From: Planktomarina sp.
GTDB taxonomy: Bacteria; Pseudomonadota; Alphaproteobacteria; Rhodobacterales; Rhodobacteraceae
NCBI GenBank assembly: GCA_020630595.1
Contig: JAHDBC010000005.1
Coordinates: forward strand, 1-64,000
Reading direction: 5' to 3'
DNA length: 64,000 nt
Shown: positions 1-64,000 of the stretch, one piece after another
How the letters are laid out: each line of letters begins with the position of its first letter
Position numbering within the stretch: the stretch's first letter is position 1
Made by a program: the position numbers and the translations under genes
Notes under the pieces: model-generated
What the model was told of the DNA's origin: nothing
Databases searched by the model: none
What the model saw: only the letters and a program-made list of their open reading frames with translations

Positions 1-326
1 ACGCCGCAATAGATGCCGATGACATGAATGATGGCGCGGATTTCTTCAACAGTGACGCCATTGTTGATGGCCCCTTTGCAGTGCAATTCCCATTCGTGCA
101 TCTTGCCCAAGGCGCCAATCATCGACAGGTTCATCATCGACCGGGTTTTGGCATCGATCACATCATCGCCCCAGCCAAAGCCCCAGCACCATGCGGTCAT
201 CGCCTCTTGGAAAGGGCGGGTGAAATCGTCGGCGGCGGCCAGATTGGCATCGACATAGTCTTTGCCCAACGTCGCGCGGCGTTGGTCCAACCCTTTTAGG
301 AACAGATCTTCGTCAAAGGTGCTCAT
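1..326 (-). CDS. carboxymuconolactone decarboxylase family protein (3' truncated by window edge)
   Basis: Minus-strand translation MSTFDEDLFLKGLDQRRATLGKDYVDANLAAADDFTRPFQEAMTAWCWGFGWGDDVIDAKTRSMMNLSMIGALGKMHEWELHCKGAINNGVTVEEIRAIIHVIGIYCG matches the CMD/PcaC family pattern. Confidence 0.85.
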   Translation of the reverse strand, partial: MSTFDEDLFLKGLDQRRATLGKDYVDANLAAADDFTRPFQEAMTAWCWGFGWGDDVIDAKTRSMMNLSMIGALGKMHEWELHCKGAINNGVTVEEIRAIIHVIGIYCG

Positions 327-344
327 CTTTTGTGTCCTTCAAGA

Positions 345-373
345 AAAAGGCGGCCCCGAAAGGGGACCGCCGG
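345..373 (-). terminator. Rho-independent terminator downstream of BCCT gene
   Basis: GGCGGcCCCgaaagGGgaCCGCC hairpin (349-371) followed on the minus strand by a T-tract (aaaaa on plus). Confidence 0.7.
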
Positions 374-391
374 ATTGATGTATTTGCAGGG

Positions 392-2050
392 TTATTCTGC
401 CGGTGTGCTGGCAGTGGTTGACGCCACGCCCGCCTTTTCGCGTTGCCCATCCCGGTAGACGGCCTTCAGCAGGCTAAAGCACATCAGCACCATCACCAGA
501 CTAAAGGGCAGGGCGCCGATAACCATCGCGGTCTGGATCGCCGTGATCCCACCGACCAGCAACAGTGCCGCCACAACCGCACCAAGTGCGGCACCCCAGA
601 ACAGGATGTGGGGGCGGGCCTTGGGGCCTTCGTCGCCAGCGGCGTTGATCGTGTTGACGATCAGCACGGCAGAGTCAGCCGATGTCACCAGATAGGTCAT
701 CAACAAGACCACGATCAGCACAGACATCAGCCATGCCAGAACCTTGCCACCCAGCAGGATGGACGTCATCGCAAAGATCTTGTCGCCATCGGATGTTTCG
801 TTGATGGCACCACCGGCCACGCCGGACAGTTCCAGATCAATCGCTGTGCCACCGGCCCATGCGAACCAGACAAAGCACATGATCGATGGCACGATCATCG
901 CACCCAGAACAAATTCCCGCACGCTGCGCCCTTTGGAAATACGCGCCAAGAACACGCCAACGAATGGCGCAAACGCAACCCACCACGCCCAATAGAAGAC
1001 GGACCAAGCGCCCTGCCATCCGGCCAGCGCATCGCCTGTTTCCGTGCCATCCGGGCGGAATACTTCAAATGACAGGCGTGGCAGGGCGATCAGATAATCC
1101 CAGATGCCGATAAAGAACGCCTTGGTGCCAAAGAACGTGGACCCGAAGATGATCAGGAAACCCAGCAGGAAAATCGACAGGGCCATATTGATGTTGGACA
1201 GCCATTTGATGCCTTTGCCCACACCCGAAAGGGCCGACAGGGTCGATGCCCCCATGATCACAAGGATTGCGAAAATGATGCCAACGCTGGATGGGTTGCC
1301 ATCGGCCGCGGTCAGCCAATCGCCAATACCAATACGCGACAAACCAGCCACGAATTGGTTGACCCCAAAGCCCAGTGTCTGTGCCACGCCCAGGATCGTT
1401 GCCACAACAGCCACGATGTCGATGATGTGCCCCAACGGGCCGGACAGGGTTTTGCCAAACAGCGGCGTCAACGCGGACCGCACCGTCAGTGGCAGGTCAC
1501 GGCGATAGGCGAAATAGGCCAATGCAAGCCCAACAATCGCGTAACAGGCCCACGCACCCAAACCCCAGTGCAGGTTCGAATAGACGTAAGCGTTGCGGAT
1601 GTTGTCTGCCGTGCCACCCGTGGCAAGCCCCTGAATGGTTTCTGGGTTTTTGCCGAAATGATAGATGGGTTCAGCAACCGACCACGTCAGCATGCCCACA
1701 CCAATCCCGGCACCAAACATCATGGAAAACCAGGAAAAGTTTGAAAATTCAGGCTTTTCACCCGGCAGGCCCAGATACAGGCGGCCCGACGCGGGCCAGA
1801 TCGCCAAGACAATACATACAATCACAAAGAACGCGACGGACCAGATGTACCAGCTGGCAAAATTGGTCAGGATGAAACTGTTGATCCCAGACAGGACAGC
1901 GCCCGCTTGGGTCGGAAAGATCACGGCCCACAACACCAAAAGTGAAATGATGATTTTGGAGGTGATGGCAACGAACTTCGAAAAGCCCGAATAAAACCCT
2001 TCGTCTGCCGTTTCAATCGGCAGATCCGTCAGGGGTGGTTGGATAGACAT
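392..2050 (-). CDS. BCCT family (betaine/choline/carnitine) transporter
   Basis: ORF 392..2116 with likely start at MSIQPPLTD; multi-TM protein with typical BCCT segments (GAGIGVGMLTWSVAEP, WWVAFAPFVGVFLARISKGRSVREF). Confidence 0.93.
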   Translation of the reverse strand: MSIQPPLTDLPIETADEGFYSGFSKFVAITSKIIISLLVLWAVIFPTQAGAVLSGINSFILTNFASWYIWSVAFFVIVCIVLAIWPASGRLYLGLPGEKPEFSNFSWFSMMFGAGIGVGMLTWSVAEPIYHFGKNPETIQGLATGGTADNIRNAYVYSNLHWGLGAWACYAIVGLALAYFAYRRDLPLTVRSALTPLFGKTLSGPLGHIIDIVAVVATILGVAQTLGFGVNQFVAGLSRIGIGDWLTAADGNPSSVGIIFAILVIMGASTLSALSGVGKGIKWLSNINMALSIFLLGFLIIFGSTFFGTKAFFIGIWDYLIALPRLSFEVFRPDGTETGDALAGWQGAWSVFYWAWWVAFAPFVGVFLARISKGRSVREFVLGAMIVPSIMCFVWFAWAGGTAIDLELSGVAGGAINETSDGDKIFAMTSILLGGKVLAWLMSVLIVVLLMTYLVTSADSAVLIVNTINAAGDEGPKARPHILFWGAALGAVVAALLLVGGITAIQTAMVIGALPFSLVMVLMCFSLLKAVYRDGQREKAGVASTTASTPAE

Positions 2051-2224
2051 ATCGTTCCCTTTTCGATTGGGCCTGTTTTTGTTGTGCGGTGTCCCATTGG
2101 CCCTTATCGCGGACATCGCGTTGGCAGTTTTCTGCTATTGTCTTGTCAGGCTACTGTGCCTGACGCGATTGTCAAAGGGGCTGCTGATCCGTTGTGGTTG
2201 TGACGTTGGATCAAATGTTTGGCG

Positions 2225-3670
2225 TCAGCCGCCCAATTTGATGGCGATGTTTTTTGTTTGGACGTAATTCCAAAGGGCCTCGCGCCCCTTTTCGCGGCCA
2301 TAGCCAGATTGCCCATAGCCCCCAAACGGTGTTTCCACGCCCCCGGCATACCATTCGTTGACAAACACCTGCCCCGCCCGAATGCGCTGCGCGTCGCGCA
2401 TGGCCTGATCGATGTTCTGGGTGAACGTGCCACCGACCAGCCCATAGGGTGTGCCGTTGGCGATTTCGATGGCTTGGTCCGGTGTTTTGAACGACATGAC
2501 CGAAACAACCGGGCCAAAGATTTCTTCCTGTGCGACGGTCATGCCCGGTTGCACATCTGACAAGACTGTTGGTTCCAGAAACGCACCGGGGCGGTTCAGC
2601 TTGTGGCCCCCTGTGACCAGTGTCGCGCCTTGGGCTTGCGCATCGGCGACCATCGCAACGGCACGGTCCCGCTGTGCGTCACTGACCATCGCGCCCATGT
2701 TTGCGCCGAAGTCCGGGCGTTCGATCCCGGGGCCAACAGACAGGGATTTGGCAAGTGTGCTGACCCGTTCGACCAGTTCATCCTTGCGGTCTTCGTGCAC
2801 GATGATGCGCGACATCGCAGAACACACCTGACCGGCATTGAAATAGATGCCCCAGCGCACATTGTCGGTAAACGCATCCAGATCGGCGTCGCGATGGACA
2901 ATTGCACCCGATTTGCCGCCCAGTTCCAGCACACAAGGCACCACATTTTGTGCGGCGGCGGTTGCGATGATCTTGCCGGTTTGCACCGATCCCGTGAACA
3001 CGATCTGGCGCACATCGGGGTGGGCGGTCAGGGCGGCACCGGCTTCGTGGCCATAGCCGCACAGAATGTTGACGGCACCTTTGGGCAGGCCCGCGGCTTC
3101 GGCGGCATGGGCAAAGATATAGCAGCTGATTGGGGTGAGTTCGGGGGTTTTGATCACCACGGTATTGGCTGTGGCCAGCGCTGCCGACAGCGACCGGGCT
3201 GTCATTTCCACGGGGTAGTTCCACGGAATAACATGGGCTGATACGCCAAAGGGTTCATAGGCCGTGAAATCGTAATAGGCAGCCCCCAACGGAATGGACC
3301 GGCCTTCTACCGTTTCGGCCTGATTGCCGTAGTATTCGAAATACCGCGCAGACCCTTCCAATTCGATCCGCGCCTCCCACAGGGGTTTGCCCTGTTCTAA
3401 CGTCAGAATTTCGGCCAGCGTGTCGATGTGGTCCAAAATATAGCGCCCCATGGCCTGCACCATGCGGCCCCGTTCCACTGGGCGCAGGGACGACAGCGCC
3501 CCGCTTTCGTGCACCCGTTTGGCCGCTGCCACAGCGCGCGCGACGTCACCGGCATCGGCCAAGGCATGTTGGGCCAGCGTTTCACCGGTGCCGGGGTTGA
3601 TCACATCGATCCGCCCTGCGCCGCCATCGACCCAAGCGCCGTCGATGTAATTCTGATAGTAGCTTTGCAT
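2225..3670 (-). CDS. NAD(P)-dependent aldehyde dehydrogenase (betaine-aldehyde-dehydrogenase-like)
   Basis: VIPWNYP, FTGSVQTGK, LELGGKSGAIV, FNAGQVCSAMSR motifs; start at MQSYYQNYIDGAW. Confidence 0.93.
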   Translation of the reverse strand: MQSYYQNYIDGAWVDGGAGRIDVINPGTGETLAQHALADAGDVARAVAAAKRVHESGALSSLRPVERGRMVQAMGRYILDHIDTLAEILTLEQGKPLWEARIELEGSARYFEYYGNQAETVEGRSIPLGAAYYDFTAYEPFGVSAHVIPWNYPVEMTARSLSAALATANTVVIKTPELTPISCYIFAHAAEAAGLPKGAVNILCGYGHEAGAALTAHPDVRQIVFTGSVQTGKIIATAAAQNVVPCVLELGGKSGAIVHRDADLDAFTDNVRWGIYFNAGQVCSAMSRIIVHEDRKDELVERVSTLAKSLSVGPGIERPDFGANMGAMVSDAQRDRAVAMVADAQAQGATLVTGGHKLNRPGAFLEPTVLSDVQPGMTVAQEEIFGPVVSVMSFKTPDQAIEIANGTPYGLVGGTFTQNIDQAMRDAQRIRAGQVFVNEWYAGGVETPFGGYGQSGYGREKGREALWNYVQTKNIAIKLGG

Positions 3671-3674
3671 GGGG

Positions 3675-4418
3675 TCAGTCCTTGGTGATGCGGTGGGCGT
3701 ACAGTCGATCATAATGCGGCTTCATCCGGCGGTGCACCTGCTGGACGCGGGGCGGTGCGTCTGAAACCTCTACGTATTTGCGGGGCTGGGGTGTCAGCCC
3801 GGTGGATTGCGCAAGGTTATGGTGAAACGATCCGCCATCCCACCAACTGTGTTCTGATGGATCGCCGCCCGGTGCCCATGACAAGGCGCTTTCGATGAAC
3901 GGAATGCCGACGCTGTCACAGAATTTTGCGACCATCGTATGGGGGTCTTCCAGCAGATCATCGCTGTCAAACACAGGCGGCGGGGTGCCGTTCAGCGCCC
4001 ACAAAAGATCGAACAAGGCGCGTTGTTCGGGAAAGCCCACTTCGCCTTCGTCGAAGTCCGGCCATTTGTTGTACATGCTGGAAATGGTTTTGGCCGGGTC
4101 GCGGATCAAAAACGCATGGGTGAAATGCGACAGGAAGTCTGCATCCCACATGTGGTTGATGTAGTGGGGGAAGTCTTTCAAAAAGACGGGCCCTTTTTCC
4201 GCCCGCGCCTGAATGTCGGCCCAGACGCTGTCCAATGTCAGCCCGGCGGTGGTTTTTTCACCGGGTTTGAACCGCTGCCACAGCGGATCTTCGCCCTGAT
4301 ACCATGCTTCGCCGAACGGTTCATGCAGGCAATCCAGATCGCCACGTTGGCGCATCATCCATTCAAAGGCGGTCGACGTGGACCGGGGCACTGCCCAAAG
4401 AGCGATGATCTTATGCAT
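3675..4418 (-). CDS. sulfotransferase-like P-loop protein
   Basis: N-terminal MHKIIALWAVPRSTSTAFEWMM (5'-PSB-like P-loop) and downstream FLIRDPAKTISSMY (3'-PB-like) are typical of the sulfotransferase family. Confidence 0.75.
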   Translation of the reverse strand: MHKIIALWAVPRSTSTAFEWMMRQRGDLDCLHEPFGEAWYQGEDPLWQRFKPGEKTTAGLTLDSVWADIQARAEKGPVFLKDFPHYINHMWDADFLSHFTHAFLIRDPAKTISSMYNKWPDFDEGEVGFPEQRALFDLLWALNGTPPPVFDSDDLLEDPHTMVAKFCDSVGIPFIESALSWAPGGDPSEHSWWDGGSFHHNLAQSTGLTPQPRKYVEVSDAPPRVQQVHRRMKPHYDRLYAHRITKD

Positions 4419-5238
4419 GTTGAACGCCTTTCAATAGGGTGCCGTGATCCCCGATGGGACCAATGCCAAGGGATTTGTAGATACGCCAATAAAGGGCCGT
4501 ATCGTGACCCACCACGGGTTTGCCCAATGCCTGTTCCAGCATCGGCGTCAGGTGCAGCGGGCGTTGGGGCAGGCCATCCGGTCCGCTGCGGAAATTGCAC
4601 ATGCCATTGATCAGATAGGCGTCTGCGTCAGGGGCTTGATCAGCCACGTATTCAAAGGATTTAAGGGCAAGATCGCCGTCAAAGACCCAGCGCAGATCGT
4701 TGACAGCGTCTTGGCTGTCAAACCAGCCTTGGTCGTGAAAATTCCCGGCCCATAGGACGTCAAATCCTGCCTCTTTCAGGAACCCGACCGTGCCCTGCCA
4801 CCACGCGGGCCAATGGTAGGCCGCATTCAGCGCGACCTTTTCCACGTTCAATTCGCGCAAGGCTTCCACCATGGCATAGCCTGCCATGTGGAAGTTCAGC
4901 CCGTATCTATCCGACAGGTCCGCACAGTGTTGGCGAATGCCTTCGACGCCCAATTCGCTGGCATGCACCCAGTTCGACCCGACTTGTGCCGCCACATCGC
5001 AGCCATTGCGGGACATTGCGTGGCAGAAATCATCCATCATGCCGAAATTCTGTTTTCGCTGATCCAACCCATGGGCATAGTCGGGGACATGCAGCATCCA
5101 GCCATGCACCCCGACGGTGTCAGGCGACATGCGCAGGAAATCTGACGGGGCGGCGTCGTAGTCAAACGGGGGGCAGGTAAAGCCCACTTGGTGCGCGAAC
5201 AGTTTGTGTTCGGGCCGCCATGTTTCCGGCATCAGCAT
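4411..5238 (-). CDS. arylmalonate decarboxylase / maleate cis-trans isomerase (Asp/Glu racemase superfamily)-like protein
   Basis: C-terminal pattern INGMCNFRSGPD...PMLEQALGKPVVGHDTALYWRIYKSLGI matches the second half of the family (Cys followed by 'LE..LGKPVV.....A..W'). Confidence 0.65.
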   Translation of the reverse strand: MLMPETWRPEHKLFAHQVGFTCPPFDYDAAPSDFLRMSPDTVGVHGWMLHVPDYAHGLDQRKQNFGMMDDFCHAMSRNGCDVAAQVGSNWVHASELGVEGIRQHCADLSDRYGLNFHMAGYAMVEALRELNVEKVALNAAYHWPAWWQGTVGFLKEAGFDVLWAGNFHDQGWFDSQDAVNDLRWVFDGDLALKSFEYVADQAPDADAYLINGMCNFRSGPDGLPQRPLHLTPMLEQALGKPVVGHDTALYWRIYKSLGIGPIGDHGTLLKGVQHA

Positions 5239-5307
5239 GGATGTTTCCTTTCAACGGTGTGCCCACCCGCCGCCCTTCTGCGGCGTTCCGCCTTGAACCA
5301 AAGGGGG

Positions 5308-5374
5308 CCGCGCCCTGACGGGCGCGGTGCCTCCGGCGGGAGTGTATGGGGCAAAATGAAGATCATGGGGCGGA
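5308..5374. repeat. hairpin plus conserved intergenic motif (copy A)
   Basis: Perfect CCGCGCCC-tgac-GGGCGCGG stem-loop, then CCTCCGGCGGGAGTGTATGGGGCAAAATGAAGATCATGGGGCG; related to 18634-18693. Confidence 0.6.
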
Positions 5375-5755
5375 CGCGGGATGACGGGGCAGCGCGTCGT
5401 TCAGATGAAGCCATGGCAAGGCTTCGGCGTGGTGGCAATGCAGATCCGGTGTGTAGGCTGCCGGATCGTCGAGCGAGGCTGCGTAAAGATGCAATTCGCC
5501 GGGCCAGCGGGTGCTTTCAAAGCTGAGTTGCGTGCCGCAGGTGGGGCAAAAGCTGCGTGTGGCGATATCTGACGAATTGAAGAACTGGCGGTCGCCCGTC
5601 CAGATGACACTGTCTTTTTCAAAGCCCATCCAAGCAACCACCGGGGCAGATGCTGCCCGACGGCAGCTTTCGCAATGGCAAAGTGCTGTCCATTTGGGTG
5701 CGGCTGGCGCAGCATAGCGGACTGCCCCACACAGGCAGCGGCCTGTTGTCTTCAT
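5363..5755 (-). CDS. GFA family protein (glutathione-dependent formaldehyde-activating-like, Zn-binding)
   Basis: MKTTGRCLCGAVRYAA...LCHCESCRRAASAP...SFCPTCGTQLSFES cysteine pattern. Confidence 0.9.
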   Translation of the reverse strand: MKTTGRCLCGAVRYAAPAAPKWTALCHCESCRRAASAPVVAWMGFEKDSVIWTGDRQFFNSSDIATRSFCPTCGTQLSFESTRWPGELHLYAASLDDPAAYTPDLHCHHAEALPWLHLNDALPRHPASAP

Positions 5756-6840
5756 TGCGCGGCCCCCCCGTCGACAGCGTCGCGCATCCAACGTTGCAAA
5801 TGCAGGATCGAATGTTCGGAATTCACGCCGCATTTCGGGTCAACCACCAGTGGCCCGGGCACATAGCCCCGTGATTTCAGGCCACGTTGTACGCTTTCGA
5901 CCAAGTGGATGTCTTCTTCGACCGTTGTTTCGCGGTCCTGGATGGCCAGTTTGCGGACGGTTTCAGATTCCGCCCCATCCACGGAATACCATCCGCGCCA
6001 GACGACCACGTGATCGGCGTCAATCGCCCGCCAATGGTATGTGTTCAGCACATTGCCGGGATAGACTTGGAACGAAAACATGGGCCACAGGAACCATGAT
6101 GAATATTCATTCCAATGGTCGAACCCGGAATGGATGTCATAGGTCATCGCGTCCAGATTTTGGCATTCCGTGCGGTGACGCAAGATTTTGCCTTCGGGCT
6201 GGATGTCATAGGTTTCGGGTTTCACAACGCCGGTCGCAAAGGTCGGGTGGTTCAGCGAACAGTGATAGCATTCCGAATAGTTTTCGACGCTGACCTTCCA
6301 ATTGCACCGTTCGGGGATTTCCACCCATTCCAGCGGTTTCAGGGCCGCCCAATTCGGTACCCATTGTTCCAATTCGGCACGTGCGTTTGGAAACCAGTCT
6401 TCCATCGGTTTGGCATTGGGGTCGAGGTTCACGAACACAAAGCCCAGAAATTCTTCGGTGCGCACACCCGTCAGGCAAATGTCTGCGGTGTTGAACCCTT
6501 CGACAGATTTCACATTTGGGCCTGCCCGCATTTGGCCGGTCAATTCATAGGTCCATGCATGATACGGGCAGACGACGACGCGGGTGTTGCCGGACCCCTG
6601 AACCAACTGATGCGCGCGGTGTTGGCAGACATTGTAGAATGTGCGGATCACGCCATCGCGACCCCGCACGCAAAACAGGCTTTCGCCCGCCAGATCAAAG
6701 GCGTGGTAATCCCCGGGGTTGGCAATGTCCGACACATGGCAGGCAAATTGCCATGTTTGCGACAGCACGCCCGTGCGTTCGATTTCGAACACCTGCGGGT
6801 CCGTATAGTATTTTGCGGCAAGGGATCGGGTCAGCGTCAT
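5752..6840 (-). CDS. Rieske non-heme iron oxygenase, alpha subunit (quaternary-ammonium oxygenase type)
   Basis: Rieske CQHRAHQLV...CPYHAW (CxH-CxxH) and catalytic ENYSECYHCSLNHP motif with bridging Glu. Confidence 0.92.
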   Translation of the reverse strand: MTLTRSLAAKYYTDPQVFEIERTGVLSQTWQFACHVSDIANPGDYHAFDLAGESLFCVRGRDGVIRTFYNVCQHRAHQLVQGSGNTRVVVCPYHAWTYELTGQMRAGPNVKSVEGFNTADICLTGVRTEEFLGFVFVNLDPNAKPMEDWFPNARAELEQWVPNWAALKPLEWVEIPERCNWKVSVENYSECYHCSLNHPTFATGVVKPETYDIQPEGKILRHRTECQNLDAMTYDIHSGFDHWNEYSSWFLWPMFSFQVYPGNVLNTYHWRAIDADHVVVWRGWYSVDGAESETVRKLAIQDRETTVEEDIHLVESVQRGLKSRGYVPGPLVVDPKCGVNSEHSILHLQRWMRDAVDGGAAQ

Positions 6841-7725
6841 CTAGGGATCCTCTGAATACAGGCCCATTTTCTGACGGCGGTCGTGGAACGCTTCGACACG
6901 GGCGACAATTTCTGGGCTTGAGACGGCAATCACAAACGACAGCAGCGTTTCCAAAACGGCGATGGTTGACACCGATGATGGGAAAAACTGCGGGGTGTCC
7001 GTGCTGATCACGATGCCCACATCCGCCGCACGAATGATCGGGCTGGCGGGGCTGTCAGACAGGGCGACAACCCGCATGCCTTGGTCTTTGGCCAAAGCGA
7101 CGGCTTCGACGACTTCGCGGCGGTAGGGTTTGCAGGTGATCGCGATCAATGCGTCCTGATCATCAGCCCAGACCAAATCGTCATAGGCGTTGCTGCCGGG
7201 GCGGGGAATGGCGTTGAAATCCACCATGCCGGTTGAGGCCAGATAGGTGAAATTCTGCGCGTTCGCAGCGTTCACTCCCACGCCCAAGGTATAGACCTTG
7301 CGGGCGGTCCAGATCAGCTGTGCGGCCCGGTGCAAATCATCGACGTCAATGCCCGCGAAGGTGTCTTCGATGTTTTGGATCGTGCTGCCGACCATATCGG
7401 CAAACAGCGTGCCCAAATCACCGCCCGATGCGATGGATTGCAGCCACCGGGCGCGGTCGGGAAAGCTGGCTGTGCCGTTGCGAATTTCTTCGCGGAAGGG
7501 GGCGCGGAAATCATCGTAACCTTCGAACCCCGCGTGACGCGCCATGCGCACCACAGTGTTGGGTTTGACCTTTGCCGCTTCGGCAATTTCGCGCACGGTG
7601 CTGACGCCCACGTCCTGAGGATTTTCCAGCACATAGGTTGCCGCCTTGCGGGTTTCGGGTGTCAGGTCCTGCAGCCCGTCGGCCAGCCGTTCCAGAATCG
7701 CGTTTGAATTATTTGTACCATCCAT
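6841..7725 (-). CDS. MurR/RpiR family transcriptional regulator (HTH-SIS)
   Basis: N-terminal HTH (TVREIAEAAKVKPNTVVRMARHAGFEGYDDFR) and SIS sugar-isomerase-like domain (YTLGVGVNAANAQNFTYLASTGM, IAITCKPYRREVVEAVALAKDQGMRVVALSDSPASPI). Confidence 0.93.
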   Translation of the reverse strand: MDGTNNSNAILERLADGLQDLTPETRKAATYVLENPQDVGVSTVREIAEAAKVKPNTVVRMARHAGFEGYDDFRAPFREEIRNGTASFPDRARWLQSIASGGDLGTLFADMVGSTIQNIEDTFAGIDVDDLHRAAQLIWTARKVYTLGVGVNAANAQNFTYLASTGMVDFNAIPRPGSNAYDDLVWADDQDALIAITCKPYRREVVEAVALAKDQGMRVVALSDSPASPIIRAADVGIVISTDTPQFFPSSVSTIAVLETLLSFVIAVSSPEIVARVEAFHDRRQKMGLYSEDP

Positions 7726-7741
7726 GATTGACGATGGTACA
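7714..7741. promoter_or_regulatory. candidate RpiR operator in divergent promoter region
   Basis: Perfect 9-bp inverted repeat TGTACCATC-catgattgac-GATGGTACA; left arm and spacer cover the first codons of the minus-strand regulator. Confidence 0.6.
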
Positions 7742-7795
7742 TTCGTTCGATTAGCCTGTCCAGCAACAACTGAGTCTTTTAAAAGGATGAACCCG

Positions 7796-10234
7796 ATGGC
7801 CGAACTGCCAAGCCATGCCCGCGTCGTGATTGTCGGGGGCGGTGTGATGGGGGTGGGTCTGGCCTACCATCTGGCCCACGAAGGCTGGGGGGCAGATACG
7901 GTCTTGCTTGAAAAGGCCGAATTGACCAGCGGGTCAACGTGGCACGCGGCAGGCCAGATCACCCATTCCACCAGTTCATTTTCGCTGGGCAAGTGCGTGG
8001 ATTATAACATTAATCTTTACTCAGGCGCGCTGGAACGCGAAACAGGCCAGGCGGTCACCTGGCATGGGTGCGGGTCGTTCCGTTTGGCCTATACTGACGA
8101 TGAAATGGATTGGTTGCGGCATACTTTGTCTGTCGGGCGGTCATTGGGGTTCAACATTGAATTGGTGGGGCCGGACCGGATCGCGGAACTGCATCCGTTC
8201 TACAATCTTGATGGTGTTCAGGGGGCGCTTCACACCCCGGATGATGGGCATGTGGACCCCACCAATGTGACGATGGCCATGGCCGCCGGGGCGCGGCAAA
8301 AGGGGGCCACCATCGTGCGCCACTGCCGGGCGACGAACATCACACAGGCCCCGAACGGCGAATGGGTGGTGGAAACCGAAAAGGGCACAATCACCTGCGA
8401 ACATGTGGTCAATGCCGGTGGCACCTATGCGCGGCAAATGGGGGAATGGTCGGGGCTTCAACTGCCCATGACATCGATGACGCACCATTATTTTGTCACT
8501 GAACCTGTGCCTGAATTCAATGACTTACAGGCCGAACTTCCAGTGATCCGGGACGACAGGAAGGTGTCCGGTTATATTCGCATGGAACAAAAGCGCGGGT
8601 TGATCGGGATCTATGAAAAGGAAAACCCCAACAGCGTGTGGCATGACCATTGCCCGTGGGAATATGAAAACTGGCTGTTTGATGCGGATTATGACCGGAT
8701 CATGCCGTATCTGGAAGAATCGCTGAACCGCATGCCCATCTTTGCAGATTTGGGCATTCAGCGCGAAGTGCATGGCGCGATTTCCCATCCGCCCGATGGC
8801 AACCCGTTGATCGGACCTGCGCCCGGGGTGCGGAACTATTGGTGTTGCTGCGGCACGCAGATTGGCATTGGCTGGGGGCCGGGCCTGACGCGCGAACTGG
8901 CGCGGTGGATGGTGCATGGGTCAGCCGATATTTCGATGCGCGATTATGACCCCCGTCGGTTTGGCGATTACGCCACGAAAGACTGGCAGGTGATCAAGGC
9001 TGAAGAAGATTATTGCCTGCGTCACGAAATCCCGTTTCCGCATTTCAACCGGCTGGCCGGGCGGCCGATCAAACCGTCACCACTTTACAACAGGTTAAAG
9101 GCGAAAGGTGCTGTTTTCGAAGAAGTTTTTGGTCACGAACGGCCCCGTTGGTTCGCGCCAGATGGGGTGCCAGCGGTCGATCAATATTCGTTCCGCCGCA
9201 ACGCCGTGCACGACATCGTGGGCGCGGAATGCCGTGCGGTCCGCGATGCGGTTGGCATCATGGACATCAGCGCGTTTACCAAGGTCCGCGTGTCAGGCCC
9301 CGATGCTGAAACGTTGCTGGATGGTCTGGTTGCGAACCGATTGCCCCAAAAGGTTGGTGGCATTGCGCTGACCCATTTTCTGAACCGCAAAGGTCGGATT
9401 GAACTGGAAACAACCGTGGTAAAGCTGGCTGATGACAGTTTCTATCTGGTCTGTGCTGCATTCTTTGAAAACCGGTTGATGGATCATCTGGCCCAGCATC
9501 GCGGGGATGCGGACGTCCTTATCGAATGTTTGTCCACCGATTGGGCGGCAATCACATTGAACGGTCCCCGGGCGCGGGATGTTCTGGCGGCCTGTACGGA
9601 AACCGCATTGGACAATGCGCAGTGGCGCTGGCTGTCCGCGCAGCAGATCGACCTTGCAGGGCACACGGTCTGGGCGTTCCGAATGTCGTATGCCGGGGAA
9701 CTGGGCTGGGAATTCCACATGCCGCAGGGCAGCGCCCTGGCTGTTTACGATGCGCTTTGGGCTGCGGGTGAACCCCACGGGATCACCGATTATGGATCGT
9801 TCGCCATGAACAGCCTGCGCATGGAAAAGATGTTCAAAGGCGCGGGCGAGCTGACGAATGAAGTCACCCTTGCCGAAGCAGACGTGTTGCGGTTTGCCAA
9901 ACAGGACAAAGACTATCTGGGCAAGGATCTGTCGTGGAACACGGACGATATGAAATGGGTCTGTGCCTATCTGGAAATTGAACCGGATGGCGTCGAAGAC
10001 GGACATGGTGGCGAAGCAATCGTGGTGGACGGTCAAGTGGTTGGGTCCACGGCGTCGGTGGCGTTTGGTCACACGACGGGCAAAATTCTGGCGTTCGCCT
10101 ATGTCCAGCCGCACGTGAATGCGCCCGGAACCGAGGTTGAGGTGATCATCGCAGGGGCGCCCCGCAAGGGGCGGATTTTGGATGCGCCGATTTACGATCC
10201 GGCCTCAGACAGGCCGCGGGCCGATGCATCCTGA
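7796..10234 (+). CDS. GcvT-family FAD-dependent oxidoreductase (dimethylglycine/sarcosine dehydrogenase-like)
   Basis: N-terminal FAD motif RVVIVGGGVMGVGLAYHLA, STWHAAGQ, and C-terminal GcvT-like folate domain (SAFTKVRVSGPDAETLLD...MSYAGELGWEFHMP). Start chosen at MAELPS by RBS spacing. Confidence 0.92.
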   Translation: MAELPSHARVVIVGGGVMGVGLAYHLAHEGWGADTVLLEKAELTSGSTWHAAGQITHSTSSFSLGKCVDYNINLYSGALERETGQAVTWHGCGSFRLAYTDDEMDWLRHTLSVGRSLGFNIELVGPDRIAELHPFYNLDGVQGALHTPDDGHVDPTNVTMAMAAGARQKGATIVRHCRATNITQAPNGEWVVETEKGTITCEHVVNAGGTYARQMGEWSGLQLPMTSMTHHYFVTEPVPEFNDLQAELPVIRDDRKVSGYIRMEQKRGLIGIYEKENPNSVWHDHCPWEYENWLFDADYDRIMPYLEESLNRMPIFADLGIQREVHGAISHPPDGNPLIGPAPGVRNYWCCCGTQIGIGWGPGLTRELARWMVHGSADISMRDYDPRRFGDYATKDWQVIKAEEDYCLRHEIPFPHFNRLAGRPIKPSPLYNRLKAKGAVFEEVFGHERPRWFAPDGVPAVDQYSFRRNAVHDIVGAECRAVRDAVGIMDISAFTKVRVSGPDAETLLDGLVANRLPQKVGGIALTHFLNRKGRIELETTVVKLADDSFYLVCAAFFENRLMDHLAQHRGDADVLIECLSTDWAAITLNGPRARDVLAACTETALDNAQWRWLSAQQIDLAGHTVWAFRMSYAGELGWEFHMPQGSALAVYDALWAAGEPHGITDYGSFAMNSLRMEKMFKGAGELTNEVTLAEADVLRFAKQDKDYLGKDLSWNTDDMKWVCAYLEIEPDGVEDGHGGEAIVVDGQVVGSTASVAFGHTTGKILAFAYVQPHVNAPGTEVEVIIAGAPRKGRILDAPIYDPASDRPRADAS

Positions 10235-10835
10235 TTTGACCCATTTGATGGCCGCCGCCACGGCACTGCATGCCGGTCATGCCGATTTGCGGGACTTTGT
10301 CGCCATGGGCAATGATCTGGTGGATGGCGACTATCAACGCCAAGACCATCCGGCACAGGCCGTAATGTGCGCACAACACTGGCCGGATGCGCGGCCCGGT
10401 GATCCGCTGGAATTGGCAACGGCGCTGCGCGATGCCTTTGTCGCGGCGGCACCGCTGGCCCAATGGCGCTATACCTATGAAGGGTCCAAAATTGATCCCG
10501 ATTTCATCGAACGGTTCGGCTGTTATTGCATGATCGGCAGCGGTGGATTCTGGTCCAGCGCGCAATTGTCAGGCTATGTGGTCTACATGCCGCCCGGCCT
10601 GCATTATCCGTGGCACCAGCACCCGGCAGAAGAAATGTACGTGATGCTGGCAGGGTCGGCGGAATTTCATCTGCAAGGACAGCCCCCCCAAACCCTTACG
10701 GCGGGGCAGGCCGTGTTTCACCCCAGCGGGGTGCCCCATGCGACCACCACCCACGATGACCCGATGATGGCCTATGTGACTTGGCGCAATCATCTGGATA
10801 TCGTGCCTGAATGGACAGATCCGGGGCTGCGCTGA
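10224..10835 (+). CDS. dddQ: DddQ-like dimethylsulfoniopropionate (DMSP) lyase, cupin
   Basis: YPWHQHPAEEMYVMLAGSAEFHLQG...VFHPSGVPHATTTHDDPMMAYVTWRNHLD: cupin core with the His/Glu/Tyr/His set of DddQ-type DMSP lyases; overlaps the stop of the upstream gene. Confidence 0.85.
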   Translation: MHPDLTHLMAAATALHAGHADLRDFVAMGNDLVDGDYQRQDHPAQAVMCAQHWPDARPGDPLELATALRDAFVAAAPLAQWRYTYEGSKIDPDFIERFGCYCMIGSGGFWSSAQLSGYVVYMPPGLHYPWHQHPAEEMYVMLAGSAEFHLQGQPPQTLTAGQAVFHPSGVPHATTTHDDPMMAYVTWRNHLDIVPEWTDPGLR

Positions 10836-10848
10836 TGGGGGGTATGGC

Positions 10849-11955
10849 ATGAAAATCACCCGCATCCGCGTGTTTCAAACCGGCTTGCCATATGTTGATG
10901 GCTTTTATGCTTGGGGTGCGGGCAACCGAATTGACGTTGCACAGGCATCGGTTGTGGTGATCGACACAGATGCAGGCCTGCAAGGCTGCGGGGAATTCAC
11001 CCCGTGCGGCGAAAACTATATGGTTGCCCACTCCGAAGGGGTGCCTGCCTTGGCGCGTTTGGTCGCGCCGCATCTGCTGGGCCAAGATCCGCGGCAGGTG
11101 GGTTTGATTGAACGCATTATGGATGGGGTGGTTCAGGGTCATGGCTATGCCAAGGCGCCGTTTGATGCAGCCTGTTGGGATATTCTGGGCCACGCGGCTG
11201 ACCAACCTGTTTGGATGCTGTTGGGGGGCAAGCTGTGTGATGGCGCACCCATGTACCGTGTCGCGCCACAGCGGCCCGTCGATGAAACGGTCGCAGAACT
11301 GCAGCGTCACCGCGCCAGCGGATACGGGCAGTTCCAGATCAAGGTGGGCGCGGATTGGGCCGAAGATATCGACCGCATTCGCGCCACCGTGCCGCTTTTG
11401 AAGCCGGGCGAAAAGGCGATGGCGGACGCCAATCAGGGCTGGCGGGTCGACAATGCGATCCGCGTCGCCCGGGCAACAGCCGATCTGGACTATATCCTGG
11501 AACAACCCTGTCAGACGTACGAAGAATGCCAACAGGTCCGGCGGGTCGCGCAACACCCGATGAAACTGGATGAATGCGTCACAGGCATCCAAATGGCGCA
11601 ACGCATTGTTGCCGACCGGGGTGCCGAAATCTGTTGTCTGAAAATTTCGAATCTGGGCGGATTGTCAAAGGCGCGTCGGGTGCGTGATTACCTGATCGAC
11701 AACCGCATCCCCGTGGTCGCCGAAGACACGTGGGGTGGGGAAATCACATCGGCCATAGTTGCACATTTTGCAACTTCGACGCCAAAAGATTACCTTCAGA
11801 ACAGCACAGACTTGATGAATTACAACACCCGGTCCACTGGGGTGGGTGGCCCATTGGTGCGGGATGGCAAGCTGTATGCCACCGATACGCCCGGCTTGGG
11901 CGTTGTGCCTGATTTCGAAAGCCTTGGCCCCCCGATTGCGGAGTATGCCCTATGA
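10849..11955 (+). CDS. enolase superfamily protein (mandelate racemase/muconate lactonizing enzyme family; HpbD-like subgroup), paralog 1
   Basis: FQIKVGADW, MADANQGW, LEQPC, MKLDE, LKISNLGG and AEDTWGGEITSA form an MLE-like barrel with Lys on strands 2 and 6. Confidence 0.9.
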   Translation: MKITRIRVFQTGLPYVDGFYAWGAGNRIDVAQASVVVIDTDAGLQGCGEFTPCGENYMVAHSEGVPALARLVAPHLLGQDPRQVGLIERIMDGVVQGHGYAKAPFDAACWDILGHAADQPVWMLLGGKLCDGAPMYRVAPQRPVDETVAELQRHRASGYGQFQIKVGADWAEDIDRIRATVPLLKPGEKAMADANQGWRVDNAIRVARATADLDYILEQPCQTYEECQQVRRVAQHPMKLDECVTGIQMAQRIVADRGAEICCLKISNLGGLSKARRVRDYLIDNRIPVVAEDTWGGEITSAIVAHFATSTPKDYLQNSTDLMNYNTRSTGVGGPLVRDGKLYATDTPGLGVVPDFESLGPPIAEYAL

Positions 11956-13058
11956 AGATCACACGCATCACGGTTTATCACGTCGATCTGCCGCTCGAAC
12001 ATCCTTATTGGCTGTCCGGTGGGCGGCTGAAATTCGAATGTCTGGACGCCACGCTGGTCAAGCTGGAAACGGATGCCGGCTTGACCGGCTGGGGCGAAGG
12101 CACACCATGGGGGCACACTTATGTGCCCGCCCATGGCCCCGGCATTCGCGCCGGGATTGAAACCATGGCGCCGTTCGTTCTGGGCCTTGATCCGCGACGG
12201 GTTCTGGATGTGGAACGGGCGATGGATCTGGCCTTGCCCGGTCATTTGTACGCCAAAAGCCCCATCGATATGGCCTGTTGGGATATTGCCGGGCAGGCCG
12301 CAGGGGTGCCGATTGCCGATTTGATGGGGGGCGGGTCACGTACGCCGCGCGCCATTGCGTCATCGGTTGGGGCAAAGACGATCGATGACACCCGCGCCGT
12401 GATGGACCGGTACCGCCAGCGCGGGTATGTCGCCCATTCGGTGAAAATCGGTGGGGACGTGGCCCGTGATATTGCCCGCATTCGCGATGTGGAAAGCATC
12501 CGCAAACCGGGTGAGATTGTCTTGTACGACGTGAACCGGGGCTGGACCCGGCAACAGGCGCTGCGGGTGATGCGTGCGACCGAAGATCTGCACGTGATGT
12601 TCGAACAACCCTGTGAAACGCTGGATGATATTGCCGCAATTCGGCCTTTGCATGCGGCCCCGGTCAGTGTCGATGAAACGCTTGTCACGTTGCAAGACGC
12701 CGCACGGATCGCCCGCGATGGTCTGGCAGAGGTATTCGGGATCAAGCTGAACCGCGTCGGCGGTTTGACCAAAGCCGCCCGCATGCGCGACATCGCACTG
12801 GCCCATGGGATTGATATGTTCGTGATGGCCACGGGCGGGTCCGTTTTGGCCGATACCGAAGCGCTGCATTTGGCGGCCACAATCCCCGATGCCAACTGCC
12901 ATGCCGTCTGGGCCTGCCAGGATATGCTGACTGTCGATATTGCGGGGGGGCGGGGCCCGCGCAACATCGATGGGCATCTGCATCTTCCCGAAGCCCCGGG
13001 TCTGGGCGTCGCCCCAGACGAAGGCGCGTTGGGTGATCCAGTCGCGGTCTACGTATGA
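11952..13058 (+). CDS. enolase superfamily protein (mandelate racemase/MLE family), paralog 2
   Basis: HSVKIGGD, LYDVNRGW, FEQPC, VSVDE, IKLNRVGG; overlaps previous stop by 4 nt. Confidence 0.9.
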   Translation: MKITRITVYHVDLPLEHPYWLSGGRLKFECLDATLVKLETDAGLTGWGEGTPWGHTYVPAHGPGIRAGIETMAPFVLGLDPRRVLDVERAMDLALPGHLYAKSPIDMACWDIAGQAAGVPIADLMGGGSRTPRAIASSVGAKTIDDTRAVMDRYRQRGYVAHSVKIGGDVARDIARIRDVESIRKPGEIVLYDVNRGWTRQQALRVMRATEDLHVMFEQPCETLDDIAAIRPLHAAPVSVDETLVTLQDAARIARDGLAEVFGIKLNRVGGLTKAARMRDIALAHGIDMFVMATGGSVLADTEALHLAATIPDANCHAVWACQDMLTVDIAGGRGPRNIDGHLHLPEAPGLGVAPDEGALGDPVAVYV

Positions 13059-13101
13059 CCACCCGCCCCACATTCATATGCCGGAACAAAGGGCCAGCCT
13101 G

Positions 13102-14457
13102 ATGGAATTTTCAAACGAATACCCAACCCACGACCCGGAATGGGTGCAGGACATGCACGCCAATCATTACCTGCAAAGCTGGTCGAAACAGGGGTCGCGT
13201 CCGCGTGTGATCACGGGGGGGCAGGGATCATGGTTTTGGGACAGTGATGGCAAACGGTATCTGGATTTCCAGTCGCAGCTGGTGAACCTGAACCTGGGTC
13301 ACCAACACCCCAAGATCGTTCAGGCGATCAAGGATCAGGCGGACAAGCTGTGCTATATCGGCCCCGCGATGGGATCAGATGTGCGGTCTGAACTGGCCGC
13401 GTTGATGACGCAGATCACGCCGCCGAATATCACATCCACATTCTTTACAACCGGTGGGTCAGCGGCCAATGAAACCGCGATCCGGCTGGCGCGGCATTAC
13501 ACCGGGCGGCACAAGATCATTGCCCGCTATCGCAGTTACCATGGGGCCACAGGGGGCGCGCTGTCCCTGACGGGGGACCCACGCCACCACCTGACACGGG
13601 GCGATATGCCGGGCGTCGTGCGCATGCAGGATCCATACTGTTATCGGTGCCCCATGGGCCACAGCGCCCCGGCCCATTGCCCCGTGTCGCAGGGGGGGCC
13701 GCATCTGGAACAGATTTTGCAGTTCGAAAACCCACAAACCGTGGCGGCGGTGATCATCGAACCCATTGTGGGCACCAACGGCATTCTGGTGCCGCCGGAT
13801 GGATACCTGCAATCCATCCGCGACACCTGCACCAAACACGGCATCCTTTTGATTGCGGATGAAGTGATGGCAGGCTTTGGGCGCACGGGGAAATGGTTTG
13901 GGATGGATCATTGGGGGGTGGAACCCGACATGATCGCATCGGCCAAAGGCATCAATTCCGGCTATGTGCCGCTGGGCACTTTGTCTGTGTCCAAACAGCT
14001 GGCCGATTGGTTGCAGGAGTATCCTTTCCCGGGTGGGCTGACCTATGCCGGGCATCCCTTGGCCTGTGCGTCAGGCGTGGCTGCGATCCGTGCGATGATG
14101 GAAGAAGGCACATTGGACCATGCCACCAAGATGGGTGAAAAAATGCGCGCTGAACTGGCGCGTATGGCAGACCGCCACCCCTGTATCGGCGATATTCGCG
14201 GCAAGGGCATGTTCAACGGCATCGAACTGGTCAAAGACCGCGATACCCGTGAACCGCTGGTGCCCTTTGCGGCCAAGGGTGCGGATGCGAAACCCATGAC
14301 AGACATGATGGGTTTTGCGATGGATCAGGGGCTGTACCTGTCGTTCTTTTCCAATGTGATCCGCCTGACGCCGCCACTGAACATCAGCGAAGACGATATG
14401 ATGACGGGTCTGGAAATACTCGACCGGACTTTAGACATTGCGGACAAAGCACGATGA
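13102..14457 (+). CDS. class III (omega) aminotransferase, aspartate aminotransferase family protein
   Basis: PLP fold: FFTTGGSAANETAIRLAR, YRSYHGAT, LLIADEVMAGFGRTG, SAKGINSGYVPLG; Cys-rich DPYCYRCPMGHSAPAHCPV segment. Alternative start at 13078. Confidence 0.9.
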   Translation: MEFSNEYPTHDPEWVQDMHANHYLQSWSKQGSRPRVITGGQGSWFWDSDGKRYLDFQSQLVNLNLGHQHPKIVQAIKDQADKLCYIGPAMGSDVRSELAALMTQITPPNITSTFFTTGGSAANETAIRLARHYTGRHKIIARYRSYHGATGGALSLTGDPRHHLTRGDMPGVVRMQDPYCYRCPMGHSAPAHCPVSQGGPHLEQILQFENPQTVAAVIIEPIVGTNGILVPPDGYLQSIRDTCTKHGILLIADEVMAGFGRTGKWFGMDHWGVEPDMIASAKGINSGYVPLGTLSVSKQLADWLQEYPFPGGLTYAGHPLACASGVAAIRAMMEEGTLDHATKMGEKMRAELARMADRHPCIGDIRGKGMFNGIELVKDRDTREPLVPFAAKGADAKPMTDMMGFAMDQGLYLSFFSNVIRLTPPLNISEDDMMTGLEILDRTLDIADKAR

Positions 14458-15557
14458 AGATCACCGGCATCACACTTTGGGAAATCCCGCTGACCAGCCA
14501 CGCGACCTATTACATGGCGGCGGGAAAAACCTGTGACACCGTGCTGACGGTCGTGTGCCGGCTGACAACTGACACAGGGCTGCAAGGCTGGGGAGAGGTG
14601 TGCCCAATCCCGCATTACCTGCCTGCCTTTGCCAAAGGTGTGGCCCCTGCGGTTCAGGAAATGGCGCCCCTGTTGCTGGGGGCCAACCCCGTGGGGCCAG
14701 AGGCGTTGATGGATCGGCTGAACGATTGGCTGATCGGGCATGACTATGCCAAATCCATGATCGACACGGCCCTGTGGGATCTGACGGCGCAGGCGGCGGG
14801 GCTGCCGCTTTATGCGCTGTTGGGCGGGCGGGCCGTGAAAGATATGCCGCTGTATCATTCGATCACCTGCGTGGAGCCCGACGAAATGGTGCGCATGGCG
14901 CGGGATGCGTTTGATCAGGGCATGCGGCAGTTTCAGTGCAAACTGGGCGCTGACGATGATTGGCAAGCAGATGTCGAACGCCTGACCAAAGTGCGCGATG
15001 CGGTGGGGCCGGGGCCATTGGTCTATGGCGATTGGAATTGCGGCGCAGACAAGCTGACGGCGACCCGTGTGGGCCGCGCGGTGGCACATCTGGATGTGAT
15101 GCTGGAACAACCTTGCCGCACCATCGAAGACTGCGCCCATGTTCGCCAGGCCACGGGGTTGGCGATGAAACAGGATGAAACGGCGCATGACACGGCGTCG
15201 CTGCTGAAAGCGTGGCAGATGGGCTGCATGGATGCCATGGCGCTGAAGCTTTCGAAATTCGGGGGCCTGTCCAAGGCGCGACAGGCACGGGATTTGTGCC
15301 TGCATCTGGGAACGAAACTGTGCGTTGAAGATACATGGGGGTCCGACATCACGACCTGTGCGGTGCTGCATCTGGCCGCCAGCACGCCCGCCCGGGCGGT
15401 GATGAACACCTGTGATTTGTCTGGCTATGTGGGTCCGCGCCTTGACGTCGGGGCACCTGTGCGGTCAAACGGGCGCATCGCGCCGCCGGATGGTGTGGGG
15501 CTGGGCGTTTCGCCTGATTTGGATGTGTTGGGGACCCCGGTTTTGGAGCTGGCATAG
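14454..15557 (+). CDS. enolase superfamily protein (mandelate racemase/MLE family), paralog 3
   Basis: FQCKLGADD, YGDWNCG, LEQPC, MKQDE, LKLSKFGG, VEDTWGSDITTC. Confidence 0.9.
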   Translation: MKITGITLWEIPLTSHATYYMAAGKTCDTVLTVVCRLTTDTGLQGWGEVCPIPHYLPAFAKGVAPAVQEMAPLLLGANPVGPEALMDRLNDWLIGHDYAKSMIDTALWDLTAQAAGLPLYALLGGRAVKDMPLYHSITCVEPDEMVRMARDAFDQGMRQFQCKLGADDDWQADVERLTKVRDAVGPGPLVYGDWNCGADKLTATRVGRAVAHLDVMLEQPCRTIEDCAHVRQATGLAMKQDETAHDTASLLKAWQMGCMDAMALKLSKFGGLSKARQARDLCLHLGTKLCVEDTWGSDITTCAVLHLAASTPARAVMNTCDLSGYVGPRLDVGAPVRSNGRIAPPDGVGLGVSPDLDVLGTPVLELA

Positions 15558-15575
15558 CCCCAGAAAGGGGCAGTG

Positions 15576-16781
15576 ATGGATCATCCGTTTTACGCAGATG
15601 CATTAAAGGCATTTCAGGCGGGGGTCGCGGCGGCGGATCCGTATAAGGCTGTGGCAGACCACATGCCGATGTTTGAACAACCGCCCCTTGTGATCGCTGT
15701 GGGCAAGGCCGCCATTCGCATGGCCCATGCGGCCCGCGATGCGCTGGGTGGTTTTGCGGATGCGATCATCGTCACGAACCCGGAAAATGCGACCGATGTG
15801 GCGGGGGCCACGGTCTTTGCGGCCGCCCATCCCGTGCCGGATTCCATTGGCATGGCCGCCGGTCAGGCCGTGATCGATGCGTTGCAAACGGCATCCCCCG
15901 GGCGGCCTGTCTTGTGTTTGATTTCGGGCGGGGGATCTGCGCTGTTGCCCGCACCGGTTGCGCCACTGACCTTGGCCGACAAGGCCGCAGTGAACGAAGC
16001 GTTGCTGGCCAGTGGTGCAGATATCGTGACCATGAACATGGTGCGCCAGCAATTGTCTGATCTGAAAGGCGGCGGGCTTTTGCGCCATGCCCAAGGGCCA
16101 GTGACGGCGCTGATCTTAAGCGATGTGATTGGCGATGACCTGCGGGCGATCGCCTCTGGCCCGACAGTGGGCCCGATTGGGTCGCGGTCTTCTGCCCGCG
16201 AAGCTTTGCGCGCCATGGGTGTTTGGGATGGGCTGCCTGCGTCGGTGATCGGCGTGCTGAGCCAGCCTGATCTGGACACGGAATGGCCAGATGCAACCAA
16301 TGTGCTGGTGGGATCGAATGCGATCAGCGTGGCCGCCATGGCGCGGGCCTTGCCCGACGCCACGCGCCACCACGCGCCCCTAGAGGGCAACGTGACAGAG
16401 GCCGCACCGTGGGTCGCGGCTTTGCCCAGCGGCACCCATGTGTTTGGCGGCGAAACCACCGTAACACTGACAGGCACGGGCAAAGGCGGGCGCAATCAGG
16501 ATCTTGCCCTGCGCGTCGCGCTGTTGGCCGAAGCGCAGGATTGGCAGGGCCCATGGCTGTATCTGCAAGGCGGCACGGATGGGCGCGACGGCCCCACGGA
16601 TGCAGCCGGCGGGGTTGTCCACGGTGGCACCTTGGCCGCGATCCGGGCGGCTGGGGTGGATCCCTTGGCGGCCCTGAACAACAATGATGCCTATACCGCA
16701 CTCAAAGCGGGGGATGCCTTGTTGATGACAGGGGGCACGGGCACAAATGTGGCCGACATCGGGGTTTTGATCCGGGGCTAA
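15576..16781 (+). CDS. glycerate kinase type-2 / DUF4147-MOFRL family protein (TtuD-like)
   Basis: AVGKAAIRMAHAA, LCLISGGGSALLPAP, MNMVRQQLSDLKGGGLL, GGETTVTLTGTGKGGRNQDLAL, GTDGRDGPTDAAGG. Confidence 0.93.
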   Translation: MDHPFYADALKAFQAGVAAADPYKAVADHMPMFEQPPLVIAVGKAAIRMAHAARDALGGFADAIIVTNPENATDVAGATVFAAAHPVPDSIGMAAGQAVIDALQTASPGRPVLCLISGGGSALLPAPVAPLTLADKAAVNEALLASGADIVTMNMVRQQLSDLKGGGLLRHAQGPVTALILSDVIGDDLRAIASGPTVGPIGSRSSAREALRAMGVWDGLPASVIGVLSQPDLDTEWPDATNVLVGSNAISVAAMARALPDATRHHAPLEGNVTEAAPWVAALPSGTHVFGGETTVTLTGTGKGGRNQDLALRVALLAEAQDWQGPWLYLQGGTDGRDGPTDAAGGVVHGGTLAAIRAAGVDPLAALNNNDAYTALKAGDALLMTGGTGTNVADIGVLIRG

Positions 16782-16792
16782 CGCGCGCGGGG

Positions 16793-18112
16793 TCAGCGAT
16801 CGACGGGCAACCCGCTGGGCACCGCGTCTGGGACCCCCAGACGGAACGCCCCTGCAGCGGCAGACACGCCGGTCAGACTGTTCAGGAATGCCTCCAGATC
16901 GGCGACGTCCGCATCGGTCAGACGCAAGGGCGTGATATCCAGCCGCGCGGCCTGACGGGCCATTTCACGCCGGTCAGATTGGATCACGAAATCGATCTTT
17001 TCCAACCAAGGGGCGGCGGGCAGTTTTGCATCATCGCGCGACCATGCGGCGCGGGTGCCAGCGGGATCCAGATGATGGCGGATCATGTCTTGCAACGTTG
17101 GATAGGCCCCGTTGTGGCCATAGGGCGCGGTCAGGGCCACATTGCGCAACATTGGCGTGCGGAAGCGGTACGCATCTTCCAACACATCGCTTTCCCCCAT
17201 GCGCCCCACATCGCGCGGGATCGGATCGAACCGCCGGGTGCGCCCCGGGCCAAAGGCAGGCAGGCCAAGGGCGTGGAAGGATTGATCGCTGAACAGCGCA
17301 CCCGAATGGCACGTGCTGCACTGCCCCTTGCCAAAGAACAGATCCCGCCCCCGGTCGGCGTCATCGGGCAGGGGCGTGCCAGCCAGATAGGCGTCCCACG
17401 GGCTGTCAAAGCTTTGAAATTCCGAATTGATAAAGGCGGACAGGGCGGTTGCGATATGGGTGATGTCGACCTGTGTCGGATCGTCAATATCATCAAACGC
17501 GCCAACGAACATGTCGCCATATTCCGGGATCACACGCACCCGTTTTGCAATGATTGGCCATGCCGCATCGATCCGGTCGTGCACAGCGCCCGCAACTTCG
17601 TTTTCTTTGGGATTGCCGGCCATTTCAAACTGCGCGGTCATGGGAAACACCGCTTGTGCTGCGAGAATATTTGGCAGGCCCTGTGGCAGCCATTCTTCGG
17701 CAGGGGAATTGAACCCGTTTTGGTAAATATTCGAAACGGACAAACGCCCGTCATGGAACAAGACCGTGATGTCCCGGTGCCCCAGATTCCAAAGGGGCGG
17801 CGCATTGCGCGGGATGCGTTTGCGGATCGCATCATCGCCCAAACCGGCCATGCGCTGATCACCCAGGCCCGTGCCCCCTTCGCCAACGCCCAGCGACAGC
17901 CCGTCCCCGGTGCCAAGATCATGGTGGTGGCAGGTGCCGCAACTGATGTTTTGATTGCCCGACAGCACTTTGTCATAGAACAAAAGCTGGCCAATCGCCG
18001 CCTGATCCGGTTCAAAGGGATGGAAATCCTGCGGCCCCACGGCCAATGTGTCGGCGGCCACGGGGCTGGCGCAGAACAGCGAAAGGGCGAAGACGTGCGG
18101 ACGATACTTCAT
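16793..18112 (-). CDS. di-heme cytochrome c peroxidase / MauG family protein (secreted)
   Basis: Signal peptide MKYRPHVFALSLFCASPVAAD; two heme motifs (CGTCHHH, CSTCHSG). Confidence 0.92.
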   Translation of the reverse strand: MKYRPHVFALSLFCASPVAADTLAVGPQDFHPFEPDQAAIGQLLFYDKVLSGNQNISCGTCHHHDLGTGDGLSLGVGEGGTGLGDQRMAGLGDDAIRKRIPRNAPPLWNLGHRDITVLFHDGRLSVSNIYQNGFNSPAEEWLPQGLPNILAAQAVFPMTAQFEMAGNPKENEVAGAVHDRIDAAWPIIAKRVRVIPEYGDMFVGAFDDIDDPTQVDITHIATALSAFINSEFQSFDSPWDAYLAGTPLPDDADRGRDLFFGKGQCSTCHSGALFSDQSFHALGLPAFGPGRTRRFDPIPRDVGRMGESDVLEDAYRFRTPMLRNVALTAPYGHNGAYPTLQDMIRHHLDPAGTRAAWSRDDAKLPAAPWLEKIDFVIQSDRREMARQAARLDITPLRLTDADVADLEAFLNSLTGVSAAAGAFRLGVPDAVPSGLPVDR

Positions 18113-18580
18113 AGGGCGATACTGGCGCTTTTTGCCTGTCTGGCAAGCCCTGTTTCAGCAGAAATCGAAGTCGGGCGCGACCTGATGGAGGCGGGCCGTT
18201 TTGAAGAAGCGCTAGAGGCATTTTGGCCTGCCGCCCGGTCTGGAAATGCCGATGCCGAAGAACTGATCGGGGTGATGTATGCGTTGGGTCTGGGGGTCGA
18301 ACAGGATTATGTGCGGGCGTTTGAATGGTATCTGCGGTCCGCGATGAAGGGGCACCCCGGTGCGCAATCTGGCGTAGGTTGGTATTACGAGGTGGGGTTG
18401 GGCATGCCCGAACCAGATTTGGTGCGGGCCTATATGTGGTACGTGCTGTCGGCCATTGGCGGGGATCCGGATGCGGCCATCAGCCAGGAAGAAGTCATCA
18501 AGAAAATGACGGATGAACAGATCGCCCATGCCAATGTTCTGATCGACGACTATCGTGTCTGGATGTACCCGTTCCGCTAA
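18095..18580 (+). CDS. Sel1/tetratricopeptide-like repeat secreted protein
   Basis: GTG start giving VRTILHRAILALFACLASPVSAEIEVG signal peptide, then Sel1-type repeats (AEELIGVMYALGLGVEQDYVRAFEWYLRSA). Confidence 0.75.
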   Translation: MRTILHRAILALFACLASPVSAEIEVGRDLMEAGRFEEALEAFWPAARSGNADAEELIGVMYALGLGVEQDYVRAFEWYLRSAMKGHPGAQSGVGWYYEVGLGMPEPDLVRAYMWYVLSAIGGDPDAAISQEEVIKKMTDEQIAHANVLIDDYRVWMYPFR

Positions 18581-18633
18581 CCGGTGCGGGCGTGCGCCCG
18601 CGCATGATGTTTTATGTTCGGGCCACATGGGCC

Positions 18634-18693
18634 TTTGAGGGCGCTGCCCTCAAAACGCCCGGAGTATTTTTGGCAAAATGAAAATCAGGGGCG
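18634..18693. repeat. hairpin plus conserved intergenic motif (copy B)
   Basis: Perfect TTTGAGGGC-gct-GCCCTCAAA stem-loop followed by CGCCCGGAGTATTTTTGGCAAAATGAAAATCAGGGGCG. Confidence 0.6.
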
Positions 18694-19758
18694 TGTCAGC
18701 CGAACGGGCTGGCGTTTGCGGCCCCACGTGCCGGGGGGACCGTCGAATTGGCCGGGTAGGGGTGTGTTGCAGGTCAGACAGGTTCCGTGATCATCAAGGT
18801 GCCAGTGATCCAGTGCATGCCAATCGCGCCCAATCAGCATCGTGCCGCAGCCGCTGCAATAGGTGGATTGGCGGGCATGGTTTTTGACATTGCCGATATA
18901 GACGTGGTTCAGACCCGTTTTGCGGGCAATCTCTTGGGCCCGGATCAGGGTGTGTTCGGGTGTGCGGGGGCGGTCTGTCAGTTTATGGTCGGGGTGGAAT
19001 GCTGTGAAGTGCAGCGGAATGTTCGGGCCGCAGGTGTCTATCACCCATTCGGACAGGGCATGGAGTTCGGCATCGCTGTCATTGGCATCGGGGATCAGCA
19101 GGGTCGTCAATTCGACCCAGCAGTCGGTTTCGTGCACCGCGTATCTGATCGTGTCGAGCACAGGGGCGATATGGGCGCCAGTGAGTTTGAAATAGAAGTC
19201 TTCGGAAAAGGCTTTGAGATCGATGTTGGCGGCGTCCATCGCGTTGAAAAATTCGGGCCGTGCATGATCGGACAGATAGCCCGCGGTTACGGCCACGTTC
19301 TTGATGTGATGGTCGCGGCAGGCGGCGGCGACATCGGTGGCGTATTCAATGAAAATGACGGGATCGTTATAGGTATAGGCCACGGATGTGCAGCCCGCCT
19401 GTGCTGCCGCGTGGGCAATCATGGCGGGTGTGGCGTGGCTGGCCAGGCTGTCTTGTTGGCGGGATTTCGAAATGTCGTGATTTTGGCAAAATTTGCACGC
19501 CAGATTGCATCCGGCCGTTCCAAACGACAGCACAGGCGTGCCGGGGTAAAAATGGTTCAGCGGTTTTTTTTCGATGGGATCAATGCAGAACCCGGATGAC
19601 CGGCCATAGGTGTCGAGCATCAATGCGTCGCCCACCCGTTCGCGCACAAAGCACATGCCCCGTTGGCCGTCGCGCAAACTGCACAGGCGCGGGCACAGGG
19701 TGCAGGTGATGCGCCCGTCGTCTGACCAGTTCCAATAGCGTGCGGTTTTTCCCATCAT
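18685..19758 (-). CDS. amrS: AmmeMemoRadiSam system radical SAM enzyme
   Basis: GTAGCNLACKFCQNHDIS (radical SAM CxxxCxxC), N-terminal CTLCPRLCSLRDGQRGMC, C-terminal CSGCG...CLTC zinc-type motif. Confidence 0.93.
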   Translation of the reverse strand: MMGKTARYWNWSDDGRITCTLCPRLCSLRDGQRGMCFVRERVGDALMLDTYGRSSGFCIDPIEKKPLNHFYPGTPVLSFGTAGCNLACKFCQNHDISKSRQQDSLASHATPAMIAHAAAQAGCTSVAYTYNDPVIFIEYATDVAAACRDHHIKNVAVTAGYLSDHARPEFFNAMDAANIDLKAFSEDFYFKLTGAHIAPVLDTIRYAVHETDCWVELTTLLIPDANDSDAELHALSEWVIDTCGPNIPLHFTAFHPDHKLTDRPRTPEHTLIRAQEIARKTGLNHVYIGNVKNHARQSTYCSGCGTMLIGRDWHALDHWHLDDHGTCLTCNTPLPGQFDGPPGTWGRKRQPVRLTRP

Positions 19759-19820
19759 CAGGATTCCCTTAAGCCCTGAAAGTGCATAACCTGTGTACAG
19801 CTGTCTGCGAAGGAGTTTGC

Positions 19821-21185
19821 ATGGCCCCCCAACCTGCGCGATTTGCTGGGTCGTTTTTCACAGCGGAACCCATTCCGCTGAACCGGCAGGTGCGTTTGTT
19901 TGTCGAAGGTGGAACGGCGGGCGCGGGGCTGTCACAAGCCGCCCCCCTTGCGATTGTGAGCCCCCATGCGGGCTATCGGTTTTCCGGGGCGATTGCGGGG
20001 CAGGCCTTTGCGGCGGCGAAAGGGCATGACTACAAGCGGATTGTTATCTTGTCGCCCAGCCATCGGTATGCGTTTGATGGGCTGGCGATGCCGTCCTGGA
20101 CCCAGATGCAACTGCCCAACGGGCGGGTCACGGTCGACAAATTCATGCGCAATCATCTGCGCGACAAACGCCTGATCCGGATCGAAGACGCGGCCCACGA
20201 CAATGAACATGGAATTGAAACGCAATTGCCGTTCATCGCGCGGTTTTTTCGCGGCGCACGTATTGTGCCCGTTGTATGCGGGCGTGCCCCGGTGGCAGAG
20301 GTGGCGCGGCTGGTGGATGCGCTGGCGGGACCGGACACGCTGTTCGTGATTTCGACGGATTTGTCCCATTTCCGGTCACAGGGGGACGCGCAGACGATTG
20401 ATGCCGAAACAGCGCGCATGATTGAAACGGCAGAGATTTCGGGCCTGGATGGGCAACATGCCTGCGGTTGGTTGCCGTTGGCGGGGTTTTTGGCGTCAGA
20501 CACGGGGGCAGGGGCGCGGGTTGTTCGTTTGGCCATGGGCGACAGCGTTGCCGCCAACGATGACGCCAATCGGGTCGTGGGGTACGGGGCCTGGGCGTGT
20601 TACGGTGCCAATGCAGACGTGTTCAGCGAAACCTATCGCCGGGAAATGCTGGGGGTGGCGCGAAAGGTGCTGAAGTCGCGCTTGGCGAAGGGAAAACCGC
20701 CGAACCTGCATGTGTCCAGCTTTCGCACGCCGTTGCAGACCCAGATGGCCAGTTTTGTGACCCTGACCGAAAACGGACGGTTGCGGGGGTGCATTGGATC
20801 CCTTGCCGCGCAACGTCCCCTGATCGAAGATATTGCGATAAATGTGGTCAAGGCGGGTACGGCGGACCCGCGGTTCAAGCCGATGACCGATGGGGGGCAG
20901 TTGGATCAGATCAAGCTGAAAATCGCCCTGTTGACCAAAGCCGCGCCCGTGAGCGTCAGCAGCCGGGCCGATTTGGAAGCGGCGCTGGTGCCGGGCCAAA
21001 CCGGGGTTATCCTGCAAGATCAGGGCAAACGTGGAACGTTCCTGCCCATGGTGTGGGACAGCCTGCCGGATGTGCCGCAGTTTGTGAATGGGTTGATGGT
21101 CAAGGCGGGACTGTCGAAAGACCATTGGTCTGATACGGTGCGGGTCTGGACATACCGGGCCGAAAGTTTCGCAGAAACTGATTAA
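19821..21185 (+). CDS. AmmeMemoRadiSam system protein B (MEMO) fused to protein A (AMMECR1)
   Basis: N-terminal MEMO domain (IVSPHAGYRFSGAIAGQAFAA, HDNEHGIETQLPF, ISTDLSHF) and C-terminal AMMECR1 domain (FVTLTENGRLRGCIGSLAAQRPLIEDI). Confidence 0.93.
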   Translation: MAPQPARFAGSFFTAEPIPLNRQVRLFVEGGTAGAGLSQAAPLAIVSPHAGYRFSGAIAGQAFAAAKGHDYKRIVILSPSHRYAFDGLAMPSWTQMQLPNGRVTVDKFMRNHLRDKRLIRIEDAAHDNEHGIETQLPFIARFFRGARIVPVVCGRAPVAEVARLVDALAGPDTLFVISTDLSHFRSQGDAQTIDAETARMIETAEISGLDGQHACGWLPLAGFLASDTGAGARVVRLAMGDSVAANDDANRVVGYGAWACYGANADVFSETYRREMLGVARKVLKSRLAKGKPPNLHVSSFRTPLQTQMASFVTLTENGRLRGCIGSLAAQRPLIEDIAINVVKAGTADPRFKPMTDGGQLDQIKLKIALLTKAAPVSVSSRADLEAALVPGQTGVILQDQGKRGTFLPMVWDSLPDVPQFVNGLMVKAGLSKDHWSDTVRVWTYRAESFAETD

Positions 21186-21342
21186 CCAGTTGACAGCTGT
21201 CAACTTTAGGTTGTTTTCATGGTGCTGTCGCTAAGTTCCGGCACTGACGCAGTATTTTGTGGTGTCTAACGTCAGATATTGCCAGACCATAAAGCAACCG
21301 CCCGACGGCAGACCGGCCAAACGCCCTGAAGTGTTAACCTTT

Positions 21343-21475
21343 GAACCGGATCAGTTCCGTGTTGTGCCAAACAGTTTGGGCATCGTCCCACTGGATTGGT
21401 GCATCGTCTTTCAGCCATGCCACCGCTTCTTTCGTCCGATTTGCCGAATGATGATCAGGGCCGGGCCGTGCACAA
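21343..21475 (-). pseudogene. possible orphan C-terminal coding fragment
   Basis: Minus-strand reading ...PGPDHHSANRTKEAVAWLKDDAPIQWDDAQTVWHNTELIRFKG* is protein-like but has no adequate start or length. Confidence 0.25.
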
Positions 21476-21504
21476 AAAAGGCGGCCCCGAAAGACCGCCT
21501 TTTC
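21474..21504. terminator. bidirectional terminator after dctP
   Basis: AAAAAAGGCGG-ccccgaaaga-CCGCCTTTT. Confidence 0.75.
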
Positions 21505-21523
21505 CGCCAGATTGATCCCTGAC

Positions 21524-22591
21524 TTAGTTCAGGTCAGCGTCCCGGCCTGCGGCCAGATCGGCTTCTGCTTCGGCCACTGCGGCGATCAGCGCATCCAGGA
21601 TTTCGCTGCCACCATCGACGTTGTCGCGGAACCAGCCCTGAACAGGGGCGGCGGCTTCTGCGAACATCGCCTTTTCAGCGGGGGTTGGCACGTACAGCGT
21701 GCCGCCACCGGCCACGAAATCTTCGTAAGCTTGGATGGATTTACGCTTTGGCGACGCGAATGTGGCCTGCTGCAATGCATAAAAGCCATCTACCACAACG
21801 CGGCGCATGTCTTCGTCCATACCCATGAACTTTTCGTTGTTCATCCACCACAGGGCACCCATGTAGGCGTGCCCGTCCAGTGTGACGTATTGCAGACCCG
21901 CATCTGGGAATTTCATGCCCATGATGTCGGTGATGCCGTTTTTGGACCCGTCCACAACGCCTGTTTGGAACGATGTGAACAGTTCGGGCCATGGGATCGG
22001 CGTTGGCGATGCACCCAAGGCGCGCACCAGTTCCTGCGGCAGGTCAGCCACAACAGTCCGGATTTTCAGGCCTTCCATATCTGCGGGGGTCTGAATGGTG
22101 CGGACGGTGTTGGCAAAGTTGCGCCAGCCGCCGGTGTTGCCGATGGTCATCAGGCGGATCGCGCCATCAGATGTTTCCAGCGCCATTTCACGCATCTTGC
22201 GTGTGAAATCACCCTGCAGCACAGCTTCGGCCACACGGTCGTCAGCCATCAGGTAAGGCAGGTCCAGCACCTGAACATAAGGGAACAGGCCCGCTGCCCC
22301 GCCAGAGGTTGAGATGTAGACGTCGATCGACCCATCGGCCACGCCCTGCAGACATTCCGCACCCTTGGAACACAGCTGTGTGCCGATGAACAGTTCAACG
22401 GCGATTTTGCCGTTCGATGCTGCCTCTACATAGTTTTTGAAAACCACCAGACCATCATAGTCTTCGTCGTTTTCGTTGGAATTGGCCGTGGCGCGGATGG
22501 TGATTTCCGCGTGACCCGCAGCCCAGCCCGCCACGGCAGATGTCATCATAAAGCCGGCGGCAAGTGCGGCTTTGGTGAAGGTTTTAAGCAT
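21524..22591 (-). CDS. TRAP transporter substrate-binding protein (DctP family)
   Basis: Signal peptide MLKTFTKAALAAGFMMTSAVAGWAAG; TRAP SBP motifs (DMEGLKIRTVVADLPQELVRALGASPTPIPWPELFTSFQTGVVDGSKN). Confidence 0.93.
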   Translation of the reverse strand: MLKTFTKAALAAGFMMTSAVAGWAAGHAEITIRATANSNENDEDYDGLVVFKNYVEAASNGKIAVELFIGTQLCSKGAECLQGVADGSIDVYISTSGGAAGLFPYVQVLDLPYLMADDRVAEAVLQGDFTRKMREMALETSDGAIRLMTIGNTGGWRNFANTVRTIQTPADMEGLKIRTVVADLPQELVRALGASPTPIPWPELFTSFQTGVVDGSKNGITDIMGMKFPDAGLQYVTLDGHAYMGALWWMNNEKFMGMDEDMRRVVVDGFYALQQATFASPKRKSIQAYEDFVAGGGTLYVPTPAEKAMFAEAAAPVQGWFRDNVDGGSEILDALIAAVAEAEADLAAGRDADLN

Positions 22592-22621
22592 GTGTATCCT
22601 CCCTATGCTTTTGTGGGTGGC

Positions 22622-22672
22622 GGTGGGTTTCACCCACCCTACGCGACTTTTGTAGGGTGGGTGAAACCCACC
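22622..22672. repeat. nested perfect inverted repeat (REP-like) between dctM and dctP
   Basis: GGTGGGTTTCACCCACCCTAC-gcgactttt-GTAGGGTGGGTGAAACCCACC: 21-bp perfect arms, each internally palindromic (GGTGGGT-ttc-ACCCACC). Confidence 0.9.
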
Positions 22673-22720
22673 ACCCGTTGAATGCAGGCTGCGACATTCC
22701 GCCCCCTGCGTAAAGATTTT

Positions 22721-24229
22721 TCATGGCCAAGGCACATACCCCAACAGACGTGGCACGGTCAGCGAAATGGCCGGGAAATAAGTGATCAGGAAGATCACCA
22801 ACACTTCGACCGCCAAGAACGGCAAGATCGCCTTGGCAATGGTTTCGACCCGTTCGCCACTGACCGAACTGGCCACGAATAAGACAAGCCCCATGGGGGG
22901 CGTTGCCAACCCCACGGTCAGGTTCACCGACATGATGATCGCAAAATGAACGGGGTGCACATCGATGCCCAAAAACACGGTCGCCAAAATGGGCCCCAAA
23001 ATGATGATCGCTGGACCCGCATCCAGAAACATCCCGACGATGAACAACAGGATGTTGATCAAAAACAGGATGATCAGCGGATTGTCTGAAATCGACAGGA
23101 TCTGTTCTGTCATGATTTCGGGCAGGTGCGAAATCGCGATGATTGTCTTGAACGCCACGGCGGCGCCAACCAGCAACAACACAGCGGCCGATGCCACGGC
23201 GGTTTTGCCCATCACCGTCCACAGGTCTTTGAACGTCATGGATCGCAAAATCGCAAAGCTGATGATCAGCGCGTAGACGACGGCGATCACCGATGCCTCT
23301 GTCGGGGTGAACCATCCGGTTAGGATGCCACCCAAAATGATGATCGGCGTTTGCAGCGGGGCAGCGGCTTTTTTCACAACGATGCGGAAATCATCCGAAA
23401 TGCGGCCCCTTAACCAGACAATGACCAGATGCCCGAAGGGCACCATGATGGCGAAAGTGATCCAGCCATAACTGGGCAAACCCGCGATCCAACTGACCAG
23501 CGCACAGGCCGCATACAGGATTGCCGCCATGTTGATGCGAAGCAGGATCGATGCCACCCAGCCTTCGCCGGTGCCGATGGTCTGGCCCTTGGTGACGATG
23601 CGTTCCGCCTTGGGCAGATCGTATTTGTCGGCCATCAGGCGCACGACCAGCATCAGGCCCAACCCCACCAGAATGCCCGGGACGATCCCGGCGGCAAACA
23701 GGGCGGCCACGGATTCCCCCATCACATAGGCGTAGATGATCATAATCCCTGATGGCGGAATGATGGGGCCAATCACCGATGATGCCGCTGTCACCGCCGC
23801 TGCGAATTTGCGGGAATAGCCGTTCTTTTCCATCGCCGGGATCAGCGTGGACCCCAGCGCAGATGTATCGGCCACCGCCGACCCGGACAGCCCCGCGAAC
23901 AGAATGGATGACAGGATGTTCACGTGGGCCAGCCCCCCGCGCAAATGCCCGATCAGCGCCTGTGAAAATTCCACCAGTCGGATCGTGATCCCACCGCGGT
24001 TCATGATTTCGCCGGCCAAAAGAAAGAACGGCAGTGCCATCAGGGGAAAGCTGTCCATGCCGGAAAACAGGCCCCGGTACAGCTGGCTCATCGCTTTGAA
24101 ATTTGTTGGCGATGCACCGTCGCCAAAGATGCCAACCAGCCCGATGGGCGCCAAAAGCAGCCCCAGCGCAATGGGCACGCCAATCAAAAGCAGGATCAGA
24201 AAAATGGGAAGCAACCATAACAACATCAC
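22721..24229 (-). CDS. TRAP transporter large permease (DctM family)
   Basis: Multi-TM protein; GLSGSAVADTSALGSTLIPAMEKNGYSRKFAAAVTAASSVIGPIIPPSG is characteristic. Confidence 0.95.
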   Translation of the reverse strand: MMLLWLLPIFLILLLIGVPIALGLLLAPIGLVGIFGDGASPTNFKAMSQLYRGLFSGMDSFPLMALPFFLLAGEIMNRGGITIRLVEFSQALIGHLRGGLAHVNILSSILFAGLSGSAVADTSALGSTLIPAMEKNGYSRKFAAAVTAASSVIGPIIPPSGIMIIYAYVMGESVAALFAAGIVPGILVGLGLMLVVRLMADKYDLPKAERIVTKGQTIGTGEGWVASILLRINMAAILYAACALVSWIAGLPSYGWITFAIMVPFGHLVIVWLRGRISDDFRIVVKKAAAPLQTPIIILGGILTGWFTPTEASVIAVVYALIISFAILRSMTFKDLWTVMGKTAVASAAVLLLVGAAVAFKTIIAISHLPEIMTEQILSISDNPLIILFLINILLFIVGMFLDAGPAIIILGPILATVFLGIDVHPVHFAIIMSVNLTVGLATPPMGLVLFVASSVSGERVETIAKAILPFLAVEVLVIFLITYFPAISLTVPRLLGYVPWP

Positions 24230-24798
24230 GCATCCCCCCCGATGGGGGCCAAGCGGTCTGCACCGCCCAGCATGGTCACCAGATGGCGCAGGATCAGTTC
24301 AATATTGATCAGCATCATCAGGCAAAATCCCAGATACAGGCTGAAAAACGCATGCCAGTTGCGGACCTGAAAATCCTTGAGCCCGGCCCAGCTGAGTTCG
24401 ATACGAAAGTTCGGGATGGTGCCTTTGCCGCCGAAACTGTTGATTTCCGCATAGCCCAGCTGCGTGCCCAGAAAGATCACGATGCCGCACAGCACCAGAA
24501 TAACCAACGTCAAAAGATGCGACAGAACCCGGGGCAGGGATCGTTCCAGCAAGTCAATCCCGACAAAGCTGCCTTGGCGATATCCAATTGGGGCCGCCAG
24601 ACCAATCATCCAAAGCATCATGAATTTTGCAGCCGCAATGGTCCACCCCGCAGGGGAAATGACCCGCATGATGATCTGATAGGTGATGATCAAAACCATG
24701 ATCGCCAAAAGCGCAGTGGCCAGCCAGCGCGCCACGGTCAGCAGCGTCACATTCAGCATTTCAAGCGGTTTTAGAACCGCAAGTATCAGGCCCATCAT
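24226..24798 (-). CDS. TRAP transporter small permease (DctQ family)
   Basis: 4-TM small protein overlapping the DctM start. Confidence 0.88.
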   Translation of the reverse strand: MMGLILAVLKPLEMLNVTLLTVARWLATALLAIMVLIITYQIIMRVISPAGWTIAAAKFMMLWMIGLAAPIGYRQGSFVGIDLLERSLPRVLSHLLTLVILVLCGIVIFLGTQLGYAEINSFGGKGTIPNFRIELSWAGLKDFQVRNWHAFFSLYLGFCLMMLINIELILRHLVTMLGGADRLAPIGGDA

Positions 24799-24854
24799 GG
24801 GACCCTCCCTCCCTTTTGAACAGCGGCCGGTTTTCCGGTTCTATGCTGTGGTGT

Positions 24855-25337
24855 TTATGGCTGGCCCAGGCCAGCGTAGCGCCCCCCTGCAAACACAAGT
24901 GGCGCATTCGGGGCGGTGGCAAAGTCAGTCACCTGTCCCAAAATGATCGTGTGATCGCCTGCATCGTGGGATGCATAGCGGTCGCATTCGAAACGGGTCA
25001 CACAGCCATCGATCAGGGGTGTGCCGTTGTCAGACCGGTGCCAATCCAGCGCGGTAAAGGCATTGGCTTCGCGCACGAAACCATCGGCCACCGCGCGTTG
25101 ATCCGATGACAGGACATGGATCGCAAAATGCGCCGCTTCGGCAAACACATCGTGGCGGCGTGACGATTTCGCGGGGGACCACATGACCAAAGGCGGGTCC
25201 AGCGAAATAGAAGCAAAACTGTTGGCCGTGATGCCAACCACCTGACCATCGGGCGTGGATGTGGTGATCACGCAGACGCCTGTGGCAAAGCCCCCGCAGG
25301 CATCGCGGAATGCGCGTGTATCAAACGCGCCCGTCAC
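24855..25337 (-). CDS. flavin reductase family protein
   Basis: FRDACGGFATGVCVITTSTPDGQVVGITANSFASISLDPPLVMWSPAKSSRRHDVF. Confidence 0.93.
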   Translation of the reverse strand: MTGAFDTRAFRDACGGFATGVCVITTSTPDGQVVGITANSFASISLDPPLVMWSPAKSSRRHDVFAEAAHFAIHVLSSDQRAVADGFVREANAFTALDWHRSDNGTPLIDGCVTRFECDRYASHDAGDHTIILGQVTDFATAPNAPLVFAGGRYAGLGQP

Positions 25338-26225
25338 CTATGCGACCTCGCGGCCCAGTGCCGCCGTGTAGATTTCGTACCATGTTTCGCGGTCCATCGC
25401 GACGCGGGTGGCATCGCTGATCCTGGCGATGCGCGACAGATTGTTGGTGCCCATGACCGGAACAATTTTGGCCGGGTGGGCCAAAAGCCACGCGACAGCA
25501 ACCGCACCGGTATCCGTTTCCTGATCTTCTGCGATCTGGTTCAGCACCTTCATGACAGCTTCGTTCGCAAAAAGTTCGCCGCCCGCAAGGGGTGACCACG
25601 CCATGGGGGACACACCCTTCATCTGCAGATCGGCCACATCCCCATTCACGAACCCGTCGTGCGCGATGACAGACAGTTCGATCTGGTTCGTGACCAGCGG
25701 ATTTTTCATCGCCGATTGCAGCAGATTCCAATCCCACGGGCGGAAATTCGAAACGCCAACGGTTTTCACCTTGCCCGCAGCCACCAGATCATCCAGCGTT
25801 TCGCCCGTTTCATGGGCGTCCATGAACGGATCGGGCCGGTGGATCAGCAACAGATCAATCGCATCAACATCCATCAGCCGCAGCGACGCATCAACGGATG
25901 CTTCGATATGGGCGCGGCTGGTGTCGTAATATTTCACGCGTGCGCCGGAATGGCGGCCCGCAGGGGCGACGATATCGCATTTGGTGACGATTTCGATTTT
26001 GTCTTTCAGCGCGGGGGCCGCCGACAGGCATTCCCCCAGAATTTCTTCGGCCATGTACCCGCCATAAATATCGGCCTGATCCATGGTCGTGATGCCCTGT
26101 TCCAAGCAGGCTTCGATCTTGGCCTGGACATGGGTCGGGCTGGTGTTGGCGTCATCGCCCAAACGCCACATGCCGTAAACGATGCGGCTGATCGACAAAT
26201 CGTCGGAAAGTGTGATGCGATCCAT
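25338..26225 (-). CDS. aldo/keto reductase
   Basis: GITTMDQADIYGGYMAEEILGE, DLLLIHRPDPFMDAHETGETLDDLVAAGKVKTVGVSNF. Confidence 0.93.
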   Translation of the reverse strand: MDRITLSDDLSISRIVYGMWRLGDDANTSPTHVQAKIEACLEQGITTMDQADIYGGYMAEEILGECLSAAPALKDKIEIVTKCDIVAPAGRHSGARVKYYDTSRAHIEASVDASLRLMDVDAIDLLLIHRPDPFMDAHETGETLDDLVAAGKVKTVGVSNFRPWDWNLLQSAMKNPLVTNQIELSVIAHDGFVNGDVADLQMKGVSPMAWSPLAGGELFANEAVMKVLNQIAEDQETDTGAVAVAWLLAHPAKIVPVMGTNNLSRIARISDATRVAMDRETWYEIYTAALGREVA

Positions 26226-27379
26226 TAGCGGCGCTCTCCTGATCCCAGTGGTGTGTTGGGGGTGGCGGCTGGCACGCGGCCATATGCGTGGGGCAATGAC
26301 ACAGTGTTCAGATGCGGCATCACCTTTTCCCCAAAGTGTATGCATTCATCAATGTGCGGATAGCCCGAAAAGATAAAGGACCGAATGCCCATCTTTTGGT
26401 AATTTTCGATCTTGGACATGACCTGATCCACAGACCCGACCAAAGCCGCCCCGCACCCGGATCGCGCCCGGCCCACGCCCGTCCACAAACCCGGTTCGAC
26501 GTAGCCGAATTTGTCGGCCAGTTCGCGTGCCTTGGCCTGATGCGCCACGCCCAAGGATATGGAATCATGCGCCCGGTCGCGGATCAGTTTGCCGTATTCA
26601 TCATCCAGTTTGGACACGATGTAATCGGCATAGTCGCGCGCTTCGGCTTCTGTGTCGCGCACGATCATATGAACCCGCAGGCCATAATCCAGCGTGCGGT
26701 TGTACCGTTCGGCCACCGCGTTCACGTCTTTCATTCGCTGGGCTATGTTTTCTTCGGGTTCGGGCCACATCAGGTAAACGTCACAGTGTTGCCCACACAA
26801 TTCCAACGCCGCAGGGGAATACCCCCCAAAATACAACAGTGGTCCGCCGGTCTGGTAGGGTGTGGCGGGGGCTGTGGTCAAATTCTTGAACTGATAGACT
26901 TCGCCGTCAAAGTTGATTTCGTCTTGGGTCCAGGCCTGTTTCAGAATTTCAACCACTTCGCGGCTGCGCTGATACCGGAACCCGCTTTCGGCCACTTCGC
27001 CCGGAAAATCCGATGAGATGATGTTGACCGTCAAACGCCCCTGCAACATGTGATCCAGCGTCGCGATGGTGCGCGCCAGCATGATGGGCTGCATTTCCCC
27101 GCAGCGCACGGCGGCCAGCATGTTGATCTTTTCTGTCAGGGGCGCGCACCCCGCGACAAACGACAGCGTGTCTTGCCCCACCTGATACGATGATGGGCAC
27201 AGAATATTGCGAAATCCCTGTTGTTCAGCTGTCAGCAGAATGTCGCGGCAGTGGGCCCATGATGACCGCAAATCCCCATCCGGCACACCCAGAAACTGAT
27301 AATCATCAGAACACAGGGCCGAAAACCACGAAACCTCTGCACCTTTCAGGTCCGGGGATGTGATGGGGACAATCGTCAC
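26225..27379 (-). CDS. LLM class flavin-dependent monooxygenase
   Basis: SsuD-like fold: LTVNIISSDFPGEVAESGFRYQRSREVVEILKQAW; GTG start chosen by AAGGAAG RBS. Confidence 0.88.
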   Translation of the reverse strand: MTIVPITSPDLKGAEVSWFSALCSDDYQFLGVPDGDLRSSWAHCRDILLTAEQQGFRNILCPSSYQVGQDTLSFVAGCAPLTEKINMLAAVRCGEMQPIMLARTIATLDHMLQGRLTVNIISSDFPGEVAESGFRYQRSREVVEILKQAWTQDEINFDGEVYQFKNLTTAPATPYQTGGPLLYFGGYSPAALELCGQHCDVYLMWPEPEENIAQRMKDVNAVAERYNRTLDYGLRVHMIVRDTEAEARDYADYIVSKLDDEYGKLIRDRAHDSISLGVAHQAKARELADKFGYVEPGLWTGVGRARSGCGAALVGSVDQVMSKIENYQKMGIRSFIFSGYPHIDECIHFGEKVMPHLNTVSLPHAYGRVPAATPNTPLGSGERR

Positions 27380-27466
27380 GCGAATCTTCCTTTGCCGGTC
27401 ATTTCTTCCTTGCCTATCAGGGGAAATGCATTGCATCAATCCTGTATCAATTTTGTGAAGGCCCAA

Positions 27467-28114
27467 ATGTCGACCGCTGGTGCATTGCCCAAATACATCG
27501 CCATCGCAGAAGCGCTGGCCCGCGATATCGGGGCCGGGCGGTTTGCGGTAGGTCAACGCCTGCCCGGGGAACGGGACATGGCGCGCACCTATGATGTGTC
27601 GGTCGGCACGCTGCGCCATGCGTTGGGCGAATTGCAATCGCGCGGCATGCTGCGCCGGGTGCAAGGGTCCGGAAATTATGTGGCCAAGGCCGCCGATGAA
27701 CAGGCCGTTTATGCGTTTTTCCGGCTGGAAAAGCCGGACGGGGGTGGCTTGCCAACCGCACAGGTGTTGGCGGTGACCCGGAACCCTTGGGTGATCCGGC
27801 GGGTGCGGCTGTTAGACGGTGTGCCGGTCGCGTTGGAAGAAATTATCGTTCTGCTGGGCGCTGATGTTGATCTGGCCCGGTTGGATCTGTCAGATTCGCT
27901 GTATCTGACGTATCGCCAGCAATTGGGCGTGCTGATCACATCGGCAGAGGATCAGGTGACCGTGGGGCGATGGCCGGATTGGGGCCCTGATCTGGGGGAA
28001 GGACCCTGTGGTTTGGTACATCGCCGCGCCTTTGCGCGTGATGGAACACTGGCCGAACAATCAACAACTTGGTACGCGCCCGACCGGGCCGTTTACACAA
28101 ACCGCTTCACCTAA
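27467..28114 (+). CDS. GntR family (HutC/UTRA) transcriptional regulator
   Basis: GRFAVGQRLPGERDMARTYDVSVGTLRHALGELQSRGMLRRVQGSGNYV wHTH plus UTRA-like C-terminus. Confidence 0.9.
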   Translation: MSTAGALPKYIAIAEALARDIGAGRFAVGQRLPGERDMARTYDVSVGTLRHALGELQSRGMLRRVQGSGNYVAKAADEQAVYAFFRLEKPDGGGLPTAQVLAVTRNPWVIRRVRLLDGVPVALEEIIVLLGADVDLARLDLSDSLYLTYRQQLGVLITSAEDQVTVGRWPDWGPDLGEGPCGLVHRRAFARDGTLAEQSTTWYAPDRAVYTNRFT

Positions 28115-28127
28115 GATGGGACAGACT

Positions 28128-29201
28128 ATGAAATACGGCGTGGTTGGCTGTGGCATGATGGGCATCGAACATATCCAAAACATTGCGCTTTTGGAGGGCG
28201 CAGATGTCACTGCCGTTTATGATCCGGTTGCGGATCTGGCGCAGCATGCGGCAAACATTGCCGGTGGCGCGCATATTTGCGAAAGCCTGCGCGATCTGGT
28301 CGAACGGGTGGATGCGGTGGTGATCGTGTCGCCCAATTTTGTGCATGTCGATCAGCTGATGGAAATTGCCACGATCCGCCATATTCCGATCCTGTGTGAA
28401 AAGCCGCTTTATACCCGTGCCGAAGGCGCCCCCCGCATCGCAGATTTCGCGCAGCGCTACACGGCACCGGTGTGGGTTGCGATGGAATATCGCTATATGC
28501 CCCCGGTTGCGGCTTTGATCGAACAGGTGCAGGCGGCAACCGGTGGGATCAATATGCTGACCATCCGCGAACACCGGTTCCCGTTTTTGCCAAAGATTGG
28601 AAACTGGAACCGGTTCAATCGCTATACGGGCGGCACGCTGGTGGAAAAATGCTGCCATTTCTTTGATCTGATGCGCTTGATCATGGGATCAGAGGCAGTA
28701 TCGGTCATGGCCAGCGCAGGGCAATCGGTGAACCACACCGGGGAAAGCTATATGGGTGAAGTGCCCGATATCTGGGACAACGGCTATGTGATCGTAAATT
28801 TCGAAAACGGATCGCGGGCCATGCTGGAACTGTGCATGTTTGCCGAAGGATCACGGTTTCAGGAAGAAATTCATGCCGTTGGCCGCGAAGGCAAGATTGA
28901 ATGCCATGTGCCCGGACCCGGCCGGTTCTGGCCATCTGATCTGGGTGATCCGCCAACCGCGGAACTGATCATCAGCCCACGCAGCCCCAAAGGCCCCCGT
29001 CTGGTGGAAATCCCGGTGGACCCGAAATTGCTGGCGGCGGGGGATCACAACGGATCGACCTTTTATCAGCATGAACGGTTCTTGCGGGCGGCAACAGGGG
29101 CGGGGCCGGTGGAAGTCACACTGGATGATGGGGCCAAGGCTGTCGCCATCGGGTTGGCCGCGCAGGAAAGTGCCGCCACGGGGCAAGCCGTGCTGCTGTA
29201 A
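28128..29201 (+). CDS. Gfo/Idh/MocA family oxidoreductase
   Basis: MKYGVVGCGMMGIEHIQNI Rossmann motif, ILCEKPLYT. Confidence 0.93.
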   Translation: MKYGVVGCGMMGIEHIQNIALLEGADVTAVYDPVADLAQHAANIAGGAHICESLRDLVERVDAVVIVSPNFVHVDQLMEIATIRHIPILCEKPLYTRAEGAPRIADFAQRYTAPVWVAMEYRYMPPVAALIEQVQAATGGINMLTIREHRFPFLPKIGNWNRFNRYTGGTLVEKCCHFFDLMRLIMGSEAVSVMASAGQSVNHTGESYMGEVPDIWDNGYVIVNFENGSRAMLELCMFAEGSRFQEEIHAVGREGKIECHVPGPGRFWPSDLGDPPTAELIISPRSPKGPRLVEIPVDPKLLAAGDHNGSTFYQHERFLRAATGAGPVEVTLDDGAKAVAIGLAAQESAATGQAVLL

Positions 29202-29215
29202 CCCCGGTGGGCTGG

Positions 29216-29734
29216 TCAGCCGGTTTTGGGGCAGCTTCGCGCCTCTAACGCGACGCGGCGATGGGCCAGGCTTTCTTTGGGAATGTTGGTCAGGGGAACG
29301 GCTTCGCCGCGCCCTGTCACCGAAATATCCGGGGCCATAATACCCATCTGTCGGATCAGGAATTCTGCAACCACTTGCGCCCGCAGATACGACAGGTGCA
29401 GATTGACATCTTCCGGCCCAACCGGGTCCGTGTGCCCAACCAGACGCAAGCATGTTTGCGCCAGATCAGGATGCAACAGCGCATTTGACAACGCAATCAG
29501 CTGATCTTTGGCGGCGGCGTCCAATTTTGCCCCGCCACCGGGAAAGAACACATGGCTGGCCCGGACCGACGGCGAAAGCCCAAGAATATCTGCAATCGGC
29601 GGACAGGCCAGTGGCCGGTCAATCGCGGTTGCAGCGCAATCGGGGTGCGTGGTGTCCAACGCGCCCAGCGGCGTTCCAAGGATCGTCACGGTTGTCGTGC
29701 ACAGCCCCAAAATCAAAAGTTTCAGCTTTGTCAT
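29216..29734 (-). CDS. OmpA family protein
   Basis: Signal peptide; OmpA-like C-terminus (RLVGHTDPVGPEDVNLHLSYLRAQVVAEFLI...ISVTGRGEAVP). Confidence 0.85.
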   Translation of the reverse strand: MTKLKLLILGLCTTTVTILGTPLGALDTTHPDCAATAIDRPLACPPIADILGLSPSVRASHVFFPGGGAKLDAAAKDQLIALSNALLHPDLAQTCLRLVGHTDPVGPEDVNLHLSYLRAQVVAEFLIRQMGIMAPDISVTGRGEAVPLTNIPKESLAHRRVALEARSCPKTG

Positions 29735-29790
29735 GTCGTCCCCCAAACGCCAACGTCATGCGCACCGTGATAGCGCCCAGTCTTTAAAAA

Positions 29791-29835
29791 AGTGCTGACA
29801 AAAAAACCGTCAGGCGTTCACGCTTTTTTCAGCAC
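29791..29835. promoter_or_regulatory. interrupted inverted repeat in divergent promoter
   Basis: GTGCTG(ac)AAAAAA ... TTTTTTCAGCAC. Confidence 0.4.
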
Positions 29836-29876
29836 AACCGCCCATGGTCTGCATCGATATTGTTCATGGGGGACGC

Positions 29877-31001
29877 ATGGCGAAAGCGCGGATGATATGG
29901 CTGGACGGACTGCGTCTGCTGGCCGGGGTTTCGATGGTGGGGTTGCACGCGACGTCTGACGCGCAGGGCCTGCCATGGGTAGATTATGATGTTTCAGATC
30001 GATGGGGGCCGCTGTTCATTCGGACCGTCCTGTACGTGGCGCGGACCGAATTGTTTTTGATCATTTCGCTGTTTTTGCTGTTGCTGTCGCTGGACAAACG
30101 CCCGCGCGGGTATCAGGCCACAATCGCAGAACAGGCGCGTCGGTTGTTGGTGCCTTTCGTATTTTGGACCGTGTTTTTCGCGTTCTACAACCTGATAAAG
30201 GCCAATGCGTTTCAGTATGGGCCGTGGGCGGTAACCCAGCTGATGACACCCCGTGTTTGGCTGGAATATCTGCTGTTGGGAACATCGAAATACCACATGC
30301 ATTTTCTGCCGACGCTGTTCGGGCTGATCCTGTTTTATCCGTTGTTTTTGCTGGCAAAATCAAAGCCGTGGCTTGGTGTTTTGGTTCTTGCGGCACTGGT
30401 GTGCAAACGGGAAATCGACGGGTTTATCTGGGCCAATTATTACGACAGCGACGCGTTGGCATGGGCCTTGCGGGCCACGAAAATCGTCACCTATTGCGGC
30501 TATGGCATGGTGGCGGGGGCGGCGGTATCGCTGTGGCAGAACGGCTTTCAGGGGCAGCGTCTGTTTTTGGCCTGCGCCGTGGTCGGATGTGGGCTGTTTG
30601 CGATCAAGATTCACGCCATGGCGTTGACCGCACATTCGGGTGCGTGGCCCTTTCAGTATACACCGGGGTATTGGGCTGATTTCTTGATGCCTGCGGTTTT
30701 GTTTTTGGGGGTTATGGCCGTGTCAGCGGCGCGGTGGCCGTCGGTTCTTTCGCGCCTCGCGCCCTATTCGTTTGGCATATACCTGTGCCACCCGATCTTT
30801 CTGGATTTGGCGGAAATCGGATTGCGGGATGTGGCATGGTCGCCCACTGCGATTGTGGTGACCAAGATCGCATTTGCAGTGGTTTTGACATCCATTCTGG
30901 TGCGTGCCCTGTCGCGCAGCGCGGTTCTGGGCTGGACCGTCGGGTTGGGCCCGTTGCCACGCATGACATTCCTGAAAACAAAAGGGGCAAATCAATGTTG
31001 A
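29877..31001 (+). CDS. acyltransferase 3 family membrane protein
   Basis: MIWLDGLRLLAGVSMVGLHAT, multi-TM, FGIYLCHPIFLDL. Confidence 0.85.
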   Translation: MAKARMIWLDGLRLLAGVSMVGLHATSDAQGLPWVDYDVSDRWGPLFIRTVLYVARTELFLIISLFLLLLSLDKRPRGYQATIAEQARRLLVPFVFWTVFFAFYNLIKANAFQYGPWAVTQLMTPRVWLEYLLLGTSKYHMHFLPTLFGLILFYPLFLLAKSKPWLGVLVLAALVCKREIDGFIWANYYDSDALAWALRATKIVTYCGYGMVAGAAVSLWQNGFQGQRLFLACAVVGCGLFAIKIHAMALTAHSGAWPFQYTPGYWADFLMPAVLFLGVMAVSAARWPSVLSRLAPYSFGIYLCHPIFLDLAEIGLRDVAWSPTAIVVTKIAFAVVLTSILVRALSRSAVLGWTVGLGPLPRMTFLKTKGANQC

Positions 31002-32230
31002 TCCGTGTTGATGATATTTTGGACCTGCCCGCATTCCGATTGCGGCGCCGGTTGCCGGGGCAGGGACTGACGTCTGTCATTTCAACCTTGCCGCGCGTGT
31101 TGGAAGGATCGGATTGCACGGGCGCGATCTTGATGCTGGATCAGTTGCGGGCCTTTCGCCAAAGCGAAGCCCTCGCATTGACAGAGGCGATTCTGGCGAC
31201 TGGTGGCCGTGGCATATCCGCTATTGTTGCGGATGGCGCAGTGGCCGCCGCGCTGACCCGCGCTGGTTTGGGGCAGTTTGCGCAGATCGTTTCGACGGTG
31301 GATGGGCTGTGCGATCAGCCGCCCAACGGATCCTTATCCCATCATGCGGCCGTCATGTTTTGTGACCGACGGGTCCCCTTTTTGGGGCCGATGGCACAGC
31401 TGGACCCCCATGATCTTGCCGATCCCACTGGCAGCACCCCGTGGCTTGATACGCTGCGGACCCTTGCCCAGACCGGCATCACGCAGGTACAGATCGTGAT
31501 CCGCCCGGATCAGGAATGCTATGTCCCTGCGTTGCGCAGGCTTTGCCCGCGCGGTGTGCATCTTCGATTTGTTTTGGCGGAACATGGGCCGCTTCAGGCG
31601 GTCAGCCGGATCAGCGACAATGGACTGGGTCATGCCGGTCCAACGGTGTTGATCGACGGGTGGGCGGATGCGTCGCCGCGGTGTCTAACGGCATTGGCAT
31701 TGCGCCATGATCCTGACCGGCTGACGCATTTGCAATCTGGCGGGAAAGATCAGGATGCCCGGGGGATCAGCATCGTGTCACCCGGCATGGTCGGTGCAAT
31801 TTGTTACGATAACACACCATGGCATTTGGGCGTGCAATTGGCGCGTCACCGCAATCTGATCGCCGTGCCAGATATCAACTTTGCCCCGCTGGATCGCGGC
31901 AGCCTGACGGGGGCATGCGCGGTTCTGACTCGACAGGTTTCTGGCCAATCCCAGGTGCATGGGACCGCCCGCGTGTCGCGCCGTGCAAACGTCAATCAGG
32001 GGTGTTGGATTGGGGCCAACTGCCGCATCGATGCGGACGCCCATCTGGAAAACGTGGTGTTGTTGCCAGGAACACAGGTCGCTGCAGGCACATGGTTGTC
32101 CGACATGGTGGTTGGCCCCGATTGGGCGGTTGATCTGAAATACGCTTGGGCCACGCCGCTAAACCTGTCTGCGGCGGACGGTTGCAAGCCCATCGCACAA
32201 GTGGCCCAACAGCTTGGCAAAATTGCATGA
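30995..32230 (+). CDS. nucleotidyltransferase-like protein with C-terminal left-handed beta-helix; possible N-terminal STAS-like domain
   Basis: C-terminal hexapeptide-type repeats (GTARVSRRANVNQGCWIGANCRIDADAHLENVVLLPGTQVAAGTWLSDMVVG); middle region resembles a degenerate NTP-transferase. Confidence 0.6.
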   Translation: MLIRVDDILDLPAFRLRRRLPGQGLTSVISTLPRVLEGSDCTGAILMLDQLRAFRQSEALALTEAILATGGRGISAIVADGAVAAALTRAGLGQFAQIVSTVDGLCDQPPNGSLSHHAAVMFCDRRVPFLGPMAQLDPHDLADPTGSTPWLDTLRTLAQTGITQVQIVIRPDQECYVPALRRLCPRGVHLRFVLAEHGPLQAVSRISDNGLGHAGPTVLIDGWADASPRCLTALALRHDPDRLTHLQSGGKDQDARGISIVSPGMVGAICYDNTPWHLGVQLARHRNLIAVPDINFAPLDRGSLTGACAVLTRQVSGQSQVHGTARVSRRANVNQGCWIGANCRIDADAHLENVVLLPGTQVAAGTWLSDMVVGPDWAVDLKYAWATPLNLSAADGCKPIAQVAQQLGKIA

Positions 32231-32249
32231 TCAAGGGAACTGAAACTTC

Positions 32250-33911
32250 GTGACTGTCCAATATTACAAGGCTTTTGAAGACCGTCGCCCGCCACAGCCG
32301 CGGACATTGTCACCCCTGCGGCAGGGCCTTTGGCAGTTCTTGGCAAGCTGGATGCTGGGACTTGCCGCTTGGTATTTCCTGTGGCGTTGGACACAATCCC
32401 TGAACCCCGATGCAATGGTGTTTTCCATTGTGATCGCCACGGCAGAAACGCTGTTTTTGGTCGGTATGATCTTATATCTTTATGATACTTGGTCAGAACC
32501 GCCGTTGCCAGAAATCGTGGACCCTGATCCGCTGAAGGCGGGCGGTCGAACGGTGGATGTTTTCATCACAACCTATGACGAACCCTATGAAATGGTCGAA
32601 GACAGCATCCGGGATGCGCGTGCGCTGATTGTCCCAGTCGGCTGGTCGTGCAGGGTCCATGTGTTGGACGATGGCGATCGCCCGACATTCCGTCATCTGG
32701 CGGACCTGCACGGGGCGATGTATCATCGCCGCGACACGAACACAGGGTTCAAAGCCGGCAATCTAAAGAACGCGCTGTTGCATACAGATGGTGATTTCAT
32801 CGTCATCGCCGATGCCGACACGCGATTGTTTCCGCAGTTTTTGCAACGAACCTTGGGCCATTTTCATGATCCGACGGTCGCATGGGTTCAGACGCCCCAT
32901 TGGTTTTATGATGTGCCCGAACCGCCGAAACAGCGCAATTGGCTGCAACGGACCTTTGGTTTGGGCCATGATCCGTTTCTGGTCGATCCGTCGCTGTTTT
33001 TTGATGTGATCCTGCGCCGCCGGGATCGCCACGGCGCATCCTTTTGTTGTGGGGCCGGGTCTGTGCACCGCCGCGAAGCCATTTGCGCCGCCGCGCTTGC
33101 GGATCCTTCGCCAGCCGCCCTTGGGGCAGGCACGCAACCGTTCATTTTTCACGTGTCCGAAGACATTCACACGTCCATCCGACTGCATGCAGGGGCAGGG
33201 GGCAGATGGCGGTCCGTGTATCACCCATGGGTCGAAGCACGTATGCTGTCGCCGTGGAGTTTGGATGCATGGGCCGCACAAAAGCTGAAATATGCAGGCG
33301 GCACCTTCGATATCTTTCTGAACCACAAAGCGCCGTGGCGGCGCGGCATGCCATGGAAAATACGGATGCACTATCTGACCACCATCTGGTCGTACCTAAG
33401 TGTCTTTCCGATGCTTGTGTTGTTTTTCGCACCCGTCTTTACACTGTTCACGGCGATTGCACCGGTTGCGGCCTATTCATCGGAATTCTTCATCCGCCTG
33501 TTGCCGATGGCGATCATGGCAGAACTGGCCCTTATGATAGGAAGCAAAGGGTACGATATTCAGGCTGCACGCACTTTGAACATTGCAACGGCCCCTTATG
33601 TGCTGCGCGGCTTTTTTCAGGCCCTGACGCGGCGCAAGATCGGGTTCCGCCCGACCCCGAAAACACTGAAATCCGGATCAGAATTTCGGTTTGTCAGCTG
33701 GCAAATCGTGGCGCTGATCGTGTTTGGCGCCGCAGCCGTTCATGGCGTTGGGCAATATCTGTCCGGAAACACCGCATATACGCTGGGTCTTCTGACCGTG
33801 AACGGGTTTTGGGTCCTTTACAACATGTCAGTTCTTTGGCGCGTCGTGCGTCTGGGAAGTTGGCAGCCTGATGTTTCTCATTCCGACGCTGGAGGCGCCG
33901 AATATGTCTAA
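32250..33911 (+). CDS. BcsA-like glycosyltransferase family 2 membrane protein
   Basis: VDVFITTYDEPYEMVEDSIRDA, VLDDGDRPT, ADADTRLFPQFLQRTLGHF, VQTPHWFYD, SEDIHTSIRLHA; multiple TM helices. Confidence 0.92.
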   Translation: MTVQYYKAFEDRRPPQPRTLSPLRQGLWQFLASWMLGLAAWYFLWRWTQSLNPDAMVFSIVIATAETLFLVGMILYLYDTWSEPPLPEIVDPDPLKAGGRTVDVFITTYDEPYEMVEDSIRDARALIVPVGWSCRVHVLDDGDRPTFRHLADLHGAMYHRRDTNTGFKAGNLKNALLHTDGDFIVIADADTRLFPQFLQRTLGHFHDPTVAWVQTPHWFYDVPEPPKQRNWLQRTFGLGHDPFLVDPSLFFDVILRRRDRHGASFCCGAGSVHRREAICAAALADPSPAALGAGTQPFIFHVSEDIHTSIRLHAGAGGRWRSVYHPWVEARMLSPWSLDAWAAQKLKYAGGTFDIFLNHKAPWRRGMPWKIRMHYLTTIWSYLSVFPMLVLFFAPVFTLFTAIAPVAAYSSEFFIRLLPMAIMAELALMIGSKGYDIQAARTLNIATAPYVLRGFFQALTRRKIGFRPTPKTLKSGSEFRFVSWQIVALIVFGAAAVHGVGQYLSGNTAYTLGLLTVNGFWVLYNMSVLWRVVRLGSWQPDVSHSDAGGAEYV

Positions 33912-35214
33912 TAGTCTTTCCCTGAAATCGCTGTGGTTCATGGGCGGCCTTCTTGCTGCTGCTGGAACGGCGACGTGGCTGGATGGTGCGACGATCCGCC
34001 TGGCCGACCCATTGGCGGGCCGCGTGGATTTTCAGGAACCGCTTTACGCCTTGGCCGATCACCGTCCGCTGACCTACAAGGAACAGCAGGCTGCACAAAT
34101 TGCCTGGGACTTCATCGAAAAGAACACACAGCCCGAAACCGGTTGGGTCAATTCGGTGGCATGGTTTCCATCCAGCACGCTGTGGGATCAGGGATCCTAT
34201 CTGATGGCCCTTGTGTCGGCGGATGTGCTGGACATCATCGACGACGCAGAATTTGACGACCGCGCAACCCTGTTTCTGGAAAGCCTTGCCCGCATTGAAT
34301 TGATCGACGGCGTGCTGCCAAACAAGGTGTACAACACACAGACCCTGCAAATGACGGACTATGCCGATACGCCCACGCCAGACGGCATCGGGTGGTCGGC
34401 CCTGGATATTGCGCGGCTTTTGCTGTCGTTGCGTATTCTGGAACGGCATGCCCCGCATCTGGGACCGCAAATTCGCCAAACGCTTGTCAGCTGGGATCTG
34501 GATGCCGTTGCCGTCGAAGGTGAACTGGTCGGCACCAGCCTGCGGAATGGGGAACTTGTTGCGTTGCAAGAAGGGCGGATAGGGTATGAACAATACGGTG
34601 CGCGTGCGGCCGCCATGTGGGGGCTAGACGTATCGATGGCCCTTTCGTCGCGCCGTGTGCTGGGCTGGCGCACGATTAATGGTGCTGATGTGCCTGTCGA
34701 TCTGCGCAGTGCTGCGCGGTATCAAACGATCAATCCCACATCATCGGAACCCTATGTTCTGATGGGGTTGGAAATGGGGTTCGATGCGGAAAGCCGGGCG
34801 CTGGCCGAACAGGTTTTGGCCGCACAGGAAGCGCGCTTTGATGCATCGGGTCACATGACCATCGTATCCGAAGACCATTTGGACGACGCGCCCCATTTTG
34901 CCTATGCGTCCGTGTTTTCAAACGCGCGAAACTGGGCTGTCGTGGATGCGGACGGGGGGCAACACCCTGATATGCGCACGCAAAGCACCAAAGCAAGTTT
35001 TGGGTGGGATGCCTTGTTTGACACCCCCTTCACCAACCATTCCGTCGCGCGTGTCTCTGGGTTGGGGCGTTCTGGGATCGGCTGGTACGCAGGGATTTAT
35101 GAAAAGACCGGCGCACGCAACAAAGCACTGGCGTTGAACACAAACGCCGTGATCCTGACCGCGCTGCATTACCGTGTGCACGGCCCGTTGTGGAATATTC
35201 ACGGGTCTGATTGA
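33904..35214 (+). CDS. DUF3131 domain-containing protein, paralog 1
   Basis: AWDFIEKNTQPETGWVNSVAWFPSSTLWDQGSYLMAL...LPNKVYNTQTLQMTDY; close relative of 36895-38583. Confidence 0.88.
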   Translation: MSNSLSLKSLWFMGGLLAAAGTATWLDGATIRLADPLAGRVDFQEPLYALADHRPLTYKEQQAAQIAWDFIEKNTQPETGWVNSVAWFPSSTLWDQGSYLMALVSADVLDIIDDAEFDDRATLFLESLARIELIDGVLPNKVYNTQTLQMTDYADTPTPDGIGWSALDIARLLLSLRILERHAPHLGPQIRQTLVSWDLDAVAVEGELVGTSLRNGELVALQEGRIGYEQYGARAAAMWGLDVSMALSSRRVLGWRTINGADVPVDLRSAARYQTINPTSSEPYVLMGLEMGFDAESRALAEQVLAAQEARFDASGHMTIVSEDHLDDAPHFAYASVFSNARNWAVVDADGGQHPDMRTQSTKASFGWDALFDTPFTNHSVARVSGLGRSGIGWYAGIYEKTGARNKALALNTNAVILTALHYRVHGPLWNIHGSD

Positions 35215-35238
35215 TCTGGATCAAACAACCACTCACGA

Positions 35239-35276
35239 AAAAGGCCAGCGATCTTTCGATCGCTGGCCTTTTCTTT
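35239..35276. terminator. bidirectional terminator between convergent genes
   Basis: AAAAGGCCAGCGATC-tttc-GATCGCTGGCCTTTT perfect 15-bp stem. Confidence 0.9.
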
Positions 35277-35293
35277 GTGCCTTGTCTGCCCCG

Positions 35294-36895
35294 TTATTGG
35301 GTCGGGTTCAGAATTGTTTCAAAGTATGCGCCGATGGGTTGATACAGATCCGATTGCCCTGCGGCGACCTGTGTGTCGCTGGCCAATTCAACTGTTGGGT
35401 CGTCGGCCGCCATGTCGGTTTCTGCGACAACGTCAGCGGCTTGATCTTCGGCCGGTGTGTCCTCTGCCACTGCGGCTGGCGCGGCGGCCATGTCTTCGGC
35501 AGGCGCATCTTGCGTATCCGCTTGGGCGTCTGTCTTTTTCGTGTTGTCAGACGTTTCCAACGCCCGTTCCAAATCAATCGCCGCAGCAGAAGCATTCAGA
35601 TCGGCCTCAAGCTCTTCCAGAATGGTTTGGGCAAGCGTGTCGTGGTAGCTGCGCGAAATGGCATCTGATTGTGCGGCTTGATCTTCGGGCTTGATGAATT
35701 GCATCAACACCAGCGCAGTTTTCGGATCAAGGCCCATTTCGGCGACCAGATACTGCAAATGCCGCACTTCATCGGGCAATGCGTCCGACGGCATTGGTGT
35801 TGAATCAACATCCTGTTGGACCTGATCGCGCCATTCGGCATTGGCCTGTGGTGACGGAAATTGCGGTTGGGGCTGAAGCGGCGCGGGTTGCTGAAGCGGT
35901 TGGGCCAGCTTTACAGCTGTCGTCGCCACGCTGAGTTGGCCCAGCTCATTTTGCAGACGCTGGATCATCGCCTCCATCTGTTTCATTTGTTCCTGCACCG
36001 GATCAGCCGCGGGTGGTTGTGCCGCTTCGATGGTCGTTGCTTCGTTTTGGCGGTTTTCCAACAGCCGGCGCAATTCGGTCAGATCTGTTTGCATGGCATC
36101 CAACGCGGCTGCGCTGTCTTCATCGGCATAGGCCGCACCTTGCGAAACCTGACCGATCGACAGGGGCTGTGGCATCGGGTTCACCCAATTCTGCGCTTCA
36201 GTCAGGGTTTCGCGCGTCGTTCCCGTGCGGGCATTTGGCACTGGCCAGCCCGTGGGTAGCACGGTGTAATCCTGCCGCGCGGAAATCCAGCGCAAATAGG
36301 CAGTGACCGCACCGAACCCTTTCAATGATATGGTCGCCAGCGTGTTTTCCCCCCTGCGCACAACCAGATCGCCGCCCGTGGACAGCAAACGTTCGAATTG
36401 CAGTTCCAGCGGTTCAAGAATGCGCATCGGCAGCGCAAGTTCGGTTGTGGTGTCCGCCAAAAACAGCTGATCCGTGGGTTGCAAACCGTCCATCATCAGG
36501 TGGATTGCTTTTTGATCCGTCAAAACCATGCGCAACGCACCCTTTTGCGCCATGCAACTGTAGGTGCGCGGTCTGCAGACCACTTCGAATACGTCATCGT
36601 CCAGACGGGGCGATGGTGAAAACCGTGCGTATCCATCGGGGTCAAACCGGAAATATACGCCTTCGACCAACCCTTCTTGAAATGTTGGCCAACCAAAGGC
36701 CCCGCGCAGGTTTTGCTGGGCTTCGCGCGCGCCATCGGCGAACAGAAGACGCGTATCAAGGATCACGTTTTCAGATGCGAATGCCGCGGAAAGTTGTGTG
36801 TCAGTATCCCCGGACGCGGCGATGGTTTGGGCGACTGCAACGGGGGCCGCTGCAAGGGCCGCAATGAATGCGGAAAGTGAGAGTGCGCGGTTCAT
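35294..36895 (-). CDS. hypothetical secreted protein with coiled-coil and acidic Ala-rich C-terminal region
   Basis: Signal peptide MNRALSLSAFIAALAAAPVAVAQ; central QMEAMIQRLQNELGQL coiled coil; start overlaps the stop of 36895-38583. Confidence 0.8.
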   Translation of the reverse strand: MNRALSLSAFIAALAAAPVAVAQTIAASGDTDTQLSAAFASENVILDTRLLFADGAREAQQNLRGAFGWPTFQEGLVEGVYFRFDPDGYARFSPSPRLDDDVFEVVCRPRTYSCMAQKGALRMVLTDQKAIHLMMDGLQPTDQLFLADTTTELALPMRILEPLELQFERLLSTGGDLVVRRGENTLATISLKGFGAVTAYLRWISARQDYTVLPTGWPVPNARTGTTRETLTEAQNWVNPMPQPLSIGQVSQGAAYADEDSAAALDAMQTDLTELRRLLENRQNEATTIEAAQPPAADPVQEQMKQMEAMIQRLQNELGQLSVATTAVKLAQPLQQPAPLQPQPQFPSPQANAEWRDQVQQDVDSTPMPSDALPDEVRHLQYLVAEMGLDPKTALVLMQFIKPEDQAAQSDAISRSYHDTLAQTILEELEADLNASAAAIDLERALETSDNTKKTDAQADTQDAPAEDMAAAPAAVAEDTPAEDQAADVVAETDMAADDPTVELASDTQVAAGQSDLYQPIGAYFETILNPTQ

Positions 36896-38583
36896 TAGAA
36901 ATCAGCCTCTTTCTGGACGGAATGACGAATAGCTGGCAACCAGTCCGCCTGTGTCGGCGGATCGGGCATATTGCGCTTTTGGCGAATGTCTTGATCGCGA
37001 AAGGCGGTGTACCAGACTTCGGTGTTTCCGGTATAGGGGGTCAGAATCGGGCCCTGCACCTTGTGCAAAAGGGCCGTCAGGATGATCCCGTTGTTGTTGG
37101 CTGTGAAGATTTCAACGCGGCCCTGGCCCCGTTCATACAGCCCTTCGTACATCCCGTTTTCGGGATCATAAAGTTCGATAATCGCATCAAAAAGCGCATC
37201 GGTGTATTCCGTATCCCACAGAACCCACATGCCAATGGCCGCCTTTGCCGCGACAGCGGCGTGGTCGGGCACATAGTCCCCGCGCGGCGTGACCGTGTTC
37301 CATGGATAGCCATCCGAAAAGATCGTATCGTAGGTAAAATAAGGTGGTCCTTTGACGTTGTGTTCGGAACGCGCCGTCATAAAGCCCGTCTGACGCCAAC
37401 GATTTTCCTGAACCTGATAGATCCTGTCGGCGAATTCCGCACGCCAGCCATCCGTAGACAGCCATTCGGGGCTGCTGTCGTCGTGGGGCATGTCCCAGCC
37501 CAGTTCCAACCCATCTTGCAGATAGGATTCCGTTACCACGTAGTTTTGGGAATGAAACACCCGCGGATCACGCCCATCATAGGGCACTTGCACGCCAAAG
37601 ATGCTGGCTGTCAGAAACGGTTCTGCACGGTGGGCCAGAATTGGCTGGAAGCCCCATAGGGCGAACCCTTTGGCCGCATATTCTTCGTAGCCCAGACGCC
37701 CTTCCTGCGCATAGACGGTTTCGCCCGTTTCCTTGTCAACGAATGCACCCCAAAGCACGCCCTCTTCGTCGACGGCATTGGAATAATCCCATTTCAGCAG
37801 GACGCTGTCGATTGTGTTGGCCAAATAGGGATAGCGGTTTTTCAAAATCCGCATCCAGACCAGGAACCGCCCGATATCAAGCGCCGAAAAGCCAATTTCG
37901 CCCGGCTTGTTGGTATAGTCCACCTTTTCGCCGGTTTGGGTGTGATACACCTTGTTGGGCATTTCACCACGGAACAGATCCAACCCCTTGATCGTGGTCA
38001 AAAGGCGCATCATGCGTTGGTCAAAATCCGGTTTTTCGATGATGCACAATTCATAAGCCGCGACGGCCCCCGCAATATAGGATGCGGTGTCCCACAAGGT
38101 GGTCGATGGGTAGTTGCCCACCGAATTCGCAAGACCGGTGTTTTCTTGTGTAAAATTTTCGAAATATCGCCAGGCAACATGGGCCGCTTTCAATTCGCGG
38201 TCCGTCAGAAAACCGCGACGGGACTGGAAATTGCGCACATAGGCATTGCGCCGATCATATCCGGGCGCGCGTCCCCGTTCCAAATCCAGCCCATCAAAAT
38301 AGTTGGATGACATTTCGCACATTCGCGGCGGTTTTTGCCGTCTTGGTTCCTGTCGAACAACGCTTGTTACGGCCACCGGTTGGTTGCCGCGCATCAGGGC
38401 AGGAATACGGTCAAGGGCCCCGCCCGCGACGATGGGTTCTTCCTCTTCTTCCCGGAACAGGAACATGTCGCGCGCTGCATTGCCAACACCCCATGCTGTT
38501 CCGCCGATGATTGCGGATGACGATGCAAGGACAAGTGCGGCAAAGACCCACGATTTGCGTGACGGTGATGATTGTTTTGTCAT
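36895..38583 (-). CDS. DUF3131 domain-containing protein, paralog 2 (membrane-anchored)
   Basis: N-terminal TM (SWVFAALVLASSSAIIGGTAWGVG), AWRYFENFTQENTGLANSVGNYPSTTLWDTASYIAG...MPNKVYHTQTGEKVDYTNKPG. Confidence 0.88.
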   Translation of the reverse strand: MTKQSSPSRKSWVFAALVLASSSAIIGGTAWGVGNAARDMFLFREEEEEPIVAGGALDRIPALMRGNQPVAVTSVVRQEPRRQKPPRMCEMSSNYFDGLDLERGRAPGYDRRNAYVRNFQSRRGFLTDRELKAAHVAWRYFENFTQENTGLANSVGNYPSTTLWDTASYIAGAVAAYELCIIEKPDFDQRMMRLLTTIKGLDLFRGEMPNKVYHTQTGEKVDYTNKPGEIGFSALDIGRFLVWMRILKNRYPYLANTIDSVLLKWDYSNAVDEEGVLWGAFVDKETGETVYAQEGRLGYEEYAAKGFALWGFQPILAHRAEPFLTASIFGVQVPYDGRDPRVFHSQNYVVTESYLQDGLELGWDMPHDDSSPEWLSTDGWRAEFADRIYQVQENRWRQTGFMTARSEHNVKGPPYFTYDTIFSDGYPWNTVTPRGDYVPDHAAVAAKAAIGMWVLWDTEYTDALFDAIIELYDPENGMYEGLYERGQGRVEIFTANNNGIILTALLHKVQGPILTPYTGNTEVWYTAFRDQDIRQKRNMPDPPTQADWLPAIRHSVQKEADF

Positions 38584-38750
38584 GGGCCCCCCCGGTTTTG
38601 GCTCAACATCCCGGTGATACCGCTTGGGTCTTAACAAACTGGAAAACTTACAAATTTACGGATCAGGCAGGCCCAAAGCCTGTTGAAACAGCACTTTCTT
38701 AACGGTCCGGGGCGCATAAATGCCCGCAACGCAGAGGGCGGGGAAAAAAG

Positions 38751-40748
38751 ATGAAACATTTTCAGCAGACCGACATTCAAAGCCACGAAAGTGTTGATCC
38801 AGTGGTGTCACAAGATCACGAAACCACGATCCAGACCGTTATGATGAACGACCGTGGATTGCCCCGTTGGGCCGCACTGATCAGTCTGTTGTTTTCGGTT
38901 GCGTCCGCGGTCTGCGTGGCCGGGATTGCGATTGTGGCCATCTTGTTTCAAAGTCTGGTCGCGCAAAACGGGGATGTGTTTGGCACGTTGCCGTTTCTGG
39001 CGCTGGGCATGGTGCCGGTGATCGGCCTTTACGTTTTGGAATTTGCGCAGGTCAAAGCCTTTGCCGGGCTGCAAAAGGTGCAACAGTCCGTGCGGCTGCG
39101 GACCGGGGCCATTGCGGGGCTTTTGATTATCCTTGCGCTTGCGTTTGTGCATCCGCTTTTGATCTTGCCAACTGCTGTGTCCGTTGCCGTTGGTGCCGCA
39201 TGTATGGCGTTGGCGGTTCGGTTCGGACGCTGGCACCCGGCTTGGGAATTTTCCCCGGCAGAGGCTGTGTCGATCCTGTCGGGCCGTGATGCAGAAGGGT
39301 TCACATATGCGCAATCCCAGCCCGTTGCCCCTGCAGCGCTGACGGCACTGAAATGGTTTATTCCCGCTTGTGCGATTGTTTTGTCGGTCGCATTGGGCAG
39401 TTGGATGGTGGCACAATCCATTCTGATGCTGCCTGCATTGATCGCCGTGGCCGGATTGTCGTTTTGGGCCAGCGTTCAGATTGCGGCCTTTTTGTTGGCC
39501 CGTTTCATCAATGGGGCGTCCGCAGATCCCCATCACGCGCCGACGGTTGTGGATCAAACCGATGTGCCGCCCGCATTCCGCGAAAGCTGTAACGCCGAAG
39601 GTCTGATCGTGCATGGGCTGACGGTTTCAGATGCAAATGGCGCCCGGCTTTTGTCCGATCTGCGTTTCAATCTGGCACCGGGGACAATCGTTGCAGTGAC
39701 AGGGGCGGCGGCCTGCGGGAAATCCGTTCTGGCGCGGGCCTTGGTCAATCCATTTTCGATTGCGGGCGCATCTGTGACTGGCGCCGTTCAGTTTCGTGAT
39801 CAAAGCCTGTGGCAACGCAGCACACGCGACATGGGTCTTTATGCCGGGCTGATCGCCGAAACGCCCCTTATCCTTGCACAAAATGGCGCAGCCAACGCTA
39901 TGGCATTTCAGTCTGATGGGTATCGGGATCGGGCGCGGCGGTGTCTGGAAAGTATCGTTTTTTCGTCCGAAGTTGTTGACCGTATCCTTGGCGCGCCTGA
40001 TGCGACGCGCCTGTCGATGTCGGACCAACGCCGGTTGGAACTGTCGCGGATGTTTTTTCTCGCGCCTTTTGTGATGGTTCTGGACCGGCCTGAAAATCAT
40101 TGTGATCCCGCAACCGTGCGCGCGCTGGCAGCCCGTTTGCAACAGGAACGCCGGGCAGGGCGCATTGTTATCTTGGTGACCGAAGACCGCGCGCTTTTGG
40201 AAATTTGCGACAGGATGATGGTCTTGCAAAACGGGCGCATCATTGACCATGGCCCCGCCGCTGAAATTCTGGGCCGCACGTCCACGGGCTGGGCCAGATT
40301 CGTGTGTGACCAGCGTTTGGAATCCGAAGATGTTCTGACCGATTGGGTGCGGTCCCATTTCAAGCGCAAAGGCGATGAAGGCAATCGTGATACCGTGGCA
40401 GCCATTGCAGCGGAACTTTTGGCGTTTTCGTGTCAGGATATTGCGCCGGTTGGAACGGAAAAAATCGATTTCGATTTCAAACATTACCAAGGGCATTGCG
40501 TTTTGAAACTGACAGACACCGGGCGTTTGCTGAGCAGTGGTCAAATTCAGCGCGCACAGCGTGCAAGCCTGAACGAAAAGGGATCGTCCATGACGCCTTT
40601 GGGGGCCGTGTTGCGCGGTGCTTTGGGGTTCGAACAGGTCATGGAAGATGGCAAGCGCACGATCAGCCTGACCATCAAAACCTATGACCCACGATTGACA
40701 GGTGGATCTGACACCGCCCCGGCGCCTCGTGTCAGGGAAACAGCCTAA
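38751..40748 (+). CDS. ABC exporter-like membrane protein with degenerate nucleotide-binding domain
   Basis: TM region, then VTGAAACGKSVLARALV (Walker A-like), LSMSDQRRLELSRMFFLAPFVMVLDRP (signature/Walker B-like), ILVTEDRALLEICDRMMVLQNGRIIDHG. Confidence 0.8.
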   Translation: MKHFQQTDIQSHESVDPVVSQDHETTIQTVMMNDRGLPRWAALISLLFSVASAVCVAGIAIVAILFQSLVAQNGDVFGTLPFLALGMVPVIGLYVLEFAQVKAFAGLQKVQQSVRLRTGAIAGLLIILALAFVHPLLILPTAVSVAVGAACMALAVRFGRWHPAWEFSPAEAVSILSGRDAEGFTYAQSQPVAPAALTALKWFIPACAIVLSVALGSWMVAQSILMLPALIAVAGLSFWASVQIAAFLLARFINGASADPHHAPTVVDQTDVPPAFRESCNAEGLIVHGLTVSDANGARLLSDLRFNLAPGTIVAVTGAAACGKSVLARALVNPFSIAGASVTGAVQFRDQSLWQRSTRDMGLYAGLIAETPLILAQNGAANAMAFQSDGYRDRARRCLESIVFSSEVVDRILGAPDATRLSMSDQRRLELSRMFFLAPFVMVLDRPENHCDPATVRALAARLQQERRAGRIVILVTEDRALLEICDRMMVLQNGRIIDHGPAAEILGRTSTGWARFVCDQRLESEDVLTDWVRSHFKRKGDEGNRDTVAAIAAELLAFSCQDIAPVGTEKIDFDFKHYQGHCVLKLTDTGRLLSSGQIQRAQRASLNEKGSSMTPLGAVLRGALGFEQVMEDGKRTISLTIKTYDPRLTGGSDTAPAPRVRETA

Positions 40749-41998
40749 TGCGAATGAAACAGGTCCCCTTTGGACCGCCCCGGCTGCGTGCCGTTGGGTG
40801 GTTTGGGTTGGCGGTCACAGGCTGCTTGGCCATGGTGGTTGGCGCGTTGATCGCAGCAGATCAAGTGATGCACCGCCCGCAAATGACGTTGGTCGGTACA
40901 TTGCAATCCGCGCAGCGTCCGGTCCCGGTTGTTTTGCCCGGGGGGGCACAGATTTCTGAATTGCTTGTGAAAAACGGGGATCATGTTGCCCAGGGCCAGA
41001 CCCTTGCATCCTATGATCACGCGGCCCTTTCAGATCTGGCCGACAGCCTTGATATTAAGCTGTTGGTGATGCGGTTTGATCGCGAATGCGCGCTGGACCA
41101 TGCGGTGATCCAAGACATGCAAGATTGGACACAATCTGCAGGTCCCGACGTGCGCGGGCAACTTAGGTTGGCGGCGGAATCTTGTCTGGCACGGCATCAA
41201 ACCGACAGCCGCGCGTTGCGCGCCAGCATGCGCGAACGAGACATGCTGCAAGACCGCGCGCGGCTGATAGATCAGCACATCCTTGCGCTGCAGGGCGAAC
41301 CGGTGGCAACCAATCAATCCGGTCGCGCCCGTACGATTATGTCTGCGCTGCTCGCACAGTCTGAAATTGATACCCAATTGGCGCAAACTGCCCTGCAAAT
41401 CGAAGATGCGGCGGCGATCTTGAAACAGATGTCGATTGATCGCACCGCGGCGCTTGATGCGCAAATCAACGATTTGAAAGCGCAACGGGCGCAACTTGCG
41501 CGGTTGTTGGCAGCACCGCGCCTCGATGCGCCCACGGATGGGCGGGTGCGCCGGGTGCGGGTGCCATCCACCCGCGATGCCCTGCCGCAGGATGTGGTGG
41601 TTATGGAAATCGTTCCCGATGTGGCCGCGCCATATGTTCTGGATGTCCAGATCGATCCGGAAATTGCAGATCGTCTGGCCCCGGGCACCCGCTTTGATTT
41701 GCGGATGTCTGGGTTGGATCGGCGCGATGATCCGGGGGCAACAGCCATCTGGAACCCAATTTCAAAGATCGCTTCGGCGGATGGCACAGCCCTTCGGGTG
41801 CAAATCCCATTGACGCCAGATTCCGAAGAACGTCTGTTGCAACGCCAAGACCGGATCGCATTTTCAGATGCCACCAGTGCGGCCGTGGTGACATTTCATC
41901 CGCAAGCCGTTGGGGTGCGTCAGTCAGTCGTTTCGGCGTTAAACAGGCTTGTGGCAGACACGGATATCGCCGCGCTGTTCGGACTTTCCGCATCCTGA
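40748..41998 (+). CDS. HlyD-like membrane fusion/periplasmic adaptor protein
   Basis: N-terminal TM, lipoyl-like LPGGAQISELLVKNGDHVAQGQTLASYD, long helical hairpin, barrel GRVRRVRVPSTRDALPQDVVVMEIVP. Confidence 0.85.
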   Translation: MRMKQVPFGPPRLRAVGWFGLAVTGCLAMVVGALIAADQVMHRPQMTLVGTLQSAQRPVPVVLPGGAQISELLVKNGDHVAQGQTLASYDHAALSDLADSLDIKLLVMRFDRECALDHAVIQDMQDWTQSAGPDVRGQLRLAAESCLARHQTDSRALRASMRERDMLQDRARLIDQHILALQGEPVATNQSGRARTIMSALLAQSEIDTQLAQTALQIEDAAAILKQMSIDRTAALDAQINDLKAQRAQLARLLAAPRLDAPTDGRVRRVRVPSTRDALPQDVVVMEIVPDVAAPYVLDVQIDPEIADRLAPGTRFDLRMSGLDRRDDPGATAIWNPISKIASADGTALRVQIPLTPDSEERLLQRQDRIAFSDATSAAVVTFHPQAVGVRQSVVSALNRLVADTDIAALFGLSAS

Positions 41999-42043
41999 TC
42001 GCTGTGTTAGGCCCCCGCATCAATGGATTAGGGGAATATCGAC

Positions 42044-43090
42044 GTGAATGCGGTGACGAATGCGGCAATGCTGGATCAAGCGGCAAGACTGTCTGTTGCG
42101 CCGATGATGGCGTGGACCGACAGCCTGTGTCGCCAGTTTCACCGCACGCTGACCCGCAAATCGTTGTTGTATACGGAAATGGTGACGGCCGCGGCCCTGG
42201 TCCACGGCAACGCGACGCATTTGCTGGACCATGATCCAGCAGAACATCCGCTGGCGGTGCAATTGGGCGGATCAGACCCGCACCTGTTGAAGCAGGCTGC
42301 CCGCATCTGCCGCGATGCCGGCTATGCAGAGGTTAATCTGAACGTCGGCTGCCCATCCGATCGTGTCCAATCGGGTGCCTTTGGCGCCGTTTTGATGAAA
42401 TCACCTGATGTGGTTCGCGCATGTCTGGAAGCGATGCAGGACGTTGATGGGATCATTGTTACCGTCAAATGCCGCATCGGGGTCGATGACCAATCACCGC
42501 AAGATGTGTTGCCAGCGTTTCTGGACATGGTGCGGGACACCGGCGTTCACAGGGTTGCAGTGCATGCGCGCAAGGCGTGGCTGCAAGGGTTAAGCCCCAA
42601 GGAAAACCGCGACATCCCGCCACTGGATTATCCGCTGGTCTTTGCCATGAAACAGGCCTTCCCATCCCTGCACATCAGCCTGAACGGTGGGGTGTGTGAT
42701 TTGAAGGATGCGGCACATCATCTGGGGCAGGGTTTGGATGGTGTCATGATTGGGCGGGCCGCCTATCACGATCCCGCGCAGATCCTGCTGACAGCTGATG
42801 GCGATATCTTTGGCGCAGAGAACCCGCACGTCAGCGTGCTTGACGCTGCGGTTGCCATGGAACCCGTTCTGGCTGCGCATCTGGAACGGGGCGGGCGCAT
42901 GCACCAATTGACGCGCCACATGCTGGGCCTGTTTGCAGGCCTGCCCGGCGCGCGCCATTGGCGCAGACGTTTGTCAGAAGCGGGGGCTGACCCAAATGCC
43001 GATCTTGGCAGCTATCGCATGATCCTTGCCGAAGTGCGGCAGCGCATGTCACAGGCAGACACCGCTGAACCTCAAAGAAAGGCAGTTTGA
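42044..43090 (+). CDS. dusA: tRNA-dihydrouridine(20/20a) synthase DusA
   Basis: LSVAPMMAWTDSLCRQFHRTLTRKSLLYTEMVTAAALVHG, LNVGCPSDRVQSGAFGAVLM, VHARKAWLQGLSPKENR. Confidence 0.95.
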   Translation: MNAVTNAAMLDQAARLSVAPMMAWTDSLCRQFHRTLTRKSLLYTEMVTAAALVHGNATHLLDHDPAEHPLAVQLGGSDPHLLKQAARICRDAGYAEVNLNVGCPSDRVQSGAFGAVLMKSPDVVRACLEAMQDVDGIIVTVKCRIGVDDQSPQDVLPAFLDMVRDTGVHRVAVHARKAWLQGLSPKENRDIPPLDYPLVFAMKQAFPSLHISLNGGVCDLKDAAHHLGQGLDGVMIGRAAYHDPAQILLTADGDIFGAENPHVSVLDAAVAMEPVLAAHLERGGRMHQLTRHMLGLFAGLPGARHWRRRLSEAGADPNADLGSYRMILAEVRQRMSQADTAEPQRKAV

Positions 43091-43908
43091 TGGATCCCAT
43101 GACAGTGCTGACCGTTGCGATTTTGATGCTGATCATCGGGGCCATCGCCGGTATTCTTGCGGGCCTTTTGGGTGTGGGTGGCGGTGTCGTTCTTGTGCCC
43201 GCGTTCTTTTACACCTTTACCGCGTTGGGCTTTGATGGCCCGGGGGTGATGCAGGTGTGTCTTGCCACATCGCTGGCCACGATCATCGTCACGTCGATCC
43301 GGTCAACCCAATCGCATCACAAGAAAGGGGCGGTGGATTGGGATATTCTGCGCAGCATGGCCCCCGGTATCGTGCTTGGCGCAATTGTGGGGGTTTTCGT
43401 TGCCGCGCAGCTGTCGTCCCTGACGTTGCAGATCATCTTTGGCGTTCTGGGGGCCTGTATTGGCGCATACTTCATTTTTGGCCGGGCGGATTGGACGCTG
43501 AAAACCGAATTGCCGGGGCCGCGTTTGCGCACAGCATGGGGCGGGTTCATGGGCATCCTGTCCGTTCTTTTGGGCATTGGCGGGGGGTCACTGGGTGTGC
43601 CGTTCATGACGCTGCACGGGGTTGCAATTCACCGCGCTGTTGCGACGGCTGCGGGGTTTGGGCTTGCCATCGCTTTGCCATCGGTGGTGGCCTGGTTTTT
43701 TGTCACGGTTGATGGGCCAACACCACCGTTTACGATTGGGGCAGTCAACATCCCGGCCTTTGCCATCATTGTGCCGATGACCATTTTGACGGCCCCCTAT
43801 GGTGCGCGACTTGCGCATGCGATGCCTGCGGGTCCATTGCGCAAGGTTTTTGGCGTCTTTTTGATATTTGTCGCGCTGAACATGGCACGTGCGGCCATAT
43901 GGGGCTGA
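43090..43908 (+). CDS. sulfite exporter TauE/SafE family protein
   Basis: Multi-TM; GILAGLLGVGGGVVLVPAF and GILSVLLGIGGGSLGVPFM duplicated motifs. Confidence 0.94.
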   Translation: MDPMTVLTVAILMLIIGAIAGILAGLLGVGGGVVLVPAFFYTFTALGFDGPGVMQVCLATSLATIIVTSIRSTQSHHKKGAVDWDILRSMAPGIVLGAIVGVFVAAQLSSLTLQIIFGVLGACIGAYFIFGRADWTLKTELPGPRLRTAWGGFMGILSVLLGIGGGSLGVPFMTLHGVAIHRAVATAAGFGLAIALPSVVAWFFVTVDGPTPPFTIGAVNIPAFAIIVPMTILTAPYGARLAHAMPAGPLRKVFGVFLIFVALNMARAAIWG

Positions 43909-44693
43909 CGGATTTTGATAGATTGGGGTGGGCTGCGTTCCCACCCGAAGACTGTGTGTCTGAATGGGTGGCATCTGTCGCGCCAGTGGCCCGGGCGATC
44001 GCGTCTGATCCCAACCGCCCAGCGGAATGGGTGCGCCATCAGGCGACGTGGTTTGTGGGCGTGAATGCATTGCCCAATGACGCCGGGGGGGCCGTCAACG
44101 GGGGACCGGGGTTGGACGGTCAGGCCATCCGTGCGGCGCGCGCAATGTATGGTGATCTGCCGCTTGAACCGGCGCAGGTGTCCGTGATCTATCGCGGATA
44201 CCCCAAACAGGACCCAGATGAAACGGATGCCAATCACCGATTTCGCCTGAACCGTGATGCCGCCCATGTGGATGGGTTGCTGCCCGTTGGGCCGACCAAG
44301 CGTCGAAAATTGCTGGAACCGCACGCCTTTGTTCTGGGCATCCCGCTGAACGCGTCACCTGTTGCGGCCGCCCCGATGGTGGTGTGGGAAGGAAGCCACC
44401 AGATTATGGCACAAGCCTTTATCCAAGCCTTTGAACGGGTGGCAGAGGCGGATCGACCCGATCTGGATGTCACTGACATTTACAAGGCAGCCCGCAAACG
44501 CTGTTTTGAAGAGTGTCAGCGAAGCGTCGTTCATGTGCCCGTGGGGGGCAGTTATTTGATCCACCGCATGGCGCTGCATGGTGTGGCCCCATGGGATGAT
44601 GCCGTGGATGGACCCAAAGACGGGCGCATCATTGCCTATTTCCGCCCAGAAGCACCGGGCGGGATTGCCCAATGGTTGACGGGCTGGCGCTAA
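43899..44693 (+). CDS. putative 2-oxoglutarate/Fe(II)-dependent oxygenase-like protein
   Basis: AAHVDGLLP (HxD) with distal LIHRMALHGVAPW and IIAYFRPE (H...R); overlaps upstream stop. Confidence 0.5.
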   Translation: MGLTDFDRLGWAAFPPEDCVSEWVASVAPVARAIASDPNRPAEWVRHQATWFVGVNALPNDAGGAVNGGPGLDGQAIRAARAMYGDLPLEPAQVSVIYRGYPKQDPDETDANHRFRLNRDAAHVDGLLPVGPTKRRKLLEPHAFVLGIPLNASPVAAAPMVVWEGSHQIMAQAFIQAFERVAEADRPDLDVTDIYKAARKRCFEECQRSVVHVPVGGSYLIHRMALHGVAPWDDAVDGPKDGRIIAYFRPEAPGGIAQWLTGWR

Positions 44694-44917
44694 CCTTGCC
44701 GGGTGGTGCGCCCGCCGCGCCGTTTGCGCAGACGCGGTGCGCGGGTCGGCAATTCATCCATCACCGCACGGCGTTCGTCTGGCGTCATGCGCGACCACAT
44801 TCCGATTTCTTCCATGGATCGCAGGCACCCGACACAGATGCGTTCGACCGGATGGATGGAACACAGCTTCAGACAGGGGCTTTCGATTTCGTCGCGTTTC
44901 CAAACTTGGTCGGTCAT
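44690..44917 (-). CDS. DUF1289 domain-containing protein
   Basis: [41 protein letters not shown]. Confidence 0.92.
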
Positions 44918-45390
44918 CTGTTCGCCCTGATATGGCGCCAACGATCCAGCGCCCCCTGAAGGATGAAGGCGGCGGCCACATGGTCGATCACCTCTGCCCG
45001 TTTCTTGCGACTTGTGTCCGCTTCTAGCAAGGCCCTTTCTGCGGCAACGGTCGATAATCTTTCATCCCAATAGGTGATCGGCAGTTCTGTTTTGGCAGCA
45101 AAATTGCGGGCAAAGGCGCGGGTTGATTGGCACCGTGGGCCTTCGCTGCCATCCATATTGCGCGGCAGGCCCAGAATGATGCCCCCGGGCGCACGGTCCG
45201 CGATCAATGCCAAAAGCGCTTCTGCATCAGTGCCGAACTTTTTACGCCGGATTGTCGTGATAGGGGTCGCCGTGGACCACAGCCCGTCAGACACAGCGAC
45301 GCCAATGGTTTTCGTGCCCAGATCCAGCCCCATCCAACCCTGGCCGATGGGGGTCTGTGGGGCAAATTCAGCAAAGTCTTCGTAGATCAT
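44914..45390 (-). CDS. ruvX: Holliday junction resolvase-like protein RuvX/YqgF
   Basis: [59 protein letters not shown]. Confidence 0.95.
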
Positions 45391-46580
45391 TGGGAAACCC
45401 CCGCTGCTTGTGCCGCCTGATCCAGTTGCTGCAAATCAGATGGACGCCCGGCAAACACGGATCGCGCTTCGCCGTAAACGGCTGCGGCTTGTTCCGTTTG
45501 ACCCAACACGCCAAAGGCGCGGATCAGTTGCGCCCAATCCTGTGCCGGTCCGCCGTCATTGGCCAAACGATCGGCAAGCCCTGCCACCATGCCTTCAATC
45601 ATTGCGGCACGGTCTTGTGGCGACATGTTTTCCGCATCCGCGATGGCATCCAGATCGGGACCGCGCGGGCGGGGTTGTTCATAGTTCGGGAAACCGGCCA
45701 TGACCGCCACCCGGTCAATCTGCGCGCGGATCGCGGGCACAAACGGTGCAGATTCGGCACTTTGATCCAGCAGATCCGCCCAGATGGAAAAGGCGATATC
45801 GGGGCGGCCGGTCTGCAATTGCAATTGCCCCGAACGGTAACGGGCCAAACCCGATTGCGGATTGCGACGAAGCGTTTCACGCAAAGCGTCCCGTGCCTGT
45901 GCCGAAAACTGTTCGTCCGATGCAAGCAGCAGATATTCCGTATAAAGGCCCCAATCTTCGGCGGTGGCCAAGTCGCCCTTGATGTCCAGAATACGCCGCT
46001 GCGCCTTGTGGGCTGCTGGAAAATCGCCCAGTCGCGATTCCGCGCGCGCCAGCAGGGTGAACCCGCGCAAATCATCCGGTCGGGCGACCAGCGCATCCCG
46101 CAAAATCTGAATCTGCGCGCGGTACGCATCATCAATCCCTACTGCGGCAAAATCGGGGCGGGGCGCATCCAGTGTCGCTTGATCGGGCAGATTGAATAGG
46201 GCCGCCGCTGCCTGATCTTTGCGCAAATCAAGCGGTGCATCCGGGCGCGTGGGCGCACCGACAAAGGCGTAAACGGCCCCCCCAACCAACACCGACCCCA
46301 CGATGCCAATCATCAGGCCCCGTTTGCGACGGGTCTGATGCAATGCGACCGCCGGGGCGTCATCGGTTGCCAAAAGCCTGCGTGCAATTTCGGCACGCAA
46401 CGCATCATATTCCGCGCCTGTCACGATCCCACGGGCCAAGTCCTTGTCAAGGGCGGCAAGTTGATCGCGATACACGTCTGCGTCCTGACCGCGACGGTCA
46501 GATATCAGCGCAGGTGCGATCAGCGTCGTCAGGATCAGCACCACCAGCGCAAGCCCGATTGCATAGAACAGAAATGTCAT
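45387..46580 (-). CDS. ccmI: c-type cytochrome biogenesis protein CcmI
   Basis: Two N-terminal TMs, [39 protein letters not shown]-terminus. Confidence 0.93.
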
Positions 46581-46619
46581 TTTGGATGCTGCCTTTTGTC
46601 CTCTGTCCCAGATGGCGCA

Positions 46620-46656
46620 ATGTCGCAATAAATTCAACTTATGGCGCTTGCGACAT
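46620..46656. promoter_or_regulatory. candidate operator upstream of soxB
   Basis: Inverted repeat ATGTCGCA ... TGCGACAT in the ccmI/soxB divergent intergenic region. Confidence 0.4.
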
Positions 46657-46713
46657 GAAGCCTTTTGAAGCAGTCCGCCATAACCACGTCAAACACCACG
46701 CTGTGAGTCTGCC

Positions 46714-47958
46714 ATGAAACGCTATTCTGTTTTCGCCGTCGCCAAAGAAGCCTTTCGCCAGCACAAAGGGTGGGACCGTGCGTGGGCCAACCCGGAACCC
46801 AAAAAAGAATACGAAGCCATCATCATCGGCGCCGGCGGGCATGGTCTGGCAACCGCCTATTATCTGGGCAAGAATTTCGGCATCACCAATGTGGCCGTGA
46901 TCGAAAAAGGGTGGCTGGGGGGCGGCAACACCGGTCGCAACACAACGATCATCCGGTCCAACTATCTGCAAGACCCATCCGCCGCGATCTATGAAAAGGC
47001 CCGGTCGCTGTACGAAGGTCTAAGCCAGGATTTGAACTACAACATCATGTTCAGCCCGCGCGGCGTGATCATGCTGGCCCAGACGCAGCACGAAATTCGC
47101 GGTTACAAACGCACAGCCTATGCCAATCAATTGCAAGGCGTGAAAACGGAATGGATCGAACCCAAACGGGTCAAAGAACTGGTTCCGATCATGAATATCG
47201 AAGGGCCGCGCTATCCGGTTTTGGGTGGCCTGTGGCAAGCACGTGGCGGAACAGCGCGCCATGATGCAGTGGCATGGGGTTATGCGCGGGCGTGTTCAGA
47301 CATGGGCATGCACATCCTGCAAAAGACCGAAGTGACGGGCGTGACACAGGAAAACGGGCAGGTCACGGGCGTGGAAACATCGCGCGGCCACATCGGCTGC
47401 AAGAAACTGGGGATTGTGGTTGCCGGGCACTGCAGCCACGTGGCTGAAATGGCAGGCTTCCGGTTGCCTGTTGAATCCGTTCCTTTGCAGGCGCTGGTGT
47501 CAGAACCGATCAAACCCTGCATGGATGTGGTCGTGATGGCCAACACCGTGCACGGCTATATGTCCCAATCCGACAAAGGCGAAATGGTCATCGGTGGCGG
47601 GACAGACAGCTTTAATGGCTATCACCAGCGGGGGTCATTCCACCATTTGGAAGAAACCGTCCGCGCCCTGGTCGAAACATTTCCCATGATTGCGCGGTTG
47701 AAAATGCTGCGCCACTGGGGCGGCATCGTAGATGTTACCGGGGACCGGTCCCCGATCCTGTCAGATACGCCGCTGGGCGGGTGTTTTATCAACTGCGGCT
47801 GGGGCACCGGCGGGTTCAAAGCGATCCCGGGGTCGGGCTGGGGCTTTGCCGAATTGATGGCCAAGGGATATTCCCCGCTGACGGCTGATTTCGGGCTGAA
47901 CCGGTTCACCGAAGGCCGGTTCATTGACGAAAGCGTTGCAGCCGGGGTGGCGCACTAA
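46714..47958 (+). CDS. soxB: sarcosine oxidase subunit beta
   Basis: EAIIIGAGGHGLATAYYLGKNFGITNVAVIEKGWLGGGNTGRNTTIIRSNYL. Confidence 0.96.
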   Translation: MKRYSVFAVAKEAFRQHKGWDRAWANPEPKKEYEAIIIGAGGHGLATAYYLGKNFGITNVAVIEKGWLGGGNTGRNTTIIRSNYLQDPSAAIYEKARSLYEGLSQDLNYNIMFSPRGVIMLAQTQHEIRGYKRTAYANQLQGVKTEWIEPKRVKELVPIMNIEGPRYPVLGGLWQARGGTARHDAVAWGYARACSDMGMHILQKTEVTGVTQENGQVTGVETSRGHIGCKKLGIVVAGHCSHVAEMAGFRLPVESVPLQALVSEPIKPCMDVVVMANTVHGYMSQSDKGEMVIGGGTDSFNGYHQRGSFHHLEETVRALVETFPMIARLKMLRHWGGIVDVTGDRSPILSDTPLGGCFINCGWGTGGFKAIPGSGWGFAELMAKGYSPLTADFGLNRFTEGRFIDESVAAGVAH

Positions 47959-48025
47959 TGCCGACCAACTTGCCGCGCACATCGCTGATCCTATCTGTCT
48001 GTCAAAGACAGAAAGGCATCGCACC

Positions 48026-48181
48026 ATGGGCACTTATTTCGCACGCAACAAAGGCAAAATCGCAGGGCTTGCGGTTGGCATTTTCGGCTCGATCGTCCTT
48101 ATGGCGTTTGTTGGCGTTGCCTATTCCGGCGACCCGCTGGGCGGCGCATCCGAACCACCAGAACAAATCTATTTCTTCTAA
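48026..48181 (+). CDS. small single-TM protein between soxB and soxD
   Basis: 51-aa MGTYFARNKGKIAGLAVGIFGSIVLMAFVGVAYSGDPLGGASEPPEQIYFF with plausible RBS. Confidence 0.6.
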   Translation: MGTYFARNKGKIAGLAVGIFGSIVLMAFVGVAYSGDPLGGASEPPEQIYFF

Positions 48182-48220
48182 TCCTGCGGGTCTGACGCCC
48201 GCTTTGTCGGGGGTCTGCCC

Positions 48221-48550
48221 ATGTTGACACTTGATTGTCCGTATTGCGGTCTTGCGAAAGACGAGACCGAATTGTCCTATGGTGGCGAAGCCCATCTGAA
48301 ACGGCACGGGCCGGGGTCCAGCGCCGCGGAAATGGAAGAATATCTGTTTACGCGCGAAAACCCCAAGGGGCTTCATTTTGAACGCTGGCGCTGTTCTGCA
48401 GGCTGTGGGAAATGGTTTCACGCGGCCCGCTGCACCGTGACGATGGAAGTCTTTGGCACTTACGCTGCACAGACATTCGAACCCCCGGCAGAGATCAAAA
48501 AAGCCATCACAGCCAAACGACCCGGCTGGACGTGGAGGAATTTCCAATGA
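48221..48550 (+). CDS. soxD: sarcosine oxidase subunit delta
   Basis: MLTLDCPYCGLAKDETELSYGGEAH...RWRCSAGCGKWFHAARCTVTMEV. Confidence 0.96.
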   Translation: MLTLDCPYCGLAKDETELSYGGEAHLKRHGPGSSAAEMEEYLFTRENPKGLHFERWRCSAGCGKWFHAARCTVTMEVFGTYAAQTFEPPAEIKKAITAKRPGWTWRNFQ

Positions 48551-51500
48551 GCACACGTTTGCAAACGGGCGGCCGCCTGATCGACCGCACAACAGCACAG
48601 GAATTCACCTTTAACGGCAAACGGTTCAAGGGGTTTGCTGGCGACACGCTGGCCTCTGGGCTGTTGGCGAACGACCAGATGCTGATGGGCCGGTCGTTCA
48701 AATACCACCGTCCCCGCGGGGTTGTGGCATCGGGTGCAGAAGAACCCAATGCCCTGTTCAACATGGGCGAAGACGGTCGTTTTGAACCCAACGCCCGTGC
48801 CACGACGACGGAATTGTTCGATGGGCTGACTGCGGGATCGCAGAACCATTTTCCGTCGCTGGAATTCGATATCGGGGCGATCAACGCGAAACTGTCGCGG
48901 TTCCTGCCTGCCGGGTTCTATTACAAGATGTTCATTCACCCGCGTCCGTTCTGGAAATACGTGTACGAACCCTTCATCCGGCAATCAGCGGGTCTGGGCA
49001 AAGCGCCAAAGGCACGCGATGACGATCATTACGAACACTTTTATCACCACTGCGATGTGGCCATCGTGGGCGGCGGAATCGCCGGTCTGCGGGCGGCGCT
49101 GATTGCAGGGCAGGCGGGTTTGCGTGTTCTGGTGTTGGAACAAACTGCCCATTGGGGCGGGCGTGGCCCCGTGGATGGTGCGACGGTCGGGGGGCAACCT
49201 GCGGCAGACTGGGTTGATGCAACGGTTGCGGACCTGTCTGCGATGGAAAATGTGGTCATGCGCACCCGCACGATGGGGGCTGGTGTTTACGATCACGGCT
49301 ACCTGTTGGGGTATGAACGTGTGGCCGATCACACGCCGGGCGATGGCCGTCCGCGCCATCGGTTGTGGCGCGTGCGCACCAAGCAGATCGTGACCGCGAC
49401 CGGCGCGATTGAACGTCCGCTGGCCTTTGCGGGCAACGACATTCCGGGGGTCATGCTGGCCTCTGCCGTGCGCGATTATGTTGTGAACTATGCGGTATCC
49501 CCGGGGGACCGCACCGTTGTTGTGACCAACAACGATGATGCTTACCGCACAGCCCTTGCAATCAAGGACGCAGGGTTGGACGTGCCCGCGATCATCGACG
49601 CGCGGCCCGAAGGCGGCGGTGCGCTGATGGCGCAGGCGATCGAAGCTGGCATCCGCGTGGAAACTGGCAAGGGCATTGCCAAGGTCAAGGGTGGCAAGCG
49701 CGTGACCGGTGTTGGCATCTGTGCGCAGGCGGGCGAAGGGGCGGTTTTGGAAACCATCCCTTGCGATGTGGTTGCCATGTCAGGCGGCTGGTCCCCCGTT
49801 GTGCACCTGTGGTCCCATTGCGGCGGCAAACTTTTTTGGGATGATGCGGCTGCAATGTTCCGGCCCGATGCATCAAAACCGCCACTGGGATCTGACGGTG
49901 CGGGGTTCGTGACGGTCGTTGGATCCGCTGATGGGCATCTGCACACCACTGATATTCTGGCCAATACCGCCGACGCGATGGGCGCACTGGTCAAGACGCT
50001 GGGCGCAAAACCCGGCAAATTGCCCGCGTTGTCAGGGGAAGACATGCCCGAAGCGCCGTTGGCCCCCGTCTGGATGATGCCGCAGGGTGCGTCCTATGCG
50101 CTGCGGTCAAAAGCATGGCTGGATTACCAGAACGACGTGAAAGTGTCGGATGTGCAATTGGCCGCGCAAGAAGGGTTCGAAAGCGTCGAACATGCGAAAC
50201 GCTACACCACGCTGGGCATGGCCACGGATCAGGGCAAACTGTCCAACATCAATGGCCTTGCGATCCTGTCGCAATCATTAAACAGCGACATTCCCTCTGT
50301 CGGAACGACGACGTTCCGTCCGCCGTATCATCCGATTTCCATGTCTTCGCTGGCAGGCGAGGCAACGCGCGACTTGTTCCAACCGATCCGCAAAACGCCA
50401 ATGCACGACTGGCACGATGCCAACGGCGCAGATTGGGAACCGGTGGGCGCGTGGCGCCGACCCTATGCGTTCCCCCGTGGCCACGAAACCGTGGAAGACG
50501 CCGTTCACCGCGAAGTTTTGAACACCCGCGAACGGTTGGGGCTTTTGGATGCATCCACGCTGGGCAAGCTGATCGTCAAAGGGCCGGATGCGGGCAAGTT
50601 TCTGGACATGCTGTACACCAACATGATGTCCACGCTGAAACCGGGACGGTGCCGTTACGGTTTGATGTGCAACGAAAACGGCTTTCTGGTCGATGACGGT
50701 GTTGTCGCACGTTTGGACGATGATACGTTCCTGTGTCACACCACATCCGGCGGTGCAGACAGCATCCATGCCCATATGGAAGAATGGCTGCAAACCGAAT
50801 GGTGGGACTGGAAAGTCTGGGTGGTCAACGCGACCGAACAATACGCACAGGTTGCCGTTGTTGGGCCGAACGCCCGCAAAGTTCTGGAAAAGATCGGTGG
50901 CATGAACGTGTCAAAAGAGGCGCTGCCGTTCATGGGCTGGGCCGATGGCGAACTGGGTGGGATTGCATGCCGTGCGTATCGGATCAGTTTTTCTGGCGAA
51001 TTGTCCTATGAAATTGCCGTGCCTGCCAACCGCGGCCTTGAATTTTGGGAAATGCTGGTGGACGCGGGCCAGGAATTCGGCGTCATGCCATACGGCACCG
51101 AAGCGCTGCACATCATGCGGGCTGAAAAAGGGTTCATCATGATCGGTGATGAAACCGATGGCACCGTGATCCCGCAGGATTTGGGGCTGCACTGGGCGAT
51201 TTCGAAAAAGAAAGAAGATTTTCTGGGCAAGCGCGCACAACAGCGGTCGTTCATGGACAATCCTGATCGGTGGCAGTTGGTGGGGTTGGAAACCGTCGAT
51301 GGATCCGTTTTGGGTGATGGCATGTTGGCCGTGGCCGACGGCAGCAACGAAAACGGCCAGCGCAACACCCAGGGCCGCGTTACATCGACCTATCATTCCC
51401 CAACGCTGGGGCGGGGCATCGCCATGGGGCTGGTCAAAGATGGGCCGGACCGCATGGGCGAAATGCTGGACTTTATGAAACTGGACGGGCTGACCGTGAA

Positions 51501-51558
51501 AGCGAAAATCGTGGATCCCGTGTTCTTTGACCCAGAAGGGGAGAAGCAGAATGTCTGA
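48547..51558 (+). CDS. soxA: sarcosine oxidase subunit alpha
   Basis: RLIDRTTAQEFTFNGKRFKGFAGDTLASGLLAN, CDVAIVGGGIAGLRAALIAGQAGLRVLVLEQ, C-terminal GcvT domain. Confidence 0.97.
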   Translation: MSTRLQTGGRLIDRTTAQEFTFNGKRFKGFAGDTLASGLLANDQMLMGRSFKYHRPRGVVASGAEEPNALFNMGEDGRFEPNARATTTELFDGLTAGSQNHFPSLEFDIGAINAKLSRFLPAGFYYKMFIHPRPFWKYVYEPFIRQSAGLGKAPKARDDDHYEHFYHHCDVAIVGGGIAGLRAALIAGQAGLRVLVLEQTAHWGGRGPVDGATVGGQPAADWVDATVADLSAMENVVMRTRTMGAGVYDHGYLLGYERVADHTPGDGRPRHRLWRVRTKQIVTATGAIERPLAFAGNDIPGVMLASAVRDYVVNYAVSPGDRTVVVTNNDDAYRTALAIKDAGLDVPAIIDARPEGGGALMAQAIEAGIRVETGKGIAKVKGGKRVTGVGICAQAGEGAVLETIPCDVVAMSGGWSPVVHLWSHCGGKLFWDDAAAMFRPDASKPPLGSDGAGFVTVVGSADGHLHTTDILANTADAMGALVKTLGAKPGKLPALSGEDMPEAPLAPVWMMPQGASYALRSKAWLDYQNDVKVSDVQLAAQEGFESVEHAKRYTTLGMATDQGKLSNINGLAILSQSLNSDIPSVGTTTFRPPYHPISMSSLAGEATRDLFQPIRKTPMHDWHDANGADWEPVGAWRRPYAFPRGHETVEDAVHREVLNTRERLGLLDASTLGKLIVKGPDAGKFLDMLYTNMMSTLKPGRCRYGLMCNENGFLVDDGVVARLDDDTFLCHTTSGGADSIHAHMEEWLQTEWWDWKVWVVNATEQYAQVAVVGPNARKVLEKIGGMNVSKEALPFMGWADGELGGIACRAYRISFSGELSYEIAVPANRGLEFWEMLVDAGQEFGVMPYGTEALHIMRAEKGFIMIGDETDGTVIPQDLGLHWAISKKKEDFLGKRAQQRSFMDNPDRWQLVGLETVDGSVLGDGMLAVADGSNENGQRNTQGRVTSTYHSPTLGRGIAMGLVKDGPDRMGEMLDFMKLDGLTVKAKIVDPVFFDPEGEKQNV

Positions 51559-52084
51559 ACCATACGTTTCAGTCGCCCGTCTGGACGGGATTGCGATGAT
51601 CACAGTTCGTGCTGATTTGGCAGATAAGGCGGTGGTCAAGGCTGTGAAGACATCCACAGGGATGACCGTTCCCGCCACAGCCAGCGCCTTGATGGATGGC
51701 GACAGCGGTTTGGGCTGGATGTCACCGGATGAATTGCTTGTGGTGTGTCCGGAAACCGAACGCGCAGCGACGGTTGATGGGTTGACGGCGAACCTTTCCA
51801 AATCCCATGCGCTGGTCGTTGACGTCAGTGATGCACGGGCGGTGTTTGAATTGAAAGGGGCGGCGGTGCGCGACGTTTTGGCAAAATTGGTGCCAACGGA
51901 TACCCATACCGATGCCCTGCCGCAAAACGCGCTGCGCCGCACGCGGTTCGGGCAGGTTGCCGGCGCATTCTGGTTTCAGGATGCCACAACTGTTCGCATT
52001 GTCTGTTTCCGGTCTGTTGCGGATTACATGCACCGGATGCTGGACCAATCGACCGCAGCAGGTTCCGAAGTGTTTGCGACTTAA
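51551..52084 (+). CDS. soxG: sarcosine oxidase subunit gamma
   Basis: Position after soxA with overlap; GcvT-like LSKSHALVVDVSDARAVFELKGAAVRDVLAKLVPTD. Confidence 0.93.
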   Translation: MSEPYVSVARLDGIAMITVRADLADKAVVKAVKTSTGMTVPATASALMDGDSGLGWMSPDELLVVCPETERAATVDGLTANLSKSHALVVDVSDARAVFELKGAAVRDVLAKLVPTDTHTDALPQNALRRTRFGQVAGAFWFQDATTVRIVCFRSVADYMHRMLDQSTAAGSEVFAT

Positions 52085-52141
52085 CGGAACCTGAACGCCG
52101 CATTTTGCGTTTCATTCCCAGACAAAAAGGAGTGAACGCAC

Positions 52142-52345
52142 ATGGCAGATCGTTATCGCAGCCAAGACGGCCACCGCGAAACCGAAGACTTCATTTCGAA
52201 AGAAGAAACGCCGGATCAGCAGGGCCGATTTGGCGGCAATCTTCAACGAAAAGTGGGCACCCGCGATGCGCTGAAGCGTGTCGAACAGGGGGATGATGCC
52301 ACCACCCGCGTCCGCAAATCCGACGAAGCGGAAGGGGACGCATGA
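52142..52345 (+). CDS. hypothetical protein
   Basis: 67-aa ORF with AAAAAGGAG RBS; overlaps next gene. Confidence 0.6.
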   Translation: MADRYRSQDGHRETEDFISKEETPDQQGRFGGNLQRKVGTRDALKRVEQGDDATTRVRKSDEAEGDA

Positions 52346-52800
52346 TGACAAAGCTGGAAAATGGTGCGTGGGTCGTTGTGGCCGACGGGGAAAAGGCGCT
52401 GTTCTTGCACAATGAAACCGATGGGGACGATCCGCATCTGACCGTGTTTCGCGAAGAAGAACAGGACAATCCCCCCAACCGTGAACAAAAAACCCACAAA
52501 GCCGGGCGGATGCCAGATACGGGTCAAGGCCAGCGCAGCGCGCTTGACGACACGGATTGGCACGAATTGGAAAAGGAACGCTTTGCCGAAGATCTGGCCG
52601 ATATTCTGTACAAACAGGCCCACAAGGGCAAAATCAAATCGCTTGTGATTGTTGCCAGCCCCAACGTTCTGGGCGTTCTGCGGGACGCTTATCACAAGAC
52701 AGTGGCTGATAAGGTTGTTCACGAAATCCCGAAAACCCTGACCAATCATCCGATTGAAGACATTGAAGACATCGTAATGTCGGATCTTGCAGCGGCCTGA
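52342..52800 (+). CDS. host attachment family protein
   Basis: GAWVVVADGEKALFLHNETD... FAEDLADILYKQAHKGKIKSLVIVASPNVLGVLRDAYHKTVADKVVHEIPKTLTNHPIEDIEDIV. Confidence 0.88.
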   Translation: MMTKLENGAWVVVADGEKALFLHNETDGDDPHLTVFREEEQDNPPNREQKTHKAGRMPDTGQGQRSALDDTDWHELEKERFAEDLADILYKQAHKGKIKSLVIVASPNVLGVLRDAYHKTVADKVVHEIPKTLTNHPIEDIEDIVMSDLAAA

Positions 52801-52829
52801 TCTTTGCAGGTGCTATGTCAAAAACTAAG

Positions 52830-52856
52830 CGGCCAAACCTTGACCTTTGGCCGTTT
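52830..52856 (+). terminator. terminator-like hairpin
   Basis: CGGCCAAA-ccttgacc-TTTGGCCGttt. Confidence 0.55.
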
Positions 52857-52900
52857 CACTATTCATTACACCCCAGACACGAACCAAAAGGTGACCCCAA

Positions 52901-53500
52901 ATGGCATTTGAACTTCCTGATCTTCCCTACGCCCACGACGCATTGGCAGACAAAGGCATGAGCGCTGAAACGCTGGAATACCACCACGACCTGCACCACA
53001 ACGCCTATGTGACCAACGGCAACAAGGCGATTGAAGGCACCGAATGGGCTGACAAATCCATGGAAGACATCATTCGCGGCACCTATGACGCGGGTGCCGT
53101 TGCGCAAAATGGTATCTTCAACAACATTTCCCAATTGTGGAACCACAACCAGTTCTGGGAAATGATGGGTCCGGGCGAAAGCAAGATGCCGGGCGAGTTG
53201 GAATCTGCGTTGGTCGAAAACTTCGGTTCCGTCGATGATTTCAAATCCGCGTTTTCCGCTGCGGGTGCCGGCCAGTTCGGGTCCGGTTGGGCGTGGCTGG
53301 TGAAAAATGCTGACGGGTCTTTGGCTGTAACCAAAACCGAAAATGGCGTGAACCCATTGTGCTTTAACCAGACCGCACTGTTGGGCTGTGATGTGTGGGA
53401 ACATTCCTATTACATCGATTTCCGCAACAAACGGCCGGCGTATCTGGACAATTTCCTGAACAACCTTGTGAACTGGGAAAACGTCGCATCGCGGATGTAA
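52901..53500 (+). CDS. sodB: superoxide dismutase [Fe]
   Basis: LEYHHDLHHNAYVTNGN, WNHNQFWEMMGPG, GSGWAWLV, DVWEHSYYIDFRNKRPAYLDNFL. Confidence 0.97.
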   Translation: MAFELPDLPYAHDALADKGMSAETLEYHHDLHHNAYVTNGNKAIEGTEWADKSMEDIIRGTYDAGAVAQNGIFNNISQLWNHNQFWEMMGPGESKMPGELESALVENFGSVDDFKSAFSAAGAGQFGSGWAWLVKNADGSLAVTKTENGVNPLCFNQTALLGCDVWEHSYYIDFRNKRPAYLDNFLNNLVNWENVASRM

Positions 53501-53525
53501 TCCGATTTGCATTTGTCATGACATC

Positions 53526-53554
53526 GGGCGCCCGCAACGGGGCGCCCTTTTTTG
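53526..53554 (+). terminator. Rho-independent terminator after sodB
   Basis: GGGCGCCC-gcaacg-GGGCGCCC followed by TTTTTT. Confidence 0.85.
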
Positions 53555-53555
53555 T

Positions 53556-54101
53556 TCAAGGGGCCAGATGATCCAAGGTTTGTGCGACGTCATCAGCGAC
53601 TGTGAAAAACGACTTCAGACTGGGATCAGCAAACCCCTGTGCGATCACGTGATCGACCAGCGCAATCAGCGGGTCCCAATATCCGTTGATATTTGCCAGC
53701 ACGATGGGCCGTTTGTGCAGACCCAGCTGCGCCCATGTCAGCACCTCGAAAAATTCGTCAAGCGATCCTGCGCCGCCGGGCAGCACAACCACCGCGTCTG
53801 AATTCACAAACATCAGTTTTTTGCGGCTGTGCATATCATCTGTGACGATGGCCCCCCCCAGATCAACGTTTTTGGCTTCAAATCCCACCAGGTGTTCCGG
53901 GATGATGCCCATGCGTTTGCCGCCGCCCGTGGCCACGGCATCGGACACCGCACCCATCATGCCCCGATCCCCTGCACCGAACACAAGCCGCCACCCCCGA
54001 TCTGCCATGGCTGCGCCAAGGGCAGTGGCCGCTTCGATATAGGCGGGGTCAGTGCCGGTGCGTGAACCGCAAAAAACACAGATGGAATATTTGGATGTCA
54101 T
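53556..54101 (-). CDS. TIGR00730 family Rossmann fold protein (LOG family)
   Basis: CVFCGSRTG, MADRGWRLVFGAGDRGMMGAVSDA, VVLPGGAGSLDEFFEVLTWAQLG. Confidence 0.95.
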   Translation of the reverse strand: MTSKYSICVFCGSRTGTDPAYIEAATALGAAMADRGWRLVFGAGDRGMMGAVSDAVATGGGKRMGIIPEHLVGFEAKNVDLGGAIVTDDMHSRKKLMFVNSDAVVVLPGGAGSLDEFFEVLTWAQLGLHKRPIVLANINGYWDPLIALVDHVIAQGFADPSLKSFFTVADDVAQTLDHLAP

Positions 54102-54183
54102 TGCGCCTCACTTGATGCTTTGTGATCGTCAGTTTCACCGTTAGCATGGCGCAAAGCATTGGGGATTGCACGGGCCAAAAGAC

Positions 54184-55464
54184 ATGGAAAACGGACAAAC
54201 GGGGAAACGAAAGCCGATCGTTGTGGTACTTGTTCTGCTGGGGTTGGGGTGTGCCAGCTATGTGTGGTGGAACAGGGGGCCCTTGTTTGCCCCCCAGCCC
54301 GATGTCGGCGTGACAGCGGCCCCTGCGGCCCAAGCGCCAGAAACGGTTGCCAGTGCTGCGCCGGAGCTGACGATTTCGCAAACCGGCGTCACGCCAACGG
54401 CGGCCCCACAGGCCCCCGACATTTCGGTCCCCGAAGTAACCGTCGGCATTTCATCGGAACCCGCGCCGCAGCCCGCACCCGCCACGCCCACAGCGCCAGA
54501 GGTGGATGTGACTGGGGATCCGCAGGCCCCGGCAGCTCAAGAACCTGCCGGACCGGTGGCTCCCAGATTTGATCTTGTGCGCGTGGAAGAAGACGGCACC
54601 GCCGTGATCGCGGGGCAGGCCGGGACAGGGGGCATGGTTTATCTGGTTGTCGATGGGCAACGTGTGGACGCGACCGAAACACCGACGCAAGACAACAGCG
54701 CCTTTGTGCTGTTTGCCGATCTGCCGCCCAAGGCACAGCCACAGGTGCTGCAGTTGGCATTGGTCACGCAAGACGGGCAGGATGTGATTTCCGAAGAAAA
54801 AGTGTTCTTGTCACCCCGGTTGGTTGCGGCGGTGGATGCGGATGCCGTCACAATCGACACGGCACCCGCTGCGGCCCCGGCAGAGGATACGCCCGTTGAA
54901 ACCGCCACCCCCGCCCCGGCAGACGATCAGACCGTGTCGGTCGATCCACAGGTCTTGATTGCAGACGCCGACGGGGACGTCCGCGTTCTGGCATCACCCG
55001 TGGCAACCGTCGCGCTGGACACGATCCAATATGATCTGGAAGGGGAAGTGGATATCGGTGGCCGGGCAGTTGGGGATGGGTTCGTGCGCGTCTATCTGGA
55101 CAACAAACCGATCACCACATCGCGCATCGAAAGCGATGGATTTTGGAATATTTCCCTGCCGAATGTCGACACTGGGGTCTACACGCTGCGGGTGGATGAA
55201 CTGGACGAAACCGGTACGGTCACATCGCGTGTTGAAACGCCGTTCCAGCGTGAATCACCAGAAGCGCTGACCGCGTTTTCCGAACCGGGTTCGGCGTTTG
55301 AAATGAAAGCCATGACCGTGCAACCGGGCACGACCCTTTGGGCGATGGCCGTTGCCAAATACGGTGACGGCACGCAATTCATGAAAGTGTTCGAAGCCAA
55401 TCGTGACACGATCCGTGATCCGAACCTGATTTTCCCGGGGCAGATTTTCGATTTGCCGGATTAG
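54184..55464 (+). CDS. LysM peptidoglycan-binding domain-containing protein
   Basis: N-terminal TM, Pro/Ala-rich region, C-terminal VQPGTTLWAMAVAKYGDGTQFMKVFEANRDTIRDPNLIFPGQIFDLP. Confidence 0.9.
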   Translation: MENGQTGKRKPIVVVLVLLGLGCASYVWWNRGPLFAPQPDVGVTAAPAAQAPETVASAAPELTISQTGVTPTAAPQAPDISVPEVTVGISSEPAPQPAPATPTAPEVDVTGDPQAPAAQEPAGPVAPRFDLVRVEEDGTAVIAGQAGTGGMVYLVVDGQRVDATETPTQDNSAFVLFADLPPKAQPQVLQLALVTQDGQDVISEEKVFLSPRLVAAVDADAVTIDTAPAAAPAEDTPVETATPAPADDQTVSVDPQVLIADADGDVRVLASPVATVALDTIQYDLEGEVDIGGRAVGDGFVRVYLDNKPITTSRIESDGFWNISLPNVDTGVYTLRVDELDETGTVTSRVETPFQRESPEALTAFSEPGSAFEMKAMTVQPGTTLWAMAVAKYGDGTQFMKVFEANRDTIRDPNLIFPGQIFDLPD

Positions 55465-55514
55465 AACCTGCCGTTTTCGCTTGGCACCGCTGCCCATCGG
55501 CGTAGGGTGCCGAA

Positions 55515-57320
55515 ATGCAATCCCTTGGAACGTCTGATGGCGCGGAACAGCGCCAAGCCGAAACCCGCATCATCCTGCGCGTCCTTCCTTATGTGTGGCC
55601 CGAAGGTCAGACATGGGTGAAAGTGCGGCTGGTGTTGGCACTGTCGTGTTTGGTGATCGCCAAATTGATCGGTTTTGCCACCCCCTTGTTTTTTGGCAAT
55701 GCTGTGGATGCGTTGTCCGGGGAAAGCCCGGATGCGACCTGGCTGTTGGTTCTGGGTGCCGCCGGTTTGACCGCCGCCTATGGCACATCGCGCCTGTTGG
55801 AAGTTGGCTTTACCCAATTGCAAAGCGTGATTTTTGCCAAGGTCGCGCAACGGACGTTGCGCACCATCGGGTTGCAGACATTCCAACATATTCATGCGCT
55901 GTCGCTGCGCTATCACATCACGCGCAAAACAGGTGGGCTGTCGCGGGTGATGGAACGCGGGGTCAAGGGCGTGGCGTTTTTGCTGCGGTTCATGGTGTTT
56001 TCCATCGGTCCGCTGATGCTGCAACTGATCCTTGTTTGTGTGGCGATGGTGGCTTTTTTCGACTGGCGCTATCTTTTGGTCATTGTCGTCGCCATTGTTG
56101 GTTACGTCTGGTTCACGATGGTGATCACCGAATGGCGCGTGCGCATCCGCAAGGAAATGAATGATCAGGATCAGGATGCCAATCAAAAGGCCATCGATAG
56201 CCTGTTGAATTTTGAAACCGTCAAATATTTCGGCGCCGAACAACGCGAAGCGGCACGCTATGACGTGGCGATGGCCGGGTATGAAAAGGCGGCGCTGAAG
56301 ACCCAGTATTCGCTGGGGATCATCAATTTCGGGCAGGCCTTCATCATCAATGCGGCCTTGGTCATCGTGATGATGCTGTCTGTGTTCGAAATCCAAGCCG
56401 GGCGTGGCACGGTTGGGGATTTTGTTACCGTAAATGCCTATATGATGCAGATCGTGTCGCCCCTGAACTTTTTGGGCTTTGTGTATCGCGAAATACGCCA
56501 GTCGCTGGTGGATATGACCGAAATGTTCGGCCTTCTGGAACAGGAGGCAGAGGTGCAGGACAAGCCCGGCGCACCGGATTTGAATGTCACTGGCGGGGCG
56601 GTGACGCTGACGGATGTGCACTTTGCCTATGATCCGGAACGGGCGATCCTGAAAGGGGTGTCGCTGCAGATCCCACCGGGCCAGACGGTCGCCATTGTTG
56701 GGGCATCCGGGTCGGGGAAATCCACAATCGGGCGGCTGTTGTTTCGGTTTTACGATGTGTCCGGCGGATCGTTTACGATTGATGGGCAGGATATCAGGGA
56801 TGTCACACAGACCAGTCTGCACAATGCGATCGGGGTCGTGCCGCAAGACACGGTGCTGTTCAATGATACGATCCTGTACAACATTGCCTATGGCAGGGCT
56901 GATGCCACACGGGCAGAGGTTGAAGCGGCTGCAAAGGCTGCGCAGATCCACGATTTCGTCATGTCGCTGCCGGATGGGTACGACACCACTGTTGGCGAAC
57001 GGGGGCTGAAATTGTCGGGCGGGGAAAAACAGCGTGTGGGCATCGCGCGCACGCTGCTGAAAAATCCGCCCATCCTGTTGCTGGACGAAGCGACCAGTGC
57101 ACTGGACACCGAAACCGAACACGACATTCTGGAAAGTCTGATCGACATGGGGCAGGGGCGCACCGTGATCACCATCGCGCACCGGCTTTCAACCATTGTG
57201 CATGCGGACCGCATCGTCGTGCTTGAGGCGGGCGAGGTGGTCGAAGAAGGCACCCACGATGACCTGATCGCCAAAGATGGGCGATACGCGCACCTGTGGC
57301 AATTGCAGTTGTCGGAATAG
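55515..57320 (+). CDS. Atm1-type ABC transporter, ATP-binding/permease
   Basis: SLLNFETVKYFGAEQREAARYDVAMAGYEKA, VGASGSGKSTIGRLLFRFYD, LSGGEKQRVGIARTLLKNPPILLLDEATSALD. Confidence 0.95.
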   Translation: MQSLGTSDGAEQRQAETRIILRVLPYVWPEGQTWVKVRLVLALSCLVIAKLIGFATPLFFGNAVDALSGESPDATWLLVLGAAGLTAAYGTSRLLEVGFTQLQSVIFAKVAQRTLRTIGLQTFQHIHALSLRYHITRKTGGLSRVMERGVKGVAFLLRFMVFSIGPLMLQLILVCVAMVAFFDWRYLLVIVVAIVGYVWFTMVITEWRVRIRKEMNDQDQDANQKAIDSLLNFETVKYFGAEQREAARYDVAMAGYEKAALKTQYSLGIINFGQAFIINAALVIVMMLSVFEIQAGRGTVGDFVTVNAYMMQIVSPLNFLGFVYREIRQSLVDMTEMFGLLEQEAEVQDKPGAPDLNVTGGAVTLTDVHFAYDPERAILKGVSLQIPPGQTVAIVGASGSGKSTIGRLLFRFYDVSGGSFTIDGQDIRDVTQTSLHNAIGVVPQDTVLFNDTILYNIAYGRADATRAEVEAAAKAAQIHDFVMSLPDGYDTTVGERGLKLSGGEKQRVGIARTLLKNPPILLLDEATSALDTETEHDILESLIDMGQGRTVITIAHRLSTIVHADRIVVLEAGEVVEEGTHDDLIAKDGRYAHLWQLQLSE

Positions 57321-57362
57321 GATCCAAGGGGTGTCGGCGGCCCCATCTGGGGCCCGCCGCTT

Positions 57363-60300
57363 TTATTCCGCCGCGGGCAATTGGCGTGGGGGCAAAGGCG
57401 GCAGCATCAGCTGTTCTTCATCCCAGATCAATTCTTGCCCTTTGGCTTTCTTGGCTTCTTTGCGCAGTTTGAAATCCGCGCGGATGCGTTTGCCTTCGCC
57501 GGAACCGCTGGCGGCAACCATGCCCATGAATGCGCCATAGGCCCCGGACACCAGCCAGATGCGCAAGGCCAGCATCGCCGGCGTGAACACCAATGTCAGC
57601 GCGGTCGCAATGCCAAGGCCAAAGACAACCGCTGTGGCCAGCTGTTTCCACCAAAGGGACGTGGGGCTGTCGATGGAATAGCCACCGTTCACGAAATCAA
57701 GGCTAAGCCCGAACATCATGGGCGCAAGGCCCGCCATTGTTGTGATCGTGGTCAGCAACACGGGCCGAATGCGCGCTTCTGCTGTGCGCACGATGGCTTC
57801 GATCCGGGGCATATAGCGGCTGTATTCTTGATAGGTGTCGATCAGAACAATATTGTTGTTCACCACAATCCCCGCCAAAGCCACGATCCCCGTACCAGTC
57901 ATGATGATCGAAAACGCCTGATCCATGACCAGCATCCCAATCAAGACACCGGTGGTTGACAGAACCACCGCCAACAAAACAAGGATCGAATTGTAGATCG
58001 AATTGAATTGGGCCAGCAGAATGATGAACATCAGACCCAACGCACCTGCAAAGGCATTCATCAGAAACGCGCCTGATTCTGCCTGATCTTCCTGATCCCC
58101 GGTCCATTCCCATTCCAAACCGGACGGCAGAGGGTCGGTTTCCAACCAGTTTGTGAGCAATTCGATCCGTTCGTTGTCATTCGCCGCGGTCGCGAGATAT
58201 GACTGAGTGTCTTCATCCAAATCGTCCAGCTTTTGTTGGATGGTCCTAGGCGTTTCTCCTTTGATCAATTCAACGGCATTGAAGTATCTGGTGGTGCCTT
58301 CTGTGAAGAGGCTGAAGGGGAATGTCGCCTTATCGAATGTGGTAAAGTCTGCTTCGATTTCGGACGGGTCTTCAAAATCCGCCGCGTCGACCTCTAGAAC
58401 CAATCCGAGGTGTTCCCGGGTTGGATCATCCTGCCCTTCAACTTCTGTCAAGATATTAAAAGAAAGCACATCTTCTGCGAACTCCGTTGCCGCCTTGACG
58501 TCGAAATACCGGTCCTGATCAACACGGGTGATCATGCCCAGTTTGGCAACCGGTTCCCGCGTCACAAAGTTGGACAATGGCACCAGCCCACCGGGGGTGC
58601 GTACTTTCAATGTATCCAAGGTCGATAACACACGGTCCTGTTCGGGAAGCCGCACGCGAATGTCCACTTCTTCGTCGCTGGATGGCACGCGCATGGTGTC
58701 CAGAAAAATGCCCCGGGTCACCAATTGCACCATTGCGCCAACGGTGGCGACGTCCGCGCCATACCGGCCTGCCTTTTCCACATCGACATTGATTTGCCAG
58801 TCAATCCCCGGAAGGGGCAGATTGTCTTCGATATCTTTCAGACCGGGGGTGGCTTCGAACTGTGCGCGCGCCAATTCTGTCGCGGCCAGCAGGTCTTCCC
58901 AATTCTGCCCACGAATGCGCAGGTGGACCGGCTTGGCCGACGCCGGACCCTGCGCAAGGTTCAGAATTTCAGTCTTGATGCCCGGGATGGTGCTAAGCCG
59001 CGCCTGCAACTGCTGGATCACCAGATCCCCGTCAAAGGCCGGATCCTGTGTTGTGGATGTCCACGGAATGAAGCCCCAAACCCGTGATTGCGTTTCGGTT
59101 GAGGGGCGGTCTTCCCATGGGATCAATTCGATCTGTGCCTGACCAATGGTATCCAAGGGTGACCCGGCACCGCCTGTGTTGGCGTTCAGCCCCCCTTCAC
59201 CGGCAAAGGCAAAGGTCGAATCGACACCAGGATGGGACAACAGGACCGCTTCGGCCTGCCGCAGAAGATCATCTTTTTCTTCCAGTGACAGGTTGCCCCG
59301 TGCCCGAACATAGACAATGGCCTGTTCGGGTTCGGATTCCACAAAGAATTCGACACCGTTGTTGTTTTCGCCAAAATAGGAAAACACCGACATCACAAAG
59401 ACGATGACGCCAACCAACGTCAAGACGGGCATGACGGGATTGCCCACGATGAACTTTACAAAATGACCAAAGGGCGTGCGCTGGTGGCCGCTGTCAACGC
59501 GTTTGCGCCGCCAGCGCAGTTCCGCGGCTGTCATCGTGATCGACGTCAGCAAGGCGCCAATCAAGAACGCAAATGTTCCCTGCAAGATTTGCCAAAAACC
59601 CGCACCGTCGGTAGACGCCAGAAGCGTGCTGATCCCAAACAGCATCAGCGCCATCGCAGGCAAAACAAGAACGGCGCGCACAATCCATGGCAACCAGCGC
59701 AGGCTGTTTCCCAGCCCTGTCAGGATGTTTGACACACCACCCGTGACGCCGCCCATGACCGGCAGATACACCAACGCCACCAACAAAGAGGCAGACAAAA
59801 CAAAGATCAGCGTTACAGGCAGCATTCCCATGAACTGACCCGGCACACCCGGCCAGAACAGCATGGGCAGAAACGCACAAAGCGTCGTTGCCGTTGACGA
59901 TACGATGGGCCAGAACATGCGTTTGGCAGCATCGGTATAGGCCTCCATCGGGTCGGCACCTTCCTGCATGCGCTTGTCGGCATATTCGACCACCACGATG
60001 GCACCATCGACCAACATACCAACGGCCAGGATCAGGCCGAACATCACGATGTTTGAAATCGTGATTCCCATTACGGCAAGAAACGCAAAGCACAACAAGA
60101 ACGATGTCGGGATTGCAAAGCCAACCAACAGGGCAGGGCGCGTGCCCAACGCGGCCAGAACAACGATCATCACCAAGGCAATCGCGGTCAGGACGGACCC
60201 TTCCAGCTGTGACACCATGGATCCCACGACACGGGATTGATCGTTGGACGCTTTCACATCGACAGCAGTATCCAACGCTTCGGGCCACAGGGCGATTTCC

Positions 60301-61214
60301 TTTTCGACCTCTTCGCGCACCAGCGATGCGGTGTCGATCAGGTTGAACCCCTTGCGTTTGACGACCTGCAACGCCACGGTCGTTTCGCCATTGAACCGCG
60401 CGGTTCCGGCGCGGTCTTCAAACGTCAGGCGAATGTCGGCAATATCGCCCAGCGTGACCACGCGGTCGCCGTTGGTTTTGACGGGCAGATTGTATACATC
60501 GACCGTTTCTTCAAACGACGACGGGATTTTCACGGTGTAGTTTGATGTTGGTGTATCAACGGAACCGGCTGGAATAAGCTGGTTGTTGTTGACCACCACG
60601 TTGATCAGTTCGCCAGCCGTCACGTTATAGGCTTCAAGTTTCAACGGATCGATTGTGACTTCGACCATTTCATCGCGGTGCCCGGCCAAGCTGGCCGACA
60701 GCACGGGTTCCAATCCTTCCAGTCGGTCCTGAAGATTGTTGGAAATCTGCAGCAACGTGCGTTCCGGCACCTGACCGGACAGCGAAACGATCAGGATCGG
60801 AAATTCCGAAAAATTGAATTCTTCGATGGAATACGTGTCTGCGCCAGCGGGAAAATTCGCCTCTGCCTTGTTCATCCGGTCACGGACATCGGCAATGATC
60901 TGCGTCTTGTCCCAGCCGAATTCGAATTCCAGAACCATATTGGCATAACCATCGACCGCCGTGCCGGTCATCTTTTTCAGGCCATCCAGATCACCCAGTT
61001 CTGTTTCCATGGGTTTGATCAACAGCTTTTCACTGTCTTCCGCAGAAATCCCCTGAAACGGGAGGGAGATGATCAGCGCCGGAATCTCAATATCCGGCTC
61101 GCCTTCCTTGGGGAGGGTCCAATAGGAAAAGCCACCTGCGATCAAAGACAGCAGGATGAATGCCAACACCATGCGCGCACGGGACGCCGCCCAATCAACG
61201 ATACCGGTCATCAA
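57363..61214 (-). CDS. efflux RND transporter permease subunit
   Basis: 1283 aa, 12-TM RND: PKEGEPDIEIPALIISLPFQGISAEDSEKLLIKPMETEL, GLILAVGMLVDGAIVVVEYADKRM, ALAGIVVNNNIVLIDTYQEYS. Confidence 0.96.
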   Translation of the reverse strand: MMTGIVDWAASRARMVLAFILLSLIAGGFSYWTLPKEGEPDIEIPALIISLPFQGISAEDSEKLLIKPMETELGDLDGLKKMTGTAVDGYANMVLEFEFGWDKTQIIADVRDRMNKAEANFPAGADTYSIEEFNFSEFPILIVSLSGQVPERTLLQISNNLQDRLEGLEPVLSASLAGHRDEMVEVTIDPLKLEAYNVTAGELINVVVNNNQLIPAGSVDTPTSNYTVKIPSSFEETVDVYNLPVKTNGDRVVTLGDIADIRLTFEDRAGTARFNGETTVALQVVKRKGFNLIDTASLVREEVEKEIALWPEALDTAVDVKASNDQSRVVGSMVSQLEGSVLTAIALVMIVVLAALGTRPALLVGFAIPTSFLLCFAFLAVMGITISNIVMFGLILAVGMLVDGAIVVVEYADKRMQEGADPMEAYTDAAKRMFWPIVSSTATTLCAFLPMLFWPGVPGQFMGMLPVTLIFVLSASLLVALVYLPVMGGVTGGVSNILTGLGNSLRWLPWIVRAVLVLPAMALMLFGISTLLASTDGAGFWQILQGTFAFLIGALLTSITMTAAELRWRRKRVDSGHQRTPFGHFVKFIVGNPVMPVLTLVGVIVFVMSVFSYFGENNNGVEFFVESEPEQAIVYVRARGNLSLEEKDDLLRQAEAVLLSHPGVDSTFAFAGEGGLNANTGGAGSPLDTIGQAQIELIPWEDRPSTETQSRVWGFIPWTSTTQDPAFDGDLVIQQLQARLSTIPGIKTEILNLAQGPASAKPVHLRIRGQNWEDLLAATELARAQFEATPGLKDIEDNLPLPGIDWQINVDVEKAGRYGADVATVGAMVQLVTRGIFLDTMRVPSSDEEVDIRVRLPEQDRVLSTLDTLKVRTPGGLVPLSNFVTREPVAKLGMITRVDQDRYFDVKAATEFAEDVLSFNILTEVEGQDDPTREHLGLVLEVDAADFEDPSEIEADFTTFDKATFPFSLFTEGTTRYFNAVELIKGETPRTIQQKLDDLDEDTQSYLATAANDNERIELLTNWLETDPLPSGLEWEWTGDQEDQAESGAFLMNAFAGALGLMFIILLAQFNSIYNSILVLLAVVLSTTGVLIGMLVMDQAFSIIMTGTGIVALAGIVVNNNIVLIDTYQEYSRYMPRIEAIVRTAEARIRPVLLTTITTMAGLAPMMFGLSLDFVNGGYSIDSPTSLWWKQLATAVVFGLGIATALTLVFTPAMLALRIWLVSGAYGAFMGMVAASGSGEGKRIRADFKLRKEAKKAKGQELIWDEEQLMLPPLPPRQLPAAE

Positions 61215-62483
61215 TCAGTCCTTTCGGTAAGTGACATGCACGGGCACGCCATCGGTGACGTATTCCTGGCCCACAACAATAACATCCACCGGATCCGGCA
61301 GGCCGGACACCCAAACGCCTTCGATTGTATCGCGCAGCAGCGTGACGGGCCTGAATGCGGCATTTGTATTTTCATCAACGATCCGCACACCCATGGTGCC
61401 CTGATCATCAAGTGTCAGCGCAGACCCGGGCAGAAGATGCGCCCGTGTGCCTTCGGCCTGAATGATCATGTCAACGGTCTGACCGTCGCGAATGGTCAGA
61501 TCAGCGTTCGGCACTTCGACTTCCACCCGGAACGTGCGCGTTGTTTGATCGGCGGACCGGGATACAAACGCAACTTCGCCCGTGACTTCGCGTCCGTTGA
61601 CCAACCGCGCCCCGGCAGCCGCGCCCAACTTTACGCGGTCCACGTCCACTTCGGGCACAAACCCAACAAGTTTGATGGGATCAAGCTGGATGACCGTCGC
61701 GCACAACCCACCGGGCTGCAAAAGGCTGCCCAATTCGGCGGTGTCTGTTTCAAGTATGCCATCAAATGACGCTTTGATTGTCAGCTTGCCGATTTCGCGT
61801 TCTGCCGCAGCTACGGCGGCGGCGGCGCTTTCAATCCCGGCGCGTGATGATTCCAGCCCGGATTGGGCCGCTTCGACGCCCGCCCGTGCCGCCTGCGTTG
61901 CAGCCGTGGCCGATGCGACGCGGGTGTCAGATGCAAATCCATCTTGGGACAGGCGTTCGGCAGCACGGTCGTTGATCAATGCCTCTTGCAGGCGGGCTTC
62001 TGCTTCGATCACCCGGGCCTGCGCTTCGGGCACGCGTGCGCGCGCTTCTGCCAATCGGGCCTGCGCTTCGGCAAGGCTTGCTTCGCGGGTGCCGGGGTCC
62101 AATGTGCACATTTCCTGGCCCGTCGTTACGAATGCACCGCGTCGCAACGGTTGCGAAATCACCGTTCCGCTTGTTTCGGACAAAAGATTGACCTGACGGG
62201 CCGCTTCGGTTTCGCCGCGCACGATCACGGCGCTGTCGATGCCGCGTGCCGTCGATGTGTAAGCCACAATTGAAATGCGATTTTCGGGATTGGGGTTCGA
62301 TGCGTCGTCATCGTCTGCTGTTTCAGCCGCGTCAGTTGACGGTGTTTGTTCAGCCGTATCCGATGTTTCTTCGGAATTTCCCATGATCCCCGCCATCGTT
62401 TCGCCGATGAAATCGCGTTGGAAGACCAGAAGGAAAATGATCGCTGAAACAAATATTGCGGTCAGGATGGGTACGATGCGCAT
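61215..62483 (-). CDS. efflux RND transporter periplasmic adaptor subunit
   Basis: VRGETEAARQVNLLSETSGTVISQPLRRGAFVTTGQEMCTLD, long coiled coil, IKASFDGILETDTAELGSLLQPG. Confidence 0.95.
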   Translation of the reverse strand: MRIVPILTAIFVSAIIFLLVFQRDFIGETMAGIMGNSEETSDTAEQTPSTDAAETADDDDASNPNPENRISIVAYTSTARGIDSAVIVRGETEAARQVNLLSETSGTVISQPLRRGAFVTTGQEMCTLDPGTREASLAEAQARLAEARARVPEAQARVIEAEARLQEALINDRAAERLSQDGFASDTRVASATAATQAARAGVEAAQSGLESSRAGIESAAAAVAAAEREIGKLTIKASFDGILETDTAELGSLLQPGGLCATVIQLDPIKLVGFVPEVDVDRVKLGAAAGARLVNGREVTGEVAFVSRSADQTTRTFRVEVEVPNADLTIRDGQTVDMIIQAEGTRAHLLPGSALTLDDQGTMGVRIVDENTNAAFRPVTLLRDTIEGVWVSGLPDPVDVIVVGQEYVTDGVPVHVTYRKD

Positions 62484-62709
62484 GGGAACGGCCTGTGTCG
62501 TCAGTATTTTTCCGGGTCTGAAATGCCCGTGCACTCTGCATATGGTGTATTTGGGGGGAATGTCAGCACCCGACAGGCAATAAAGATACGCATGCGTTGC
62601 AAAATGTTTTCATCAGGTGGCGCACATCGGTGGCGGATTTGCGCAGCGCCCCCTTGCCCCGCAGCCGGGGTCAGGACTATACCGTCGCGACCGACCGGGT
62701 GAGGGACCA

Positions 62710-63342
62710 ATGGCCAATACTGACAGCTTTATCGATGAAGTGAACGAAGAGGTCCGGCAGGATCGATTGTATGGCTATGCGCGCAAGTACGGTTGGATTG
62801 TCGCGCTTGTGATCATCGCGATTGTTGCTGGCACTGCGTTTTTCGAATTTCGGTCCGCGTCTGCGGAACGTGACGCCCAAAACCGCGGGGACGCCATCCT
62901 GAATGCGCTGCAGGCAGATGACGCGGACGCTGCGATCGCCGCCTTGGTTGAAGAAGATCAGTCTGTTGTGGTCAAACTTTTGTCTGCCACGCCAGATGCG
63001 CTGCGCGCAGTCGCCAATGATTCTGATCAGCCGGTCTATATCCGCGATCTTGCGCAGTTGCGTCTGGCCATGACCCCGGATGCCTTGCCAGCCGAAGACC
63101 GCGTTGCAGTGCTGGAAGATTTGTCTGCGCCCGGGCAGTTGTATCGCACGGCGGCCCTTGATGTGCTGGTCTTGTTGGAACTGGAAACAGGGCAGCGCGA
63201 AACCGCCGTGGCGCGGATGACTGCGGCCTTGGAAGACGCCAGTGCAAACCCGGAACAAAACCGCCGATTTGTGGAATTGTTGGTGGCCTTGGGCGAAACA
63301 CCCGAGTTGGCAAATGCGTCCTCACCTGATACCCAGAATTAA
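62710..63342 (+). CDS. tetratricopeptide repeat protein (YfgM/BamB-associated type)
   Basis: NTDSFIDEVNEEVRQDRLYGYARKYGWIVALVIIAIVAGTAFFEFRSASAERDAQ; located directly 5' of a BamB-like gene. Confidence 0.88.
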   Translation: MANTDSFIDEVNEEVRQDRLYGYARKYGWIVALVIIAIVAGTAFFEFRSASAERDAQNRGDAILNALQADDADAAIAALVEEDQSVVVKLLSATPDALRAVANDSDQPVYIRDLAQLRLAMTPDALPAEDRVAVLEDLSAPGQLYRTAALDVLVLLELETGQRETAVARMTAALEDASANPEQNRRFVELLVALGETPELANASSPDTQN

Positions 63343-63364
63343 CGGGAAGAAGGGGGGCGACGGC

Positions 63365-64000
63365 ATGCGTCATGCAGTGGCATCATGTATTGCGGCGCTG
63401 GCCTTGATGGGGTGCGAGCCAGCAGAAGAAATTCTTGCAGGGGAACGTCTTGACCTTGATGGAACCCCCACCGCTGAAGCGGCGGCAGATGTGGGTGGCG
63501 CATCGCTAAACCTTGCTGGGGCCGTTGCAAACGCGGCGTGGACCCATCCAAACCAGAACCCCCAGCAGAACCCCCAACACGTGGAATTGGCGGCCGCACC
63601 CGTGCTGGCGTGGTCAGCGGCAGTCACCGCATCGGAAGGGCGCAGGCACAATCTGGTTGCAGCCCCGATCATTGCCGATGGACGTATCTTTGTGTTGGGC
63701 AGCCGTTCCGAAGTGGTTGCGCTGAACACTGCGGGCCAACAGCTGTGGTCGCGGGATCTGACCCCGTTTGGTGACAATCCCGACGATGGGTCGGGCGGGG
63801 GGCTGTCTTTTGGGGCCGATCTGGTGTTTGCGTCCACCGGTTTTGGCGAATTGGTCGCATTGGACCCCGACACGGGCGCGATTGCCTGGCAGCAGGATCT
63901 GGAAGCAGCGGGCATCAGCCCGGCAACCGTTTCCCAAGGGTTGGTCTATGTGACAACGCGCAAAGGGGATGCCTTTGCGCTGTCCCCGGAAACGGGGCGG
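63365..64000 (+). CDS. bamB: outer membrane assembly factor BamB-like PQQ beta-propeller lipoprotein (truncated by window end)
   Basis: Lipobox ALMGCEPAEE; PQQ repeats (VVALNTAGQQLWSRDL, LVALDPDTGAIAWQQDL). Confidence 0.88.
   Translation, partial: MRHAVASCIAALALMGCEPAEEILAGERLDLDGTPTAEAAADVGGASLNLAGAVANAAWTHPNQNPQQNPQHVELAAAPVLAWSAAVTASEGRRHNLVAAPIIADGRIFVLGSRSEVVALNTAGQQLWSRDLTPFGDNPDDGSGGGLSFGADLVFASTGFGELVALDPDTGAIAWQQDLEAAGISPATVSQGLVYVTTRKGDAFALSPETGR

Follow-up and report, generated by a model that had tools for sequence, protein, structure and literature searches.

The genes around a single RpiR-family regulator in a Planktomarina sp. contig belong to one conserved, singly regulated catabolic cluster that is found across marine roseobacters; this conclusion is well supported. 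The cluster probably takes apart methylated-nitrogen (betaine-type) osmolytes. At a probability of roughly 0.6, we read it as a pathway under RpiR control that breaks down N-methylated zwitterions, namely amino-acid betaines that are probably hydroxylated or chiral, and in which the DddQ-family cupin would be an accessory enzyme. A search of the open literature found no paper describing this gene set; the original dddQ paper may already draw part of the neighbourhood.

The window is the whole 64,000-nucleotide stretch of DNA that was analysed. The cluster occupies its left end as follows.

1 to 326, minus strand: CMD (carboxymuconolactone decarboxylase/AhpD-type) gene, truncated at its 3' end where the contig stops
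392 to 2116, minus strand: BCCT transporter (PF02028, 504 bits)
2225 to 3712, minus strand: aldehyde dehydrogenase, betaine-aldehyde-dehydrogenase-like (PF00171)
3675 to 4418, minus strand: sulfotransferase-like protein (PF19798, 77.3 bits)
4411 to 5238, minus strand: AMDase/Asp-Glu-racemase-like protein (PF17645, 27.2 bits, barely above the cut-off of 25.9 bits)
about 5363 to 5758, minus strand: GFA (formaldehyde-activating-like) protein (PF04828, 80 bits)
5752 to 6840, minus strand: Rieske oxygenase with the group Va quaternary-ammonium signature (best PDB match CntA, 6Y8J)
6841 to 7725, minus strand: RpiR-family regulator (PF01418 and PF01380)
7726 to 7786, no strand assigned: putative divergent promoter/operator region with the conserved element GATTGACgAtGGTAcatnTGTnnnntTAgccTGTC
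7787 to 10234, plus strand: DMGDH-like FAD/GcvT N-demethylase (DAO, FAO_M, GCV_T and GCV_T_C)
about 10224 to 10835, plus strand: DddQ-family cupin (PF16867, 66.3 against 27 bits; best PDB match DddQ, 5CU1)
10849 to 11955, plus strand: enolase 1 (ortholog of 2RDX, 82% identity)
11952 to 13058, plus strand: enolase 2 (ortholog of 3EEZ, 92% identity)
13102 to 14457, plus strand: class III aminotransferase (PF00202, 317 bits; start shortened to near 13102)
14454 to 15557, plus strand: enolase 3 (near-core)
15573 to 16781, plus strand: glycerate 2-kinase-like protein (DUF4147 and MOFRL)

An earlier, sequence-only reading of this DNA had named fourteen of these genes, RpiR included; all are intact, correctly assigned and in the order that it gave, but it missed two standard members of the cluster, the MDR reductase and the CMD gene. 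The CMD gene, which is 85% identical to the cluster CMD gene (PF02627 on the homologue), begins at 326 and runs off the contig end, so the unit extends to base 1 of the window. The gene is carried on by contig C12, which shares a 38-base overlap with the left end of the window contig. Past this gene the pathway ends on C12, and NeuB-like and other sugar genes follow (ORFs read by eye, C12 positions 1 to 20000). The MDR reductase gene is not at its usual place after the demethylase in this genome; a 64% identical copy stands alone on contig C8. The GFA start was shortened to about 5758 because the longer ORF (start 5833) overlaps the Rieske gene, and a plausible ribosome-binding site precedes the demethylase start at 7787.

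Several products fall below the cut-offs of the protein families whose names they suggest. The aldehyde dehydrogenase scores 418.9 bits against 668.6 for the betaine aldehyde dehydrogenase equivalog TIGR01804, the AMDase-like protein 19.7 against 225 for the arylmalonate decarboxylase equivalog NF052327, and the glycerate kinase-like protein, with both Pfam domains present, 175.8 against 550 for the glycerate 2-kinase equivalog NF041176. The description of the region as an island, in the sense of a mobile element, was rejected: GC content hardly varies (0.56-0.61) and the window contains no tRNA.

For comparison, 80 named loci were fetched with the demethylase profile alone as anchor; they come from many Rhodobacterales genera, Hyphomicrobiales, Kiloniellaceae, Pelagibius and bins labelled Gammaproteobacteria. 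Gene counts use the 59 loci in which the demethylase is flanked on each side by 7 kb or more; as these loci are related to one another, the frequencies are counts and not independent trials. The Rieske gene is present in 59/59 clusters, RpiR in 57/59, enolase 3 in 56/59 and a class III aminotransferase in 57/59 (54 of one type and three of the window's type). The MDR reductase is found in 50, the CMD gene in 47, enolase 2 in 44 and GFA in 10 of the 59. Optional modules are DddQ (31/59), enolase 1 (30/59, with MDR every time, 30/30), the aldehyde dehydrogenase (26/59) and the AMDase-like and sulfotransferase-like pair (19/59; paired in 19/19 and never alone). BCCT (2/59) and glycerate kinase (0/59) are local extras. 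The transporter had been taken as an integral part of the pathway and glycerate as its exit; these counts do not support the former, and the lack of glycerate kinase from all 59 clusters leaves the latter unsupported.

Gene order is nearly fixed in both arms, and the RpiR-side arm diverges from the DMGDH-side arm. With optional genes in brackets, the minus arm reads CMD-(BCCT)-(ALDH)-(SULF-AMDase)-(GFA)-Rieske-RpiR, and the plus arm reads DMGDH-(MDR)-(DddQ)-(enolase 4)-(enolase 1)-(enolase 2)-enolase 3-aminotransferase. The smallest version observed, on a short contig (L149), is Rieske-RpiR-DMGDH-aminotransferase. The window departs from the usual arrangement in the presence of BCCT and glycerate kinase, in the minority-type aminotransferase ahead of enolase 3, and in the location of MDR on C8. 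Because the order recurs in dozens of genomes of many genera, the neighbourhood is not due to chance. The sequence-only reading had named as grounds for its own rejection that homologous clusters rarely keep these genes together; the comparison checked this and did not refute the reading, as the order recurs in the 59 loci.

The DNA between rpiR and the demethylase gene is also conserved. The element GATTGACgAtGGTAcatnTGTnnnntTAgccTGTC is non-coding, begins directly beside the rpiR start codon and is kept in 33 non-redundant loci (thinned to <85% identity). A genome-wide search gave this one site only, even with up to 3 mismatches allowed. The natural reading is that this region holds a promoter and an operator shared by both arms. 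Together with the divergent gene order, the element bears out the earlier proposal of one co-regulated unit around RpiR. In this window an inverted repeat spans the rpiR start codon; it was rejected as an operator because one half is coding and relatives do not conserve it.

Residue columns of the Rieske oxygenase were compared in 77 clusters, using CntA numbering. Y203, E205, H208, H213 and D323 are conserved in 77/77. Group Va is defined by an aromatic residue at 203 and a bridging Glu at 205 (PMC7948474); every one of the 77 enzymes has Tyr 203 and Glu 205, which places them in this quaternary-ammonium group and agrees with the onium chemistry that had been proposed. Y203, the bridging E205 and the iron ligands are common to the carnitine monooxygenase CntA. 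However, the substrate pocket differs from that of CntA: the six carnitine-contacting residues other than Y203 are all replaced (Y225T, F258Y, N270Q, Y295R, Y315D and F319T), five of them uniformly across the 77 clusters and one in 76/77. Since the contacts are replaced and the replacements are shared, the substrate is probably different from carnitine and common to the clusters. A further difference from CntA is that the reductase gene is not alongside. No Rieske reductase gene is seen in the cluster, and a genome search found no PF00970 reductase in the draft genome, which has two Rieske oxygenase alpha subunits.

The demethylase has the full-length DMGDH/DMGO architecture (DAO, FAO_M, GCV_T and GCV_T_C) and the flavin-His motif STWHAAG; both are shared over the full length with dimethylglycine dehydrogenase 5L46, its best PDB match (505 bits). 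In contrast to that enzyme, its partners in the cluster point to a substrate other than dimethylglycine. The best PDB match of the class III aminotransferase is taurine:2-oxoglutarate aminotransferase (6JIX, 373 bits).

The hydroxyproline/proline betaine (Hpb) pathway combines an enolase with Rieske and flavin demethylases that act on betaines. The cluster differs from it in that its Rieske enzyme belongs to group Va and not to the Stc2-like group Vb, and in the addition of the class III aminotransferase, MDR, DddQ and the AMDase/sulfotransferase pair. All three window enolases have both catalytic Lys and the three acidic metal ligands intact. These residues are kept in all enolase groups of the clusters; the sole exception is the first Lys, which is changed in a single enolase 2 sequence out of 54. 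The window enolases belong to the same subgroup as HpbD (4E8G, 4H2H) and are only 31-39% identical to 4E8G. HpbD W321 in 4E8G reportedly (Zhao et al. in 2013) makes a cation-pi contact to the ammonium group. The equivalent position is Trp in enolase 2 (54/54) and enolase 2b (7/7), Thr in enolase 1 and Cys in enolase 3; judged by this single pocket residue, the label HpbD-type, given earlier to these enzymes, is compatible with enolase 2 but not with enolases 1 and 3. For the latter two the nearest characterised enolase is the cis-3-hydroxyproline dehydratase c3HypDH (4MGG; 44% identity to enolase 1 and 39% to enolase 3), which has the same catalytic residues and shares with enolase 1 most of the pocket columns examined (Thr, Asp, Trp and Tyr). 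The three window enolases score 400.5, 320.8 and 323.6 bits, below the c3HypDH-type equivalog cut-off of 500. The nearest characterised relative, LhpJ, both epimerises and dehydrates (PMC5144071), so that either reaction is possible. On these comparisons the cluster is related to the Hpb and carnitine systems, and membership in either is putative at most. Among the pathways tested there is no match, and the earlier view that no single described pathway explains the set is upheld.

In the proposed pathway, for which both the reaction order and every substrate are predicted, nitrogen would be removed stepwise by the core enzymes. The group Va Rieske oxygenase would attack the quaternary ammonium group, either taking off one methyl as formaldehyde or cleaving the C-N bond. 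The DMGDH-like FAD/GcvT enzyme would transfer further methyls to tetrahydrofolate, and the class III aminotransferase would take off the freed amine. The aldehyde dehydrogenase and the MDR reductase would then complete the processing of the carbon skeleton, with the carbonyl being oxidised after transamination. The enolases may admit different stereo- or hydroxyl isomers through alpha-proton chemistry (epimerisation or dehydration). DddQ, an optional accessory, would act as a lyase: by abstracting the alpha proton it would eliminate an onium group in the beta position. Some points count against this betaine pathway. Known group Va enzymes oxidise or cleave beside the nitrogen and do not N-demethylate (PMC7948474). 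Trimethylamine may therefore be lost already in the first step, in which case nothing would directly supply the DMGDH step. Nor do demethylation and transamination alone account for up to four enolases. In addition, the Rieske reductase is missing from the cluster, and the window does not have MDR in place.

DddQ is counted among the DMSP lyases that are abundant in the ocean, although its Km is in the tens of millimolar and there is doubt over its physiological substrate. By sequence the window protein belongs to the family, with PF16867 above the cut-off and Y142, H145, H147, E151, Y153 and H186 all present. It thus shares family, metal and catalytic residues with the known DMSP/DMSOP lyase but its identity to the nearest relatives is 49-60% in alignments that cover part or most of the protein, and its gene lies in a betaine-type cluster and not in a DMSP operon. 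In a tree, the window protein shares a well-supported clade with R. pomeroyi DddQ (5CU1, SPO1596). The DddQs encoded in the R. intermedia and R. arenilitoris clusters have 97% identity to R. lacuscaerulensis DddQ (5JSO), and in the R. nubinhibens cluster one gene, which adjoins a second DddQ, encodes precisely the solved DddQII (4B29). The 19 DddQ loci outside the cluster, which double as a negative control for the synteny method, have no recurrent neighbouring gene in common; the cluster is the only conserved genomic home of DddQ seen here. Tandem DddQ pairs (L107 13584-14779 and several other clusters) are drawn from two different clades of the family and are hence not recent duplicates.

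It is improbable that the cluster primarily serves DMSP/DMSOP utilisation, with DddQ producing acrylate and DMS or DMSO, MDR and the aldehyde dehydrogenase processing acrylate, and the demethylase acting on sulfonium compounds. DddQ is a proven DMSP lyase, and most DddQ enzymes prefer DMSOP, with which they are more efficient (PMC10686828). DMSP induces dddQ in R. nubinhibens, and an R. pomeroyi dddQ mutant makes 97% less DMS (PMC5395565), so at least one DddQ truly cleaves DMSP; MDR is also present in most DddQ-bearing loci. Against this, the Km of DddQ for DMSP is 22 mM, and in R. nubinhibens loss of dddQ lowers DMS by 20% compared with 90% for dddP (PMC5395565); these values fit the doubt over DMSP as the real substrate. 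DMSP cleavage had been placed at the centre of the pathway, but DddQ occurs in only 31 of the 59 clusters, and the core persists in the 28 without it. We know of no role for an enolase in DMSP catabolism. A more specific form of the betaine reading is less likely than not: the cluster DddQ may have evolved as a betaine-type lyase and not for DMSP, in a previously unassigned pathway with a new group Va Rieske specificity and paralogous enolases. The substrates would then be N-methylated (hydroxy-)amino-acid betaines, and DMSP/DMSOP cleavage by cluster DddQs would be a side activity.

A known carnitine/gamma-butyrobetaine or choline route is similarly unlikely. An enolase would dehydrate carnitine, MDR would reduce crotonobetaine, the Rieske enzyme would convert gamma-butyrobetaine to trimethylamine and succinic semialdehyde, and the aldehyde dehydrogenase would yield succinate. 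MDR and the aldehyde dehydrogenase would fit, as would the group Va signature and carnitine monooxygenase as the nearest solved Rieske structure; however, the near-uniform change of the six carnitine contacts outside Y203 does not, and DMGDH and the aminotransferase are left unexplained. Glycine betaine demethylation by a GbcA/BmoA-like oxygenase and DMGDH, with a glycine/serine exit via hydroxypyruvate and glycerate, is very improbable. It would suit the DMGDH architecture, the glycerate kinase-like gene of the window and the probable sarcosine oxidase genes 30 kb away, but the Rieske enzyme has Tyr and not the group Vb Asn at 203 and scores 146.7 bits against the cut-off of 670 for the GbcA glycine betaine monooxygenase family NF058607, glycerate kinase is found in none of the 59 clusters, and the enolases are without a role. 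It is rather doubtful that the two arms and the inserted modules represent a number of small pathways which serve different osmolytes and share one regulator and a demethylation core. Units are indeed gained and lost between fixed core genes, as seen for DddQ, for the inseparable AMDase/sulfotransferase pair and for enolase 1 with MDR; against this stand the nearly fixed order, the one conserved regulatory element and the lack of a conserved context for DddQ outside the cluster.

As the only conserved context of DddQ seen here is a regulated betaine-type pathway, the doubt over its true substrate becomes a direct experiment. The cluster also gives orphan structures a common home and a testable function: 2RDX and 2QDD/3FVD correspond exactly to enolases 1 and 2b in the Roseovarius nubinhibens cluster, the same single cluster that holds 4B29, and 3EEZ likewise gains a context through enolase 2. 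If the betaine reading is true, it gives a name to a widespread but so far unassigned route by which marine roseobacters use the nitrogen and carbon of algal osmolytes.

Other features of the window and genome were observed in passing. Positions 46714-52084, approximately 30 kb from the cluster, hold a probable heterotetrameric sarcosine oxidase operon comprising SoxB-like, SoxA-like (1048 aa) and SoxG-like genes. The 2.74 Mb draft genome has 13 GcvT-type matches, an apparent expansion of folate-linked demethylases; one of them, on contig C42, is DmdA-like and lies just under the curated cut-off (369.6 against 410). At 18685-21185, a radical SAM protein adjoins a Memo-AMMECR1 fusion on the opposite strand, an AmmeMemoRadiSam-type set.
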